A stretch of 64,000 bases of DNA from Candidatus Schekmanbacteria bacterium. Its GTDB lineage: Bacteria; Schekmanbacteria; GWA2-38-11; J061. The DNA lies in contig JACRJM010000004.1 of NCBI GenBank assembly GCA_016219965.1, forward strand, positions 186,001-250,000. Reading direction: 5' to 3'. A model generated the notes under the pieces. It did not search any database. It had not been told where the DNA came from and saw nothing but the letters and a program-made list of their open reading frames with translations. Of this stretch, positions 1 to 64,000 are shown piece after piece. The first letter of the stretch is position 1. Every line of letters begins with the position of its first letter. The position numbers and the translations under genes are program-made.

Positions 1-398
1 CGATATGCGACAGACTTTCGGTGCCGACTACTGTTAGAAATCAATTACGCGCGTCCATAGCTGCCGAGAGTATCCTCAAGAAACTTGATATCAAAGAGAA
101 GCCGAAGCCTAGCCTTATACATTCAGTTCTTGGCAGTGCAGGCAGAGAGATGATTATTTTTCTCATGGCTCTTACAAAGAATGAGCATGTAAGAAAATCT
201 GTTTCTACTTTTCTTGTGAACCGCCCGCAGGCAACAAGGGAGATAAGCGGTCACGACCTTAAAAAAATAGGAATCCCTCCGGGACCTCTCTATACAAAGA
301 TACTCGATGAAGTGAAGAATGCACGGATAGACGGGGTGGTAAAGGACCGCGACGGTGAAATTGCGCTCGCCAGGAAGCTCTTTGAAAAGTACAGATAA
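1..398 (+). CDS. cca: tRNA nucleotidyltransferase (CCA-adding), C-terminal part
   Basis: The reading frame is open to the left edge, so only about the last 130 residues are present. The end contains the segment GIPPGPLYTKILDEVKNAR followed by an Arg/Glu-rich tail. This is the conserved C-terminus of bacterial CCA-adding or A-adding tRNA nucleotidyltransferases, seen also in the long forms with DHH and CBS domains. Such enzymes complete the tRNA 3' end in the cytoplasm. The catalytic head would lie upstream of the window. A GTG at 21 could be taken for a start, but the frame continues upstream of it without a stop. Assignment rests on the tail alone; whether this is the short or long multidomain form cannot be told. 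Confidence 0.8.
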   Translation, partial: ICDRLSVPTTVRNQLRASIAAESILKKLDIKEKPKPSLIHSVLGSAGREMIIFLMALTKNEHVRKSVSTFLVNRPQATREISGHDLKKIGIPPGPLYTKILDEVKNARIDGVVKDRDGEIALARKLFEKYR

Positions 399-434
399 CA
401 GAATATCAAAATATCATCATCATTTATCATCTAT

Positions 435-454
435 TGATACAGTTCACTGTATCA
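435..454. repeat. Perfect 8-bp hairpin after cca
   Basis: TGATACAG, a four-base loop TTCA, then CTGTATCA. It lies 37 bases after the cca stop and is followed only by a broken T run. It may be a weak transcription end or a protein-binding dyad in the 261-base spacer before the next gene. Confidence 0.4.
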
Positions 455-570
455 TTTCATGCTATTTCCCCCAAAGCTAATTATCTAATTTCGAATCAGT
501 AAACCATGTCAAAATAAATAATCTGGGATTATCAATAGGTTGCAGCGACTTTGAGGTTGAAAACTATTCT

Positions 571-586
571 TGGCATTGGAATTGCT
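571..586 (+). promoter_or_regulatory. Candidate sigma-54 (-24/-12) promoter
   Basis: TGGCATTGGAATTGCT has GG and GC separated by exactly ten bases and agrees closely with the TGGCAC-N5-TTGCW consensus. It lies 74 bases before the start of the small exported protein at 660, which would give a leader of about 60 bases. No activator site was identified. The match is seen directly; its use as a promoter is inferred. Confidence 0.45.
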
Positions 587-659
587 ATATCTATAGCAGG
601 ATGCAACATTGGATATAACAACTAAGCCAAATAGTCAGGCTAAAACAGGAGGAAGTAAC

Positions 660-917
660 ATGAAAAAGATTCTAACGGCAGCAGTATCAATGGTTTTTAT
701 GACCCTATTCGTTTCTACTATCTCTTTTGCAGATATAAATAAGCCGGGAAGCGTTGGCTGGAAACCGCCAGTCAGGTCTCAACAGATGAAAATCAGCAAA
801 ACTGCTGATAGCAACTCTGGCGGTACGGCAGAGAAACAATTAGCAAAATCCTGCTCTTGCACATCAAAACAAGGAAGTGGGAGTAATGAGACGTCCGGAC
901 CTTGCAAAGCAAATTAG
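660..917 (+). CDS. Small exported KPGSVGW-motif protein with Cys-containing tail
   Basis: The protein has 85 residues. The ATG at 660 is chosen because CAGGAGG lies 7-13 bases upstream and because translation then begins directly with a signal peptide (MKK, a hydrophobic core, then a likely cleavage after SFA). An ATG at 609 would add 17 hydrophilic residues and has no comparable ribosome site. The mature part starts DINKPGSVGWKPP and ends with three cysteines in the segment KSCSCTSKQG...GPC, in Gly/Ser-rich sequence. No family is recognised. The same KPGSVGW motif, again just after a signal peptide, occurs in the minus-strand protein at 2182-2625, with a radical SAM gene lying between. A role as a modified exported peptide is only a hypothesis. 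Confidence 0.75.
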   Translation: MKKILTAAVSMVFMTLFVSTISFADINKPGSVGWKPPVRSQQMKISKTADSNSGGTAEKQLAKSCSCTSKQGSGSNETSGPCKAN

Positions 918-997
918 CAATCTGTAACAGAATCAATTAGTCATTTGATAGAATTTAGATAAGATAAGATTTAGGTAAGATAAGGTTAAATACTAAA

Positions 998-1023
998 GCT
1001 CCCCCAGCTCCTGCCGGGGGAGC
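998..1023 (+). terminator. GC-rich hairpin after the small exported protein
   Basis: The arms GCTCCCCC and GGGGGAGC pair perfectly around a ten-base loop. A T-rich run (ttttgttttttt) begins only about 15 bases later, so this is an imperfect intrinsic terminator. It would separate the small gene from the radical SAM gene at 1074. Confidence 0.5.
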
Positions 1024-1073
1024 CTTCAATTGTGAGACTTTTGTTTTTTTATTAATGAAATGGAGTTTTGTGA

Positions 1074-2105
1074 ATGAATTGCCTGCCAATAGATATTGAT
1101 AAAGTTGAAGAATTCAGGACATTCTTCCCGGAAATTTTAAGCCTTATTGAATCTTATACGGACAAAGATGAAAGCATTGCTCTGGATTTGTTTAACAGTT
1201 ATTTCAAGACCAGTGAGATTTCAGAAAGGCTTAGGAATGAAGGTATAGCGGTTCCGAAAGTTATGATAATAAGCCCGACGATGAGATGTAATCTAAGCTG
1301 TGTCGGTTGTTACTCAAAGAAATACTCTCGTGAAGATGAGCTTGCTTTAGAGGAGCTGGACAGAGTGATTACCGAGTCTGAAAGACTTGGAGTATTTTTT
1401 TTTATAATCAGCGGAGGAGAACCATTTATAAAAGAAGGGTTGTTTGATGTTTTAAAAAATCACAGAAGTTCATTCTTCTGGATTTTCAGCAATGGCACAT
1501 TGTTTAATAAAGAATTAGCTGCGGAGGTTAAAGAAAAGTTTACCGGATTTCTGATTTTTAGTCTTGAGGGATTCGAAGATGAGACTGATTCCTGGAGGGG
1601 AAAAGGAACTTATAAAAAAGTGGCAAAGGCTATGGAATATGCAAGAGGAGAAGGTATCCCATTTGGATTTTCAGTAACACCCACAAAACTCAATCTCGAT
1701 GCTCTGACAGGAGGAGAATTCCTGGATAAAATGATTAAGAGGGGATGCACAATAGGGATATTCTCACACTATAATCATTCTGCAAATGTACCTGATGTTT
1801 ATTCCTGCGATCAGAAAGAGAGGGAATCACTTAAATCCTGCGTTAAGAAAGCTAATGAAGAGAAAAAGATTTTTTTAATAGATACAAGATATATGGAAGA
1901 GCTTGGCGGAGGTTGTTGCGGTGGGAACGAGATTTTGCACATAAACTCGCAAGGCTATGTTACTCCCTGCCCATTGCTGAATATTACTGCTGATAGTATA
2001 AGAGAAAAAAGTTTAAAAGATATTTTGCGTTCAGAGTTGTTTTCAGACATTCGCGGCAGGAGGAGCTCATTTATAATCGGGTCTTGTCCAGATACTAATG
2101 TTTAA
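1074..2105 (+). CDS. Radical SAM protein
   Basis: The protein has 343 residues. The CX3CX2C motif for the SAM-binding 4Fe-4S cluster is C72-NLS-C76-VG-C79, followed by the GGEP motif that contacts SAM (IISGGEPF). The C-terminal part has a SPASM/Twitch-like look: paired cysteines GGCCGG, then GYVTPCPL and a final GSCP, which could hold an auxiliary cluster. The chain stops five residues after that last cysteine, which is abrupt for such proteins. GGAG lies about ten bases before the ATG. The substrate is unknown. The flanking small exported proteins with a shared motif make a peptide substrate possible, but these enzymes also act on many small molecules. Confidence 0.85.
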   Translation: MNCLPIDIDKVEEFRTFFPEILSLIESYTDKDESIALDLFNSYFKTSEISERLRNEGIAVPKVMIISPTMRCNLSCVGCYSKKYSREDELALEELDRVITESERLGVFFFIISGGEPFIKEGLFDVLKNHRSSFFWIFSNGTLFNKELAAEVKEKFTGFLIFSLEGFEDETDSWRGKGTYKKVAKAMEYARGEGIPFGFSVTPTKLNLDALTGGEFLDKMIKRGCTIGIFSHYNHSANVPDVYSCDQKERESLKSCVKKANEEKKIFLIDTRYMEELGGGCCGGNEILHINSQGYVTPCPLLNITADSIREKSLKDILRSELFSDIRGRRSSFIIGSCPDTNV

Positions 2106-2144
2106 CTTATTTCTTTGATTAAAATATTCTTATATCGTTCAGTA

Positions 2145-2161
2145 ATAAAGCTGGGTGGGCT
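2145..2161 (+). repeat. Left inverted repeat flanking the exported OB-fold-like gene
   Basis: ATAAAGCTGGGTGGGCT matches the reverse complement of 2651-2667 at 16 of 17 positions. The pair encloses the gene at 2182-2625 in a 523-bp unit. Confidence 0.5.
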
Positions 2162-2181
2162 TTAGAACATGAAGCCTAAAT

Positions 2182-2625
2182 TTATTGCCAACAACACCAG
2201 AATGGAAATCCTTTCTCATCCCTAACCTTCATGATTTTATCGCCTTTCTTTACTTCAGCGGCCATGATTGATGGTTTCCCTTGAAATGTGCATTTTGATC
2301 CTTTTACTTCAATCTTATCTCCTGGTTCAATCGCATAGTCCTGATTTTCAATATACCATGCGGGACCTAAATGAACTGGCACTATTTCTTTGTCAGTTTT
2401 TAGGAGTATCTGTATTCCAAGTGTCATTCCTTCCATGGGGGTAATTTTTTCAACTTTCTCCACTACTCCGCTAATGGTTTCGACAGTTTTAGGATTGTAA
2501 ATTTTTCCATAATTGGACAATGGACTCCAACCAACACTTCCTGGTTTATGCTGAGCAAAAGATGCTGTAGAAGTAATAAGCGTCAAGGCTGAAATTAATG
2601 CGATTAAAATAAAAATTTTTCTCAT
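2182..2625 (-). CDS. Exported OB-fold-like protein with KPGSVGW motif
   Basis: The start at 2625 is chosen because GGAGG sits eight bases before this ATG; two in-frame ATGs further upstream overlap or precede that ribosome site. The 147-residue product begins with a signal peptide (MRKIFILIALISALTLITST, cleavage near SFA). The mature part opens QHKPGSVGWSP, then carries a beta-rich domain (SGVVEKVEKI, VHLGPAWYIENQ, GDKIEVKGSK, AAEVKKGDKI) of the kind annotated as OB-fold or DNA-binding-like exported proteins in metal-reducing bacteria. The end, FPFWCCWQ, holds two adjacent cysteines. A periplasmic location is likely. The gene is enclosed by inverted repeats and points towards the radical SAM gene. 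Confidence 0.75.
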   Translation of the reverse strand: MRKIFILIALISALTLITSTASFAQHKPGSVGWSPLSNYGKIYNPKTVETISGVVEKVEKITPMEGMTLGIQILLKTDKEIVPVHLGPAWYIENQDYAIEPGDKIEVKGSKCTFQGKPSIMAAEVKKGDKIMKVRDEKGFPFWCCWQ

Positions 2626-2650
2626 AATCTTAACCTCCATTTTCATTTTT

Positions 2651-2667
2651 AGCCCACCCAGTTTTAT
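2651..2667 (-). repeat. Right inverted repeat flanking the exported OB-fold-like gene
   Basis: AGCCCACCCAGTTTTAT is the partner of 2145-2161, with one mismatch. It lies 26 bases upstream of the gene's start codon, so it could instead be a control site in the leader. Confidence 0.5.
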
Positions 2668-2825
2668 CTAAGTTAAGAAAATTTTATTTATCTTCAATGT
2701 TATAATTATAACGCTATGATATATTAAATGGGATTTATTCTAAAAATAATATGTCTTTTTTATAAGTCAAGCTGACAGGATTGTTGTGATAGCAAGTTCG
2801 CCCCTTCCCGCCAAAGGAAAGACAA

Positions 2826-2847
2826 ATTTCATGAAACTCCATGAAAT
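2826..2847 (-). terminator. Hairpin downstream of the small basic protein
   Basis: The arms ATTTCATG and CATGAAAT are perfect with a six-base loop. Read on the minus strand it follows the gene ending at 2873 and is trailed by a T-rich but broken run. A weak terminator is the simplest reading. Confidence 0.4.
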
Positions 2848-2872
2848 CACGGGCAAATAACCTGCCGTTTAT

Positions 2873-3040
2873 TTAGTTTGAGGGATCCGGCTCTATCTTA
2901 GGTTGGTCAGTCGAACCGGAGTCTTCAGCAGGAGTGTTAGCGTCATGCTGGCGTCTTGATATTTTCTCTTCCTGTTTCTTTTTCCGTTTGATTTCTTTTT
3001 GCCTTTTGTTGCTTTTATAATTGCCGGAACGCGAAGCCAT
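2873..3040 (-). CDS. Small Lys/Arg-rich conserved hypothetical protein
   Basis: The protein has 55 residues and begins MASRSGNYKSNKRQKEIKRK, then a charged helix and an acidic Pro/Asp-rich tail. The start at 3040 follows a GGGGGG run at ribosome-site distance; upstream in-frame sequence is hydrophobic and unlike the rest. Short proteins opening with a similar N-Y-K-x-x-K-R-x-K-E pattern recur in Geobacter-like and related bacteria as conserved hypotheticals. The basic first half suggests RNA or ribosome contact, which is inference. It lies directly downstream of the cold-shock gene on the same strand, separated by a terminator. Confidence 0.65.
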   Translation of the reverse strand: MASRSGNYKSNKRQKEIKRKKKQEEKISRRQHDANTPAEDSGSTDQPKIEPDPSN

Positions 3041-3137
3041 AGCTGCCCCCCATATAATAGTTTTATAGTGATAATTTACAAACTGACTGCTGAAGTACAT
3101 TAAAAAGCGAGAAGCAATAATTTCAGGAAATATTGAA

Positions 3138-3167
3138 AAGGGAGGCTCCTTATAGGGGAGCCTCCTT
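3138..3167 (-). terminator. Intrinsic terminator of the cold-shock gene
   Basis: The arms GGAGGCTCC and GGAGCCTCC (3141-3149 and 3157-3165) form a nine-pair stem. On the minus strand it is followed by CTTTTC and lies eight bases after the csp stop. Confidence 0.8.
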
Positions 3168-3174
3168 CACAGGT

Positions 3175-3378
3175 TTACAGTTTTACGATGTTTACTGCCT
3201 TTGGGCCTTTGTCACCTTTTGCAACATCAAAGCTCACTGAATCACCTTCGGAGAGATTTTTGAATCCATCTCCCTGGATTTCAGAATAATGTGCGAACAC
3301 ATCTGGGCCACCATCACTCTGAGTTATGAAGCCAAATCCCTTGGATTCATTGAACCACTTTACTGTTCCGTTTGCCAT
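3175..3378 (-). CDS. CspA-family cold-shock protein
   Basis: The protein has 67 residues, the usual size for a CspA-type OB fold. RNP1 (KGFGFI) and RNP2-like (VFAHYS) nucleic-acid-binding motifs are intact, and the start [14 protein letters not shown] is classic. GGAGG lies nine bases before the ATG at 3378. Such proteins bind single-stranded RNA and melt structure in the cytoplasm. The leader is long and carries a terminator-like hairpin with a T8 run plus a second stem near 3415-3430. It is divergent from the RRM-protein gene at 3885. Confidence 0.95.
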
Positions 3379-3884
3379 GCTAAATAACCTCCATAAATAT
3401 TGAACCACTAAACTGCCGTAAAAATACGGCTCCCAACAAAAAAAGTCCACAAAGTATAAAGTCTTTGTGGACTCGCTGTTACAAAAACTCAAGATACTTG
3501 TGGTATATTGGCAACATTTATTTTGAAAAGTCAAATAATAATGTTATCCTGTTAAAAAAAGAACAATACTATAAGAAATATCACATTGTGAGATTTAATG
3601 GTGTGATGAGGCAAAACACCTCTCTTTTGAGCTTCAATTGAAAATTATTTTTTCTGGGATATAATGAGAAACATAGTTGGCTATTTTATCTGTTATTTGT
3701 TATATGGTTACTGTAAACTGTAAGTCGTGAATATTAATGAGTCTGACTTCAAATATAGAGTTAACCGGATTTTAACTTCTAAATTGTTACAGTTTAACCT
3801 ATTATCAATAAAAGACTGGTAGAGCTTCCCGGTTTTAAAAAGCTGCGGGGCTATTTTATTAAACACTGAAAGGGGTACAAGGTT
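3379..3884. other. 506-base divergent spacer between csp and RRM genes
   Basis: No gene is seen. It holds the csp leader (hairpins at 3415-3430 and 3444-3473, minus strand) and, presumably, a long leader for the RRM gene. A distant inverted pair, TAAACTGTAA at 3714-3723 and TTACAGTTTA at 3787-3796, precedes the RRM gene. Promoters of both genes should lie here; no convincing -35/-10 pair was found. Confidence 0.5.
3444..3473 (-). terminator. Terminator-like hairpin in the csp 5' leader
   Basis: The arms AGTCCACAAAG and CTTTGTGGACT pair over 11 bases with an eight-base loop and, on the minus strand, run straight into about eight T. No minus-strand gene lies upstream that it could end. It sits about 66 bases before the csp start, so transcription attenuation in the csp leader is likely. 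Confidence 0.6.
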
Positions 3885-4394
3885 ATGGGAAACAAATTGT
3901 TCGTAGGAAGTCTTCCTTTTAATGCAACAGAAGATGATCTGAATAGTCTCTTCTCAAAAGTTGGGAAGGTTGAATCTGTAAAGATAATAACCGACACATA
4001 CTCTGGGCGGTCAAAAGGATTTGGTTTCGTTGAAATGGGATCAGATGAGGATGCAAAGAAAGCTATCTCAGAAATCAATGGAACGTCATTCATGGAAAGA
4101 ACAATTATTGTAAATGAAGCGCGTCCAAAGGAGTCAGGAGGAGAGCGTAGAGGTGGTTTCGGCGGCAATCGCGGAGGCGGAGGCGGTTTTGGCAATCGCG
4201 GTGGCGGCAGTGGTGGTTATGGCGGCGGAGGTGGCGGACGCGGTGGTGCAGGCGGAAGTCGCGGCGGCGGAAGCGGCGGTTATGGCGGTGGACGCGGTGG
4301 TGCAGGCGGCAATCGCGGAGGCGGCGGGCGCAGTGGTTCAGGCGGTGACAGGGGTTCCAGCGGCAGTGGCGGCGGAAGAGGATTTAACAGATAA
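3885..4394 (+). CDS. Glycine-rich RRM RNA-binding protein
   Basis: The protein has 169 residues. One RNA-recognition motif fills residues 1-80, with RNP2 (KLFVGSLPF) and RNP1 (KGFGFVEM) intact. Residues 85-169 are a Gly/Arg low-complexity tail with GGGRGG and GGYGGG units, encoded by an unusually GC-rich imperfect repeat. Proteins of this architecture occur in cyanobacteria and many environmental bacteria, often cold-induced, and bind single-stranded RNA. It stands divergent to a cold-shock gene and upstream of ettA. An overlapping frame in the Gly-rich part is a shadow, not a gene. Confidence 0.92.
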   Translation: MGNKLFVGSLPFNATEDDLNSLFSKVGKVESVKIITDTYSGRSKGFGFVEMGSDEDAKKAISEINGTSFMERTIIVNEARPKESGGERRGGFGGNRGGGGGFGNRGGGSGGYGGGGGGRGGAGGSRGGGSGGYGGGRGGAGGNRGGGGRSGSGGDRGSSGSGGGRGFNR

Positions 4395-4445
4395 TTAATC
4401 AGGACTTGTAATACAATAAGATTTAACTAAATTGATTCACTTTAT

Positions 4446-4480
4446 AGCCTCAGGGGAAATAAAGTCCTGAGGCTGTTTTA
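4446..4480 (+). terminator. Intrinsic terminator after the RRM gene
   Basis: The arms AGCCTCAGG and CCTGAGGCT form a perfect nine-pair stem, followed by GTTTTATTTA. It lies 52 bases after the stop at 4394. Confidence 0.8.
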
Positions 4481-4524
4481 TTTATGTGCTGTTTTATCTA
4501 TGTAAAGAAAGGATTTAAAAAGCA

Positions 4525-6210
4525 ATGAGCAATGAACCAAACAAAGTTATCTATTCAATGATCGGTGTGAGCAAATTTTATGACAAAAAACCGGTCCTGA
4601 AAGATATCTATCTCTCTTATTTCTACGGGGCAAAAATCGGTGTCATAGGTCTTAACGGTTCAGGGAAAAGCTCTCTTCTCCGCATACTTGCAGGAAAAGA
4701 TAAAGCATTTAACGGAGAGACAGTTCTTTCACCCGGGCACACTATAGGTTCTCTTGAACAGGAACCGGAACTGGATAATGACAAGACAGTGAGAGAGATT
4801 GTGCAAGAGGGCGTCCAGGAGGTAGTTGATGCCCTTAATGAGTATAACCGCATAAATGAGAAATTTGCAGAGCCCATGTCTGATGATGAGATGAATAAAC
4901 TTATCGAAAAACAAGGTGTGGTGCAGGAGAGACTTGATGCCCTCGATGCATGGGACCTTGATTCGCGTCTTGATATGGCAATGGATGCCCTTCGCTGTCC
5001 TCCGGCGGATACTCCTGTAAAAATTCTTTCAGGAGGTGAGAAACGCCGTGTCGCTCTTTGCAGGCTTCTCCTTCAGAAACCGGACATCTTACTCCTTGAC
5101 GAGCCGACCAACCACCTTGATGCGGAAACTGTCGCATGGCTTGAACATCATCTTCAAAGCTATGCAGGCACAGTCATTGCAGTCACCCATGACCGCTATT
5201 TCCTTGATAATGTGGCGGGATGGATATTGGAGCTTGACCGCGGAGAGGGAATACCATGGAAGGGGAATTATTCTTCATGGCTTGAACAGAAAAAGAACCG
5301 GCTTGCGCTGGAAGAAAAATCAGAGAGCGAAAGACAGAAGACACTTCAGCGAGAGCTTGAATGGATAAGCATGTCTCCAAAGGGGCGCCATGCAAAGGCA
5401 AAGGCGCGTATCAATTCCTATGAAGAACTCTTAAGTCAGGATAATGAAAAAAAATCAAGGGAGCTTGAAATCTACATCCCGCCAGGACCGCGCCTCGGCG
5501 ATGTAGTAATCGAAGCCAACAATGTGGGCAAGGCATACGGTGAAAATATCCTTATGGAAGATATGACATTCATGCTTCCCCCGGGCGGTATCGTCGGAGT
5601 CATCGGACCTAACGGAGCAGGAAAGACAACGCTTTTCCGGATGATAACACAAAAGGAAAATCCTGATTCAGGGGTATTTAAAATAGGCGGGACAGTTAAG
5701 CTTGCCTATGTTGACCAAAGCCGCGATGACCTTGATCCTGAAAAATCTATCTGGCATGTGATCTCGGATGGAAAGGATGTAATCCAGATCGGAAAGCGGG
5801 AAGTGAATTCACGCGCCTATGTTGCACGTTTTAATTTCTCAGGCCCTGACCAGCAGAAAAAAGTTTCAATGCTGTCGGGAGGAGAAAGAAACCGCGTTCA
5901 TCTCGCAAGGATGCTGAAAGAAGAGGCAAATGTCCTTCTCCTTGACGAGCCTACGAATGATCTTGATGTCAACACCATGCGTGCCCTTGAAGAGGCGCTT
6001 GAGAATTTTGCGGGCTGTGCAGTTGTCATAAGCCATGACCGCTGGTTCTTAGACCGCATCGCCACACATATACTTGCCTTTGAAGGTGAGAGCAAAGTGG
6101 TCTGGTTTGACGGGAATTATTCAGAGTACGAGGCTGACAGAAAAGCACGTCTCGGTGTCGAGGCAGATCAACCGCATAGGATTAAGTATAGGCATCTCAC
6201 AAGAATATAA
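4525..6210 (+). CDS. ettA: Energy-dependent translational throttle protein EttA (ABC-F)
   Basis: The protein has 561 residues, close to the usual 555. There are two ABC ATPase domains without membrane segments: Walker A GLNGSGKSS near residue 40 and GPNGAGKTT near 360, each with an LSGGE signature and LLDEPTN Walker B. Between them is the ABC-F linker; the first domain carries the arm insertion typical of EttA (QEPELDNDKTVREIVQEG, then an acidic helix). EttA binds the ribosomal E site and gates elongation according to the ATP/ADP ratio. The start has GAAAGGA upstream. It is transcribed alone. Confidence 0.95.
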   Translation: MSNEPNKVIYSMIGVSKFYDKKPVLKDIYLSYFYGAKIGVIGLNGSGKSSLLRILAGKDKAFNGETVLSPGHTIGSLEQEPELDNDKTVREIVQEGVQEVVDALNEYNRINEKFAEPMSDDEMNKLIEKQGVVQERLDALDAWDLDSRLDMAMDALRCPPADTPVKILSGGEKRRVALCRLLLQKPDILLLDEPTNHLDAETVAWLEHHLQSYAGTVIAVTHDRYFLDNVAGWILELDRGEGIPWKGNYSSWLEQKKNRLALEEKSESERQKTLQRELEWISMSPKGRHAKAKARINSYEELLSQDNEKKSRELEIYIPPGPRLGDVVIEANNVGKAYGENILMEDMTFMLPPGGIVGVIGPNGAGKTTLFRMITQKENPDSGVFKIGGTVKLAYVDQSRDDLDPEKSIWHVISDGKDVIQIGKREVNSRAYVARFNFSGPDQQKKVSMLSGGERNRVHLARMLKEEANVLLLDEPTNDLDVNTMRALEEALENFAGCAVVISHDRWFLDRIATHILAFEGESKVVWFDGNYSEYEADRKARLGVEADQPHRIKYRHLTRI

Positions 6211-6311
6211 TAGGTATTGCGGCGTTCCCATTTTTTCCCTATTGACCAATTCCTTTGGCAGGTCTAAAAGACAAAAAACGCAGATGATCTTAACGAGCAA
6301 AGGAGATAATG

Positions 6312-7526
6312 ATGAAGATTCTGATTGCTGACAAATTCCCTGATAAACAGATTGATGAAATCAAGAAAATGAAAGTTGTGCTTGAATATGCTCCAAAATT
6401 AAAATCAGAAGAACTCCCTGAAGCAGCCAAAGAAGCTGATATATTAATTGTCAGGTCAACAGAAGTCCATGCTGACTGCATTGAAAAGAGCAGCAAATTA
6501 AGTCTCATAATCCGCGCAGGTGCAGGAGTAAATAACATAGATATGAAAGCCGCAAGCGAGCGGGGAATCTATGTTGCCAACTGCCCGGGGAAAAACAGCA
6601 TAGCAGTGGCAGAATTAGCTATGGGGCTTATCCTCTCCCTTGACCGCAGTATTCCTGATAATGTCATGGATCTGAGGGCCGGGAAATGGAATAAAGGAAA
6701 ATACTCGAAGGCTGATGGTATCTTCGGAAAAACGCTTGGAGTCATAGGTGTAGGACAGATTGGAAAAGAAGTAATTAAAAGGGCAATACCATTTGGTCTT
6801 AAAGTAGTAGCATGGTCAAGGTCTCTCACACCTGAGGCATCTGCAGAGCTTGGAGCAACTTATTATCCATCCGTAAAAGAGCTTATCCCTCAGTGCGATA
6901 TCATCTCAGTTCATCTTGCTTTGAAACCGGAAACCAGAGGGCTTATAAGCAAAGAACTCATTGCAGCTATGAAGCCGGGGACATTATTTATCAATACTGC
7001 AAGGGCAGAAATCGCAGATGAGGCGGCTATTCTCGAGGCTGTAAAGGCAGGCAAAATCCGCGCCGGTCTTGATGTAATCAAAGACGAGCCTGAGGCAAAA
7101 GAAGGGGAATTTACAGGGGCTATCGGGAAACTTCCTGATGTTTATGTAACCCATCATATCGGTGCTTCAACAGAGCAAGCGCAGGATGCGGTGGCGTCAG
7201 AAACTGTAAGAATCCTTAAGAATTATATCTCGCAGGGGATAGTTGATAACTGGGTCAACAGATGCAAAAAGACAAAGGCAATGTGGCAGCTTGTCGTCCG
7301 TCATTATGATAAGCCCGGAGTGCTTGCCAATGTTTTAAATGAACTAAAATCTGACGGGATAAATATTGAGGAAGTGGAGAATGTTATCTTTGAAGGTGAA
7401 AAAACAGCCTGCTGTACAATACGTCTTGATTCCAAGCCATCTGATAGCGCGATTGCAAAAATCGGCAGCAGACCGACCGAAGTCATAAATGCAACCCTCA
7501 TTGATTTAGGGGATCTCGGGGAATAA
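6312..7526 (+). CDS. D-3-phosphoglycerate dehydrogenase-like protein with ACT domain
   Basis: The protein has about 404 residues: D-isomer-specific 2-hydroxyacid dehydrogenase catalytic and NAD-binding domains at residues 1-315 and an ACT regulatory domain at about 320-404. The NAD site is GVIGVGQIG; catalytic residues appear in NTARAEI (Arg), IKDEPEA (Glu region) and VTHHIGAST (His). The length fits SerA proteins that make 3-phosphohydroxypyruvate for serine. Two adjacent ATGs exist; the second, at 6312, has the better distance (six bases) from AGGAG. Without neighbours for serine synthesis the substrate is assigned by similarity only. Confidence 0.88.
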   Translation: MKILIADKFPDKQIDEIKKMKVVLEYAPKLKSEELPEAAKEADILIVRSTEVHADCIEKSSKLSLIIRAGAGVNNIDMKAASERGIYVANCPGKNSIAVAELAMGLILSLDRSIPDNVMDLRAGKWNKGKYSKADGIFGKTLGVIGVGQIGKEVIKRAIPFGLKVVAWSRSLTPEASAELGATYYPSVKELIPQCDIISVHLALKPETRGLISKELIAAMKPGTLFINTARAEIADEAAILEAVKAGKIRAGLDVIKDEPEAKEGEFTGAIGKLPDVYVTHHIGASTEQAQDAVASETVRILKNYISQGIVDNWVNRCKKTKAMWQLVVRHYDKPGVLANVLNELKSDGINIEEVENVIFEGEKTACCTIRLDSKPSDSAIAKIGSRPTEVINATLIDLGDLGE

Positions 7527-7539
7527 CGGGAGAAATAAA

Positions 7540-7908
7540 ATGGCACAAAATCCGGTGAGGTGGTTTGAGATTTATGTTCAGGACATGAATCGGGCCAAAA
7601 AGTTCTACGAGGCCGTCTTCAATGTGAAGCTCGAAAGACTTGATACCCCGGACATCGAGATCTGGAGTTTTCCCTGGCAGGAGGATCAAATGGGGACCGC
7701 TGGAGCATTGGTAAAAATGAAGGGGATCGAGTCCGGTGGCAACAGCACTATCGTATACTTTGCTTGTGATGACTGTGCAGTTGAAGAGAGCCGTGCTGAA
7801 AAGTTTGGCGGAAAGATAGAGAAGCGGAAAACCTCAATAGGCCAGTATGGATACATCTCTTTGGTGTACGATACCGAAGGGAATATTATAGGCTTACATT
7901 CAATGTGA
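7540..7908 (+). CDS. VOC (glyoxalase/bleomycin-resistance) family protein
   Basis: The protein has 122 residues. It begins with PVRWFEIYVQDMNRAKKFYE, the usual first strand and helix of VOC proteins, and ends with YDTEGNIIGLHSM, the usual last strand carrying a metal-site Glu or His. VOC folds bind a divalent metal and act on diverse small molecules. The gene starts 13 bases after the dehydrogenase stop, so the two may be co-transcribed. The substrate cannot be given. Confidence 0.85.
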   Translation: MAQNPVRWFEIYVQDMNRAKKFYEAVFNVKLERLDTPDIEIWSFPWQEDQMGTAGALVKMKGIESGGNSTIVYFACDDCAVEESRAEKFGGKIEKRKTSIGQYGYISLVYDTEGNIIGLHSM

Positions 7909-7947
7909 TAGGCTCAATTACCTGACAACGCCTGCATTAAACTGGCA

Positions 7948-7990
7948 CTTCGGTAAACTTTTTCAATCCGCACATTCTGTGCTCACACCT
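7948..7990. repeat. Dispersed repeat, copy A
   Basis: About 43 bases (cttcggtaaactttttcaat ... ctgtgctca) resemble 11693-11735 at roughly four positions in five. Both copies lie between genes. The second sits beside a sequence that recurs between genes in many proteobacterial genomes. Confidence 0.45.
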
Positions 7991-8082
7991 GACACTTGCG
8001 GCCATTTGAATTTGTATTTTCCCAGAATTTATCGTAAATTTTTTACAAAGAGTAGCACTGATTAATAAAAAGGAGGTGCGCC

Positions 8083-8436
8083 ATGAAAAAGGCTGAACTA
8101 AAAAGTTTCTGGAAGCCAGATGAGGTTCGCAAGTTCCCAAAGGGGCGGTTGGAACTCATTAAGATAGATGGTGCGACCATTGGGCGTGCTGTATTTGAAC
8201 CTGGCTGGAGATGGGCAACATCGGTCCAACCTATTGCCAAGACTAAAAGCTGTGAGGCACCGCACTTGCAGTATCATGTGTCCGGGGTGCTTAAAGTTCA
8301 AATGGACGACGGAACTGAGTTTGAGTGTAAACCTGGCGATGTTTCTCTGCTCCCATCCGGACATGACGCCTGGGTAGTTGGAGATGTGGAAGCGGTTGTT
8401 GTCGATTTCCAGGGGATGGCAGATTACGCAAAGTGA
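8083..8436 (+). CDS. Cupin-domain protein
   Basis: The protein has 117 residues of the small single-domain cupin type. The barrel shows HLQYHVSGVLKVQMDDG as the first motif region and GDVSLLPSGHDAWVVGD as the second; His residues in both could bind a metal. AAGGAGG lies seven bases before the ATG. Similar stand-alone cupins are of unknown function. It lies between two VOC genes in a patch with repeats. Confidence 0.85.
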   Translation: MKKAELKSFWKPDEVRKFPKGRLELIKIDGATIGRAVFEPGWRWATSVQPIAKTKSCEAPHLQYHVSGVLKVQMDDGTEFECKPGDVSLLPSGHDAWVVGDVEAVVVDFQGMADYAK

Positions 8437-8452
8437 AAGTAGGTGGTACCTA

Positions 8453-8902
8453 TTATCTCCATGTTTGCAGTTCGATGATATTGCCTTCCGGATCAGCAAG
8501 GTAAATAAAGGTCAATATTCCTACTCCGCTCACTTCCGATGAGGTGATATCACCGACTTTGGTACCGCCGTGTTTTAGAACGTCAGTTATGCTCTGGCTG
8601 ATATCATCAACTTCGAAAGCAAGATGCATTATACCTTCCCGATTTGCTGCAATGGACGACCGTGGCTTGTTCTCTTTATATTGATAAATTTCTAATGTCG
8701 GACCGCTATCGCCATGTCCCGGCAGTCTCAAATGTGCGCCGGTGAAATGAGCATTAGGGACGCCGGTTCCTTTTGCCAGCCATTCACCCTCAAGATCGCG
8801 TGCAGGCGGCACAATTTCACAGCCAAAAACGTCCTGGTAAAACTTGGCAAGCAACTGCCAGTCTTTAGCGATGATATTGGTATGCTTGTATTTTGCGTTC
8901 AT
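8453..8902 (-). CDS. VOC family protein (lactoylglutathione-lyase-like)
   Basis: The start at 8902 gives about 149 residues, opening MNAKYKHTNIIAKDWQLLAK, with FYQDVFGCE in the first beta-alpha unit. Metal-site candidates are His in NIIAKDW/AHLRLPGHG and Glu in PEGNIIELQ. The end DPEGNIIELQTWR is the usual VOC terminus. A start at 8938 is possible but adds an atypical N-terminus. It converges on the cupin gene with a 16-base gap. The substrate is unknown. Confidence 0.82.
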   Translation of the reverse strand: MNAKYKHTNIIAKDWQLLAKFYQDVFGCEIVPPARDLEGEWLAKGTGVPNAHFTGAHLRLPGHGDSGPTLEIYQYKENKPRSSIAANREGIMHLAFEVDDISQSITDVLKHGGTKVGDITSSEVSGVGILTFIYLADPEGNIIELQTWR

Positions 8903-8978
8903 TTTAATAAAAATATCATGACAGTTTTGCAGAATCAATTCAATATGTAGTAAATATTAAAACATGTTTTTTATTTTT

Positions 8979-9005
8979 GTCATTCCCGCGTAAGCGGGAA
9001 TCCAG
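8979..9005 (+). repeat. Palindromic inverted repeat, left copy
   Basis: It begins GTCATTCCCGCG and ends GCGGGAATCCAG, a hairpin in itself. It lies 11 bases before the GIY-YIG start codon. Confidence 0.75.
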
Positions 9006-9016
9006 AGGATGTATAA

Positions 9017-9307
9017 ATGAAAAACTATTATGTTTATATTCTGAGCAATAAACGTAATGGTACTTTATATGCTGGTGTGACATCAGATTTAATTAAACGT
9101 GTTTACGAACACAAAAATAATCTGGTTGATGGTTTTACAAAGAAATATGGTGTTCATTTTTTGGTATGGTACGAAGTGCATACATCAGTAGAGGAAGCTA
9201 TTAAGAGGGAAAAGCAAATCAAGAAGTGGAACCGTAAATGGAAGCTGGAATTAATTGAGAGTTTCAATAAAGAATGGAAAGACTTATATGAGCAGATATG
9301 TGAGTAG
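9017..9307 (+). CDS. GIY-YIG nuclease-domain protein (UPF0213/YhbQ-like)
   Basis: The protein has 96 residues, a lone GIY-YIG domain: YYVYILSNKRNGTLYAGVTSD carries the YVY...YAG form of the motif, R29 (KRVYEHK) is the expected catalytic Arg, and the Glu/Asn region is at E76 (LELIESF). Stand-alone proteins of this size are common and of uncertain role, probably DNA-acting. AGAGGATG lies just ahead of the start. The gene fits exactly between two inverted repeats, suggesting they move or are maintained together. Confidence 0.9.
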   Translation: MKNYYVYILSNKRNGTLYAGVTSDLIKRVYEHKNNLVDGFTKKYGVHFLVWYEVHTSVEEAIKREKQIKKWNRKWKLELIESFNKEWKDLYEQICE

Positions 9308-9308
9308 A

Positions 9309-9335
9309 CTGGATTCCCGCTTTCGCGGGAATGAC
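9309..9335 (-). repeat. Palindromic inverted repeat, right copy
   Basis: Inverted partner of 8979-9005 with one difference, starting one base after the GIY-YIG stop codon. Confidence 0.75.
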
Positions 9336-9380
9336 AACAAAAAAAAGAATGACAACAGAAAAGAAATGACAATAAAAAAG
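9330..9380. repeat. Short degenerate tandem repeat
   Basis: AATGACAA occurs three times, at 9330, 9348 and 9365, separated by A-rich spacers of about ten bases, running out of the right palindrome. It could be decayed partial copies of the palindrome edge. Confidence 0.45.
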
Positions 9381-9396
9381 GCAATTAAATAAGAGT

Positions 9397-10914
9397 ATGC
9401 TTCTAATCCATCCGCCTGTAGCAAAGCCTTGTGAGCCGCCGTCTGGCATCGCAAGGCTTTCGGGGGCTCTTTATGCTCATGGGATCAAACATACAATCCT
9501 CGATGCCAATCTTGAGGCGCTTATTTACAACATAGATAACGCCAGACATCTTACATCTGGACAATATGACAAATGGACTGCGCGCGCATTGCGAAATCTC
9601 TCGGCAAATCATGAGGCGCTTAAAAACCTGCGCACTTATCAGAATATTGACCGCTACAAACGGGGAGTAATTGATCTAAACCATGCGATTGAACAAATGG
9701 GAAAGAACGGTGCGACTCCCGGAATTTCAAATTACAGCCATGAATATCTTTCACCTGTGAAAAGCGATGACCTTTTACTTTCTGCTAAAAGACCTGAAGA
9801 GAATCCATATTATCCATATTTTAGCAAGCGCCTTCCCGCTCTCATTGAAAAAAGTGATTCAAAATTCGCAGGGTTTTCTCTTAATTATTTAAGCCAGGCA
9901 TTATGCACCTTTGCAATGATAGGTTTTCTCAAACAGCGCTTTCCGGATTTGTCTATTATACTTGGCGGAGGACTTGTGACTTCATGGATGAGGAATCCCC
10001 GCTGGAAAAATCCATTTGCGGGGCTGGTGGCTCATATTGTTGCGGGGCCGGGAGAAGAAAAACTTATCAATATTCTGGGTGTAAATGATTTTAAGGAGGG
10101 GTATTACAAGCCGGATTACAGCTTGCTTCCATTGGATGATTATCTTTCCCCGGGACGAATCCTGCCTTACAGCGCCTCAAGCGGATGCTACTGGCATAAA
10201 TGTTCTTTCTGCCCGGAAAAGGCTGAAGGAAATTCATATATGCCGGTGCCGGCTGATACAGCGATAGATGATATCAACGAGCTTTCCTTAAAAACAAAAC
10301 CAGTGCTTATCCATATGCTTGATAATGCGATCAGCGAGTCTATGCTAAAAAAGATGGCTCAAAATTCGTCCGGTATTAACTGGTATGGCTTTGCGCGTAT
10401 AACGCCTCTGCTTGCAGATATTGACTTTTGCATTGCGCTTAAAAAATCAGGATGCGTGATGCTGAAACTTGGCATTGAGTCTGGTGACCAGAACGTACTT
10501 GATAAGATGAACAAGGGGATTGATATTGAAACCGCTTCACTGGCATTAAAGACATTGAAAAGGGCAGGGGTGGCAACCTATGTCTATCTGATTTTTGGTA
10601 CACCTGCTGAAGCTCTTCCATCAGCCAGAAAAACACTTGAATTCGTGGTTAACCATAAGAATGAAATCGGTTTTCTGAATGTCGCGATATTTAACATGCC
10701 TGTCTGCTCTGCGCAAACTCTGCAATTTGAGACAAGGAGTTTCTATGAGGGAGACCTCTCCCTTTATACTGATTTTACGCATCCGGAAGGGTGGAACAGG
10801 AAAGATGTGAGGCTGTTTATAGAGAATGAATTCAAAAGACAAAATGCTGTGTCGGAGATACTGAAAAAAGATCCACCTGTTTTTACCTCAAACCACGCCT
10901 CTTTTTTTATATAG
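9397..10914 (+). CDS. B12-binding-type radical SAM protein
   Basis: The protein has 505 residues. The N-terminal third starts LLIHPPVAKPCEPPSGIARL, as in cobalamin-binding-type radical SAM proteins, and includes LGGGLVTSW. The radical SAM core has the cluster motif C264-YWHK-C269-SF-C272, a CX4CX2C spacing seen in part of this group rather than the common CX3CX2C. LGIESGDQNVLDKMNKG is the conserved Elp3/MiaB-like core segment. Such enzymes carry out methylations and rearrangements; no substrate is evident. It stands alone, with only weak ribosome-site sequence before the ATG at 9397. Confidence 0.85.
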   Translation: MLLIHPPVAKPCEPPSGIARLSGALYAHGIKHTILDANLEALIYNIDNARHLTSGQYDKWTARALRNLSANHEALKNLRTYQNIDRYKRGVIDLNHAIEQMGKNGATPGISNYSHEYLSPVKSDDLLLSAKRPEENPYYPYFSKRLPALIEKSDSKFAGFSLNYLSQALCTFAMIGFLKQRFPDLSIILGGGLVTSWMRNPRWKNPFAGLVAHIVAGPGEEKLINILGVNDFKEGYYKPDYSLLPLDDYLSPGRILPYSASSGCYWHKCSFCPEKAEGNSYMPVPADTAIDDINELSLKTKPVLIHMLDNAISESMLKKMAQNSSGINWYGFARITPLLADIDFCIALKKSGCVMLKLGIESGDQNVLDKMNKGIDIETASLALKTLKRAGVATYVYLIFGTPAEALPSARKTLEFVVNHKNEIGFLNVAIFNMPVCSAQTLQFETRSFYEGDLSLYTDFTHPEGWNRKDVRLFIENEFKRQNAVSEILKKDPPVFTSNHASFFI

Positions 10915-11054
10915 TGCAAAATTGACTTCTGTCTAGTATACTTTTTTTGATTCTGTTCTATTGCACTTTTTCCACTATTGTGCTTAATCGCTTTTCACAT
11001 ATTATTTTTATTTGCTGGTGAAGTGGTAGATTTCCAGAAAAGGAGACTTATAAA

Positions 11055-11597
11055 ATGTATGTACCTACAAAAATTTTTTTCACAAAAGGGGTTGGGCAAA
11101 ATAAGGAGAAGCTTGTAAGTTTCGAGCTTGCGCTTCGGCATGCAAGGATTGCTTCTTTCAATCTTGTAAGGGTATCGAGCATATTCCCCCCTCACTGCGA
11201 AATAGTTACGGCTGAGAAAGGCCTTGAACGGCTTAATCCTGGACAGATTGTCCATGCTGTTATTTCCGAGGCATCGACCAATGAACGGCACCGTCTCATA
11301 GGGTCTTCCATAGGAGTTGCCATACCAAGGGACAGAGACCGCTTTGGTTATCTTTCAGAGCACCACAGCTTCGGCGATGATGACAAAGCGACAGGCGATT
11401 ATGCGGAAGACATCGCAGCGCAGATGCTCGCCACGATTCTTGGCGTAGAGTTCGATGTTAATGAAAGTTATAACAAGAGGCTTGACCAGTGGAAGTTGAG
11501 CGATCAGATAGTAAAGACCCGCAACGTTACGCAGACGAGTGTTGGCAAGAGCGGCATGTGGACTACGGTTGTGGCGGCGGCTGTTCTGATAGCGTAA
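11055..11597 (+). CDS. pdaD: Pyruvoyl-dependent arginine decarboxylase
   Basis: The protein has 180 residues. It shows the self-processing region NLVRVSSIFPPHCEIV, where cleavage between S41 and S42 would create the pyruvoyl group on the new alpha chain. The rest (HAVISEASTNERHRLIGSSI, EHHSFG) matches the archaeal and bacterial PvlArgDC family. It converts arginine to agmatine, the first step of one polyamine route. AGGAGA lies nine bases upstream of the ATG. No agmatinase or agmatine deiminase gene is adjacent. The family is best known from archaea and chlamydiae. Confidence 0.9.
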   Translation: MYVPTKIFFTKGVGQNKEKLVSFELALRHARIASFNLVRVSSIFPPHCEIVTAEKGLERLNPGQIVHAVISEASTNERHRLIGSSIGVAIPRDRDRFGYLSEHHSFGDDDKATGDYAEDIAAQMLATILGVEFDVNESYNKRLDQWKLSDQIVKTRNVTQTSVGKSGMWTTVVAAAVLIA

Positions 11598-11906
11598 TAT
11601 TTCGTTACTTCTTTTGCGTGCCCAAAAGAAGTAACCAAGAAAAGGACACCCCGGAAAATTTCCAGGCGGTTCGCTCGGTTGTCCTTCAGTAAATTTTTTC
11701 AACTCGCACGTCCTGTGCTCAAACAAGAAAAAATTTTTAACCTTCAGGACTTCCCTCGCTCACCTGAAATTTTCAAGGGGGGTGAAATGACAAGAAGCAA
11801 ATGCAACTGCATTTTGAATATGCTCCGCTTTTCTCACCGTCAGCTTCCTCGTCTAACATCCAAATCTTGCATTTGAAAAAATTTCCGGACTTTTCCCAGG
11901 TAGTCT
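11598..11906. other. 309-base gene-free stretch with widespread intergenic repeat
   Basis: No gene is supported. From about 11612 to 11760 it contains a sequence (cttttgcgtgcccaaaagaa, then accaagaaaaggacacccc) that recurs between genes in many proteobacteria and gives spurious short translations. It includes repeat copy B at 11693-11735. The remainder shows nothing clear. Confidence 0.5.
11693..11735. repeat. Dispersed repeat, copy B
   Basis: Related copy of 7948-7990, sharing cttc-gtaaa-tttttcaa and ctgtgctca blocks in the same order. Confidence 0.45.
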
Positions 11907-13223
11907 CTAAGAATGCTCTGGCTTACCAGATGAGAATTTCTTTTTGTGCGGTTTCCCGGTATGATGGGGGCGGCCATGCACGTTAGTCCTTTTTCCCTTA
12001 TGTGCTGAAAAAGAGCGGGTGTCTTTTCTCTGCGCATGAGCACTTTTCTTAATATAAAGAGGTGCGGGCCTGATATACTCAGTGACTATCATATCGTCTG
12101 TGATATGAGTAACCGGTATTTTGATCTTTATGAAGTTTTCTATCTCTTCGAGAGAGTGGACGTATTCCTCACAGGCAAGGCTTATTGCCTTTCCAGAGGC
12201 GCCTGCCCGGGCGGTTCTTCCGATCCTGTGCACATAGTCTTCGGAATCAGAAGGAAGGTCGTAGTTGATGACATGTGTCACTCCGTCAATATGAAGCCCC
12301 CTGCTTGCCACATCTGTGGCTATCAGTATAGGCAGCTTGCCGTCCTTGAATCCGGAGAGCACTTTCATTCTCTTTTTCTGATCAAGATCTCCTGTGATTG
12401 AAGCTGTCGGGAATCCATTCGCATTAAGCAGGCTGTCAAGGCGCTCTACAACAGCCTTAGTGTTACAGAAAATAAGAAAGCGTCCGCCGGGATTGTTTTT
12501 AAGGATTCCCAGAAGCAGCCCTTTCTTTTCCGACTTGCCGACGTGGTAGACTACCTGTTCAATCAGTTCAACCGTTACCTTTTCAGGTGTTACTGAGAAA
12601 GGCACCGGCATATTCATGTGTTCGTAGCAGAGTTCCATCACGCGGTGGGAAAGGGTCGCTGAAAAGAGCATGGACTGGCGTTTATCATATGGAGACATTC
12701 TTCTTAGCATGAACCGGAGATCGCTTATAAAGCCCATGTCAAACATACGGTCAGCTTCATCAATAACAAGGAACTGAGTATGTTTCAGGTTATAAACATC
12801 CTGCTTGAGATAATCTATGAGACGCCCCGGAGTTCCTATAAGCACATCAACTCCATGAGCAATCTGGTCCCGTTGTTTGCGGTAATCTATGCCGCCGTAG
12901 ACCGGAACAATTTTGAAACCGCAAGCTTGTCCCAATAATTTTGCTTCCACATCTATCTGAACAACAAGCTCCCTTGTGGGAGCGATGATGAGTACACGTG
13001 GAGAGGAATGTCGCTCTGGCGCTGGAATGGCAAGCATTCTCGAAAATACTGCTATCAGAAATGCCGCAGTCTTCCCCGTGCCGGTCTGTGCCTGCGCAGC
13101 TATATCCTTGCCCTGTAATGCCGACGGCAGCGTCTGTGCCTGAACAGGAGTGCACTCAGTGAAACCAGCGGCTTTTATTCCTTCAAGGACCTTGTCCGGA
13201 ATGTTCAGTTCGTCAAATCTCAT
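11907..13223 (-). CDS. DEAD-box RNA helicase
   Basis: The protein has 438 residues. All core motifs are intact: Q motif (TPVQAQ), I (AQTGTGKT), Ia (PTRELV), II (DEAD in VIDEADRMFDMGF), III (SAT), V (ATDVASRGLHI) and VI (HRIGRTARAG). Beyond residue 375 is a basic His/Lys/Arg-rich tail for RNA contact. It resembles the RhlB/RhlE group, which unwinds short RNA duplexes in mRNA decay and ribosome assembly. A second DEAD-box gene lies at 16073-17437, and the P-type ATPase between them is on the same strand. Confidence 0.93.
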   Translation of the reverse strand: MRFDELNIPDKVLEGIKAAGFTECTPVQAQTLPSALQGKDIAAQAQTGTGKTAAFLIAVFSRMLAIPAPERHSSPRVLIIAPTRELVVQIDVEAKLLGQACGFKIVPVYGGIDYRKQRDQIAHGVDVLIGTPGRLIDYLKQDVYNLKHTQFLVIDEADRMFDMGFISDLRFMLRRMSPYDKRQSMLFSATLSHRVMELCYEHMNMPVPFSVTPEKVTVELIEQVVYHVGKSEKKGLLLGILKNNPGGRFLIFCNTKAVVERLDSLLNANGFPTASITGDLDQKKRMKVLSGFKDGKLPILIATDVASRGLHIDGVTHVINYDLPSDSEDYVHRIGRTARAGASGKAISLACEEYVHSLEEIENFIKIKIPVTHITDDMIVTEYIRPAPLYIKKSAHAQRKDTRSFSAHKGKRTNVHGRPHHTGKPHKKKFSSGKPEHS

Positions 13224-13306
13224 TTCTTTATAGTATACACTAAGAAAAGGCCTACAGTAAAGGAGCTAAAACGCAAAAGTGAAGAAAAGCAGAAAAATCA
13301 TTCATG

Positions 13307-15877
13307 CTATGTGGGATATACACGGGAAGAAGAACGGAAAGCTTTTAATACTTCAAACCAGAGAATGCTCATAATTCCTGCTGAAACGCAAATTATGATA
13401 TCAATTCCGTGTAATGTGCTGAAGCGGAACAACTCTTTAAAAAAGGGAACATAAAGCACTATCCCAAGAAACAGGATTGCACCTCCCAGAACCCACCAGA
13501 GGGCTGAGTTTGGATTGCGGAAAGTGCTTAGTATGCTTCTTGACCAAGAGCGGTTTGTAAGAATCAATCCGATGTTGGCGACTATCAGTGTTGTAAAACA
13601 GAGCGTGCGTGCGTCAAGCTCTCCCTGCCCGCGATAAAGGGCAATGACATATACGGCCATTACTACCATAAGGACGATTGCGCCCTGCAGAATGCTGTAG
13701 GTAATCATTTTTCTGTCAAACAGAGGAACTCCAAGCTTGCGGGGCGGACGTCCCATGATATCCGTTTCCTCCGCTTCCGCCTCAAAAACTACGGAACATG
13801 CCGGATCAATGATGAGCTCCAGAAAAACAATATGTACCGGCAGGAGTACGAGCGGCCAGTTGAAAAGGACAGGGAAAAGGGACATGCCGGCAATGGGTAC
13901 ATGTACTGCAAATATATATGCCATTGCCTTTTTAAGGTTATCAAATATTCTTCTGCCCATCCTTACTGCCTGCACGATGGATGAAAAATCATCATCAAGA
14001 AGCACTATTGCCGAAGCCTCTCTGGCAACGTCAGTGCCTCTGCCTCCCATAGCTATGCCGATATGTGATGCCTTTAATGCAGCGGCATCATTCACTCCGT
14101 CTCCTGTCATTGCAACAATCTTTCCGTTAGCTTTGAGCGCATTGACAATCAGGAGCTTTTGTTCCGGGACTACCCTTGCAAAGATATTGACTGACTTTAT
14201 CCTTTCCTGTAATTCTTTCATGTCCATCTTTTCAAGCTCAGGGCCGGTAATAACATCTTTGCAGTTACTTAGCCCTATTTCAGAAGCTATATTCTGTGCC
14301 GTTACTGGATAATCGCCGGTTATCATTACAACCCGGATCCCGGCAGTGTAGCACTCTTTTATGGCGCAAGATACGCTTGGCCGCACAGGATCAGCTAACC
14401 CGATAAGTCCGATAAAATTAAATGTGAAATCGTGCTGACCTTCGGGAAGAGATTTCTTCGAGAATGCTGATTTGGCTACGCCAATGACCCTCAAACCATC
14501 CCTTGCCATGATATTTATTTTTTCCGAAATGCTCTGCCTTGTTTTTTCATCGAGATGGCATATATCTGCGATAGCCTCCGGTGATCCCTTGGAAGCAATT
14601 ATGTAGCTGTCATTCTCCGGTGATTTCCAGACGCGCGACATCGCCAGCAGATGAGGAGAAAGAGGGTACTCTTCTATAAGAGTCCAGTCGTAATGCAGAT
14701 GTTCTGTGTTTGAAAGTGTTCGTTCACCAAGGCTTCTCAATGCTTTTTCCATGGGATCAAAAGGGTCTGTCTGGCTTGCAAGTATGCTGAATTCCACGGT
14801 TTCGTGAAGATTATCAGGAAGTATTTCTTTGCTGTCCGTGATGTCAAAAAAAGTCCCGTCTGTACAGATTTTTTTTACTGCCATCTGATTCATGGTAAGA
14901 GTGCCGGTTTTATCAACGCAGAGGACAGATGCCGAGCCCAGTGTTTCCACTGCCGGTACCCGTCTTGTCAAAACACGTTTTTGTGAGATCCTCCATGCCC
15001 CGACAGCAAGGAATATCGTGAGAACAACTGGAAACTCCTCAGGAAGCATAGCCATGGCAAGAGTTATTCCGGCAAGAAAACCATTGAGCCAATTCCCGCG
15101 GGTTAATCCGTATGCCACAATAATTATCACGCAGAGAGATAGTCCAAGAATGGCAAGGTTGCGTACTATTTTTCCTGTCTCAATCTGCAGGAGAGTTTCT
15201 TCCTCTTCGATTGTTTTTAGAGCTGTGCCGATTTTGCCTATCTCAGTATTGATCCCTGTTTTACGGGTTTCAGCTATTCCGAAACCCTGTACGACTAATG
15301 TGCTTGAGAATACAAAGGGAAGGTCGTCTCCTCCGGGACGGGACATCTCTGAAATTTCACCTGTTGCTGATTTGCGGACAGGAACGGATTCTCCGGTAAG
15401 CAATGATTCGTCAACGGAAAGGTTTAAACATGAAAGTAAAACTGCATCCGCAGGGACTCGATCTCCTTCTGACAGGATCATTATATCTCCGCACACCACT
15501 GCTCTGCCCGGAATTCTTCTTTGCGAGCCGTCCCTTATTACAAGTGCGCGGGGGCTTGCAAGATCGCGCAATGCCTCAAGTGCACGCTCTGTTTTTCGCT
15601 CCTGGTAGAGGGTGATTCCCATGACGATAAATACAAAGCCAAGGAGCATGAGGGCTTCCTGAACATCTCCTAAAAAAAGGTAAATCCCGCCGCCGGCAAT
15701 CAGGAGAAGAAACATAGGTTCCTTTACGACATCGTAGGCAATGGAAAATATGCTTCTCTTTTTACTGGAAGGGAGTTCGTTATAGCCTTCAGACTTGAGC
15801 CTGTCTGCGGCTTCTTTCTCTGAAAGTCCGGTTATGCTCTCTATGTCAAAATGAGTTTTTGGAAGAGCCTTTGCCAT
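13307..15877 (-). CDS. Cation-transporting P-type ATPase (P2 type)
   Basis: The protein has 856 residues, a typical P2 ATPase. It has an N-terminal cation-ATPase segment, an actuator motif (TGES), the phosphorylation site D322 in DKTGTLT, hinge TGDGVND, and about ten membrane helices. The ion-binding motif on helix 4 is PEEFP (in MLPEEFPVVLTIF) instead of the PEGLP of classical calcium pumps; this variant marks a large bacterial subgroup of uncertain ion. Inner-membrane efflux of Ca2+ or another cation is likely. It lies 84 bases upstream of the helicase at 11907 on the same strand. Confidence 0.92.
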   Translation of the reverse strand: MAKALPKTHFDIESITGLSEKEAADRLKSEGYNELPSSKKRSIFSIAYDVVKEPMFLLLIAGGGIYLFLGDVQEALMLLGFVFIVMGITLYQERKTERALEALRDLASPRALVIRDGSQRRIPGRAVVCGDIMILSEGDRVPADAVLLSCLNLSVDESLLTGESVPVRKSATGEISEMSRPGGDDLPFVFSSTLVVQGFGIAETRKTGINTEIGKIGTALKTIEEEETLLQIETGKIVRNLAILGLSLCVIIIVAYGLTRGNWLNGFLAGITLAMAMLPEEFPVVLTIFLAVGAWRISQKRVLTRRVPAVETLGSASVLCVDKTGTLTMNQMAVKKICTDGTFFDITDSKEILPDNLHETVEFSILASQTDPFDPMEKALRSLGERTLSNTEHLHYDWTLIEEYPLSPHLLAMSRVWKSPENDSYIIASKGSPEAIADICHLDEKTRQSISEKINIMARDGLRVIGVAKSAFSKKSLPEGQHDFTFNFIGLIGLADPVRPSVSCAIKECYTAGIRVVMITGDYPVTAQNIASEIGLSNCKDVITGPELEKMDMKELQERIKSVNIFARVVPEQKLLIVNALKANGKIVAMTGDGVNDAAALKASHIGIAMGGRGTDVAREASAIVLLDDDFSSIVQAVRMGRRIFDNLKKAMAYIFAVHVPIAGMSLFPVLFNWPLVLLPVHIVFLELIIDPACSVVFEAEAEETDIMGRPPRKLGVPLFDRKMITYSILQGAIVLMVVMAVYVIALYRGQGELDARTLCFTTLIVANIGLILTNRSWSRSILSTFRNPNSALWWVLGGAILFLGIVLYVPFFKELFRFSTLHGIDIIICVSAGIMSILWFEVLKAFRSSSRVYPT

Positions 15878-16072
15878 TTGTCAGCCAATCAATCTATTAA
15901 TCAATTTATGCTTATTCTATGGTTTATTTTTTAATAAATTCCACTGCGAATGCATAGATTTAGAAAAAAGCCAAGATGTATTTAGATTATGGTTAGCTTG
16001 TTAGCTGATGTAAATTTACTGTAAAAAACATCAGTGACCAGGCAGGCATTTTATCTATTATATCATCACTTG

Positions 16073-17437
16073 TCAGCGGCTGCTTGAAATTTTGTATGAT
16101 GAGCTCCGTGACATTGTTGAAGCAGATGAGCGCCGAGGATTAGAACTAGCACTGCGATTCGCGGTTCCGCGAGCAGCAGGTTTGGCCTTCTGCCATTTCT
16201 GTGCTGAAGATGCAGGTTTACTGCTTCCATATGATGCCGGTTTTCTATTATTACTGTGATAAGAAGTTTTACTACGCGGCTCTCTGGCAAACTCTGTATT
16301 GCGGGCAGGTGCCTGTTTCTTATAATCGAAATTTTCAAGTTTCCTGCGCTCAACTTTTTCTTTGAGCACCAGTTCAATGCTTCGCACCATTCCCTCGTCT
16401 TCACGTGTAATGAATGTGAATGCATCGCCGGTCTTCTCAGCGCGCCCTGTACGTCCTATCCGGTGGGTGTAAGCGTCTGCTGTATCAGGCATATCGTAGT
16501 TTATTACGTGTGATATTCTTGTGACATCGATGCCGCGCGCTGCAATATCAGTCGCAACAAGGACCTGATATAAACCGCGGCGAAATCCATCGAGCGCCTC
16601 CTGCCGTTTGTTCTGTGACAGGTTACCCTGAAGGGATGCAGCACGAAAGCCTGCCTTACCCAGTTGTTCTCCTACACGTTTGGCACGGTGTTTGGTGCGT
16701 GTAAAGACCAGCACCGATTCAGTGTCGGTATTGCGCAGAAGCTCAAGAAGGAGTGCGGTTTTAAGATGCTGGTCTACAGGATAAAGTGCATGAGAAACTG
16801 TGCATGCCGGCGCTGAGTGATTGACCTGCACTGTTACCGGAGATTGCAGTATCTCATGGGCAAGACGTCGGATATCATCCGGCATGGTTGCCGAGAACAA
16901 AAGTGTCTGCCGTTTTACAGGCAAACTCTTTATTATTTTCCTGATATCAGGCATGAATCCCATGTCGAACATGCGGTCTGCCTCATCGAGGACAAGTACT
17001 TCTAAGTTAGAAAGTCTGATGGTCCCCTGACTAACGTGATCCAGCAGGCGTCCCGGGCAGGCGACGACTATATCAACGCCTGCTTTCAGTTTCTGCTTCT
17101 GCGGTTCATAGCTTACGCCGCCATATATGGTGACACTCTTAAGGCGGGTCTTACTGCCAAGCTGTACTATAGCATCGTGTATCTGTTCCGCCAGTTCGCG
17201 GGTAGGAGCTATAATGAGTGCACGGATACCTCCCCTTGGTCCTTTTATAAGGCGGTCAAGAATGGGGAGAACGAAAGCTGCAGTTTTACCTGTTCCTGTC
17301 TGTGCAAGACCCATGACATCCTGTCCACTAATGACAGGCGGCATTGCCTGCATCTGTATAGGAGTTGGCGTAACATAGCCGGCATTTGCGATTCCGTCCG
17401 CAACATGGGGGTGAAAATTAAATGTGTGAAATTCCAT
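16073..17437 (-). CDS. DEAD-box RNA helicase, RhlE-like
   Basis: The protein has 454 residues. Motifs Q (TPIQMQ), I (AQTGTGKT), II (LDEADRMFDMGF), III (SAT), V (ATDIAARGIDV) and VI (HRIGRTGRA) are complete. The tail from about residue 370 is Ser/Arg/Lys-rich low-complexity sequence, usual in RhlE proteins. It probably remodels RNA during ribosome assembly, especially in the cold. A terminator-like hairpin at 17475-17498 lies about 38 bases ahead of its start, so it may be attenuated or simply lie after the end of the maeB transcript. Confidence 0.93.
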   Translation of the reverse strand: MEFHTFNFHPHVADGIANAGYVTPTPIQMQAMPPVISGQDVMGLAQTGTGKTAAFVLPILDRLIKGPRGGIRALIIAPTRELAEQIHDAIVQLGSKTRLKSVTIYGGVSYEPQKQKLKAGVDIVVACPGRLLDHVSQGTIRLSNLEVLVLDEADRMFDMGFMPDIRKIIKSLPVKRQTLLFSATMPDDIRRLAHEILQSPVTVQVNHSAPACTVSHALYPVDQHLKTALLLELLRNTDTESVLVFTRTKHRAKRVGEQLGKAGFRAASLQGNLSQNKRQEALDGFRRGLYQVLVATDIAARGIDVTRISHVINYDMPDTADAYTHRIGRTGRAEKTGDAFTFITREDEGMVRSIELVLKEKVERRKLENFDYKKQAPARNTEFAREPRSKTSYHSNNRKPASYGSSKPASSAQKWQKAKPAARGTANRSASSNPRRSSASTMSRSSSYKISSSR

Positions 17438-17474
17438 AGATTCCTTCTTTCAATGTTCGGGGCACACAAAAGAA

Positions 17475-17498
17475 AAGCCCCGGTGTATTCCGGGGCTT
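17475..17498 (-). terminator. Intrinsic terminator between maeB and the helicase
   Basis: The arms AAGCCCCGG and CCGGGGCTT form a perfect nine-pair stem with a six-base loop. On the minus strand it runs into TTCTTTTG. It lies 86 bases after the maeB stop and 38 bases before the helicase start. Confidence 0.7.
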
Positions 17499-17583
17499 AC
17501 AATTACGTAGGTTTTGATCCGGGTACAGCAGTTATTGCTTTATTTATTAACAGCTTTAATTAATCCTGTCAAGTATAAGTTAA

Positions 17584-19851
17584 TCAGTCAGCTGTTAATC
17601 CGCTGTCAAGCGCCTGTGCATCAACGACTGCAATTGCACTTATATTGACAATATCATTTACTTCGCAGTCTCTCTGAAGGACATGAACAGGTTTCTTCAT
17701 GCCGACAAGAATAGGACCTATCACATCTGCGCCTCCAAGCCTGTGGAGAAGCTTGTAGGCAATGTTCCCTGATGCAAGGTCAGGGAAGATAAGGATGTTC
17801 GCCCCTCCCTTTATCCTGCAGAAGGGATATGTCTTGTCCATTATCTCAGGCATAACAGCTGTATCTGCCTGCATCTCTCCGTCAATCAGGATATCAGGGC
17901 GCTTTGAAATCACAATATCAACAGCCCGCTTTACCTTTTCAGAGGCGCTGTGCTTTGTGCTGCCGAAATTCGAGAATGAGAGCATAGCTATCTTTGGAAC
18001 AATCTCATACCGTTTTGCGAATTCTGCCGCAAGTATTGCTATCTCTGCAAGGTCTTCTGATGTCGGCTCAATGTTTACAGTAGTGTCTGCGAAGATATAT
18101 ACCTTTTTCTTTATTATAATCATGTAGAGGCCGCAGACTTTGTTGAGATTGTTTCTTCTTTTAACTATCTGAAGGGCAGGGCGGATAGTTGCAGGATAGT
18201 GCTGTGTTATTCCTGAGACAAGTCCGTCCGCATCTCCCATGTGTAACATCATGGAGCCGAAAAAGTTTGTGTTCTTCATCTGGTACTTGGCTTCGACGAA
18301 GGTGACACCCTGTCTTCTTCTAAGGAAGTGAAGCTCATTTACATACTCATCGAACCTTTTGTGTTCCCCGGGTGTTATGATCTCAGCTCCTTTCAGAGAG
18401 AGATTATGCTCTTTTGCCTTTGCCATTATATTTTCTTTTCTGCCAATGAGTACAGGCTGAGCGATCTTCTCATCTATAAGAATCTGGCTTGCACGCAGTA
18501 TTTTATCGTTTTCTCCTTCAGGGAATACTATGCGTTTTGGTTTTGATCTTGCCCTGTTTATTATGCTCCTTACTATCTCCCTTGATTTCCCAAAGCGCGC
18601 CTCAAGCTGCGCTTTATATTCATCCATGTCTATATTTAACCTTGCCACTCCTGTTTTGATCGCTGCCATTGCGACTGCCGGTGATTCCCAAAGGAGAACT
18701 CTGGGATCGAATGGTTTGGGAATTATATAGCTTGGACCGAATTTCAGATCAGTTATGTCATAGGCCCTGCAGACTGCTTCAGGAACATCCTGCTTTGCAA
18801 GCTCGGCGAGTGCCTTCGAAGCTGCAACCTTCATTTCCATATTTATCGCCTTTGCCCTTACATCAAGAGCCCCCCTGAATATGAACGGGAAGCCGAGGAC
18901 ATTGTTGACCTGATTGGGATAGTCTGACCTTCCTGTCGCGAATATTATATCACTGCGCGCTGCGAGTGCTTCCTCATGTGCGATTTCAGGATCAGGATTT
19001 GCCATGGCAAAAACTATAGGCTTGTCATTCATGGAACGGAGCATCTTTTGCGTTACGCAGCCCTTTACGGAAACACCGACGAAAGCGTCTGCTCCAGCAA
19101 AGGCCTCTTCAAGAGTGCGTAATTTAGTGTTAACAGCAAATCGATCCTTGTATTTGTTCATCCCATCCGTGCGCCCTTTGTAAATAACCCCCTTTGTGTC
19201 GCACATGATAACGTTTTCAAGCTTGACCCCGAACTGGAGGTAAAGCTCTGCACAGGCTATTCCTGCGGCTCCTGCGCCGTTGAAAACTACCTTTATCTTG
19301 CTTATATCTTTCCCGGTGATTTCAAGGGCATTTAACATCGCAGCGGCAGAGATTATAGCGGTTCCATGCTGGTCATCATGGAAAACAGGGATATTCAGTT
19401 CTTTCTTAAGTGTTTCTTCTATCTCAAAACAGTCAGGAGCTTTGATGTCTTCTAAATTTATTCCGCCAAATGTGGGTTCAAGCATTCTTACGAAATTTAT
19501 AACTTCCTGGGGGGTCTTCGCGTTTATTTCAAGATCGAATACATCTATATCAGCAAATCTTTTGAATAAAACCCCTTTCCCTTCCATGACGGGTTTACCT
19601 GCAAGGGCACCGATATTCCCAAGCCCAAGCACTGCCGTACCGTTTGACACAACTGCGACGAGGTTGCCTTTGGCAGTGTATTCATAGGCTTTCTCAGGGT
19701 CCTTCTGTATCTCAAGGCATGGATCTGCAACACCAGGAGTGTAGGCGAGAGATAAGTCATGCTGTGTCTGGCAGGGTTTTGTCGGGATTACTTCAATCTT
19801 TCCTTTTCTTCCACTGGAATGATACTCGAGCGCGTCATTTTTGCTTACCAT
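17584..19851 (-). CDS. maeB: NADP-dependent malic enzyme fused to a phosphotransacetylase-like domain
   Basis: The protein has 755 residues, the full MaeB size. The malic enzyme part (1 to about 425) has [33 protein letters not shown] and [12 protein letters not shown] for NAD(P). The C-terminal half (about 430-755) has the phosphate acetyl/butyryltransferase fold ([26 protein letters not shown]), regulatory in known MaeB proteins. It converts malate to pyruvate and CO2. GGAGA precedes the ATG. It lies 110 bases after pyrG on the same strand and may be read from the same transcript. Confidence 0.95.
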
Positions 19852-19961
19852 TTTATATCTCCATTAGAATAATTGATCATGAACATTTTTTACCAACCAC
19901 TTACAGAGAGTGAAAACTTATACCTGAAGAACTTTGTTGTCAATCACTCTTATTCTTCTTT

Positions 19962-22303
<2,342 letters not shown>

Positions 22304-22305
22304 CA

Positions 22306-23175
22306 TCATCCTTTCTGAATTTTTTTTAAAATATCATAAATCTTTTTGAATTGGAAGATGTCCAGTTCTTCAGGTCTGGAAGCAAGGCTTATCCCTGATA
22401 CATCTGCTATCTCATCGAACTCTTCCTCTGATATTGAGCGGTCCGGGCAATCTTTGAAATAATGGAAATAATATTTCAGATTGTTCTTTAATGTTTTCCT
22501 CCGGTGTAAAAAACAGGTTTTTATCATGGCCAGAAAATCTTCTTCATTGCCCACATTTACTTTAGGGGCAGATCTTGAGGTGAGCCTGATCAGTGTTGAA
22601 TCCACTTTTGCCGGCGGGATGAAACTTCCCCCCGATATATTGTAAAGCCTTTTGCTTTCAAAGAACATGTCGAGCGCTATGGTAAGATAACCGCATTTCC
22701 TGCTCCCGGGGGTAGCGGTAATCCGGTCTGCCATCTCCTTCTGGAGGAGGAACGTAATGTCCCTGATTTTATCCCGATGCTCAAAAAGCCTGAAAATTAT
22801 CTGAGATGATATGTTGTATGGAATATTACCTGCTGCTCTGATCTTTTTCCCTGCTTCATTAATAAGCGCGGCAATATCAATTTTAAGGAAATCCCCTTCA
22901 ATGACCTCACAATTCTCACATTCCCTCAGTTTCCTTGATGCCATGTCTGCGAGGACCCTGTCAGTTTCGACCGCTATCACCGAGCCTGCTTTTTTTGCTA
23001 TGAGCAGAGTCAGGTCAGCCTGTCCGCACCCGATTTCGAGAATGGTATCATCCTTTGACGGATTGATAAGAGAGACTATTTTCCCCAATATCCTCGGGTT
23101 TTTAATGAAGTGCTGACCGAGGGATTTTTTTGCTGTTATCCGGTGACTCTGGTTCTTTGATTTATGATTTTCCAT
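22306..23175 (-). CDS. rsmA: 16S rRNA dimethyladenosine transferase RsmA (KsgA)
   Basis: The protein has 289 residues. It starts with KKSLGQHFIKNPRILGKIV, then the SAM-binding segment ILEIGCGQADLT and the catalytic motif NIPYNIS (N-x-P-Y family). It dimethylates two adjacent adenines in helix 45 of 16S rRNA. Its start overlaps the end of the heptosyltransferase gene by 14 bases, and its stop overlaps the kdsB start region, so the four genes form one operon. Confidence 0.96.
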   Translation of the reverse strand: MENHKSKNQSHRITAKKSLGQHFIKNPRILGKIVSLINPSKDDTILEIGCGQADLTLLIAKKAGSVIAVETDRVLADMASRKLRECENCEVIEGDFLKIDIAALINEAGKKIRAAGNIPYNISSQIIFRLFEHRDKIRDITFLLQKEMADRITATPGSRKCGYLTIALDMFFESKRLYNISGGSFIPPAKVDSTLIRLTSRSAPKVNVGNEEDFLAMIKTCFLHRRKTLKNNLKYYFHYFKDCPDRSISEEEFDEIADVSGISLASRPEELDIFQFKKIYDILKKIQKG

Positions 23176-24268
23176 TTGTTCCTGTTTCTTTTACCACTTC
23201 TTCAACTGCTTTGAATACGAGCTCAACACTGATCTTCCTGATGCATGTCAAGTGATCGCATGAGCGTTTGTAGCAGTCTTTGCATGGGATATCAGCCTGT
23301 ACTGTCCTGGATGTTCCCCAGAATGGGCCGTTTCTTGACGGACTGCTTGGACCGAATATTCCCACCGTGGGAGTTCCAAGCGCATCAGCAAGATGAAGCG
23401 GGCCTGTATCTCCTCCAATGAATATGCCAAGATTATTTAATATGATGGCAAGCTCTTTTATTGAAGTTCCCGTGATGCAAAGAGGGGCCGGGCTGATTTT
23501 CCTTGCAACAGATTCTACAAGGTGTTCCTCTCCCTTTCCTCCTATAATGGCAACTTTCATCCCCAGTTTCTCATTTATCATGTTTGCTAAGGATGAATAG
23601 TTTTCTGCTCCCCAGAGTTTTGTTGCCCAGCCGGCTCCGGGGTATATCCCTGCTATGGTTTTTCCTTTCTCAGCCATATTGAATTTACTGAGAATGTTTT
23701 TTTTATTGCTTTCAGCGCCTATGTCTTCAAGCTTTAATCTGAAACCGTCTGCGTCAGGCTTTATGCCGAGTCCTGAAAGCAGGGCTAAATTTTTTTGAAT
23801 TACATGCCTGTCATTGGCAGAAGGTGAAATGTGTCTTTTAACAAAGATGGAGCTTAAAGGCTCACGTAGGTTCTCTTTCGTGAAACCAACAGAATCCTTC
23901 GCACCTGACAGGAATGTGATTAATCCGCTCTTTATCAACCCCTGAAAATCTATGGCCCAATCAAATTTTTTATTCCTTAATTCTCTTATCGCTGAAATAA
24001 TTTCCAGGATAGTTGGGATTGCCTGCGTTGGGATGATGAATTTATTCCTCCACTTTTTGGTGTCTATCTCTATAATTCCATTAATAAGAGGACAGTCTTT
24101 AAGTATTGCTGATGACCTGGATTCAACTACCCAGAATATTTGAGAGCTAGGCATGGCTTTTCTGATTGCATGCAAACTTGGCAGGGTATGGATGATGTCA
24201 CCCAATGATCCGAGCCTTACTATAAGGATACGGCTTTTAGCAGAATAATTGTTTCCTGTTTTAGTCAT
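23162..24268 (-). CDS. waaC: Lipopolysaccharide heptosyltransferase (GT9 family)
   Basis: The protein has 368 residues. It opens RILIVRLGSLGDIIHTLPSL, the GT9 heptosyltransferase signature, and has the donor-site segments AGIYPGAGWATKLWG and GGDTGPLHLADALGTP. It adds heptose to the Kdo core on the cytoplasmic face. WaaC fits best because the adjoining kdsB serves the same core region, but a WaaF-type acceptor cannot be excluded. It is the first gene of the minus-strand operon waaC-rsmA-kdsB-pyrG, and its promoter should lie in 24269-24441, divergent to the RiPP-like locus. Confidence 0.88.
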   Translation of the reverse strand: MTKTGNNYSAKSRILIVRLGSLGDIIHTLPSLHAIRKAMPSSQIFWVVESRSSAILKDCPLINGIIEIDTKKWRNKFIIPTQAIPTILEIISAIRELRNKKFDWAIDFQGLIKSGLITFLSGAKDSVGFTKENLREPLSSIFVKRHISPSANDRHVIQKNLALLSGLGIKPDADGFRLKLEDIGAESNKKNILSKFNMAEKGKTIAGIYPGAGWATKLWGAENYSSLANMINEKLGMKVAIIGGKGEEHLVESVARKISPAPLCITGTSIKELAIILNNLGIFIGGDTGPLHLADALGTPTVGIFGPSSPSRNGPFWGTSRTVQADIPCKDCYKRSCDHLTCIRKISVELVFKAVEEVVKETGTNGKS

Positions 24269-24441
24269 GTTTTTTTATTGGATTTTTTTGAGCAGTTTGA
24301 TTTAATTGATTTAGCATGTCAAATGCGAAAAAATAAAGTATATTATTATCAAGTATTTTCTTGACAAGAGAATAGTAAATAATAAGCTGCTACTAAAAGG
24401 TTGAAAAACAATAGTTGACTCAGAACGGAACATATATATAA

Positions 24442-24687
24442 ATGGAAAACAATAAAAAAATTATTTGTAAACCTGTTGATGAGGAATTAATGTTATACAA
24501 TGAATCAACGGGGGAAATACATTTTTTAAACAATTCTGCAAAACTTATTTGGGAAGCTTTTCAAGCAGGTAAGGGGGTGGGTGAAATTGAAGAGCTTATC
24601 AGAAAACAATTTGATACCTGCGAAAGTGTTGACATAAGAAAGCATATAGTTGATACTTTAAACCTATTTAAAAATAAAAGTATTTAA
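24442..24687 (+). CDS. PqqD-like protein (RiPP recognition element)
   Basis: The protein has 81 residues. The pattern LMLYNESTGEIHFLNNSAKLIWEAFQ, then a helix with VGEIEELIRKQFD and a final DIRKHIVDTLNLF helix, is the PqqD winged-helix fold. Such domains bind the leader peptide of a precursor and present it to a modifying enzyme. Here the gene stands 53 bases before a short Cys-containing peptide gene, consistent with that role. Ribosome-site sequence before the ATG is weak. Confidence 0.82.
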   Translation: MENNKKIICKPVDEELMLYNESTGEIHFLNNSAKLIWEAFQAGKGVGEIEELIRKQFDTCESVDIRKHIVDTLNLFKNKSI

Positions 24688-24740
24688 GAAAACAATTGTA
24701 TTAATGATAAGAAACAACGGACTAATGAGAGGAGATGATT

Positions 24741-24911
24741 ATGGAAAAGAAGAACAGCGAAAATCGTGAAAAGAAAACAGACAGGAAACCAAAGTATGTA
24801 CAGCCAGAGGTTATTACTTATACCAATGATGATGTAATCAAGCATCTTGGTCCTGCACAGGCATGCTCCACGACACCTTGCACAGTCAGCCCGAGCGGAA
24901 GCGGATTCTAA
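24741..24911 (+). CDS. Candidate RiPP precursor peptide
   Basis: The protein has 56 residues, starting eight bases after GAGGAG. Residues 1-20 are highly charged (Lys, Arg, Glu, Asn). Residues 21-38 (QPEVITYTNDDVIKHLGP) look like a leader segment for PqqD-type recognition. The tail ACSTTPCTVSPSGSGF holds two Cys, several Ser/Thr, Pro and Gly. There is no signal peptide. Size, composition and place directly after a PqqD-like gene, with a radical SAM/SPASM enzyme and an HPr-kinase-like gene downstream, make a ribosomally made modified peptide likely. The modification is unknown; Cys thioether links and Ser phosphorylation are possible. Confidence 0.7.
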   Translation: MEKKNSENREKKTDRKPKYVQPEVITYTNDDVIKHLGPAQACSTTPCTVSPSGSGF

Positions 24912-24984
24912 TTGTTACAAGCATAATGGAAAATTTTATTAATCGAGAGATTTAATTTTATAATTCAAAGGTGGAGGGGATTGT

Positions 24985-26706
24985 ATGCGTGGGAAAATTA
25001 AAGACAAATTGATGGGTTTTATTTCTATCTTTGCAATGTTATTAGCTATGTGTTTTATTATTTCAGTCCCGCAGGGGCATGCAGCATTATCATTTACAGA
25101 ACAGACAGATGCAGATTTTGATATTGATGAAGATGTGCTTGATGTAGCTATGGGTGACCTTGATGCTGACGGTCTCAATGATGTGGCAGCTATAGTAAAA
25201 ACCGGCAGTACATATAAAGTAAGAATATGGGAGAACACATCATCAGCCGGCAACGCTAGTTTCGCTGCTTCAAATGTGGTATATTCGTCAGCAAGCAGAG
25301 TGCTTAACAAGATACTCCTTGCAAACCTCAACAGCGCGACAAATGCTAACACCCAGAATGACATTATCGTATGTGCGAATTATGATGGCGCAACTTCAAA
25401 CCAGCAGATATTGATTTGGAAAAACCCTGGCAAAGATGCCGGTACTGTTTTTGCCGATAGCTGGAACACTGGTTCACCTAATGCAATGTTTGGAGGCGTG
25501 ACTTCTAATATTAATGATATTGCGGCTGGCGAACTGGATGGCGACAGCGGTGATAATTATGTTGATCTTGTTTCAGCAAATGGTGCTTCTGTTATTGCAA
25601 GACAGAATCCGTCTGACTCGGCTGCTGACCCCTATTCTGCAGGGAACTGGACAACATCAAGTACTCTTACAGGTTCTAAAAACAATGTAACGGCTGTTGC
25701 GATAGGCCATATTAACGGTACAAATGACAGTTACAAGGATGTTGTGATAGCTTATAATTCAGTCGCAACCACTGCCAATCTGGTAGCTTATAAGAATCCT
25801 ACTACCGGTGCGTATAGTGGAAACTGGACAACAGCTAAGACCTTTGCCGGCGTAGGCGATACAAGTACAAGATATACAAGCCTGGTTATTGCCAACCGTG
25901 AAGGAAGCGGAGATACAGATCCGGGTGATGGCGATATATTTACCACAAGAGGTCAGGCGGATACAGCCAGTCAGGAAAAAGCAGTAAAAGTCAGAAAGAA
26001 TCCGCACGGCAGCGACCCATTTACCGCCGGAACATGGACAACTGAAACTATTGTTTCAACAACTTCAACAAATGCTTATTTGTACAATGAAGTCGCTCTT
26101 GGTGATTTTACTCCTGACTCAAACAAGTATCCTGATGTAGTTTGGGGAGTTGATGCCAATGGAGATGCACTGGCAATTACTGAGGCGGAAGAATCAACAT
26201 CAGCATCAGCTTATGGTAATGCCTTTACACCGGGCGGCTTGAATGCTGTATCATGTAAGACCGTTGCAACTGGCTTTGTCGAAGAGGCTGTTAGCGGGAA
26301 TGGAAAAATAGACTTCATAGCCGGCTACACAAGCGATGGCGATGTAGGTCAGGAAATAAGAGTATGGAGGAACGATGCAGGTACGACAAATGCAACTCTT
26401 AAAGCCAAGTCATTCAAGGCAGAGAAAAAGGCGAAGAAAATAGCCCTCAGATGGACCACAGCTTCTGAGACTGACTCAGCATCTTTTACAGTACTCCGTT
26501 CTGAAGACAATGGGGCAACTTATGATGTGACGGTTGGTTCAGTTGATGCCAAGGGGCAGGGAGGTTCAGGAGCAAAATATAACCTCTCTGACAGCGATGT
26601 AACGCGCGGCAAAACATATAACTACAAACTCCAGGAAATAGATTTATCAAGCAACACAAGTGATCTTGCCACGCTGAAGGTCAAATACAAGAAAGCCAAG
26701 AAGTAA
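24985..26706 (+). CDS. Exported FG-GAP-like repeat protein
   Basis: The protein has 573 residues. The signal peptide has a hydrophobic core near residues 10-30, with cleavage likely after GHA. The body repeats FG-GAP/VCBS-like units such as MGDLDADGLNDVAAI, AGELDGDSGDNYVDLV and LGDFTPDSNKYPDVVWG, with acidic loops suited to calcium and a beta-propeller shape. The last 100 residues form a fibronectin-III-like domain (IALRWTTASETDSASFTVLR) ending in a Lys-rich tail. It is probably surface-exposed or secreted. A strong terminator follows, so it shares a transcript with the PqqD-like and precursor genes rather than with the radical SAM gene. Confidence 0.8.
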   Translation: MRGKIKDKLMGFISIFAMLLAMCFIISVPQGHAALSFTEQTDADFDIDEDVLDVAMGDLDADGLNDVAAIVKTGSTYKVRIWENTSSAGNASFAASNVVYSSASRVLNKILLANLNSATNANTQNDIIVCANYDGATSNQQILIWKNPGKDAGTVFADSWNTGSPNAMFGGVTSNINDIAAGELDGDSGDNYVDLVSANGASVIARQNPSDSAADPYSAGNWTTSSTLTGSKNNVTAVAIGHINGTNDSYKDVVIAYNSVATTANLVAYKNPTTGAYSGNWTTAKTFAGVGDTSTRYTSLVIANREGSGDTDPGDGDIFTTRGQADTASQEKAVKVRKNPHGSDPFTAGTWTTETIVSTTSTNAYLYNEVALGDFTPDSNKYPDVVWGVDANGDALAITEAEESTSASAYGNAFTPGGLNAVSCKTVATGFVEEAVSGNGKIDFIAGYTSDGDVGQEIRVWRNDAGTTNATLKAKSFKAEKKAKKIALRWTTASETDSASFTVLRSEDNGATYDVTVGSVDAKGQGGSGAKYNLSDSDVTRGKTYNYKLQEIDLSSNTSDLATLKVKYKKAKK

Positions 26707-26725
26707 GTTAGAAACGGTATTTTTC

Positions 26726-26757
26726 AGCCTCTCCTCGAATTCGGGGGGAGGCTTTTT
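26726..26757 (+). terminator. Intrinsic terminator after the FG-GAP-like gene
   Basis: AGCCTCTCC pairs with GGGGAGGCT (one G-U pair) and is followed by TTTTTTATTTTAT. It lies 20 bases after the stop. Confidence 0.8.
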
Positions 26758-26838
26758 TATTTTATAGGTTGTAAGACAATTGTTTTTTAAGTAAAAGTAA
26801 GTGTAAAACTAACCTGATATATTTCCGGGTATTTTGTT

Positions 26839-28200
26839 ATGGATAAAAATATTATAAATAATCTTCTCTGCTGGAAAAGGAAGAAACTAAAAAAAGCCTC
26901 ACTTTTCCTTCATCCTGATAAACCATATTTTTTTATAAGTGGTGCTGTCTTTGAAGAATTTCTGAAGAATTACAAATCATGTAAATCATACAGAGATTCT
27001 ATTTCCATTATTTCATCAAAATATGAAGTTTCACAAAAGACTGTAAGAGATGATATCAGCAAGGTAATAGAAAGAGTCGGTTCATTAGGCATTATGAAGG
27101 GGCAAGATATCAGACCTTTCCCTGATAATGAAAAGATAGACGGGCTTTTTCTTCACCTCACATCACGTTGTAATCTTACCTGTCCCCATTGTTACAGGGG
27201 AAAGCCGGGAAAAAGGACAGAGCTTTCCAGTAAAATAGTAGATAATGCCATAAACGAGCTTTCTCAAATAGAAGGTTCAACGCTTGTCTTAAGCGGTGGA
27301 GAACCATTGCTTTACAAAGGGTTTAACGGCATTTTAGAGTATGCGGCAGGGAGAATAAAGAATGTAAAGGTGCTGTCAAACGGGACTCTCATAGATGATA
27401 AAATTGCGCATCTTATAGCTGATACCCGCGCATTCATACAGGTAAGCCTTGATGGCGCATCAGAGAGAACAAATGATGAGGTCAGAGGCAAAGGTTCCTA
27501 TAAAAAGGTCATGAAGGGTCTGGAACGCTTAAGGAAAGCAGGGGCGATCAAAAGATGCAACCTGTCATTTACAATTATGAAGCATAATGCCGGAGAGATA
27601 GAAAAAATAATTGAGATGACAGAAAGTTTTGGCATCCCATCTGTACGTTTTCTTGTTCTAAGGAAGGAAGGCTGTGCAGTAAATAACTGGGAAAGGATTG
27701 GAAGCGGAATTACCACAGAGGAATATGAGGAAGTCTTTAAAAAACTTTTTTATCTGGGCGGCAATAATAACGGGAGTGTGAGCATTGAGGGAGGTCTTAG
27801 CGGATTCAATGTCAGTTTTTCAAATGATGAAGCCATGAATCCGCTTCTTTGTCCGGTCGGGAATTCACCTGCTGTTGATCTTGACGGGAAAGTCTATCCA
27901 TGCGTGCTTTTGATGCAGGAGGAATTTCTTATGGGAGATTTGAGTAAGGACACTTTAGAAGATATATGCAAAAGGCGGGAGGTATCAAAAATAAGGACAA
28001 AATGCGCTGAGAGGAAAAAGAGGGTGAATAAATGCAGAGCCTGTACATGGAACAACTTCTGTCAGTCGGCTTGCGCAGGGCTCGCGTATGAATGCCATGA
28101 CACAATATGGGAAACAGATAATTTTTGCAGTGTGAGAAAGAGATTGTATGACCATGTTTTTAATGAAATGGTAGACAGGGCGTCGGACAGCAGAAAATAA
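26839..28200 (+). CDS. PqqD-fused radical SAM/SPASM peptide-modifying enzyme
   Basis: The protein has 453 residues. Residues 20-90 resemble a PqqD-like recognition domain (FFISGAVFEEFLKN ... KYEVSQKTVRDDISKVIERV). The radical SAM core starts at about 103 with C111-NLT-C115-PH-C118 and LSGGEPL. The C-terminal SPASM domain supplies many cysteines (CPVGNSP, VYPC, KCAERKKRVNKCRACTWNNFC, ACAGLAYEC, C near the end), enough for two auxiliary 4Fe-4S clusters. This is the architecture of peptide maturases such as sactipeptide and thioether-forming enzymes. The 56-residue peptide at 24741 is the natural candidate substrate. Confidence 0.87.
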   Translation: MDKNIINNLLCWKRKKLKKASLFLHPDKPYFFISGAVFEEFLKNYKSCKSYRDSISIISSKYEVSQKTVRDDISKVIERVGSLGIMKGQDIRPFPDNEKIDGLFLHLTSRCNLTCPHCYRGKPGKRTELSSKIVDNAINELSQIEGSTLVLSGGEPLLYKGFNGILEYAAGRIKNVKVLSNGTLIDDKIAHLIADTRAFIQVSLDGASERTNDEVRGKGSYKKVMKGLERLRKAGAIKRCNLSFTIMKHNAGEIEKIIEMTESFGIPSVRFLVLRKEGCAVNNWERIGSGITTEEYEEVFKKLFYLGGNNNGSVSIEGGLSGFNVSFSNDEAMNPLLCPVGNSPAVDLDGKVYPCVLLMQEEFLMGDLSKDTLEDICKRREVSKIRTKCAERKKRVNKCRACTWNNFCQSACAGLAYECHDTIWETDNFCSVRKRLYDHVFNEMVDRASDSRK

Positions 28201-28211
28201 ATAATGAAGCT

Positions 28212-29309
28212 ATGGAAAAAATAATAAAAAAATACAGGATGATGGATGTGACCTTTTCGGTTGAATGCAATGAGCCGGGATTTTTCGACATGCTTGAGGT
28301 CCAGCCCTGGGTTGAAAAGGAGAACCGCAGCAATGGTGAGGCAGATATATCGGCAGAGATTGATTTTTCATCTATTTCATCTATCCCTTCGAGAATCAGG
28401 GTTGGAGAAAAGGTGTTCGACCTGATACCGGAAACAAGACATTACAATGCATATATACTTCTTATGGAAGAGGTTATAAACCGGAACAGACGTTATCTCA
28501 TGATTCATGGAGGAGCTGTTTACAAGGATGGTAATGCATATGCTTTTGTGGGCCCTTCGAATTCCGGAAAGAGCACTCTCCTATATGCTTTATCAAGAGA
28601 GGGTTTTAGCCTTGTCGCCGACGATCTTCTTCTTCTTGATATCAATGAGATGAATATTATCATTTTGAGAGAATCGATTGGCCTGAGGAGGGGAAGTCTC
28701 AAATTCTTCGGGATAGATGAGGAGGAGTGCAACAGTAAATATCCTTTTAAAGATGATACAAAGGCTTTTTTGAATGTTGAGCGTGAGCTTATTAATCATG
28801 ATGCTGATATCATTCTTAAAACTCTTTTTATTTTCAGCAATGTTTTTGAAGATGAAGGCAGGCATGTCGCTGACCTGTTCCTCAAATCATGGAATGATGC
28901 TTTTATTGAAAAGATTACTGAAATACCCGGGGTTAAGTTTATAGATAAATATACAAAAAATGGAGTTCCTGTGTGCAGGCTTTCTGTAATGGCTGATGCA
29001 TCTAACGAATTTCAGGTGGTGTGCAAGGATAACGAGAACCATATCTTTTACACAGAGGCTGTGAATGCAGGTGTAAATGACTTTGCAAATCCTCCTCTCA
29101 TAAAAAAAATATCAAAAAGGGACGCAGTTCTTGCCCTTATTAAAAATATGAGAAACCCAAGAATCTTACGGGACACCACAGGGAACAGATATCCCGAGCT
29201 TATGTTGAGGCTGGGCACTATTCTTGAAGGGGTTGATACCTATAGTTTTAAACCCGGTATCCTTGATAAAACTGTAAATGAGATTAAGAATATTATATGC
29301 GATGCTTAA
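28212..29309 (+). CDS. HPr-kinase-like protein
   Basis: The protein has 365 residues. HGGAVYKDGNAYAFVGPSNSGKST puts a Walker A at residues 114-122, then VADDLLLLD at 136-143 supplies the acidic residues of the HPr Ser kinase fold. The N-terminal 90 residues and the C-terminal 150 are family-specific. Stand-alone HPrK-like proteins occur beside PqqD-like genes in RiPP clusters; in some lasso peptide clusters a homologue phosphorylates a serine of the peptide. Starting 11 bases after the radical SAM stop, it is in the same operon. Kinase action on the Ser-containing tail of the candidate peptide is a hypothesis. Confidence 0.8.
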   Translation: MEKIIKKYRMMDVTFSVECNEPGFFDMLEVQPWVEKENRSNGEADISAEIDFSSISSIPSRIRVGEKVFDLIPETRHYNAYILLMEEVINRNRRYLMIHGGAVYKDGNAYAFVGPSNSGKSTLLYALSREGFSLVADDLLLLDINEMNIIILRESIGLRRGSLKFFGIDEEECNSKYPFKDDTKAFLNVERELINHDADIILKTLFIFSNVFEDEGRHVADLFLKSWNDAFIEKITEIPGVKFIDKYTKNGVPVCRLSVMADASNEFQVVCKDNENHIFYTEAVNAGVNDFANPPLIKKISKRDAVLALIKNMRNPRILRDTTGNRYPELMLRLGTILEGVDTYSFKPGILDKTVNEIKNIICDA

Positions 29310-32300
29310 AAAATATTTATTTGACTCTTGCCATATTATTAATTCAAACCTGTCTGTCTCATGCAGGAGTTCAAACATCACAACCCGGTGAATTGTCTCT
29401 TCATTTTAAAGCACCAGAATTCAAGATTAAGAGTTCAGACAACTCAGGCACAAACTATAAAAAACCGGTATTTAAAGGATGTACGGAAACCAGTATTCCC
29501 GGAGAACCTGCTATACCATTCGAAATCCATACATACGATATAAATGAATACAATGAGGCAAGTCTTAAAATAACAAGTGTAAGCACAGATGTTATAAAAG
29601 ATATAAGTATCCCTCCGTCAGACTCTCTTGAAATCCGGAATGGAAAAACTTTTTCCGTGCCATCACCGAAAAAGAGGGAAATTTATAGTGGTAAAGGCCT
29701 ATTCCCTTCTTCCCCTGTAGATTACGAAGTGGTGACAAAGCGCGGCAAAAACTATCTCATTATAAAATTCTATCCGCTCCAGTATAATCCTTCCTTATCT
29801 GAAGCAGTGATCAACAAATCTGTAAAAGTGGAAGTAAGGTTTTTTATAAAAAACAGACAGTCTGCAAATAAAACCAGTTCGTCTGCCAGCGGGAATGCAA
29901 ACCTTAAGATAGAGATAAAAGATGAAGGGATTTACAGAATAACTTATTCGGATATTTTAGCCGCCGGGATTGACCCTTCTGCTATTAATCCTGCAAATAT
30001 GAGGCTTATGAATAATGGTGTTGAGACGGCGATTATAGTTAACGGAGAAGGTGATGGAATATTTGATGATGGAGATGAAATACTTTTTTATGCCGCACCT
30101 TACAGAGATATATTTACAGAAAAAAACGCGTACTTCGTTGAGTTTTCAGACTCACCCGGAAAAAGGATTGAGGCTATAAATTATGAACCCGTTTCCGGAG
30201 GGTTAGATGAACCATTTTATTATAGTGAATTGAGATTTGAGAAGAACAATGTATACGAAATGCTTTTCCCTTTCGGAGAGGAAAAGGACCACTGGTTCTG
30301 GGGAAGAATTTATGCTCCGAAAAACCAGTCTTTAGGGACTATTACTATTCCCAATCCGTATACGGGTGCCAGTCAGCCTGACACTGAAATGAGGTTTTAT
30401 CTTCAGGGAAGAACTTCGACTGAAGTGGATCCCGATCATCATACACAGATATTTGTCAATGACACGCTGGCTAACGATTCCACATGGGATGGTGATATCC
30501 CTTATGTACAGGAAGCTATTATCTCTACAACATTGCTTTCAGCGACGGACTTTAACAATTCAGTTTCTGTAAATACCGTGGGAGATACCGGTTCTCTGGT
30601 TGACAGTATAGCTCTGGACTATTTTACAGTAAAATATCCAAGGGAATTCGTGGCGTTGGAAGGAATGTTGAAGTTTGATATAAAATCTGAAAGTACGGCT
30701 GTAAAAAAAATCGCTGTTTCTGATTTCCGGTATGGGAATATCCTTTTACTTGAGGTTACCGACCCTGAGAACCCTGTCAGTATAACTCATGCAGAGTCAG
30801 GGAGTGAAGGAAATTACAACCTCGAATTTGAAAAGGAGATTTCAGGTACTCTGTCATTTATATCTGCAGATTCAGATGCGGTTAAATCTCCATTAAGTGT
30901 TGTAAAATATGAACAGATGGGGGACCTTTCTTCGGTTGAAACAGAGGCTGACTATGTAGTCATAGCCCCCAAGGAGTTTGAGGAAGCGATAACACCGCTT
31001 ATCGATGATAGAGAGGCAGGGGGGCTTAAAAGCAAATTTGTCGATGTTGAAGAGATATATAATCAGTTCAGCTACGGCCGTTTTACTCCGGTGGCAATCA
31101 AGGATTTCCTGAAGACGGCTTATCAGAGCTGGAAGCTTAAGCCTGAGTATGTCCTTATCGTTGGTGATGCAAATATTGATTACAAGGACTATTTCAATAC
31201 GGGGAAGAAGAACGATGTACCAACATATCCGGCAAATACCCCCTTTGGCGAGGCTGTAACTGACAACTGGTTTGTCTGCGTAGATGGCGATGATCCTGTC
31301 CCTGATATAAACATAGGAAGAATCCCGGCATCTTCCGTTGGTGAGGTCCAGTCGGTAGTTAATAAGATTAAAGCTTATGAGGCAAACACTGACCATTCGT
31401 GGTGGAAAAAAGTTGTTTTTGTAGCTGATGATTCACAGGAATTTGAAAGCCATTCAGATGACTACGCAGAACAGTTTAACAGTGAAGGGTACACAGTATA
31501 TAAAATTTATCAGTCTGCCTTTGAAAGTGCGGGCGGGGCAACAGACAGCATTATAAATAAGCTTAATAATGGTGCGGTTATAGCTAATTATACGGGGCAT
31601 GGTGCTCTTGATATATGGGGAGGAGGGGATATCCTGTTTAATAATGATGATGTTGATTCTCTTGCTGCTAATGATAAATTATCCCTCATTCTGACATTGG
31701 ACTGCCTTAACGGTTTTTTTGCACTGGTACCTCCTCCGCATTCTTCTACTTTGCTTTCTCTTTCTGAGAAGTTCCTGCTCACAGATGGGAAGGGAGCAGT
31801 ATCAACTTTCAGTCCTTCAGGACTTGGGTACTCGTCAGATCACAAGGTTGTTGCCCAAAGTTTTTTTTCAGAGTTTCTTGATAACAATATAACAAGGATT
31901 GGGAAACTTGCAGACGACTCCAGATTTGATGCGTATCAGAATGGGATCCCTGATTACCTTATAAATACATTTGTCCTGCTCGGTGATCCGGCACTTAAAC
32001 TTAAAACAGAGAAGGCCTCAAATCAGCCTCCTGTTGCAGGCATAACAATCACATCAGGAGAGCAGATAATCTATGATGGCTCGACTATGAACCTTTATGT
32101 GGGTGTTAGCGAAGCGACCGTTCCCGTAAGCTTCTCTGCGTCGAGAAGCTACGACTCTGATGGAAGCATAGTAAAATATTATTGGTACGTAAATGGTGAT
32201 AAGATCAGCGAAGAGAATGATTATGCCGGTGATTTCGGAATTGGTGTTTATACGATAACACTTGAAGTTGAGGACAACAGCAAAGAAAGCGTAGTAACAA

Positions 32301-33157
32301 ATGCCTATTTCAATATAGCCCTGAATGAGACTTCGGATATTCTGCCTACTGCTGGAATTACAGCGAGCACGGATGAACAGACTGTTTATGAAGGGGGAGA
32401 ATTGAACATTACGGTTCCTGCCGGGGAGGAAGAGGTGGTAACGTTTACTGCCTCAAGAAGCTTTGATACGGACGGGACAATAATAACATATATCTGGAAA
32501 GTAGATGATATTCAAATCAGCGAAGAAGAGGTTGTTACCCATTCTTTCGGAGCGGGAAGCTACAATGCAACACTTGAGGTTGTTGATAATGATGACCAGA
32601 GCAGCACAGCGGGAGTTACTATCATTGTTTCAGAACTTGTTGACAAAACTGTCAGCATAACCAGTGTTGATAAGAGCGTGTTATATTATGACAAAAATGT
32701 CTTTGTTGGAGGAAATAATTTCGGAAGTACAGGAGGGAAAATTCTTCTTATCAGAAAAGACCAGACTATGGAGGCTGATATAATAAAATGGGAAAATAGC
32801 GCAATAACATTCAAAGTCCCATGGGGCCTGAAATATAATAAGTATGAGATTACTGCGGAAAATAGCGGCGGTATAAGGTCTGAAGGGAATCCGCTGCTTC
32901 CTTTTAAGAAACAAAAGCCGGCAATATCGAGACTTTCAAAGAGGAATGTCCAGGCAGGAGGCAAGATAATTATTTATGGAAATCATTTCGGCCCATCCGG
33001 GGGAAAATTATTTATAAATGGTTCAAAGATCAGTTCTTCTGCATGGTCAGACAAGTCAATTACATTTAAAGTACCGAAAAAAATTTCCGGCGAATCGGTA
33101 GTGCAGGTGAAAACAATGTATGGGAAGAGCAATAAGAAGAAATTAAAAATAGATTAA
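29297..33157 (+). CDS. Exported C25 (gingipain-like) cysteine protease with PKD and TIG domains
   Basis: The protein has 1286 residues. The signal peptide (LTLAILLIQTCLSHA) is followed by a prodomain-like region to about 200. The C25 peptidase domain (about 550-900) has catalytic His768 in YTGHG and Cys803 in LTLDCLNGFF. Two PKD-like domains follow (SYDSDGSIVKYYWYV and SFDTDGTIITYIWKV), then two IPT/TIG-like domains (FVGGNNFGSTGGKILL, IIYGNHFGPSGGKLF). C25 enzymes include gingipains and the PorU sortase of Bacteroidota. It overlaps the HPrK-like gene by 13 bases. Peptide maturation, surface-protein processing and scavenging are all possible. Confidence 0.88.
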   Translation: MRCLKNIYLTLAILLIQTCLSHAGVQTSQPGELSLHFKAPEFKIKSSDNSGTNYKKPVFKGCTETSIPGEPAIPFEIHTYDINEYNEASLKITSVSTDVIKDISIPPSDSLEIRNGKTFSVPSPKKREIYSGKGLFPSSPVDYEVVTKRGKNYLIIKFYPLQYNPSLSEAVINKSVKVEVRFFIKNRQSANKTSSSASGNANLKIEIKDEGIYRITYSDILAAGIDPSAINPANMRLMNNGVETAIIVNGEGDGIFDDGDEILFYAAPYRDIFTEKNAYFVEFSDSPGKRIEAINYEPVSGGLDEPFYYSELRFEKNNVYEMLFPFGEEKDHWFWGRIYAPKNQSLGTITIPNPYTGASQPDTEMRFYLQGRTSTEVDPDHHTQIFVNDTLANDSTWDGDIPYVQEAIISTTLLSATDFNNSVSVNTVGDTGSLVDSIALDYFTVKYPREFVALEGMLKFDIKSESTAVKKIAVSDFRYGNILLLEVTDPENPVSITHAESGSEGNYNLEFEKEISGTLSFISADSDAVKSPLSVVKYEQMGDLSSVETEADYVVIAPKEFEEAITPLIDDREAGGLKSKFVDVEEIYNQFSYGRFTPVAIKDFLKTAYQSWKLKPEYVLIVGDANIDYKDYFNTGKKNDVPTYPANTPFGEAVTDNWFVCVDGDDPVPDINIGRIPASSVGEVQSVVNKIKAYEANTDHSWWKKVVFVADDSQEFESHSDDYAEQFNSEGYTVYKIYQSAFESAGGATDSIINKLNNGAVIANYTGHGALDIWGGGDILFNNDDVDSLAANDKLSLILTLDCLNGFFALVPPPHSSTLLSLSEKFLLTDGKGAVSTFSPSGLGYSSDHKVVAQSFFSEFLDNNITRIGKLADDSRFDAYQNGIPDYLINTFVLLGDPALKLKTEKASNQPPVAGITITSGEQIIYDGSTMNLYVGVSEATVPVSFSASRSYDSDGSIVKYYWYVNGDKISEENDYAGDFGIGVYTITLEVEDNSKESVVTNAYFNIALNETSDILPTAGITASTDEQTVYEGGELNITVPAGEEEVVTFTASRSFDTDGTIITYIWKVDDIQISEEEVVTHSFGAGSYNATLEVVDNDDQSSTAGVTIIVSELVDKTVSITSVDKSVLYYDKNVFVGGNNFGSTGGKILLIRKDQTMEADIIKWENSAITFKVPWGLKYNKYEITAENSGGIRSEGNPLLPFKKQKPAISRLSKRNVQAGGKIIIYGNHFGPSGGKLFINGSKISSSAWSDKSITFKVPKKISGESVVQVKTMYGKSNKKKLKID

Positions 33158-33159
33158 AT

Positions 33160-33690
33160 ATGAAAGATAAGATTATCTCCGCCTATCAACAAATTGGCAA
33201 AGAGTTACAGATAAGGGTGGAAGGTACGAGTATGACACCTTTAATTCAGAATAAATCAATCGTCTTTGCAGATATATCGGCGAAGATGTTTCCGGTTTCA
33301 GGTGAAATATGTCTTTTCAAGAATTCCGAAGGATATGTTGTCCATAGGGCCATCAGGATATTTGGAAGAAGAGATGGATCTGGGGAGATTATTGAAAAAG
33401 GGGATGCAAGCCTTAATTTTACATTGAGGGAGTCATGCGATCTGGTTGGGATTGTAACTTCAGTGAGCAATCAGGGATGCAATATCAGATTTGACAATCC
33501 TTTAAATAGATATTTAAACAGAACGTATGGATTGTACTGGAAAATTGTATATATGCTTAACAAGATAATTATCAACATTACAGATGGAGAACAAAACAGA
33601 CTGCAGCGCTTTATAATAAATGTATTTACGCGGACTGTCATGGCAGTTTTCAGGACGATGACATTGCTTACCATAAAAGAAAGTAATTAA
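33160..33690 (+). CDS. S24/S26-type peptidase (SipW-like active site)
   Basis: The protein has 176 residues. The motifs are EGTSMTP with Ser24, YVVHRA with His62 and EKGDAS with Asp82. This Ser-His-Asp set is that of SipW/ER-type signal peptidases rather than the Ser-Lys of LepB. There is no clear N-terminal membrane anchor. Small S24/S26 proteins of this type are frequent next to PqqD-like and HPrK-like genes. It begins two bases after the C25 stop, so it is translationally linked. The cleaved substrate could be the precursor peptide or a cluster export protein; this is inferred from context. Confidence 0.75.
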   Translation: MKDKIISAYQQIGKELQIRVEGTSMTPLIQNKSIVFADISAKMFPVSGEICLFKNSEGYVVHRAIRIFGRRDGSGEIIEKGDASLNFTLRESCDLVGIVTSVSNQGCNIRFDNPLNRYLNRTYGLYWKIVYMLNKIIINITDGEQNRLQRFIINVFTRTVMAVFRTMTLLTIKESN

Positions 33691-33705
33691 AAAACAGACA
33701 ATAAA

Positions 33706-34842
33706 GTGAAAGATAAAATAAGAAAAGCGACTTTTTATAGTTTTTGGCAGCTTGCAGGTTTTTCCCTTATAATCTTTATAACCATTCCCTACTTTCCTGT
33801 TTTATGGAAATCTCTTACAGCTTCACAGCAGCACCTAGCCGTTAATTTTCTTTATTCCGGCGCCGGTGGAACGGGCTTATACTTGATTTATTGCATATTT
33901 AGGCTAGGTGAACAAAAATATCTGCGTCTCTTAATGCTCGCATTTCTTTCATATTTTTATGCACTGATGTTTACATCATTAAGCCAGTTTCCAGCTGAAA
34001 AATTTCACCTTATCGAATATGGGATACTCACGTTTCTTGCATACCGTTATTTTGAAATCAAATCTAATACCCAGAATACCCAGATGGCATTCTTAAAAAG
34101 CCTTTCTCTCGTATCATGTATAAGTATAGGGGACGAATTTGCACAATGGATCAGTCCGAACAGAGTCGGCACAATAGAGGATATAATAGTAAACATAAAA
34201 AGCTCCCTGCTGGCACTTGCAGGAATAGCCTTGATTATGCCTGTTAATAAACTCAGGAAAAGGCCTGCCAGAAAAGACATTGTAGAGCTTACATATTATT
34301 TTGTAGTTCTTATATTATTCATAACTGCTTTTATTACGCTAGTTCACGAGTTTGGGTATGAGATCAGAGACAGGAATTATTATTTTTACTCTTCTTTCCC
34401 ATCTGAGAAGCTCCAGGAACTTGCCGTGTATGTTAAGGATAACAAAAAGGATTTCAGCAACCTGGATATCCTTAAAGCTTTAAGAGGGGAGAAATCTGAT
34501 AATATGAATGGGGGACAAAAGCAACTTTATAAGTTTGTCAGGGAAGCTTCATTCCATATTTATGAAAGGGATAACGCAGTAGAAAAAAAGAGATATGATA
34601 AAGCGATAAATGAAAGCGCAATAATTGACAAATATTATTATCCTGTCTATGCAGTTGTGAAATCAAGATTAAGAATGGAAAAGCCCATGCCGATTTCGGG
34701 AGCCTCGGACAGTGAAATTTATAAAAGCCCTGTCAAGAGCGATTTAATCTACCAGATTACAAAAAAGCATTTTTATGTTGGTTCAGCTTGCTTGATTGTT
34801 TTTTTATTCATGGCAAATGTCTATCTCAGAAGGCAGCTTTAA
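33706..34842 (+). CDS. VanZ-like membrane protein
   Basis: The protein has 378 residues and a GTG start. The N-terminal half has about five to six membrane helices and the VanZ-like signature HLIEYGILTFLAYR ... GDEFAQWISPNRVGTIEDIIVN. A loop domain follows (about 230-350, charged and helical), and the chain ends with a final helix (HFYVGSACLIVFLFMANVYL). VanZ-like proteins occur in glycan and exopolysaccharide loci with no firm biochemical role. It follows the S26-type gene by 15 bases, so transcription probably runs on from the RiPP-like locus. Confidence 0.75.
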   Translation: MKDKIRKATFYSFWQLAGFSLIIFITIPYFPVLWKSLTASQQHLAVNFLYSGAGGTGLYLIYCIFRLGEQKYLRLLMLAFLSYFYALMFTSLSQFPAEKFHLIEYGILTFLAYRYFEIKSNTQNTQMAFLKSLSLVSCISIGDEFAQWISPNRVGTIEDIIVNIKSSLLALAGIALIMPVNKLRKRPARKDIVELTYYFVVLILFITAFITLVHEFGYEIRDRNYYFYSSFPSEKLQELAVYVKDNKKDFSNLDILKALRGEKSDNMNGGQKQLYKFVREASFHIYERDNAVEKKRYDKAINESAIIDKYYYPVYAVVKSRLRMEKPMPISGASDSEIYKSPVKSDLIYQITKKHFYVGSACLIVFLFMANVYLRRQL

Positions 34843-34844
34843 AT

Positions 34845-36011
34845 TTGAGAAAAAAACTTCGCATATCAGTAGTGGGGATCAATGGGATACCGGCAAGGCA
34901 CGGCGGATTTGAAACATGTGTGGATAATGTGGCTACAAGACACTCATCTGCCGGGCTTCAGGTTACAGTCTACTGCAGAAGCAGGAATGTGTCATTAAGC
35001 GATAAATACTATTGCGGGATCAAACTGATTAAGCTTCAATCAATCGGACACAAAAGCCTTGAGACTATCAGCCATACTTTTTTATCTCTGCTCCATATGC
35101 TTTTTCAGAGAAAGGACATTATCCACGTCTATGGCGTCGGTAATTCAATTTTTATTCCTTTCCTGAAGATACTTGGACAGAAGGTAGTGACGTCAGTTGA
35201 TTCCCTTGACTGGGAAAGGGAGAAGTGGGGGAAGTTTGCTAAATGGTTTCTCTTTAACTCAGCAAAAATAGCTGTAACATTCTCTGACGCTGTCATAGTC
35301 GATTCAAAGTCTGTGCAGGAATATTATAAGAGGGTTTTCAAGACAGAAACAGTATATATACCATACGGGGCGGATATGGGAAGAAATGCTGATGAAGGTG
35401 TGTTGAAAAAATACGGACTGACAAAGGACAATTACATACTGTTTGTCGGCAGGCTTATTCCTGAAAAAGGGGTACACAGGCTTATTGACTCCTATGTAAA
35501 ATTGGATACTAAAAAGGAACTCGTCATAATCGGGGGAGACTGGTTTACGACTGAATACATCGAAACGCTTAAACAGAAAGCTGCGGGGAGTAATGTCAGG
35601 TTTCTTGGGTTTGTCTATGGCGATGAGTGCAGGGCTGTATATTCCGGAGCATATCTCTATGTGCAGCCCTCTGAGGTGGATGGTACTTCTCCTGCACTTC
35701 TCACGGCTATGGGAACAGGGAACTGCGTTGTTGTAAACTCAATAAAGGAAAATCTTGAAACTGTTGGAGAGTCCGGCCTTAATTATGAGTGTAACAGCGC
35801 AGATTCACTTAGAGAGAGGCTTCAATATTTACTGGATAATAAACTAATTGTGGATGAATATAGGCAAAAGGCTCTGGATAGAATCCAAACAATGTATAGC
35901 TGGGACAGGGTGGCTGATTCAATTGCGGCTCTCTATGAAGATGTACTTTCCGGCAAAAAGCCGAGAATTGATATTTATGAAAACCCCACGAGCATTAATT
36001 CTCATCGATAG
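34845..36011 (+). CDS. Glycosyltransferase, DUF1972/GT4 type
   Basis: It begins RKKLRISVVGINGIPARHGGF, the DUF1972 N-terminus of GT4 glycosyltransferases, and has VGRLIPEKGVHRLI and EVDGTSPALLTAMGTG in the C-terminal nucleotide-sugar-binding lobe. I chose the TTG at 34845, two bases after the preceding stop, since the domain starts there. An ATG at 34788 would overlap the VanZ-like gene by 55 bases and add unrelated sequence. Related enzymes transfer rhamnose or other sugars in capsule and O-antigen synthesis. Sugar and acceptor are unknown. Confidence 0.85.
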   Translation: MRKKLRISVVGINGIPARHGGFETCVDNVATRHSSAGLQVTVYCRSRNVSLSDKYYCGIKLIKLQSIGHKSLETISHTFLSLLHMLFQRKDIIHVYGVGNSIFIPFLKILGQKVVTSVDSLDWEREKWGKFAKWFLFNSAKIAVTFSDAVIVDSKSVQEYYKRVFKTETVYIPYGADMGRNADEGVLKKYGLTKDNYILFVGRLIPEKGVHRLIDSYVKLDTKKELVIIGGDWFTTEYIETLKQKAAGSNVRFLGFVYGDECRAVYSGAYLYVQPSEVDGTSPALLTAMGTGNCVVVNSIKENLETVGESGLNYECNSADSLRERLQYLLDNKLIVDEYRQKALDRIQTMYSWDRVADSIAALYEDVLSGKKPRIDIYENPTSINSHR

Positions 36012-36072
36012 ATAGAAAAATGAGATAGAAAAATGAGAAAGAATGTGTGGATGAGTAAAAATCTCTAAGGAG

Positions 36073-37101
36073 TTGAATCAGACATTGCAGCTGAAAAACA
36101 GATTACTCAGGAAGGCAACCTTAATTGCCACAGGAAATAAAAAAATAAGAAATTTAATTGAACGTTCACAGATTTCCATGGATTTCCCTGCTCATCTTTT
36201 TATTGAACCCACAAACATCTGCAATCTGAAATGCAGGATGTGTCCGCAGGCAGAACCTTCTGACGTCAAAAGGGGATTAATGGATTTTCCTATTTTTAAA
36301 AAAGTCATTGATGAAAGCGTGACTCATGGAAGGAGGATGTCAATTTTTTTTCATAAGGACGGTGAACCTCTGATACATCCTCAATTGTTCGATATGATAA
36401 GCTATGCAACTGAAAAGAAAGCTTCCTATAGGACACATCTCAGCACTAATGCGCAGATACTTGATGAAGAGAAATCAGAGAAACTTGTCCTTTCAGGAAT
36501 TGACAGTGTAATTATAAACATAGATGCCAGCAAAGAGGATACCTACAGGCTTATAAAAGGGAAGAACGGGCTTTCTGAGGTTGAAAAAAATGTTAAATAC
36601 CTTATAAAACAGAGGAACAAATCCGGTAAAGCCAAGCCGATGATCAGGGTTAAAATAATATCTGTTGAGGAAAACAGAGATGAAATACCGGATTTCAGAA
36701 GAAAATGGAAAAGTGTAGCTGACGAAGTTGTCGTAAGCAGTGAATTTCTGTGGCCTGGAGGAAAAACAGATACAGCAGATGGGACTACTAGTTCTATTGA
36801 CAGGTACCCATGTATAAGTTTATGGCTTTCAATGGTAATAAATTGGGATGGAAGTGTTTCCGCCTGCTGTATTGACTATTACCATAAGGAGTTAATCGGA
36901 GACATTAAAAAAACTACCCTTGAAAAGATATGGAGGGGGGCGCCACTGCAAAAACTCAGGAGAGGACATCTTCTTGGGCAATATGAAAAAACAGGAATAT
37001 GCTTTAAATGCAGGGGGCTGTGGGTAAGGGATACATTAGGAATTGATTCGGAAAAGTGGCTAATAACAAAAATGAAGGCAGGAGGTCTGTGGGATGAATA
37101 A
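36073..37101 (+). CDS. Radical SAM/SPASM-like protein in the glycan locus
   Basis: The protein has about 342 residues. The cluster motif is C50-NLK-C54-RM-C57, with HKDGEPLIHPQL in place of the usual GGEP segment. C-terminal cysteines (SACCIDYY, GICFKCRGLW) suggest an auxiliary cluster of the SPASM type. The start is uncertain: AAGGAG abuts the TTG at 36073, and TTG 36085 is an alternative. Such enzymes sit in many polysaccharide clusters and may modify a sugar or lipid rather than a peptide. It overlaps the next gene by eight bases. Confidence 0.82.
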   Translation: MNQTLQLKNRLLRKATLIATGNKKIRNLIERSQISMDFPAHLFIEPTNICNLKCRMCPQAEPSDVKRGLMDFPIFKKVIDESVTHGRRMSIFFHKDGEPLIHPQLFDMISYATEKKASYRTHLSTNAQILDEEKSEKLVLSGIDSVIINIDASKEDTYRLIKGKNGLSEVEKNVKYLIKQRNKSGKAKPMIRVKIISVEENRDEIPDFRRKWKSVADEVVVSSEFLWPGGKTDTADGTTSSIDRYPCISLWLSMVINWDGSVSACCIDYYHKELIGDIKKTTLEKIWRGAPLQKLRRGHLLGQYEKTGICFKCRGLWVRDTLGIDSEKWLITKMKAGGLWDE

Positions 37102-38995
37102 TTCCGTTAAAAATTATCGTATAGAGTTGAAAAATTTTGTAAAAAAACTTTTTTTACTTGGCTTTATTGACGGGATTGTGGTCCTTGTAGGGACTATACT
37201 AATTAATGATCTGATATCAAATGCGCTGGACGGACTTGTCCTTTCTTTTTATCTTATGATACCCTGTATGGTAGCTGTTGTAGCAGTGGGTTCAGTTATA
37301 TTTACAGTCGCATATTTTATTGCATCACGCTTTAAGCACTCAATCATCAATGACGGAGTTCTTGACCGCTATACATTCATAATCTTCTTCTCTGTATTTA
37401 TCTTTCAGTTTTTTATTAACAGGTTTGTTAGTACTTATATGTTTTATTACATCTATCCTTTTGTAGACAGCTATACAAAAATGGCAATGCTAATGTGGGG
37501 ATCCGTACTAATAATGGTGGCTGGAGCTTTTCTCATTGGATGGCTAACAGCAAAGATTTATCTCTATTCTTATGACAGGGTTAGCCGGCTGAAAAAGCCT
37601 TTGTTTATTGCAGCAGTCATGCTCATTATATATGTGTCATCGTGGTTGTTTCCGGTAATTTATAACAAGTCGAAGCTTGTTATGAATCTTGCATCTAAAC
37701 AGACAGTAAAAGCCGGGAACTATGCTGAAGGGAATAAGGTGTTCCTCATAGGAGTTGACGGAGCGACATGGGATATAATTGATCCGATGATAAAGCGAGG
37801 GGAGCTTAAAAACTTCAAACAACTTATTGACAACGGTGTAAGGGGAGATATGAAAACATTCATTCCCACTGAATCTCCGATACTCTGGACATCCATTGCG
37901 ACAGGTAAAAAGCCGGAGAAGCATGGGATACAATCTTTTATACTTGTGTCTTTTGATGGAGTAAGTCAGCCGATACAGAATTTCCTGCAAAGGGGTATGT
38001 TTGATAGGCTTAAATTCATGGCGTTTACTGGGCTTTCATTTGAATTTCCTATTACCACTTATTACAGGAGAACTAATGCCATCTGGAATATATTGAGCAA
38101 ATATGGAAAGAAAGTAATAGTTGTTAACTGGTTTCCTTCATATCCGGTTGAGCAGGTAAATGGTTCTATGGTTTCTGACAAATTGTTGAGAGCTATTAAG
38201 TACGAAAGAGGTCCTAATCCTTCTGAATATGCTAAGTATCTGGTTTATCCAAGCACTCTTTGCAAAGAAATAGATGCGAATATGAAAAATTATGATACTC
38301 CGAAATTTTATAAGAAAAAGAATCTTACAGACTTTGTCAGATATACTTATGAATCAGAAAATATTTATTTTAATATTTCAATGAAACTGCTTGAGGAATC
38401 TCCTGATACAAATTTTTTTACTGTATATTTCCGCGGAACGGATGATCTTGAGCATAAATACTGGAAGTATATTGATAAAGAAAAATTTCCGTGGGTTACT
38501 GATGAGGAAAGGCAACAATTCGGGAATGTAATTAATGATTATTATGCACAAGTTGATAAATACATTGGAAAGATATTGGAGAAGGCTGATGAGAATACGA
38601 CGGTAATAGTTATATCAGATCACGGGCATAAGCCTGTCTTCAACTATTTTAATGATTATGCCGCTCAATATGGAGCACATGGTAATGGACCTGACGCTAT
38701 ATTTATCGCCTCTGGGAAAAACATCTCTGGAGGATTTACAATCCATAAGCCAACGTTATACGATATAACACCGACTATCCTTTATCTTCTTGGATTACCT
38801 GCGGGATCTGACATGGATGGAAGAGTATTGACTGAGATAATTGACAGAAATTCTTTGTCAGCAAATCCTCCGGCATCAATATCTTCTTATGATATGGGCG
38901 ATATATCACAAGCTGGAATAGAAAAAGGAAATAAAGAGATGATGAAAGATGAAGGACTTATGAATAAATTGAAGGCACTCGGATATATAAATTAA
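37094..38995 (+). CDS. Membrane alkaline-phosphatase-superfamily phosphodiesterase
   Basis: The protein has 633 residues. About five membrane helices in residues 15-195 are followed by a type I phosphodiesterase/nucleotide pyrophosphatase domain. Metal and catalytic residues are visible: FLIGVDGATWD (Asp), PTESPILWTS (nucleophile Thr/Ser region), RGTDDLEHKYW (Asp, His), VISDHGHK (Asp, His) and QYGAHGNGPD (His). Homologues in glycan loci act outside the inner membrane on phospho-groups of glycolipids or polymers. The last 40 residues form a helical tail. It is coupled to the preceding radical SAM gene. Confidence 0.85.
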   Translation: MNNSVKNYRIELKNFVKKLFLLGFIDGIVVLVGTILINDLISNALDGLVLSFYLMIPCMVAVVAVGSVIFTVAYFIASRFKHSIINDGVLDRYTFIIFFSVFIFQFFINRFVSTYMFYYIYPFVDSYTKMAMLMWGSVLIMVAGAFLIGWLTAKIYLYSYDRVSRLKKPLFIAAVMLIIYVSSWLFPVIYNKSKLVMNLASKQTVKAGNYAEGNKVFLIGVDGATWDIIDPMIKRGELKNFKQLIDNGVRGDMKTFIPTESPILWTSIATGKKPEKHGIQSFILVSFDGVSQPIQNFLQRGMFDRLKFMAFTGLSFEFPITTYYRRTNAIWNILSKYGKKVIVVNWFPSYPVEQVNGSMVSDKLLRAIKYERGPNPSEYAKYLVYPSTLCKEIDANMKNYDTPKFYKKKNLTDFVRYTYESENIYFNISMKLLEESPDTNFFTVYFRGTDDLEHKYWKYIDKEKFPWVTDEERQQFGNVINDYYAQVDKYIGKILEKADENTTVIVISDHGHKPVFNYFNDYAAQYGAHGNGPDAIFIASGKNISGGFTIHKPTLYDITPTILYLLGLPAGSDMDGRVLTEIIDRNSLSANPPASISSYDMGDISQAGIEKGNKEMMKDEGLMNKLKALGYIN

Positions 38996-39004
38996 CTATC
39001 CCAT

Positions 39005-40339
39005 ATGAAAGAAATAACGGTAGTAATAGGAGCGGGATTAACAGGACTTAGCACTGCCTATCACATGGAGAGTAAATATGCTGCTTCCGGTAACAATTAC
39101 TCTCGTAAATGTTTTGTAATAGAGAAAGAAGCAACAGCTGGAGGGCTATGCCGCAGTTTCTATCATAAAGGATTTACCTTTGATACAGGCGGCCATTTTC
39201 TGCACACAGAAGATAATTATGTAAAGAGCCTTGTAGAGAAACTGCTCAAAGGGAACAGTAAGCTTGTAAAAAGAAATTCAAAAATATTTATTAAAGACAG
39301 ATTTATCCCTTATCCATTTCAGGGAAATCTTTATTACCTGCCTGATGAAATGAAAGTTGAATGCCTTTCAGAATATATCAAAGCTTATGTGTCAAATAAC
39401 AACGACAAAGCTGCAAATGGCAAAAACTTTAGGGAATGGATGAGAAGCAATTTCGGAGATGGAATTGCAAAATATTTTATGGAGCCTTTTAACAGAAAGC
39501 TCCTGAAGGTCTCTCTTGAAGAAATAAGTGCAGAGGCGATGAAAAGATATATCCCTGTTCCTGATATGAATGAAATAGTTAGCGGAGCGCTCTGTAAAAG
39601 CAGAAAGGCATTCGGATATAACCATGAATTTTATTATCCTGCAAAAAACGGGATTCAGAGTTTTGTGAATTCATTTAAGGCAGGGTTAAAGAATATAATC
39701 ACTTCTGCAGAAGTGATTAAAATAAATTCAAAGAAAAAAAATCTTAAATTAAATACCGGTCCTGAGATAAGTTATGATAACCTTGTATCAACTATGCCTC
39801 TCTCGGAGCTTGTTAAATGCATTTCTGATGCACCGGAGATTGTAAAAAAAGCAGGGAATAATCTCAGATGCAATTCTCTGCTCATTGTAAATGTCGGTTT
39901 CAGGGGGAAGCCTGCCGGCAAAATGCACTGGATATACCTGCCTGAGGAAGAATATGAATGTTACAGGATCGGTTTTTATTCAGAGGTTGCCGGCTCAATG
40001 GCTCCGAAGGGCATGACATCAGCTTATGTTGAATTCTCTGTCAATCGGGGAAAAGAGAAGACAGATATAAAAGGGCTGGAGAAAAAAGCCATTGAATGTC
40101 TGAAAAAAATGAAATTCATAAAAGGGAAGAAGGACATACTTAGCTGTCAAAGCGTATTTGTAGATTATGGGTATGTAATCTTTGATTCAAATAGAGAGCA
40201 GTGCGTTGGGACGATTAAAGACTACCTTAATAATAACGGCATATATTCTGAAGGCAGATATGGGGGCTGGGAATATTCAACAATGTCAGATGCCATAATC
40301 AGCGGAAAAAAAATGGCTGAAAAAATATTGATGGGATAA
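39005..40339 (+). CDS. FAD-dependent UDP-galactopyranose-mutase-like / amine-oxidase-like protein
   Basis: The protein has 444 residues. The FAD-binding Rossmann start is VVIGAGLTGLSTAYHME, then EKEATAGGLCRSF and FDTGGHFLH, shared by UDP-galactopyranose mutases and protoporphyrinogen-oxidase-like proteins. PFNRKLLKVSLEEIS and YYPAKNGIQSF match the former's layout. It probably remodels a nucleotide sugar or glycan intermediate. It is nine bases after the phosphodiesterase gene. A second protein of the same broad group is at 42206. Activity is not provable from sequence alone. Confidence 0.82.
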   Translation: MKEITVVIGAGLTGLSTAYHMESKYAASGNNYSRKCFVIEKEATAGGLCRSFYHKGFTFDTGGHFLHTEDNYVKSLVEKLLKGNSKLVKRNSKIFIKDRFIPYPFQGNLYYLPDEMKVECLSEYIKAYVSNNNDKAANGKNFREWMRSNFGDGIAKYFMEPFNRKLLKVSLEEISAEAMKRYIPVPDMNEIVSGALCKSRKAFGYNHEFYYPAKNGIQSFVNSFKAGLKNIITSAEVIKINSKKKNLKLNTGPEISYDNLVSTMPLSELVKCISDAPEIVKKAGNNLRCNSLLIVNVGFRGKPAGKMHWIYLPEEEYECYRIGFYSEVAGSMAPKGMTSAYVEFSVNRGKEKTDIKGLEKKAIECLKKMKFIKGKKDILSCQSVFVDYGYVIFDSNREQCVGTIKDYLNNNGIYSEGRYGGWEYSTMSDAIISGKKMAEKILMG

Positions 40340-40350
40340 AGTCTTATCAA

Positions 40351-41016
40351 ATGGAAAATATCTTAATTATAGGCGCATCGGGACATGCCAAAGTCATAAT
40401 AGACATAGTGGAGAGGGAAAATCGTTTCAGGATAGCTGGTCTGATTGAAAATACATTTAAAAAGCCTGGTTTAAAATGCTGCGGACACGAAATTATCGGT
40501 ACCGAAGAAAGAATCCCTGTCATAATGAAAGAACTTAAAGTTTCTGGAGGAATAGTCGCAATTGGTGATAATTGGAACAGAGCCAATGTGGCTAAGGCAA
40601 TAATGAAAGTAGCCCCTGGTTTCAGATTTGTATCTGCTGTCCATCCATCAGCACAGATTGCACGAGATGTGACTATTGGAGATGGAACTGTTATTATGGC
40701 TGGGACCGTTATAAATACCGCGACTAAAATAGGCAGGTTTTGTATAATAAACACAAATGCGTCTGTTGATCATGATTGCATTATGGAGGATTATTCCAGT
40801 ATTGCGCCCGGAGCTGCTATAGGAGGTACGGTTACGATCGGTGCTTTTTCGGCAATTTCCATCGGGGCAAATATTGTTCATAAGGTAAAAATAGGGGAGC
40901 ACACTGTTGTAGGTGCAGGCGCAACTGTTTTAAAGGATATCCCTCCTTATGCAGTGACCTACGGCTCGCCGGCTAAGGTAATAAGAGGGAGAAAAGCAGG
41001 AGATAATTATTTATGA
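40351..41016 (+). CDS. NeuD/PglD-type sugar O- or N-acyltransferase
   Basis: The protein has 221 residues. The N-terminus ILIIGASGHAKVIIDIVER is the PglD/NeuD nucleotide-sugar-binding fold. The C-terminal half is a left-handed beta-helix of hexapeptide repeats (VTIGDGTVIMAGTVIN, IGAFSAISIGANI) with His in ASVDHDC as likely catalytic base. It acylates an amino-sugar or sialic-acid-like sugar using acyl-CoA. Its stop overlaps the aminotransferase start by four bases, which supports action on the same nucleotide-sugar. Confidence 0.9.
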   Translation: MENILIIGASGHAKVIIDIVERENRFRIAGLIENTFKKPGLKCCGHEIIGTEERIPVIMKELKVSGGIVAIGDNWNRANVAKAIMKVAPGFRFVSAVHPSAQIARDVTIGDGTVIMAGTVINTATKIGRFCIINTNASVDHDCIMEDYSSIAPGAAIGGTVTIGAFSAISIGANIVHKVKIGEHTVVGAGATVLKDIPPYAVTYGSPAKVIRGRKAGDNYL

Positions 41017-42206
41017 AAAAACCAGCCATGTTGGGAGGTACACCGGCTTTCAGCAATCCTGTATTTATAAGCAGACCAATGATCCCTGACAAAGATGAAC
41101 TTTTTTCGGAACTTGAAAAGATACTATCTTCGAGATGGCTTACAAACAACGGAAAATATCTTCAGGACTTTGAAACGGAACTTACGAAATTCCTTGAAGT
41201 CGATTATTGCAGTGTTTTCTGCAATGGAACGATTGCCCTTCAATTGGCGATACAGGCTTTAAGGATTGCGGGAGAGGCAATCACTACGCCCTTTACTTTC
41301 CCTGCCACCATACATTCACTTTACTGGAACAACACGAAGCCTGTATTCTGTGATATCGATCCGCTTACTTACAATATAGATGTTGCTAAGATAGAGTCAT
41401 TGATTACTCCAAACACGACTGCCATAGTTCCTGTGCATGTCTTTGGCAATCCCTGTGATGTTGAGAAACTGGATCAGATCGCAAAGAATTACGGTATTAG
41501 CGTCATCTATGATGCGGCACACGCATTTGGAGTGAAATATAACGGCAAGGCTATAGGTAAGTACGGCAATGCTTCAATGTTCAGTTTCCATGCAACAAAA
41601 TCGTTCAATACTCTTGAAGGCGGAGCTGTCACATCCTCTGATGCCTCCTTTAATCACAGAATTTCATATTATAAAAATTTTGGGATTATGGATGAAGAGC
41701 ATGTTATAGGTCCGGGAATAAACGGTAAGATGAATGAGTTCCAGGCGGCCTTCGGTCTTTTAAATCTCAAAAAGATAAAAAATGAGAATGAGAAAAGAAA
41801 GAGACTTACAAAAGTTTATGAGGATTCGCTCAGGAATATTGATGGTCTGGGTTTTCAGCTCTTTGATCCCGCTGTTGAAAGAAACTACCAGTATTTTACC
41901 ATAAGGATAGACCATACAAAATTCGGGATTTCACGGGATGAACTTCACACGGCATTAAGGCAGGAGAATATAGTTACAAGAAAATATTTTTTTCCTCTTT
42001 GCAGCAACTATTCCTGCTATCACGCTCTCCCATCGGCTTCAAGGGATAACCTTCCGGAGGCTAACGGACTTGCTGAGAGTATTTTATCTGTTCCTTTGTA
42101 CGGTGATTTAAGTGATGATGATGTCATGAAAATAACTGAGTGCATCAAGTCGTGTCAGCATCACTCAAAGGATATAAAGGGAAAGGTTAAACAGGTAGAA
42201 AAATAA
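41013..42206 (+). CDS. DegT/DnrJ/EryC1/StrS-family PLP aminotransferase
   Basis: The protein has 397 residues. GTPAFSNP, SSRWLTNNGKYLQDFE and FCNGTIALQLAIQAL are the family's N-terminal signatures; IYDAAHAFGVKY carries the Asp/His at the cofactor, and SFHATKSFNTLEGGA the PLP-binding Lys. These enzymes aminate keto-sugars bound to a nucleotide, usually giving the substrate of a PglD-type acyltransferase, which is the preceding gene here. Its last base is shared with the next start. Confidence 0.92.
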   Translation: MKKPAMLGGTPAFSNPVFISRPMIPDKDELFSELEKILSSRWLTNNGKYLQDFETELTKFLEVDYCSVFCNGTIALQLAIQALRIAGEAITTPFTFPATIHSLYWNNTKPVFCDIDPLTYNIDVAKIESLITPNTTAIVPVHVFGNPCDVEKLDQIAKNYGISVIYDAAHAFGVKYNGKAIGKYGNASMFSFHATKSFNTLEGGAVTSSDASFNHRISYYKNFGIMDEEHVIGPGINGKMNEFQAAFGLLNLKKIKNENEKRKRLTKVYEDSLRNIDGLGFQLFDPAVERNYQYFTIRIDHTKFGISRDELHTALRQENIVTRKYFFPLCSNYSCYHALPSASRDNLPEANGLAESILSVPLYGDLSDDDVMKITECIKSCQHHSKDIKGKVKQVEK

Positions 42207-43618
42207 TGGGGAAGATGAATTGCGTTATAGTCGGAGCCGGTCCGGCGGGTTTGAGTGCTGCATGGAAGCTTTCAAAGCTCGGACATAATGTTACTGTCAT
42301 AGAAAAGGGTTCTGAAACAGGCGGGAATTCCCGCACTATATGGGATAACGGTTTCGGATTTGATCTTGGTCCGCACAATTTCCATACTCCTTATCTCGAT
42401 ATTCTTGAATACCTGAAAATAATTATTGGCAATACCTTTCTCCAGCACCAGATAAAGTCTTCGATATATTTCCGCAATAAGTGGGTTCCGTATCCATTGA
42501 CTGGTTTCAAGGTATTTACATCAATACCTATTCATGTAGCGATTGCATGCTTCTTTGATTTTCTTATATCGAGGTTCAGAAAACATTTGTCACTCCATAA
42601 GGAAGTGAGATCCTTTGAAGACTGGGTTGTTCAGAATTTCGGAAGAAAACTTTTCAATATATATTTCAAACCCTATGCAAGCAAAGTATGGGGAATTGAT
42701 ATGGATGAGCTTTCAAAGGATGTCGGAGAAAAGAGGGTGCCTGCCCTTAGTCTTTGGAAACTTGCACTTCAGGTTTTTGGCATTGTAAAAAGCAATCATC
42801 CGGAAGATCCTTCCACTCTGAATCATTATTATCCGGCACATGGGATAGGAACGGTCTGCGACCAGTTCAGGAAAGAGATAGAAGAGCAGGGGGGAGTGAT
42901 TTTATTAAATAGTAAGATTGAAAAAATAAATGTAAATGGCGACAGGGTATCTGATGTAATTGTTACAGGCTCCGCAACTGAGATTCCATGCGACCTTTTC
43001 TTCTGGACAGGTCCGATATATGAATTGACAAGGCTTTTTAAGGGGTCAGTTGACGACAGCTTAATCGAAATTTCAAAAAACCTTAAATATAGGGCTGAGC
43101 ATCTGCTTTTCATTAAGATAAACAAGAAGAAGGTACTCCCAAATCCGTGGGTGTATTTTTCTTCCCCGGATGTACCATTTACGAGAATGTATGAGACAGG
43201 AATCTTTTCATCGAAGATGGTTCCTGAAGGAAAGACCGGATTGTGCCTCGAGTTTACATGCTGGAAGGGGGATGATTTGTGGAATGCCAGCTCTGAGAAA
43301 CTTCTTCAATTGGCTCTTCCACATCTGGAAGGCTCCGGGTTACTTGAGGCTCAAGATATAATCGGTCATTTCTCTGAACGTGTAGAACATGCTTATCCGG
43401 TTTATTCAGTTGATTATGAAAAGAATATTTCTGCCATTTTCAATAAAATGCAGGATTTCAAGAATGTTCTTTCTTTTGGCCGCCTCGGCATGTTTTCATA
43501 TGCCAATGTCGATGAAGCAATAAGAATGGGGTTCAAGGCTGCTGACCTTGCAGCGCTTAATCTCCTTGACCGCGGTTATTCATATCTCGGTGTATATCAG
43601 GACTACGTACTCTATTAG
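42206..43618 (+). CDS. FAD-dependent UDP-galactopyranose-mutase-like protein, second copy
   Basis: The protein has 470 residues. MNCVIVGAGPAGLSAAWKLS and VIEKGSETGGNSRTI bind FAD; FDLGPHNFHT, KWVPYPLTG and YFKPYASKVWGIDMDELS are typical of the UDP-galactopyranose-mutase-like and protoporphyrinogen-oxidase-like group found in surface-glycan loci. It shares the fold but not close sequence with the protein at 39005. It ends the plus-strand run, converging with the reductase-like gene at 43639. It probably works on a nucleotide sugar or lipid-linked sugar. Confidence 0.82.
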   Translation: MGKMNCVIVGAGPAGLSAAWKLSKLGHNVTVIEKGSETGGNSRTIWDNGFGFDLGPHNFHTPYLDILEYLKIIIGNTFLQHQIKSSIYFRNKWVPYPLTGFKVFTSIPIHVAIACFFDFLISRFRKHLSLHKEVRSFEDWVVQNFGRKLFNIYFKPYASKVWGIDMDELSKDVGEKRVPALSLWKLALQVFGIVKSNHPEDPSTLNHYYPAHGIGTVCDQFRKEIEEQGGVILLNSKIEKINVNGDRVSDVIVTGSATEIPCDLFFWTGPIYELTRLFKGSVDDSLIEISKNLKYRAEHLLFIKINKKKVLPNPWVYFSSPDVPFTRMYETGIFSSKMVPEGKTGLCLEFTCWKGDDLWNASSEKLLQLALPHLEGSGLLEAQDIIGHFSERVEHAYPVYSVDYEKNISAIFNKMQDFKNVLSFGRLGMFSYANVDEAIRMGFKAADLAALNLLDRGYSYLGVYQDYVLY

Positions 43619-43638
43619 TATTAGTTTTTGGAGAATTA

Positions 43639-44838
43639 TTACAGCCCGCTTTCAGAAAGATCCTTCTTTCCTCTGAGTTTGTGCTCGGCAACTATAGATG
43701 CAAGACTCAATGTATGTCGGCTCAGGTTCCCATAGCCTGAAAAATCATTAAAAAGGAATTTCCTGAACCGTTCACTGTTGTAAAGAAGACTAAGCCAAAA
43801 CCTGAAGTTCCCGTCATAGAAATATTCCGAGTATTTGAAACATTCTGAAAGCTCCTTTGAGAGTGATGATTTCTTAAATCGCACTGAATAATCTTTAAAT
43901 GAGAAGTCTTTCTTCCTAATGGCCCTTATGATTTCTTCTGCTGTAAAACGGCCGTACTGGAGGCTTTCGGAAATCCCTTCTCCCATGAGAGCATCTATCC
44001 CTGCAGCTTCACCGGTCAATATTATATTTTCTGCTGATAGCGCTGAGGCAGGGTCATACAATTTTTCCACATATCCTGAATATATTTCTTCATCTGGGAG
44101 CAATCCCATCCTCTGGTGATAATCTTTTAAAATTGACCTTGCAGTCACTTCCTTTGCCTGCTTTCCCATCCATATAAAAATCCCTGTATGCCTTTTTCCA
44201 TTTTCATTTGACGGAAAATTCCAGATGTAGCCTGCTGTCCCATAATGAAGACAGGTAAAATCAATAATCAAAGAATTAATATCATCATGACTATTCCCCT
44301 CTGTCCTGCATTTTGAAATAAGGAGCGGAGAAAGATTATTGCCATTTTTTAAAAAGGTTCTACGCACGGAACTTTTTGCCCCGTCAGCTCCAACAAGGAC
44401 TGAGCAGGCATACTCATCCTTATCAGATTTAACGAAGAATCTCCCATTCTTCTTTTCTGCAATGCAGAACTTTTCTCCAAAATTTATCTTGAAACCTCTA
44501 CTTACAGCCTCTCCTGCTAACCATGAATCGAACTGTGAGCGATTTACGACAATGGATGGATTCTTCTGTGGGAATTTAATCTTAAGATTACCATATGTGA
44601 ATAATACTGAACTTACACTTTTAAAGCTGTTGCCTGCCGGCAGATTAAGCTCGTCTAAGATATTAAGCCCCGGATATGTTATTGCTCCGGCACAGGGCTT
44701 TTCCCTTGGGAATATCTCTTTTTCGAGAATGAGCACTTCGCCCGATATACCCGGAGCTATCTTCTCAAGAAAAAGCGCTGTCGATATACCTGCCGGTCCT
44801 GCGCCGGCTATGATTATTTCATACGACTTTTTTGCCAT
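43639..44838 (-). CDS. Geranylgeranyl-reductase-family FAD oxidoreductase
   Basis: The protein has 399 residues. The FAD-binding start IIIAGAGPAGISTALFLEK, the segment VLVGADGAKSSVRR and the motif ILTGEAAGIDALMGEGISES define the geranylgeranyl reductase group of flavoproteins, which saturate isoprenoid chains or act as related monooxygenases. The C-terminal 80 residues are family-specific. It is the last gene of a minus-strand set behind an ABC-2 exporter, 15 bases after the permease gene, which hints at a lipid-like substrate. That is inference. Confidence 0.82.
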   Translation of the reverse strand: MAKKSYEIIIAGAGPAGISTALFLEKIAPGISGEVLILEKEIFPREKPCAGAITYPGLNILDELNLPAGNSFKSVSSVLFTYGNLKIKFPQKNPSIVVNRSQFDSWLAGEAVSRGFKINFGEKFCIAEKKNGRFFVKSDKDEYACSVLVGADGAKSSVRRTFLKNGNNLSPLLISKCRTEGNSHDDINSLIIDFTCLHYGTAGYIWNFPSNENGKRHTGIFIWMGKQAKEVTARSILKDYHQRMGLLPDEEIYSGYVEKLYDPASALSAENIILTGEAAGIDALMGEGISESLQYGRFTAEEIIRAIRKKDFSFKDYSVRFKKSSLSKELSECFKYSEYFYDGNFRFWLSLLYNSERFRKFLFNDFSGYGNLSRHTLSLASIVAEHKLRGKKDLSESGL

Positions 44839-44853
44839 AAGGTATTTAGATAA

Positions 44854-45642
44854 TCATTCTTCGCGCACAAGAACACCTATTTTCTTAGCCTGATTGAGAG
44901 AATATATAAAGAAGTAATATGATGTAAAGAGGAGAATAATGGTAATCCCGTAAGACTTGAAAAGGAGTTCCATCGAAAGGGAATTGTTAAGATAGGCATA
45001 GCGCATACCTTCGAATATGTATGTCGTGGGAAGACACTTTGAGATTATCTGCATCCACTGCGGCAGGCTGTCTAACGGGTAATATACGCAGCTGAATGGT
45101 TCGATCAGGAATCCGAGGCTCCATGCAAAGACCTGTATCCTAAGCCCGAATATGAAGATAAGGGCAGAGACAAATATCCCGACTACCCATCCGAAGAACA
45201 TCAGATTAGATGCAAAGAGGAGTATCGCATAGATACCTATGTTAAGTATGTCAAAGGAGTATATGAGTGATGCAAGGAAAGCGAGGAGCGCGAAACTTAT
45301 GATAGACCTTATTATGCCAATCAATGATATGGATACTAAAAGCTCAATAGGTTTTAACGGAGTTGAAAAGATATTGTAAAGGTTCCTGCTCCAGAAGTCT
45401 TCCAGGATGAAAGTCCCTATATCGGTCTGCGCTCTCCAGAAGAATGTGAAGAGAATCGCGCCTCCCATGAAAAAGTTAACAACCATTCCAGCATTAGGGA
45501 AATTCTTTATATAGCTGCTTGTGAATCCCCATATGAGAAGACCGACTACAGGCCAGTAGAAGATGTCGAATATCCTGTCAAGACTCCTGTATGAGAGACA
45601 CCAGTATTTATAAAGCAGTGCCCATATCCTGTGCCACTTCAT
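44854..45642 (-). CDS. ABC-2 type transporter permease
   Basis: The protein has 262 residues with about six membrane helices, in the layout of ABC-2 permeases (long first loop, FFWRAQTDIGTFILEDFWSRN, then SPL-like helices and CVYYPLDSLPQW before the last pair). It forms an exporter with the ATPase encoded just upstream, whose stop overlaps its start by four bases. The substrate could be a lipid, glycan or drug. No substrate-specific domain is seen. Confidence 0.88.
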   Translation of the reverse strand: MKWHRIWALLYKYWCLSYRSLDRIFDIFYWPVVGLLIWGFTSSYIKNFPNAGMVVNFFMGGAILFTFFWRAQTDIGTFILEDFWSRNLYNIFSTPLKPIELLVSISLIGIIRSIISFALLAFLASLIYSFDILNIGIYAILLFASNLMFFGWVVGIFVSALIFIFGLRIQVFAWSLGFLIEPFSCVYYPLDSLPQWMQIISKCLPTTYIFEGMRYAYLNNSLSMELLFKSYGITIILLFTSYYFFIYSLNQAKKIGVLVREE

Positions 45643-46562
45643 ATCTCACCCCGCGATATTTTTATGAATATATCCTCAAGGCTTGCTCCTCTTGATGTTA
45701 TGTCCTTCACCTTTATTCCGTTGCGCGCAAGCAAGTCAAGGATCATCTGCATGCTGCCGTCGCTGTTTTCAATTTCGATAGATATCGTTTCTCCGTTATA
45801 CTCCGCAGTTTCAATACCATTAATTTCAAAGACTTTCCCGATATGCTGTGCATCCGCTGCCCTGATTGTTATGGTCTGGCGTCTTATTATTTTTTTGAGT
45901 TCATCTGCCGTGCCGGTTTTAATTATCTCCCCTTTGTTCACGAAAGCTATCCTGTGGCATAGCTCTTCAACCTCAGCCATGTTGTGGGATGTGAAAATCA
46001 TTGTAGTGTTTTTCTCTTGCTGGATGAATTTTATGACTCTGCGCGTCTTCTCTGCAATGTCAGGGTCAAGGCCCATGGTGCACTCATCAAGAAGAAGAAC
46101 CTCTGGGTCATTTATAAGCCCTTTGCACAGTGTCACCCGTGTGTGCTGCCCGGCGCTCAGTGTCTGGAGCTTTTTATTTTTGAGGTCGGATATCTCGAAT
46201 ATCTCGAGAAGTTCAGCGATTTTTTTGTCATGGTTTCTTACATTGTAAATCTTTGCATAGATTTTGAGATTTTCCATGACAGTGAGTATCCCTGTAAGTG
46301 AAGTGCGGGCTGCCACTATGTTCATCCTCTGGCTTATGTATTCGCGCTCTTTCGGGAACTCGCGTCCAAGGATGCTTATCTTTCCGCTGTCAAAATTAAT
46401 CAGCCCGAGGAGGATGTTTATAGTTGTTGATTTGCCGGCGCCGTTGGGACCGAGAAGGCCGAATATCTCCCCCCTCCGAACATCAAATGATATCCCTTTC
46501 AGCGCCTCATCACCGCCGTAGCGTTTCTTAAGATTATTTATAGTTATTATTTTATCAGTCAT
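45639..46562 (-). CDS. ABC transporter ATP-binding protein (ABC-2 export)
   Basis: The protein has 307 residues. Walker A is GPNGAGKST, the signature LSAGQHTRV departs from the usual LSGGQ (Ala for the first Gly), and Walker B is LLLDECTMGLDPD, with Cys in place of Pro after the Glu. The H-loop is FTSHNM. Residues 220-307 form a C-terminal regulatory domain as in DrrA-like ATPases. It pairs with the permease at 44854. Confidence 0.92.
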   Translation of the reverse strand: MTDKIITINNLKKRYGGDEALKGISFDVRRGEIFGLLGPNGAGKSTTINILLGLINFDSGKISILGREFPKEREYISQRMNIVAARTSLTGILTVMENLKIYAKIYNVRNHDKKIAELLEIFEISDLKNKKLQTLSAGQHTRVTLCKGLINDPEVLLLDECTMGLDPDIAEKTRRVIKFIQQEKNTTMIFTSHNMAEVEELCHRIAFVNKGEIIKTGTADELKKIIRRQTITIRAADAQHIGKVFEINGIETAEYNGETISIEIENSDGSMQMILDLLARNGIKVKDITSRGASLEDIFIKISRGEI

Positions 46563-46699
46563 TTATTTATGTGAGTTATGTTTTCAAAATCATATCCATA
46601 CTAACTTTTTAAAAGAATATAGATAGAAAAACAAGGTTGATAAGTAAACAGTAGATATTTTATCTGCAGAATTTACTACTAGTCAATGATGGATCTAGA

Positions 46700-47785
46700 T
46701 TAGCGGGATTTCCCTGACAGCTTCGCGAAAGTCTTCGCATTGTTTATCGCAACAGTAGCCTGTGCGGAAAGCGTTGCAAGCAGTTCCTCGTCATCTGTTG
46801 TGAATGCATTGAGACGAGTGCTGTCAACGTTGATAACGCCTATGATTTTATCTTCAAGGAGCATCGGTACAGCCAGCTCTGAACGGACTTCCCTTGCGGC
46901 TACGACATACTTGGGATTTTTACTTACATCATTTTCAATGATAGGTTTTCCGGTTTGTGCTACAGAGCCGGTTATCCCCTCGCCGATGTGCAGCTTGATC
47001 CGTTCAGATACGTCAGACTGAAGCCCCCTTGATGACATGATCTGCAGTATGTCGCTTCCTTCCTCAATCAGCATGATAGAGCCGCTTGTCCCGTTTGTAA
47101 GGGCGATTGCCTTGTCAACTATGAGGTCGAGAAGCTTTTGAAGTTCAAGCGTGCTTGTCATTGCCTTGCTTATTTCGCAAAGTGCTGTGAGCCTCTCATT
47201 TTTCTGTTTCATCTTCCTGTGGGTGTTTGAACTTTGTATATCTATGGCCGCGAGATTTGCGAGAATGCTCAGAAGCTTTAGTTCATTTTCAGTAAAGTTA
47301 CTCCCATCCCTTTTTGAATCAGCAGTTATAACGCCGAACACTTCGTCCTGATATATTATTGGTGCTCCAATTACGTTTTTAACGTCTAACCCGGTAATAA
47401 TTGTACATTCCCTGTTGTTCATAGCAGGTTCTTTATGCTTTGCTATATCGCCGACAAATCCTTCTCCAACATTGATGTTTGTCGTCTCAACGATTCTCTG
47501 ATTCATAAGTCCGTTATACGAGGCGATTCTCAGACCTCCGCTTGTTTTATCAAGAAGGAAGAGAATAGAACGTTCGGTGTTCAGGATAAGGGTTATTGAG
47601 CTTGTAATGAGGTGTAATGTCTTCTCAGGCTCGGTAAAAGTGCTTTTCATCGCCTTGCCTATTTCGAGAAGCATTGTCGTATGGGAGTGATAAAAGTAAT
47701 CCCGCTCATGGGCTGAAATAGCCTTTAACGGTGAATCACTTCTCGTTGCTCCTATGTTTTCTAAGAATTCTTTTAGTTTTCCCAT
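46700..47785 (-). CDS. Tandem GAF-domain protein
   Basis: The protein has 361 residues: a short helical N-terminus and two GAF domains, about 30-190 and 205-355, the second with SIMLIEEGSDILQIMSSRGL and GVINVDSTRLNAFTTDDEELL. There is no histidine kinase, cyclase or DNA-binding domain, so it is a free sensor module. It starts four bases after the stop of the Fis-type regulator gene and is surely co-transcribed with it. A small ligand or redox signal passed between the two proteins is plausible. Ligand unknown. Confidence 0.85.
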   Translation of the reverse strand: MGKLKEFLENIGATRSDSPLKAISAHERDYFYHSHTTMLLEIGKAMKSTFTEPEKTLHLITSSITLILNTERSILFLLDKTSGGLRIASYNGLMNQRIVETTNINVGEGFVGDIAKHKEPAMNNRECTIITGLDVKNVIGAPIIYQDEVFGVITADSKRDGSNFTENELKLLSILANLAAIDIQSSNTHRKMKQKNERLTALCEISKAMTSTLELQKLLDLIVDKAIALTNGTSGSIMLIEEGSDILQIMSSRGLQSDVSERIKLHIGEGITGSVAQTGKPIIENDVSKNPKYVVAAREVRSELAVPMLLEDKIIGVINVDSTRLNAFTTDDEELLATLSAQATVAINNAKTFAKLSGKSR

Positions 47786-47789
47786 AGAC

Positions 47790-48845
47790 CTATAATTTTA
47801 TATTGTATTCATCGCATTTTCTCATAAGAGTATTCCTGTGGATACCAAGAAGTTCTGCCGCCTTGCACCTGTTGCCGCTGGTGGTCTTTAGTACTCTCAT
47901 GATGTATGCCTTCTCAAATTCTCTTAATGTCAGCCTCGCCTCAAGCACCTGATTAAGCCGCTGCGGATTAAAGGAAACAGAAGAGACGTTCTTCTTTAAT
48001 CTTGATTTCAGCCCTGCGAGTTTGAACAGTTTTATGATCTGATTTTTTGTTCCTACAATGTTAAAACCTGCAACAGATGATTTGATGTTTCTCATCATCA
48101 ATGCAAGGCATTTCAGCATCTTCTCTTCATTGTTGCGGATCTTCTTTATTTCTTTAAGCAATTTATCGCTTACTATCCTCTCATCATGTTTCCTGAGCGC
48201 TTCAAGCTCATGAACTGTCCGCGACGGATTGATGTTCGCAATGACTTTCACCTTTTTTGCCAGACCTGTTGCAGTAAGGGAATTGATTATCTTTGAACTG
48301 TAAACAGGTGATGTGAGGAAAAATGTTGCGCCAATCTTAATATCTCTTTCAAAGTGCCTTATGGTTGCTTCAAAAGGCTTTTCCTCGAAATCTATTATCG
48401 AGCCAATAAGAAATTCCATTTTATCGTGAGCCTTCCCGGCTGACATGCTGTTTATTACAGAATGCATCTCATCCACAGATATTCCTTTTTTGCCTTCAGA
48501 ATCTCCCTTATAATTGAATAAGTGCGTGTTGTTTTCTGAGATGCAAAGATTGCGTATGCCAAGAAACCAGCTTGTCGTAACAAGAGAAGACATCTTCCTT
48601 TTGCTGTGAGAATTGCCGCAAAAATTAAATATTATATCCACTCCGGTATCTTTTAATATATGCGAAATGGCAAGCGAGGACATTCCCATGTCAGTGGTAA
48701 GATTCTCATTTATTATGATAGCGTCAACAAATGGACTGACAGATTCTGCGTATTTTAAAACATCGCCCGGCGATTTAAACTGGTTGAGGTTGATCTGAGT
48801 TGTGATGACAAAATTATCCTTCTTGAGCTCTTCTTCTAATGACAT
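47790..48845 (-). CDS. MTHFR-like domain fused to Fis-type helix-turn-helix
   Basis: The protein has 351 residues. Residues 10-215 follow the methylenetetrahydrofolate reductase barrel: FVITTQINL at strand 1, VDAIIINENLTTDMGMSSLA at strand 2, then SSLVTTSWFLGIRNLCIS and DIKIGATFFLTSPVY, where MetF has LGIRNVL and AGAxFFxTQ. The catalytic Glu of strand 1 (E28 in E. coli MetF) appears as Gln17. Residues 303-351 (LREFEKAYIMRVLK ... AAELLGIHRNTLMRK) are a Fis DNA-binding domain as at the end of NtrC proteins, but there is no AAA+ domain. A folate- or flavin-sensing regulator is a good hypothesis. Confidence 0.8.
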   Translation of the reverse strand: MSLEEELKKDNFVITTQINLNQFKSPGDVLKYAESVSPFVDAIIINENLTTDMGMSSLAISHILKDTGVDIIFNFCGNSHSKRKMSSLVTTSWFLGIRNLCISENNTHLFNYKGDSEGKKGISVDEMHSVINSMSAGKAHDKMEFLIGSIIDFEEKPFEATIRHFERDIKIGATFFLTSPVYSSKIINSLTATGLAKKVKVIANINPSRTVHELEALRKHDERIVSDKLLKEIKKIRNNEEKMLKCLALMMRNIKSSVAGFNIVGTKNQIIKLFKLAGLKSRLKKNVSSVSFNPQRLNQVLEARLTLREFEKAYIMRVLKTTSGNRCKAAELLGIHRNTLMRKCDEYNIKL

Positions 48846-49007
48846 ATAAGTATCCGGAAGTCTTAATATTAAGAGGTTACACTTTCTGCATAATAAATTT
48901 TACAACAGTAGTGTCAATAGATTTTTTGATTTATTCATCAATATTTATAAAATATAATTCATAGGATATTTAATGTGTTATTTATTCTGAAGAATGGAGG
49001 AGGGCAG

Positions 49008-49577
49008 ATGGAACTGAAGGATGCAGTAAAAGGACGTCGGAGCATACGGAAATTCAGAGAAAAGGCCGTATCTAAAGATAAGATTGAGGCAATAATAAAT
49101 GATGCGCTTTGGGCGCCTTCCCCTATGAACAGGCAGAACTGGAAAATATTCGTCCTTACAGGGAAAAGAAAAAATGAACTTATAAGTCTTTGCAGTAAGT
49201 CTTATGAATTTATCAGACCCCGTCTTGAAAAACTTTTTAAGCCATCAGTAGTTGAGTGGACAAAAAAATTCTTTGAGGATTTTGGCGGTGCTCCAATAGT
49301 TTTAGTTATATATTATATACCGTCAGGCGAGGAGAGCACCGGAGATCTTCAGGGGACAGCCGCATTGATTCAAAACCTTTTGCTCCTTCTTCATGCAGAA
49401 GGGCTTGCTGGATGCTGGATGACAGGTCCGATCCATGTAAGCGATGATATCAATTCGTATTTTGGGGTTGATGGGATGGAACTTGTTGCCGTGATTCCTG
49501 CCGGCTATCCTGACCAGACTCCGCCGGTGCCGCCAAGGAGGGGAGGAAATGTTGAATATCTGGGGTTTGACGAGTGA
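49008..49577 (+). CDS. Nitroreductase-family protein
   Basis: The protein has 189 residues from the ATG at 49008, which follows GGAGGAGGG by a few bases; an ATG at 48975 lies ahead of that site. It opens MELKDAVKGRRSIRKFREKAV, the FMN-binding start of the family, with WAPSPMNRQNWKIFVL and GLAGCWMTGPI. These enzymes are FMN-dependent NAD(P)H oxidoreductases for nitro compounds, quinones or flavin substrates. It stands alone, divergent from the Fis-type regulator gene. Confidence 0.9.
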   Translation: MELKDAVKGRRSIRKFREKAVSKDKIEAIINDALWAPSPMNRQNWKIFVLTGKRKNELISLCSKSYEFIRPRLEKLFKPSVVEWTKKFFEDFGGAPIVLVIYYIPSGEESTGDLQGTAALIQNLLLLLHAEGLAGCWMTGPIHVSDDINSYFGVDGMELVAVIPAGYPDQTPPVPPRRGGNVEYLGFDE

Positions 49578-49676
49578 GGCAACACCTGCGTTATCGTTGT
49601 TGTTTTCTCTATTGAGACTATGATAAATTTTATGTGCGTTTGGAAAGAGCTCTGTTAGAGTTTCAAAGGATTAAAA

Positions 49677-51437
49677 ATGGAAATAAAAAAAATCGGTGTT
49701 GCGGGGCTTGGTATTATGGGTTCCGGGATAACTGTGACAGCGGTGAGAGCAGGACTCAAAGTAATCGCTCTTGAGGTAACGGAGGAGGCTCTGGCAAACG
49801 GGAAACAAAGTGTAGAAGATTATTTTGCTCAAAGCGTGAAAAGAGGGAAGATGTCTGTGGCAGAGCGCACTGAAGTTCTTTCAAGAGTAAGCTGGACAAC
49901 AGATCTAAGGGATATGGCTGATTCTGATGCCATTATTGAAGCTGTAAATGAGGATTTGAGTTTAAAAAGCCGCCTTTTTAAAAGGCTTAATGATGTGGCC
50001 TCCGATGCATGCATATTTATTACAAATACCTCGACGCTTTCAGTCACAAAGATAGCATCTGCATCTGGAAGGTCCGACCGCGTTATAGGAATACATTTCT
50101 GCAACCCTGCACCTCTCATGGAGCTTGTGGAAATCGCGGTAACACCCCATACCTCGAAAAGTACTTTAGCATTTGCGAAAGAGCTTGCAGAAAGGTTGGG
50201 GAAAGTGTGTGTAGTAAATGAAGATGCTCCTGGGCATATCGTAAATGTCCTGCTCATGCCTCTCTGGGCTGATGCTGTCAGGCTTTATGAACAGAAGATC
50301 GCAACCGCCGAAGACATTGATACTGTATGCAGGATAGGGTTCGGGCACCCCAAGGGCCCTCTTGAGATGATAGATATAGCAGGCACTTCCATAACCGCAA
50401 CAGTACTCAAGAACCTTTATGAGGAGACAGGAGAAAAGCGTCAGCGCTGTCCGAGAATCCTGGAAAAGATGGCTTCAGCCGGCATGACAGGCAGAAAATC
50501 AGGGACTGGTTTTTATAAATATAAGAGCAAAGGCGCATTCGGGACTACCGATGATGATGAGCAGAAAGAAATGGATACAGGCGGTAAAACAGATGTTAAA
50601 AAACTGGGAGTTGTTGGTTTTGGCACGATGGGGATGGGGATTGCGCAGACTGTGTCTGAATACGGCATTGATGTGGTCGCCATTGACACTGATGAGTCTT
50701 TATTGAAAAACGGCATCCATCAGATAGAAAAATTCCTCGCAAGGAGGGTAGCCAAGGGGGTCCTGACACAGCAGCAGGCAAACGATGCAAGGGGATGTAT
50801 CAAGACCTCGACGGATTATTTTGCTCTGGCTGCATGCGATCTGGTTGTAGAAGCTGTATTTGAAAAGCTAGAGGTTAAGCAGGATGTCTTCAGGCAGATA
50901 GAAGAGTCTGTCAGGGATGAGACGGTTATAGCTTCCAACACTTCCTGCATACCGCTTACAGAAATTGCGGCAGCGCTTAAAAAACCGGCAAGAGCGTGCG
51001 GTCTCCATTTCTTTAATCCTGTGCCGCTGATGAATATAGTGGAAATAGTACGCGCCATGCAGACTTCGGAAACAACTCTTAAAAGGGTGACGGAGTTTGC
51101 AAAGGCAATAGGGAGAGCACCTGTATTCTGCAAGGATATGCCGGGCTTTATATCTAACAGGCTTCTTATCCCATATCTTTTTCAGGCTTACAGGAAATTT
51201 GATGAAGGGCTTGCCTCTGTTTACGACATAGACCGCTCTATGGAACTTGGAGCCGGATTCCCGATGGGACCATTCATGATTTCAGATTTGATCGGTCTTG
51301 ATGTGCTTTTCCATATCGGTGAGTCCATGTACCTTGAAACTGCCGACCGTGACTTTGCCCCTCCTCCAGTATTGCGCAGGATGATAGCCGCCGGCTATCT
51401 CGGCAGAAAGAGCGGAAGAGGGTTTTACGAGTATTGA
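49677..51437 (+). CDS. Tandem-fused 3-hydroxyacyl-CoA dehydrogenase
   Basis: The protein has 586 residues, two complete 3-hydroxybutyryl-CoA-dehydrogenase units head to tail. Each has an NAD site (GLGIMGSG near residue 10, GFGTMGMG near 316), a catalytic His-Glu segment (IHFCNPAPLMELVEI and LHFFNPVPLMNIVEI) and the C-terminal helical domain (GHPKGPLEMIDIAG; GAGFPMGPFMISDLIGL). A short acidic linker joins them near residue 290. Single-domain relatives are about 285 residues and act as dimers, so this fusion may be a built-in dimer with two active sites. Acts in fatty-acid or butyrate metabolism. Confidence 0.92.
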   Translation: MEIKKIGVAGLGIMGSGITVTAVRAGLKVIALEVTEEALANGKQSVEDYFAQSVKRGKMSVAERTEVLSRVSWTTDLRDMADSDAIIEAVNEDLSLKSRLFKRLNDVASDACIFITNTSTLSVTKIASASGRSDRVIGIHFCNPAPLMELVEIAVTPHTSKSTLAFAKELAERLGKVCVVNEDAPGHIVNVLLMPLWADAVRLYEQKIATAEDIDTVCRIGFGHPKGPLEMIDIAGTSITATVLKNLYEETGEKRQRCPRILEKMASAGMTGRKSGTGFYKYKSKGAFGTTDDDEQKEMDTGGKTDVKKLGVVGFGTMGMGIAQTVSEYGIDVVAIDTDESLLKNGIHQIEKFLARRVAKGVLTQQQANDARGCIKTSTDYFALAACDLVVEAVFEKLEVKQDVFRQIEESVRDETVIASNTSCIPLTEIAAALKKPARACGLHFFNPVPLMNIVEIVRAMQTSETTLKRVTEFAKAIGRAPVFCKDMPGFISNRLLIPYLFQAYRKFDEGLASVYDIDRSMELGAGFPMGPFMISDLIGLDVLFHIGESMYLETADRDFAPPPVLRRMIAAGYLGRKSGRGFYEY

Positions 51438-51474
51438 TTGACAATGTGTACGTTATGTATTGGAGATAAAAATA

Positions 51475-51597
51475 ATGATAACAATAACAGCGTTTCAGGA
51501 AACAATTTATTTGCTGTCTATTCCCGGAATGAGAGAGTCTATCCGCAAAGGACTCAAAACACCCGTTGAAAAGTGCAGCAAAAAAATTAAGTGGTGA
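51475..51597 (+). pseudogene. Phd/YefM-type antitoxin remnant (C-terminal half only)
   Basis: A 40-residue frame whose segment QETIYLLSIPGMRESIRKGL, then KTPVEKCSKKIKW, matches the C-terminal, toxin-binding half of Phd/YefM antitoxins (usual ending: SIPGMRESI...TPIEECSEELDW). The DNA-binding N-terminal half is missing: an in-frame stop lies at 51439. GGAG lies nine bases before the ATG, so it may still be made. The final acidic residues of the family are Lys here. No YoeB- or Doc-like toxin gene is adjacent. A decayed or reduced toxin-antitoxin module is likely. Confidence 0.6.
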
Positions 51598-51626
51598 TTT
51601 GGAAGGTGCCTCAGGACAAAAAATGG

Positions 51627-52091
51627 ATGCCGCGGGAAAAATGGGATGCACTGGTGCGGGGAGAAACCTGCCCATTGTGTTCCGAGATATCTTTGGATGA
51701 AAGAACAAGAAATAAAAATGGAATAATTGCAGAACTCAGCATGAGCTGTTTGCGGCTTTCCATTGACCAGTCAATCGCCGGCTATTGCGTGCTTATCTCA
51801 AAAAAGCATGTTCGTGAAATTTATCATCTAAATAGCGAAGAGCAGCAGCTATATTTCAACGACATTATGCGTGTTTCCAGAGTGCTTGAACGGCTCTTTG
51901 CTCCTGCTAAGATGAATTATGAAATACTTGGCAACCTTGTTCCGCATCTGCACTGTCATATTAAGCCCCGTTACTATGGCGATGCTGCTCCGGGGGCACC
52001 GATTTACCCGGGTGACAATCCGCTTTATCTTACAGATCCAGAATACAATGAAAGGGCGAGGCTGATAATAGAGGCTCTTGCTGCAATATGA
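51627..52091 (+). CDS. HIT-family hydrolase
   Basis: From the ATG at 51627 the protein has 154 residues; a GTG at 51591 would overlap the antitoxin remnant and add 12 residues. ETCPLCSE may bind zinc as in many HIT proteins, and VPHLHCHIKPR carries the histidine triad (H-x-H-x-H). These proteins cleave nucleoside phosphates or phosphoramidates. The cellular substrate is not evident. Neighbours give no clue. Confidence 0.88.
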   Translation: MPREKWDALVRGETCPLCSEISLDERTRNKNGIIAELSMSCLRLSIDQSIAGYCVLISKKHVREIYHLNSEEQQLYFNDIMRVSRVLERLFAPAKMNYEILGNLVPHLHCHIKPRYYGDAAPGAPIYPGDNPLYLTDPEYNERARLIIEALAAI

Positions 52092-52133
52092 TAGGGCGAA
52101 ACGCAAAGAAAAATATTTTCTTTAACAAAATAT

Positions 52134-52168
52134 CTTGCAAAATAGAAATACGATTTCTATAATGCAAG
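52134..52168 (+). promoter_or_regulatory. 16-bp dyad ending one base before the DUF4143 start codon
   Basis: CTTGCAAAATAGAAAT and ATTTCTATAATGCAAG pair at 14 of 16 positions around a three-base centre. The right arm ends one base before the ATG at 52170, where a ribosome site would be; no Shine-Dalgarno sequence is seen. It could be an operator, an RNA hairpin controlling translation, or a site tied to gene mobility. Confidence 0.5.
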
Positions 52169-52169
52169 C

Positions 52170-53336
52170 ATGATGCTTATAAAACGGTCAATTTCATCAA
52201 AACTGTCAAAATATCTGAGATTGTTTCCAATCGTGGTTATCGTAGGCCCGAGACAGGCAGGAAAAACCACATTTGCAAAAATGGAACTGCCGGATTGGAA
52301 ATATTTCGATATGGAGAAGCCGGCAGATCACAGCAGAATATCATCAGATATCGCTTTTTTCCTTAATCAGTATGGTGAGCATTGCATAATAGATGAGGCG
52401 CAGACTCTTCCGGAACTGTTTCCAGCTCTTAGAAACCATATTGATGGCAGCAGGGGAAAGAAGGGTCGTATAGTATTGCTTGGCTCGGTCAATCCTCTTT
52501 TGATTAAAAGCATTTCAGAGACACTTGCCGGTAGAGTGGGATTTATTGAAATTCAACCGTTCAGTTATGCTGAAGCGAATGCGCTCAGAAAAACTGAGCT
52601 TGAGTCATTCTGGCTTTCCGGTGGTTATCCGGAACCGTTCATGTGGAATGATAAAGACCGTATAACGTGGATGGAACATTATGTACGAACATTCGTTGAA
52701 AGGGATGTTTTTACCTTGTTAGGCACTTCCTTTTCTCCTCAACAGCAGATGAAACTGCTGACTATGACGGCGCACATGCATGCCAAGCTTTGGAATGCTT
52801 CACAGACCGCTTCGGCATTTGGGACAAGCTATCACACTATCAATCGGTACGTCGAATTGATGGAAACTTTCTTTCTCGTGGACAGACTTCTTCCATATTA
52901 TCAAAATGTCGGGAAACGTCTTGTAAAAAGTTCCAAGTTGTATTTCCGTGATACCGGACTGCTTCATTATTTGTTGAATATATCATCTCTTGAGACATTG
53001 AGGACGTCGCCATACAGGGGCTTCAGTTTTGAAGGTTTAGTAATCGAGCAACTAAAACGGAGGTATCTGCAAAACCCATCAGACAGCGCACGATTCTTTT
53101 TTTACAGGACATCTCAGGGAGATGAAATAGATTTTCTGGTTCAAGATGCGAAGGGTCTTCATGCTTATGAAATCAAGACATCTACCACTGTTGACACAGA
53201 GGATCTGAAAGGTTTTTCAAAAAGCCTTGAACAGTTGGGTTTAAAAAAAGGGACGGTAGTCTATTTTGGCGAGGAAGATTTCAAGCTTGACCGGTGTATA
53301 ACGGTAAAATCTGCCACATCCCTTTTATTGTCATAA
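52170..53336 (+). CDS. AAA+ ATPase with DUF4143 domain
   Basis: The protein has 388 residues, usual for the family. Walker A is GPRQAGKTT near residue 26, Walker B CIIDEAQTLPELFPAL near 73, sensor-like LLGSVNPLLIK, then the DUF4143 C-terminal part with FVERDVF, NRYVELMETFFLVDRL, KLYFRDTGLLHYLL and a nuclease-like end FYRTSQGDEIDFLVQ ... HAYEIKTS. Function is unknown. The genes occur in scattered, variable copies and are often thought mobile. It is transcribed alone, with a dyad at its start. Confidence 0.9.
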   Translation: MMLIKRSISSKLSKYLRLFPIVVIVGPRQAGKTTFAKMELPDWKYFDMEKPADHSRISSDIAFFLNQYGEHCIIDEAQTLPELFPALRNHIDGSRGKKGRIVLLGSVNPLLIKSISETLAGRVGFIEIQPFSYAEANALRKTELESFWLSGGYPEPFMWNDKDRITWMEHYVRTFVERDVFTLLGTSFSPQQQMKLLTMTAHMHAKLWNASQTASAFGTSYHTINRYVELMETFFLVDRLLPYYQNVGKRLVKSSKLYFRDTGLLHYLLNISSLETLRTSPYRGFSFEGLVIEQLKRRYLQNPSDSARFFFYRTSQGDEIDFLVQDAKGLHAYEIKTSTTVDTEDLKGFSKSLEQLGLKKGTVVYFGEEDFKLDRCITVKSATSLLLS

Positions 53337-53411
53337 AGCAGGTTGATTTGCTTATTAATATTGTCACCCTATATAAATTACACGCAACAAGATGCCGTGC
53401 TGTATCAAGTC

Positions 53412-53436
53412 TTAGAGTTCTTTAATAAAACTCTAA
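53412..53436. repeat. Hairpin overlapping the TauE stop codon
   Basis: TTAGAGTT and AACTCTAA are perfect eight-base arms with a nine-base loop. There is no T run on either side, so it is a poor terminator by itself, though it sits between two convergent genes. Confidence 0.35.
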
Positions 53437-53822
53437 ATCCACTTCAACCTTTGCAAGGCTCCCAGTAATAAGTAAAAGCCCATGAATATGACAAAGATTG
53501 AAAATGCCAATCTAAGATATGGGCCTTTAATATTATTGGCAAAAAATGCGCCAATCCAGCCTCCCACGACCAAGCCTGCGGCAATGAATAATGCTGTTTT
53601 GAAATCAACATTGCCATGGCGGTAATACTCGATCACGGCCGCAATTCCCACGGGAGGAAGCATGATGGCAAGGCTTGTCCCTGTAGCTGTATGCTGTGAG
53701 AAACCGACGAGATAGATAAGTGCGGGAATGATGAGTATACCGCCGCCTATACCAAAGAAACCTGACGCAACCCCTGAAACAAGACCAATTGCTAACAAAA
53801 GGAAGGTTGAAGGACTGTTCAT
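53433..53822 (-). CDS. TauE/SafE-family membrane protein, half-size
   Basis: The protein has 129 residues with four membrane helices. It starts with GLVSGVASGFFGIGGGILIIP, the family signature, and ATGTSLAIMLPPVG. Full TauE/SafE proteins are about 250 residues with two such halves; half-size forms of about 120 residues are common and probably dimerise. It may export sulfite or sulfoacetate, or another anion. It lies convergent with the DUF4143 gene. Confidence 0.88.
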   Translation of the reverse strand: MNSPSTFLLLAIGLVSGVASGFFGIGGGILIIPALIYLVGFSQHTATGTSLAIMLPPVGIAAVIEYYRHGNVDFKTALFIAAGLVVGGWIGAFFANNIKGPYLRLAFSIFVIFMGFYLLLGALQRLKWI

Positions 53823-53910
53823 TCAATATCTCCTATTTTTTCATACATTATGCTCCAATGCCATTTATTTGTTGAAATTTAGTATTTGTTCCTTGAGGTT
53901 TCACTTTCAA

Positions 53911-54660
53911 TCATTTCTTCTCTGCCTCGATTATAAAAAACATGTTCTTAAATTCCGTTGCGCTTTCGGTATAAGATGTATGTTCGAGTTCAGTTTCTTT
54001 TAAGAGATTTATCTTAAAGCGTGAAAAGTAGTCGGTCACATCTTTTTCGTCAAAGAAATGATACACTGCTCCTGCTATCCCTTCTTCGGTAAGTCTGAAT
54101 GTTCTTTCTTCGAGTTTTTCTCCGTTCTTTTCTCCGAGATAACATAAGGTGTTTTTTACAGACCTTATGCTTGCAAGCAGCTTGCCTCCGGGCTTTATGA
54201 GCCTGTATAGCTCATCGATTGTCTGCCTGCATTCTGAAGACTTCCCGATGTGAATCACTCTCCATGCAAGTATAAGATCAAAAGTGTTGTCCCTGAACGG
54301 GACTGTCAGCATATTCCCCTTTACGAGTGATGCCCCCGAAGAATAAGAAGATGAATGAAAAGAAGAATTCGGAGATGAATGGGAAATAATATTCCGTGAA
54401 GAAAGGATTGCCTTGTCTGATATATCGATTCCAATAGTTAATCCGAACTTGTTCCTGAGAACAGGGATGTGTCTTCCAAGTCCGCATCCCAGGTCCAGCG
54501 CAGTTTTTCCATTGGGAAGAGTTTTTACGAAATTTAAAACATAGTTATCAGGTGAAGCGAGCGAATAAGAGCCGCTTTCAAATGCATTATTCCAAGTATC
54601 TTCCTCTTTCTTATCTGTTTTCTTATCAGGCTTCCGGTCATTGTATTCCAACGGATTCAA
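53911..54660 (-). CDS. Class I SAM-dependent methyltransferase
   Basis: The protein has 249 residues. TALDLGCGLGRHIPVL is the SAM-binding motif I and LILAWRVIHIGKSSE covers the motif IV area; the C-terminal half has IKPGGKLLASIRS. A Ser-rich insert (SHSSPNSSFHSSSYSSGAS) interrupts the fold after motif II and is encoded by low-complexity sequence. The substrate is unknown. It overlaps the sirtuin gene by four bases, so the two are coupled. Confidence 0.85.
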   Translation of the reverse strand: MNPLEYNDRKPDKKTDKKEEDTWNNAFESGSYSLASPDNYVLNFVKTLPNGKTALDLGCGLGRHIPVLRNKFGLTIGIDISDKAILSSRNIISHSSPNSSFHSSSYSSGASLVKGNMLTVPFRDNTFDLILAWRVIHIGKSSECRQTIDELYRLIKPGGKLLASIRSVKNTLCYLGEKNGEKLEERTFRLTEEGIAGAVYHFFDEKDVTDYFSRFKINLLKETELEHTSYTESATEFKNMFFIIEAEKK

Positions 54661-55397
54661 GTCCTTTCGATTGCTTCGATAATTGCCGGAAGGGCTGCAC
54701 CGGCAGAAGCTTCAATTGTGATGTCCGCAATCTCAAGAGAAAGCGGTGTTCTTTCAGGATTTATCTCTATTATCTTTGCTCCGTTCTCCTTTGCCGCAAC
54801 AGGTATGTCAGCCGCAGGGGTTACAAGTGCTGATGTCCCGATGACAAGCATGACATCGCATGACCTTGCCTCAGAGAAAGATTCCGACAGGGCTTTTTGA
54901 GGTATCTGTTCTCCGAAAAATACTACGTCAGGTCTTAATATACCTCCGCAGGCGCACTTTGGCGGAAGTGTTTCGCAGGATATTTCTTTTGAATTATATT
55001 TTCCCCTGCATTCCATACACAAAACAAATGCATTGGTCCCGTGGAATTCTATGACCTTTTTGCTCCCTCCGGCCTGATGAAGACCGTCGACATTCTGAGT
55101 TATGATTGATTTTAAGAAACCCATCTCTTCAAGCCTTGCGAGGCTTTTGTGTCCTAAGTTCGGCTCTGCACTGTTTATAACTGCCAATAGTTCTTTCAGC
55201 ATTACCCATACTTTCCCGGGATTTCTCATAAAAGAATCTATATGTGCATATACCTCAGGGTCATACCTGTTCCATATCCCGTTTTTGCCGCGGAAAGGAT
55301 CTATCCCGCTTTCCGCTGATATTCCTGCGCCTGTGAGTGCGCACATTTTTTTTGAGTTCTTTATTATTCTCGCGGTATCAGTTATTTTTTTGTCCAT
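54657..55397 (-). CDS. cobB: NAD-dependent protein deacylase (Sir2 family)
   Basis: The protein has 246 residues. GAGISAESGIDPFRG and ITQNVDGLHQAGG are the NAD and catalytic motifs (His in ENxDGLH-like loop: EFHGTN). Zinc is held by Cys in CMECRGKY and PKCACGG. GTSALVTPAADIP is the C-terminal NAD segment. It removes acyl groups from lysines, regulating enzymes such as acetyl-CoA synthetase. It is upstream of and coupled to the methyltransferase gene. Confidence 0.92.
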   Translation of the reverse strand: MDKKITDTARIIKNSKKMCALTGAGISAESGIDPFRGKNGIWNRYDPEVYAHIDSFMRNPGKVWVMLKELLAVINSAEPNLGHKSLARLEEMGFLKSIITQNVDGLHQAGGSKKVIEFHGTNAFVLCMECRGKYNSKEISCETLPPKCACGGILRPDVVFFGEQIPQKALSESFSEARSCDVMLVIGTSALVTPAADIPVAAKENGAKIIEINPERTPLSLEIADITIEASAGAALPAIIEAIERT

Positions 55398-55445
55398 TTG
55401 CGTAATATGAAAAATTAAGGCGGGAAATTCTTATATGCAATTATA

Positions 55446-57860
55446 TCATCCGGCTTTAAAAGCGGTGTCAGTTTCTTTTTTTGCCTTATTCCCGTTTTCG
55501 TCTGTTGGGAGTTTTATGCTGAATGTAGTTCCTTTGCCGGAGTTTGATCTAAAATCGATGAGCCCTCCATGTTTCTCGATTATGCCGTGGGCGATAGAAA
55601 GTCCAAGCCCTGTGCCTACTCCAACTTCCTTGGTTGTGAAGAATGGATCAAATATCCTGTCCCTGATTTCTTCACTGATTCCTGAACCTGTGTCAGATAT
55701 TAAAAGTTCTACAAAACCATCTACAGGTTCATTAGTCGTGACTGTTATCTTGCCTCCTCCTTTAATTGCCTGAAAAGCATTTATCAGCATATTGAGGAAA
55801 ACCTGGCTTATTTCCCCCATATTCCCATAAACATTCAACTCCGAGGACGGCATATTCTTTTCTATAGTCACTCCTTTAACTTCGAACTGGTGGTGAACAA
55901 GCTCTATGGTCTGGGTTATGCACTCATTGAGGTCAAAATAATTATAATCCTCTATGCGTGACTGACGTGAGAATGTGAGGAGGTTTTCTACTATATGCTT
56001 GCATCTTAGCCCCCCCTTTACGGCAGTTGAAAGCCATCTTGTCCTTTTTTTCTCTGATTCGAAAAGCTTTGTGAGCTTGGCTTTCAGTTCATCCAGAGAG
56101 TTTGCATTAGCCGCTGAAGCGGAGCAGAGCTCCATGAATTGTCCATAAGCCGCTTCATCAAGATGATAAAGTTCGTTTATATGTTCGAGGTTTGTCACAA
56201 TCCCGGTCAATGGATTGTTTATTTCATGGGCTACGCCTCCGGCAAGATGTCCAAGGGCAGCCATTTTTTCAGATTGAAAGAGTTGCGCCTCGGTCTGCTC
56301 GAGCTTAATGAATGTTCGTTCAAGGTTCCTGGTCTTTTCCTGTGAAAGAATTGCGTTTTCAGTTGCTATTCCTATCTGGCTTGCAATGATAGATATGTGC
56401 TCTGCATCTGTCTCATCAAAGTCCGTTCCGTCTTTCTTGTCCATGCTGATTATAAGACCAATTGATTCTCCCTTTGATATGACTGGAACTATCATTATAT
56501 TCGATACAGGAGGGAAGTATTTCATTAACTCTTCCCTGATGTTGACATTTACAGGAACGTCTTCGCTTGCCTTCATCCCGTTTTTTATAAGAGGCTGCTT
56601 CTGGCTTAATACAAAGTCTGCGATTTCTATATCTTCATGGTCTTTGTATTCGAGGAGTTTGTTTATGCCTCCGCCGGTACCGAAACGAAGGTTTAATTTT
56701 CCGGTTTCCCTGTCCATTATGAGTAATGTATGTGCCTCGCAGGGGAGAATCTCATTTATTCCCTCAATCGAGACTTTCAGAAGTTCATTCAACTCGAGAG
56801 TGGAGCATATCTTGTTGCCGAGCTGGCTTGTTTTTTTGAGTTCATTGAGAAGCTCTCTGTTGAAATCTGACACGTTTTTATATTTGGTCGCATTCCAGAG
56901 GCTTATTGAAAGGAGTTCCGTGATGCGCTTAAGCACGGTGAACACCCTGGGTGTGATCCGTCGTTCTTCTTCCCTGTTTTCAGTTGATATGGAAAGGAGT
57001 CCCGCAACTCTTCCTTCAAGTATTACCGGGAATATGGCTATTGAATTTATTCCCGCAGAACTTGCTATGCGTTTTATGGTCTCATCCGGATAATTGTTGA
57101 GATCCCCGATGTATATCTCTTTTTTTTCACTGCATATGTATTTCAGGACATCATAATCATCTATGTTCATTGTCGGGATTTTTTTTAGCAGGTGCTCTGG
57201 TATCCCCCTGCTTTCAATGTGAACGAGGAGATTTTCAGGAGTGATTGCAAAATAAATGCATTTGTCCACAGGAAGCTTGTTCTGTATCTCATCAAGTACG
57301 ATGCGGATTATCTTTGAGAAGTTGAGGCTTGAGACAATATTCTTCGTGATTACCGATATTATCTCCATATCGATCTCTTTTTCTTTAAGCCTCTTTATTG
57401 TGAGATGCTCACGCTTTACAAGATTGTATTTGGTCATGAGTTTTTTTATCATCATGCTGAAATTCTCAATCCTGATGGGCTTGATCATGCAGGCAGCAAA
57501 GCTGTCTATCTTGAAAAAGGAACGCGCTTCATCAGCATTCACTATGTCTGTAATTATGACTATGTAGGATTCACTGAATCTTTTTCTTATGATTGAGTAA
57601 AATTCCTTTGAGCTGATATCGGGCATTGCATAGGGAATGACGTTTACAGCAAAGGGGCCATGCTCTTCTACGAGTTTCAGCCCTTCAGTGGCGTTAATGG
57701 AAAAGTAGATATCAAGGGCGTATTCGCCAGCCAGATTTTGAAGGTCTTCTTTCCACTGGTCCTGATAATCGCCGATTAAGAGGATGCGGTTATTCTCTTT
57801 AAACACGACCTCATAGGGAGAAAATTCAATTACACCGTTTAATGACGGTGATTTTTCCAT
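55446..57860 (-). CDS. Hybrid GAF sensor histidine kinase with degenerate receiver
   Basis: The protein has 804 residues. Residues 25-140 look like a response-regulator receiver (RILLIGDYQDQ, VIITDIVNADEA, MIKPIRIENF), but the phosphoacceptor position reads VIPYAMP with Pro76 instead of Asp. Two GAF domains follow, about 185-340 and 365-510. The HisKA box has His545 in GGVAHEINNPLTG. The ATPase end shows N (NMLINAFQAI), G1 (ISDTGSGI) and G2 (GTGLGLSIAHGI). It would autophosphorylate in the cytoplasm in response to a small ligand. No partner regulator is adjacent. Confidence 0.9.
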   Translation of the reverse strand: MEKSPSLNGVIEFSPYEVVFKENNRILLIGDYQDQWKEDLQNLAGEYALDIYFSINATEGLKLVEEHGPFAVNVIPYAMPDISSKEFYSIIRKRFSESYIVIITDIVNADEARSFFKIDSFAACMIKPIRIENFSMMIKKLMTKYNLVKREHLTIKRLKEKEIDMEIISVITKNIVSSLNFSKIIRIVLDEIQNKLPVDKCIYFAITPENLLVHIESRGIPEHLLKKIPTMNIDDYDVLKYICSEKKEIYIGDLNNYPDETIKRIASSAGINSIAIFPVILEGRVAGLLSISTENREEERRITPRVFTVLKRITELLSISLWNATKYKNVSDFNRELLNELKKTSQLGNKICSTLELNELLKVSIEGINEILPCEAHTLLIMDRETGKLNLRFGTGGGINKLLEYKDHEDIEIADFVLSQKQPLIKNGMKASEDVPVNVNIREELMKYFPPVSNIMIVPVISKGESIGLIISMDKKDGTDFDETDAEHISIIASQIGIATENAILSQEKTRNLERTFIKLEQTEAQLFQSEKMAALGHLAGGVAHEINNPLTGIVTNLEHINELYHLDEAAYGQFMELCSASAANANSLDELKAKLTKLFESEKKRTRWLSTAVKGGLRCKHIVENLLTFSRQSRIEDYNYFDLNECITQTIELVHHQFEVKGVTIEKNMPSSELNVYGNMGEISQVFLNMLINAFQAIKGGGKITVTTNEPVDGFVELLISDTGSGISEEIRDRIFDPFFTTKEVGVGTGLGLSIAHGIIEKHGGLIDFRSNSGKGTTFSIKLPTDENGNKAKKETDTAFKAG

Positions 57861-58051
57861 TATTTGTCAGCCTTTCGTTGTATCCTGCGCGATGCGCGGT
57901 AATTTCTCAGAGCAATATTGATGGATTAAAATATCTGCCTCCAGCCGGAGTGTTACTTCATTTCTATCACTTTATTATTGAGAGATATTAAGATAGACGG
58001 GCTTCTTTGTCAAATAGTAGAAAAGCTGTGATTGAAAACAAGATAAAAAAA

Positions 58052-58077
58052 GGGAAGCCCATTGCTAAAGGCTTCCC
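58052..58077 (-). terminator. Intrinsic terminator of the small lipoprotein gene
   Basis: GGGAAGCC and GGCTTCCC form a perfect eight-pair stem; on the minus strand it runs into seven T. It lies 20 bases after the stop at 58097. Confidence 0.85.
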
Positions 58078-58096
58078 ATGATAGTAACCCTGTTGC

Positions 58097-58294
58097 TTAT
58101 TCTTCGGCTGGTGCTTCTTCGTCAGCTGATGGTGCCTCCTCTTCTGCCTGTGTACCTTGCTCTTCACCCTGCTGAGGAGCTTGTTCGGTCATAGCCGGAG
58201 GATTAGTTGGTTCTTCTTTTTTACCGCAAGCTGTAAATGAAAAAAGTGATACAACGAATAATAAGCTCAATGCGATTGAAATAATACGTTTCAT
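58097..58294 (-). CDS. Small acidic predicted lipoprotein
   Basis: The protein has 65 residues from the ATG at 58294; another ATG at 58306 directly abuts GGGAG, leaving no ribosome-site spacing. A signal sequence with a lipobox (VVSLFSFTAC) is followed by GKKEEP and then a Pro/Gln/Glu-rich tail of repeated EEAP-like units. It is probably anchored to a membrane by the Cys. The low-complexity mature part gives no family. A strong terminator follows. Confidence 0.75.
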   Translation of the reverse strand: MKRIISIALSLLFVVSLFSFTACGKKEEPTNPPAMTEQAPQQGEEQGTQAEEEAPSADEEAPAEE

Positions 58295-58373
58295 TGTTTT
58301 TGACATCTCCCTTTTTTAAGGTTATCTCTTAGTCAGCATACGCATTGCACAAGTAGATCAACTATAAATTCTA

Positions 58374-58775
58374 TTATTTACCCTTTACTATTTCCAATGC
58401 AACTTTCTTTTTGCTGGCCTTAGTATATTTTATTTCAACTTTATTACCAGCAGTAATTTCACTCAAGCTCTTTGCGTTCTGAAATTTGGTTTTTTCATTT
58501 ATATTTATTACAATTGTTTTTATTCCTTTTTTTGTTTTCTTTTCAACCGTCAATGTTTTTGCCGCTGCATCAACAGATTTTACATTTGCCGACAATGCCT
58601 TTGTTTTTTCTTCTTTTTTGCCGGAAGATTTGTTTTCAGCCGGGGCTGTTGGTTTACTCGCCGAGGATGACGGAGTATTCTTTGACGGTGAGACCTGATC
58701 TGCCGCTATTGCGGTTCCACATATTCCGGTTATAAAAACAACAGCAATTGCGGCTACCACCAGTTTCCTTGACAT
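58374..58775 (-). CDS. Exported DUF5666-like beta-domain protein
   Basis: The protein has 133 residues. AAGGAGGG lies just upstream of the ATG. The signal peptide (LVVAAIAVVFITGICGTAIA) is cleaved near AIA-AD. A Ser/Pro/Lys linker (about 25-60) is followed by a small beta domain ANVKSVDAAAKTLTVEKKTK ... GNKVEIKYTKAS, in the style of DUF5666/OB-like exported domains. The location is probably periplasmic. No enzymatic residues are seen. Confidence 0.75.
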   Translation of the reverse strand: MSRKLVVAAIAVVFITGICGTAIAADQVSPSKNTPSSSASKPTAPAENKSSGKKEEKTKALSANVKSVDAAAKTLTVEKKTKKGIKTIVININEKTKFQNAKSLSEITAGNKVEIKYTKASKKKVALEIVKGK

Positions 58776-59054
58776 ATTAATTACCCTCCTTAGAAAAATT
58801 CTCAGATTCTAAACTAATGTAATAACCTAATGATAAAATTATTTTGTGCTGTAATAGAACAGCATATTGAATGCTCAAAATAACTGCGATATGAACTCGT
58901 TTATAAACTACGGGTATTTTGTAAGTCAAGGATTTATAGGAATAGCAATAAAACAAATTTCATTTTATCATGCTGTTTATTTTTCAATATTATAAAAATC
59001 TGAGATAAGATAATCTGATGTTTAATAAATGAGATGATAAATGGGGCATTTGTT

Positions 59055-60296
59055 ATGGATATTAAAACTGCTTCCACAATAATATTCCTCCTCACATACG
59101 CAGGGGTCGCCGCAGGTAATATTCCGGGACTTGCCTTAGACAGAACAGGCATTGCCGTGCTTGGTGCCATAGGGATGATAGTCACAGGCGCACTTGACAC
59201 TGATGAGGCCATAAGGTCTGTTGACACGGCAACGATGCTTCTTCTATATGCGTTGATGGTTGTATCGGCTCAGTTCAGGCTTGCAGGTTTTTATACAAAG
59301 ATCGCTTTTTCAATTGTAAAATACATGAAGAAGCCTGAGACCTTTCTTCTGATATTAATGGCGACATCTGCCATCCTTTCAGCGCTTCTTGCAAACGACA
59401 TTGTTTGCCTTGCTTTCACTCCTATACTCTGCGTGTCACTTATCAGGGGGTCTTTAAACCCTGTGCCATTTCTTATCGGGCTTGCCTGTGCAAGCAATAT
59501 AGGCTCTGCCTCGACGATAATAGGTAATCCCCAGAATATGCTTATCGGGCAGGCATGCCATCTTGATTTTGGCAAATTCATTTTCTGGTGTCTTCCGCCT
59601 TCAGCATTATCTCTGGTGGCTGCCTATTTCATAATAGTGATGATTTACAAAGGAAAGTGGCAAAGCAACTGCGGCTCTGTAAGTGAAAACTCAAGAGAGA
59701 TATGGAATGAATACAACAGCCGACAGACAACAAAGGCTCTGATCCTCATAACCGTACTCATAATTCTTTTCTTTACGCCAATACCAAGAGAGCTCGCTGC
59801 TGTGGCGGCGGCGGGCATTCTGCTTTGCAGCAGGAAAATATCTACGCGCTCACTTCTCGGTCTGATTGACTGGCATCTCATAACCCTGTTTTGCGCGCTT
59901 TTCATAGTTATAGCAGGGATTGTGAAATTTAACGTTCCGCAGGATACAGTGGCTTTTCTTTTGTCACATGGCATAAACATCAATAAACCGGAGTTCCTCT
60001 CTGCTCTCACTGTTCTTCTAAGCAGCCTTGTGAGCAATGTGCCGGCAGTGATGCTTCTTCTGAAGAACATAGACCTTAGTAATGTTCAGAATCTCTACCT
60101 CCTTGCACTTCAGAGCACCTTTGCGGGGAACCTTGTGATTATTGGAAGCATCGCCAATATCATAACAGTTGAGCTTGCAAGGATTTATGATGTGAAAATC
60201 GGATTTAAGGAGCATGCGAGGACAGGCATTCCTGTCACTATTGTTTCTGTAATTACAGCACTGCTATGGATGAAGATTGTGAATTTGCTTGTATAG
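59055..60296 (+). CDS. Anion transporter of the SLC13/ArsB-like (ion transporter) superfamily
   Basis: The protein has about 413 residues with about eleven membrane helices. The repeated helix-loop motifs include ANDIVCLAFTPILC, SNIGSASTIIGNPQNMLIG and SNVPAVMLLLKNI, with the NPQN loop common to ArsB, CitT and NhaD-type carriers. The ATG at 59055 is favoured; one at 59034 adds seven residues and has no ribosome site. The ion (arsenite, dicarboxylate, citrate, sodium/proton) cannot be decided. No ars genes are adjacent. Confidence 0.85.
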   Translation: MDIKTASTIIFLLTYAGVAAGNIPGLALDRTGIAVLGAIGMIVTGALDTDEAIRSVDTATMLLLYALMVVSAQFRLAGFYTKIAFSIVKYMKKPETFLLILMATSAILSALLANDIVCLAFTPILCVSLIRGSLNPVPFLIGLACASNIGSASTIIGNPQNMLIGQACHLDFGKFIFWCLPPSALSLVAAYFIIVMIYKGKWQSNCGSVSENSREIWNEYNSRQTTKALILITVLIILFFTPIPRELAAVAAAGILLCSRKISTRSLLGLIDWHLITLFCALFIVIAGIVKFNVPQDTVAFLLSHGININKPEFLSALTVLLSSLVSNVPAVMLLLKNIDLSNVQNLYLLALQSTFAGNLVIIGSIANIITVELARIYDVKIGFKEHARTGIPVTIVSVITALLWMKIVNLLV

Positions 60297-60336
60297 AGGA
60301 TATTCTGTCAGCCTGATTAATCAAATTGATATTAAT

Positions 60337-61923
60337 CTACTTTCTTTTTTTGGTTCTTTTTTTACCATTGATATTATCTTCATGAGTTGGAAGAAGAGTG
60401 CCTGCCGGAGAGACGCCATGCTTGCTTATTTCTGAGGCAAGATAACGTGCCATTACACTGTGTTTTCTTCCATAGCAGAAGTAAATTACTAGACCAATTG
60501 CGAGCCATACAAAAAGACGTAACCAGTTTTCCGCAGGAAGCGAGAACATCAGCATCAGGCATATTAATATGCCAAGTATGGGGACAAGCGGAACAAAAGG
60601 AGCACGGAAAGGACGCTCTGCGTCAGGGTTTGTCTTCCTCATTATCAACACGGCACCGCAGACGATGACGAATGCCAGCAGTGTCCCGATATTTACGAGC
60701 TCGGCCAGAATCCTGAGCGGGACAAAAGCCGCAAGCAATCCTACAAATATGCCAGTGAGTATCGTTGATTTCCACGGGGTGCGGAAACGTTTATGCACAG
60801 CACCAAAAAATTTCGAAGGGAGAAGCCCATCTCGTGCCATTGCTAAAAGCACGCGCGGCTGACTTAACATCATTACAAGAAGTACGGATGTGATTCCAGT
60901 GATTGCACCTATGGATATTAAAAACTGTGCCCAGGGAAGACCGACTTTGCCGAATGCGTTTGATACAGGGGCGTTGATGTTGATCTCGTCGTAACGTACC
61001 ATTCCAGTGAGCACAGCAGATACTGCTATGTAGAGGAAGGTACAGAGGATTAATGATGATATGATGCTTATCGGAATGTCGCGCTTCGGATTTTTCGCTT
61101 CCTCGGCGTGAGTTGATATCGAGTCGAATCCTATGTAGGCAAAGAATATTATTGCAGCGCCTGCCATCATACCGAGGGGTTCGCCCCCTTTCCCTGTCTG
61201 ACCGGCAACTGTTTTTCCGAAGAAACTTATTCCGGTAAGTCCGAATGGGGCGAAGGGGTGCCAGTTATCGGGGTTAACGTAGAACGCACCAACGCCAATC
61301 ACAAAGAAAACTATGAGAACTTTAAGAATGACCATAGCGGCATTGAAGCTTGCGCTTTCTTTGATCCCTTTAATGAGAACCATGGTGATTATGGCAACGA
61401 TTACAATGGCTGGCAAGTCAAACCCGTTCCCGGTAGCTATAAAAGTTCCTGTCTGGGGGTTATAATCAAATGGGGCATTGGCAATAAAACGGGGAAGCTT
61501 AAGGCCGAATACGCTTAATAAATCCTGAAAATACTTAGACCATCCATGCGCCACTGTGGATGATGCGACGGCATATTCAAGTACAAGGTCCCATCCTATT
61601 ATCCATGCGAATAACTCCCCCATTGTGGCGTATGTATAAGTGTATGCAGAACCTGCGACAGGGACCATCGAGGCAAACTCGGCGTAGCAGAGGGCGGCAA
61701 AGATGCAGGCAAGCCCTGATACAACGAAGGATAGCATAAGAGCCGGGCCTGTAATGTCATGGGCTGCAACTCCGGTGAGTACGAAGATTCCGGTGCCGAT
61801 GATCGCCCCTACGCCAAGACTTGTGAGCTGCACCGGACCTAAAATGCGCCTGAGCTGATGTTCTCCGGCCATCTCTTCAAGAAGTAGCTTAATAGGTTTT
61901 TTTATAAAAAGCTGACTGCCCAT
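60337..61923 (-). CDS. APC-superfamily amino acid permease (CAT-like)
   Basis: The protein has 528 residues with about 13 membrane helices. LTSLGVGAIIGTGIFVLTG is the helix-1 substrate motif of the APC fold, and FFAYIGFDSISTHAEEAKNPKRDIP the helix-6 and loop motif of cationic-amino-acid-transporter-like permeases. The cytoplasmic tail is Lys-rich. It imports amino acids at the inner membrane. It is convergent with the anion transporter at 59055. Confidence 0.93.
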   Translation of the reverse strand: MGSQLFIKKPIKLLLEEMAGEHQLRRILGPVQLTSLGVGAIIGTGIFVLTGVAAHDITGPALMLSFVVSGLACIFAALCYAEFASMVPVAGSAYTYTYATMGELFAWIIGWDLVLEYAVASSTVAHGWSKYFQDLLSVFGLKLPRFIANAPFDYNPQTGTFIATGNGFDLPAIVIVAIITMVLIKGIKESASFNAAMVILKVLIVFFVIGVGAFYVNPDNWHPFAPFGLTGISFFGKTVAGQTGKGGEPLGMMAGAAIIFFAYIGFDSISTHAEEAKNPKRDIPISIISSLILCTFLYIAVSAVLTGMVRYDEININAPVSNAFGKVGLPWAQFLISIGAITGITSVLLVMMLSQPRVLLAMARDGLLPSKFFGAVHKRFRTPWKSTILTGIFVGLLAAFVPLRILAELVNIGTLLAFVIVCGAVLIMRKTNPDAERPFRAPFVPLVPILGILICLMLMFSLPAENWLRLFVWLAIGLVIYFCYGRKHSVMARYLASEISKHGVSPAGTLLPTHEDNINGKKRTKKRK

Positions 61924-62074
61924 TTATTATGTCTCCGGTTAATAATAAAAAGAGTGCGTAATATAAACAACATTTGCAGCGTATGTCCATAGTTTTTTAG
62001 CTTTGTCATAATTGAAGATTGTTTATATTATAGTAAAGAATAATAAGTAAGGTATTTGAATATAGGTTAAAATA

Positions 62075-62980
62075 ATGGCCGCCTGCTACCAGAAACTCTA
62101 TGAATCCGGTGAACTTGGTGAGAGGGCAGAAATGCTTAAATCACTGCTTAAGTCATGCACCCTTTGTCCGCATAAATGCCGCGTTGACAGGACAAGAGGA
62201 GATAGGGGAAAATGCAGGGCGGCGATTAGTGCTACCATCTCAAGCGTTGGACCACATTTCGGAGAGGAGCCTCCATTGGTAGGTATTCATGGCTCCGGGA
62301 CGATTTTTTTTACCTGCTGTAACCTCCACTGCATTTTCTGCCAGAACTACGACATAAGCCATCTTGATAATGGGACTGATGTTAAAGCAGATGTACTTTC
62401 ATCGCATATGCTTAACCTTCAAAAGGAAGGTTGTCACAATATAAACCTTGTTACGCCGACGCACTTTGTCCCGCAGATAATAGAGGCTCTCGAAATCGCC
62501 GCCGCCCGTGGTCTCAATCTTCCCATAGTGTACAACTGCGGAGGGTATGAATCTCTTGATGTCATCAGACTTCTTGACGGCATTGTAGATATCTATATGC
62601 CTGATGCGAAGTTTGCAGAGCCCAAGATTGCAAAAGAACTTTGCGGAGTTGCAGACTATTTTGAAATTTTAAAGCCTGTGCTCCTTGAAATGCACAGGCA
62701 GGTTGGAGTATTACAAATAAATGAGAGCGGTATTGCAGAAAGAGGACTGCTCATCAGGCATCTTGTCATGCCCGGCATGCTTCAGGACACAAGGAGGATT
62801 TTGGAATTCATTGCAAAAAATATTTCACCTGAAACATATGTCAATGTGATGGGACAGTACCGTCCTTGCTTTGAAGCGGAGAATATAGGAAGAATTTCAA
62901 AATCTTTGGATTATTATGAATATCAGGAGGCTCTGAAAATAGCCAAAAGTTTTGGACTTGTAAGAGGACTGGAAAATTGA
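62075..62980 (+). CDS. PflA-like radical SAM protein
   Basis: The protein has 301 residues. The N-terminal segment CTLCPHKCRVDRTRGDRGKC is the cysteine-rich start of this group. The SAM-cluster motif is C82-NLH-C86-IF-C89, followed by HINLVTPTHFVPQI and VYNCGGYES. Relatives are annotated as pyruvate-formate-lyase-activating-like enzymes; no glycyl radical enzyme gene is nearby, so the target is unknown. Its stop overlaps the queH start. Confidence 0.88.
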   Translation: MAACYQKLYESGELGERAEMLKSLLKSCTLCPHKCRVDRTRGDRGKCRAAISATISSVGPHFGEEPPLVGIHGSGTIFFTCCNLHCIFCQNYDISHLDNGTDVKADVLSSHMLNLQKEGCHNINLVTPTHFVPQIIEALEIAAARGLNLPIVYNCGGYESLDVIRLLDGIVDIYMPDAKFAEPKIAKELCGVADYFEILKPVLLEMHRQVGVLQINESGIAERGLLIRHLVMPGMLQDTRRILEFIAKNISPETYVNVMGQYRPCFEAENIGRISKSLDYYEYQEALKIAKSFGLVRGLEN

Positions 62981-63576
62981 CTGGAAGATCAACCGGAAAA
63001 TCAAATGATAAACTGCTCCTGCATGTGTGCTGCGGACCATGCTCAATCTATCCTCTCGAGCTTTTGAATCTAAGGTTTAAAACCACATGCTATTTTTATA
63101 ATCCCAACATATATCCGGAATCTGAATACCGTCGAAGATTTGAGACAATGAAAATTTATGCGGACTATGCGGGAATAAAACTGGAATATAATAAGGCAGG
63201 GGATAATTTTAATGATTTCATCTTTGCTATTAGTGAGAATAAAGCAAAGCGGTGTGAGATATGTTATATGATAAGGCTTGATATGACAGCGCAAAAGGCA
63301 GCTATGGAAGGGTATGATTATTACAGTACAACGCTTCTTTACAGCATATATATGGACCATCAAAAAGTTAAAAGCATAGGCGAGTCTTTAGGAGAGCTTC
63401 ACGGAGTTGATTTTTATTATTCTGATTTCAGAGAAGGGTGGAGAAAAGGAGTCAGCTCTTCTAAAGAGATGGGAATGTACAGACAAAACTACTGCGGATG
63501 CATTTACAGCCTGGAAGACAGAGCAGAGAGATTAAAGATGAAAGAACAAAAGAAATCCGGACAAGGAGGAAAGTAA
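62977..63576 (+). CDS. queH: Epoxyqueuosine reductase QueH
   Basis: The protein has 199 residues, starting with TTG overlapping the preceding stop by four bases. LLLHVCCGPC near residue 15, CEICYMIRL and NYCGCIYS supply the cysteines for the iron-sulfur cluster of QueH (DUF208). It reduces epoxyqueuosine to queuosine in tRNA. QueA, which makes epoxyqueuosine, begins 313 bases downstream, which supports the call. Confidence 0.92.
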   Translation: MTGRSTGKSNDKLLLHVCCGPCSIYPLELLNLRFKTTCYFYNPNIYPESEYRRRFETMKIYADYAGIKLEYNKAGDNFNDFIFAISENKAKRCEICYMIRLDMTAQKAAMEGYDYYSTTLLYSIYMDHQKVKSIGESLGELHGVDFYYSDFREGWRKGVSSSKEMGMYRQNYCGCIYSLEDRAERLKMKEQKKSGQGGK

Positions 63577-63803
63577 TGCTTCCGGAACTTGGCAAAACAC
63601 TTCTGATAATGGGAATAATACTTGCTGTCATAGGCGCGGTACTCATTATTTCCGGGAAGTTTCCATTTTTTGAAAACCTTGGCAAACTGCCGGGAGATAT
63701 CCGCATAGAAAAGAAGAACTTCAGTTTCTATTTTCCAATAACTACCTGCATAATAATAAGTATCATCCTCTCCCTGATATTGCGTTTTTTCTTCAAAAAA
63801 TAA
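63576..63803 (+). CDS. DUF2905 small membrane protein
   Basis: The protein has 75 residues. The ATG at 63576 follows AAGGAGGAAAG and overlaps the queH stop by one base. Two membrane helices (TLLIMGIILAVIGAVLIISG and PITTCIIISIILSLILRF) flank the conserved loop LGKLPGDIRIEKKNF. The family has no known function and commonly lies near queA and ruvB, as here. Confidence 0.9.
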   Translation: MLPELGKTLLIMGIILAVIGAVLIISGKFPFFENLGKLPGDIRIEKKNFSFYFPITTCIIISIILSLILRFFFKK

Positions 63804-63889
63804 TGTATGTGTCAGGGATGACCCTCCTATTATTACCTTGATTTTAAAAGCCTTTGATGTTAGCAAAAAAGCTTTATTGTGAGGTATTT

Positions 63890-64000
63890 ATGGATATAAA
63901 TCTCCTCGACTATGAACTTGGGAAAGAGTTTATTGCCCAGCATCCATCTCTCAAAAGAGATGAGTCGAAGCTCATGTTCATGGGAAGAGAAAGCGGGGAA
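63890..64000 (+). CDS. queA: S-adenosylmethionine:tRNA ribosyltransferase-isomerase QueA, N-terminal part
   Basis: The first 37 residues, running off the right edge. MDINLLDYELGKEFIAQHPS and KRDESKLMFM are the typical QueA start. GAGG lies about six bases before the ATG at 63890. QueA transfers the ribosyl part of SAM to preQ1 in tRNA, forming epoxyqueuosine, the substrate of QueH. Confidence 0.9.
   Translation, partial: MDINLLDYELGKEFIAQHPSLKRDESKLMFMGRESGE

Follow-up and report, generated by a model that had tools for sequence, protein, structure and literature searches.

A candidate radical SAM peptide-maturation operon associated with exported HGP-domain proteins

Introduction

Seven genes from Candidatus Schekmanbacteria bacterium probably constitute a RiPP-type maturation operon dedicated to surface proteins that share a C-terminal domain, which we name HGP; this is the reading that we favour on balance, including the chemistry and processing proposed below. 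The genes occupy positions 24442–33690 of the stretch of 64,000 nucleotides analysed here, hereafter referred to as the window. Comparison of sequences across genomes establishes a precursor peptide family, its dependence on the enzyme family, intact catalytic residues in the enzymes and the pairing of peptide genes with HGP-protein genes. In at least four phyla, peptide genes adjoin genes for large exported proteins with this domain, which suggests that the peptide is a part or a processing tag of surface proteins and not a free antibiotic. Described RiPPs mostly act in free form as bioactive molecules, or as cofactors. The precursor family described here is encoded by scattered, nearly identical genes, up to fifteen of them, which lie next to genes for large exported proteins of differing folds but with one C-terminal domain. 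If the link is functional, RiPP chemistry would be joined to bacterial surface-protein sorting, fields that are unconnected in any paper that we found, and covalent attachment of the peptide to surface proteins would be categorically new. A literature search, which covered few subscription papers, returned no paper joining radical SAM or PqqD proteins with C25 proteases, HprK or surface sorting. The parts are of known kinds, and we classify their combination as a variant of radical SAM RiPP systems that is set apart by unmatched family models and by the literature. Since few genes and short peptides are involved, the system is directly testable.

Results

Organization of the locus

The ORF list places seven ORFs on the + strand at the coordinates given in the initial annotation, and bears out its description of genes running in one direction with the last four overlapping or nearly touching (Table 1). 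The ORFs of the HPrK-like and C25 proteins overlap by 13 bases (29297–29309), and a GAGGAG site precedes the peptide ATG at 24741. This arrangement is not a product of chance, because the same gene set recurs in other phyla.

Table 1. Features of the candidate maturation operon in the window.
Feature	Position	Strand	Evidence
Stand-alone PqqD-like RRE protein, 81 aa	24442..24687	+	Pfam PqqD 26.9 bits
Precursor peptide gene, 56 aa: MEKKNSENREKKTDRKPKYVQPEVITYTNDDVIKHLGPAQACSTTPCTVSPSGSGF	24741..24911	+	Homologues adjoin same enzyme in other phyla
Exported FG-GAP-like partner protein, C-terminal HGP domain, Lys-rich tail	24985..26706	+	Signal-peptide-like N-terminus
HGP domain, about 99 aa	26392..26682	+	Profile A4, E 1.1e-35
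Radical SAM/SPASM enzyme with PqqD-like (RRE) N-terminus	26839..28200	+	Pfam, homologue alignments
HPr-kinase-like ATP-binding protein	28212..29309	+	Walker A; profile match to HPrK structures
Exported C25 (gingipain/PorU-like) cysteine protease, PKD + TIG	29297..33157	+	Pfam 281 bits
S26/SipW-type serine protease, candidate leader peptidase	33160..33690	+	Ser24, His62, Asp82 invariant

Directly after the S26-type gene, at 33706–43618, lie VanZ-like, glycosyltransferase, second radical SAM/SPASM, phosphodiesterase-like, amine oxidase-like and aminotransferase genes. This set resembles a polysaccharide cluster. None of the other loci showed it next to the operon, and its VanZ, glycosyltransferase and second radical SAM genes (33706 on) were not counted as operon members.

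The genome of the window holds other loci of related make-up. About 54 kb before the window (contig C4; L014, 7346–10127), a row of genes encodes a radical SAM enzyme, a PqqD protein, a protein of 306 aa at the HPrK position and an S26-type protease; it includes no C25 gene and follows a 1009-aa ORF. Two more loci (L015, 6178–8517, on C14; L016, 7614–10212, on C15) each combine PqqD and a radical SAM enzyme with a further protein that occupies the HPrK position and whose similarity to HPrK is shown for L015 only; L016 contains an additional 67-aa ORF with two Cys.

The modification enzymes

An RRE is found twice in the operon, as a discrete PqqD protein and as the fused N-terminus of the radical SAM enzyme. 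The discrete protein exceeds the Pfam cut-off of 23.4 bits and has homologues in the loci of genomes G037, G180, G305, G138, G391 and G399. That the radical SAM enzyme has a PqqD-like N-terminus of its own, as first noticed in the initial annotation, is confirmed by profile–profile alignment with hhalign (probability 97%, E 2e-11). The enzyme scores 88 bits for Radical_SAM and 37 bits for SPASM in Pfam. Its CxxxCxxC motif (C111, C115, C118) and seven SPASM cysteines are invariant in three homologues; the cysteines for the SAM cluster and for the auxiliary clusters are thus intact, as in sactipeptide and ranthipeptide enzymes. Against CteB (5wgg), a thioether enzyme, its profile gives an alignment that spans residues 30–423 and takes in the RRE region. 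CteB-type enzymes form thioether links. Among the NCBIfam maturase models that it matches, the enzyme reaches at best 131.6 bits (cut-off 265), and its scores for StsB, PapB and SkfB are all far below the cut-offs. CteB has been termed a sactionine-forming enzyme (PMC7876137). A scan of genome contigs matched only distant radical SAM enzymes, in Desulfobacula-type loci that have none of the other genes, and these matches were rejected.

The HPrK-like protein matches the NCBIfam model HprK_rel_A weakly (44 bits, cut-off 200), and a profile of five HPrK-like sequences matches solved HPr kinases with E of about 1e-5. The protein contains a Walker A motif, GPSNSGKST, followed by VADD, and the Gly-Lys of the motif is invariant in five homologues. 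An HPr kinase-like fold is therefore indicated by Walker A, by an acidic pair (DD, DE or EE) and by homology to solved HPrK. HPrK homologues are known to phosphorylate Ser in lasso precursors (PMC8498205).

The C25 protein matches Pfam Peptidase_C25 and also carries Propeptide_C25, PKD and TIG domains; its catalytic dyad, His768 and Cys803, is invariant in four homologues. It resembles the sortase PorU, and scores 283.9 bits with the PorU model, which is below the 420 cut-off. PorU, another member of family C25, removes a C-terminal domain and adds a surface anchor (PMC8545088). The S26-type protein scores below curated cut-offs, and its Ser24, His62 and Asp82 are invariant in four homologues. 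Single-sequence AlphaFold models of the HPrK-like and exported proteins had pLDDT values of 34 and 31, respectively, and were not used for fold searches.

Recurrence of the operon

Phyla are given here as assigned in the genome set, in which several genomes are fragmented assemblies. Searches with the enzyme matched G002, which has the same gene order, and G037, which belongs to another phylum and has the order PqqD, radical SAM, HPrK, C25 and S26. A three-enzyme profile detects the enzyme in seven of 386 related genomes, and targeted searches in three small phyla detected it in 4/4, 1/4 and 5/9 genomes. The PqqD/RRE, radical SAM/SPASM, HPr-kinase-like, C25 and S26-type genes are found again, intact, in four or more lineages at the level of phyla; almost all loci include HPrK, and C25 is present on every contig of sufficient length. 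In G399, S26 lies between the radical SAM and HPrK genes. When the neighbourhoods of the loci were compared, neither a transporter gene nor an immunity gene was found to recur beside the operons.

The precursor peptide family

The peptide of the window contains the motif Y19-x-x-P22 in its leader and the cysteines C42 and C47 in its core, and Y, P and both Cys are invariant in an alignment of nine peptides. Across the family the Y-x-x-P leader motif is common to all members and the two core cysteines to nearly all. Y-x-x-P has been described as the recognition motif of PqqD-, FusE-, McjB- and StsC-type RREs (PMC12710340). The family scans matched no family model to the peptide.

Among the 386 related genomes, the nine-peptide profile matches eight, namely the seven enzyme carriers and G156, where a weak match to a frame of 34 aa among unrelated genes was rejected as chance; a weak second match in the window's genome (E 0.09) was dropped, as it lies inside a 480-aa frame. 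In held-out genomes (two further small phyla) the peptide was found in four of five enzyme carriers (G391, G393, G394 and G399), and it adjoins the enzyme in G393 (two loci), G394 and G399, all outside the set used for building the profile. In the fifth carrier, G395, the enzyme and C25 are present and the profile search did not detect a peptide. Profile searches also found a peptide without a matching radical SAM enzyme in G398; the gene (L116, 8546–8713) has a short HGP frame nearby and is either an orphan or the result of an assembly gap. A peptide homologue lies immediately upstream of the enzyme in G002, and further homologues are present in G138 and G380. In total, 11 of 12 enzyme-bearing genomes have peptides. 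The initial annotation had named a lack of peptide homologues beside this enzyme family as the outcome that would overturn its proposal, and the opposite is observed. Its RiPP-type reading stands in that a genuine family of short precursors with a conserved leader is encoded next to this enzyme family. The role of the exported protein as a conserved partner was unforeseen, as were the scattering of peptide–partner pairs in some genomes, the lack of a recurring transporter gene and the likeness of the C25 enzyme to PorU.

In the phylum of G037, the peptide profile has 5 matches in G037, 7 in G180, 15 in G305 and 2 in G391, which are scattered; the five copies of G037 are remote from the enzyme. 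The cores, of TGFGG type, are nearly invariant within this one phylum despite the scattering of the genes. For 26 paralogues, pN/pS is 0.39 and pN is lower than pS in 325 of 325 pairs; these are therefore real peptide genes under purifying selection. One of the two Cys is missing from a small number of copies in G305 and G180, which may be decaying.

Pairing with HGP-domain proteins

The HGP domain comprises about 99 residues, is FnIII-like by eye and has the consensus ...W.T..E.DN.GF..YR ... Y.YYLVDIDT.G.WT.HGP. None of the Pfam, NCBIfam and PDB entries searched contains it, and family scans gave only weak, chance-level matches. The exported protein of the window, which ends in this domain, had been described as FG-GAP-like; the repeats are visible, but the protein contains no Pfam family. 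Its homologue in the G002 locus is 24.6% identical over 529 aa, and an exported HGP-domain protein is present in nearly all other loci. The exported protein is part of the system, a conserved partner and not a bystander.

In the phylum of G037, all 27 peptide genes with readable surroundings (30 raw rows, duplicate rows removed) have a same-strand HGP-protein gene within 440 bp, and 25 within 300 bp; the chance expectation, generously estimated, is about 2% per gene. The HGP neighbours are found both upstream (22) and downstream (13) of the peptide gene in the raw list, which includes duplicates, and most loci have one peptide per exported partner. The profile was built from neighbours in this phylum together with the window and G002 proteins. 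Since HGP was thus defined from peptide neighbours, the fair test of the pairing is in other lineages. HGP proteins are found in the peptide loci outside the profile in G138 (1e-35), G380 (1e-25), G399 (1e-29), G393 (6e-30 and 6e-24) and G394 (2e-25), with a weak match in the G398 peptide locus (2e-7). In G002, G380 and one G393 locus the HGP gene is 2.5–3.7 kb from the peptide, in the same gene run. Apart from the HGP domain, the partners vary widely and include beta-helix, propeller-like, papain-like and C25-like proteins.

HGP domains are also common without the peptide system, with 35 in G047 and 21 in G156; the domain itself is therefore not diagnostic, and the company of the peptide is. 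The window's genome has 27 HGP genes and one peptide, and 26 of the 27 have no adjoining peptide. Either a single peptide source acts in trans on many HGP proteins in this genome, or the peptide is used by its paired protein alone.

Each lineage has its own kind of tail after the HGP domain, which peptide-adjacent and non-adjacent proteins have in common (L072–L156 and the window). The tails are Lys-rich and short in G000 (the window's genome) and G002, 15–40 residues long and often Arg-ending in G037, G180 and G305, and Trp/Tyr-rich in G380 and G393. They look like lineage-specific sorting signals. An Arg/Lys C-terminus is present in 23 of 29 peptide-adjacent and 10 of 22 non-adjacent HGP proteins of one phylum, a difference (p 0.02) that is too weak, and depends too much on common ancestry, to support an argument. 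Elsewhere in the window's genome (L137; contig C3, 42000–60000), a tandem array of seven large HGP genes with basic, Lys-ending tails was found, in which no peptide gene was detected.

Discussion

In the mechanism that we propose, the stand-alone PqqD protein and the RRE of the enzyme would bind the Y-x-x-P leader, and the radical SAM/SPASM enzyme would install a Cys-derived cross-link, probably a thioether, in the two-Cys core. The HPrK-like enzyme may phosphorylate Ser/Thr of the peptide, and the S26-type protease is the candidate for removal of the leader. The mature peptide would then work with, or become part of, the exported proteins with C-terminal HGP, by attachment or in a complex, and the exported PorU-like C25 protease may process these proteins at the cell surface. 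A further step, put forward only tentatively, is that the C25 protein acts as a PorU-like transpeptidase that covalently joins the radical-SAM-modified and perhaps phosphorylated peptide to HGP proteins; the RiPP would then anchor or tag many different surface proteins, and scattered gene pairs would be its source.

Another reading keeps the cross-linked peptide with the exported protein but as a small non-covalent subunit or cofactor, as the thioether-linked QhpC is. The same logic operates in qhp, in which QhpD cross-links a small subunit whose gene accompanies those of exported partners (PMC7876137), and the ratio of one peptide to one exported partner seen in most loci is in keeping with it. 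The dedicated ABC transporter of qhp is, however, absent here, the description of qhp in PMC7876137 includes no HPrK-like gene, and partners that range from beta-helix to C25-like proteins argue for a general tag. We therefore regard a QhpC-like subunit as unlikely, if somewhat less so than the remaining alternatives.

PqqD, SPASM, a short Cys peptide and a protease are also the standard parts of a conventional RiPP, which would be cross-linked, cleaved by C25 or S26 as the leader protease and set free to act as a bacteriocin or signal. A free antibiotic is argued against by the lack of a recurring transporter or immunity gene and by cores that are nearly invariant within a phylum though the genes are scattered, with 15 matches in a single genome; moreover, the scattered copies all adjoin an HGP surface-protein gene and not RiPP enzymes. 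The conserved partner, the scattered pairs, the missing transporter and the PorU-like C25 together make a secreted free peptide less likely than a peptide tied to surface proteins, and we consider the conventional reading rather improbable. A role of the peptide in the regulation or expression of the surface-protein genes next to it, with the radical SAM set acting on something else, would suit its constant position close to HGP genes on the same strand, but is very improbable given HGP genes on both sides of it, the purifying selection on the peptide, the tracking of peptide and enzyme across phyla and the RRE-type motif in the leader.

Comparison with known systems

The operon preferred here, one that matures a peptide for HGP-domain surface proteins, shares features with several described systems. 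Like the sactipeptide and ranthipeptide systems (CteB, SkfB, AlbA), it has a SPASM enzyme with a fused RRE, a short leader–core peptide and core Cys. It differs in that the precursors are scattered and paired with HGP proteins, that HPrK, C25 and S26 are present, that there is no transporter and that the enzyme stays below the cut-offs of the NCBIfam maturase models that it matches.

In the SynChlorMet cassette, PqqD-like, HprK-like and SPASM proteins occur together, as reflected in part in the names of the NCBIfam models. The SynChlorMet/HPr-rel-A models (TIGR04248–04251, TIGR04352/04353) give weak matches here, all of which fall far short of their cut-offs: ScmC, 12.1 of 125 bits; ScmD, 18.9 of 100; ScmE and ScmF, 115 and 107 of 400; HprK_rel_A, 44 of 200; PqqD_rel_X, 25.8 of 35. 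The present operon has one SPASM enzyme in place of ScmE and ScmF, with C25, S26 and the HGP protein in addition.

Paeninodin-type lasso peptides likewise combine a Y-x-x-P leader and a discrete RRE (PMC12710340) with an HPrK homologue that phosphorylates Ser (PMC8498205). Here, a radical SAM enzyme takes the place of the lasso cyclase, and there is no transporter; no asparagine-synthetase-like cyclase was found among the cluster proteins scanned with Pfam, and none is apparent among the window ORFs read.

With the PorU system the operon shares a C25 enzyme with a PorU-like N-terminal region (284 bits) and candidate substrates with an FnIII-like C-terminal domain. In contrast to PorU, the enzyme remains below the 420-bit cut-off, carries PKD and TIG domains and is encoded with peptide-maturation genes, a combination that appears in no paper found by our literature search.

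In qhp, the radical SAM enzyme QhpD cross-links QhpC, the small subunit of quinohemoprotein amine dehydrogenase, which is encoded with large exported partners; a protease removes a 28-residue leader and a dedicated ABC transporter is present (PMC7876137). A small peptide encoded with large exported proteins, a radical SAM enzyme and a leader protease, here a candidate, are common to both systems. The present operon differs from qhp in having no heme or quinone subunits and no ABC transporter, in the two Cys of the peptide core and in the diversity of its partners, which are defined by their C-terminal domain.
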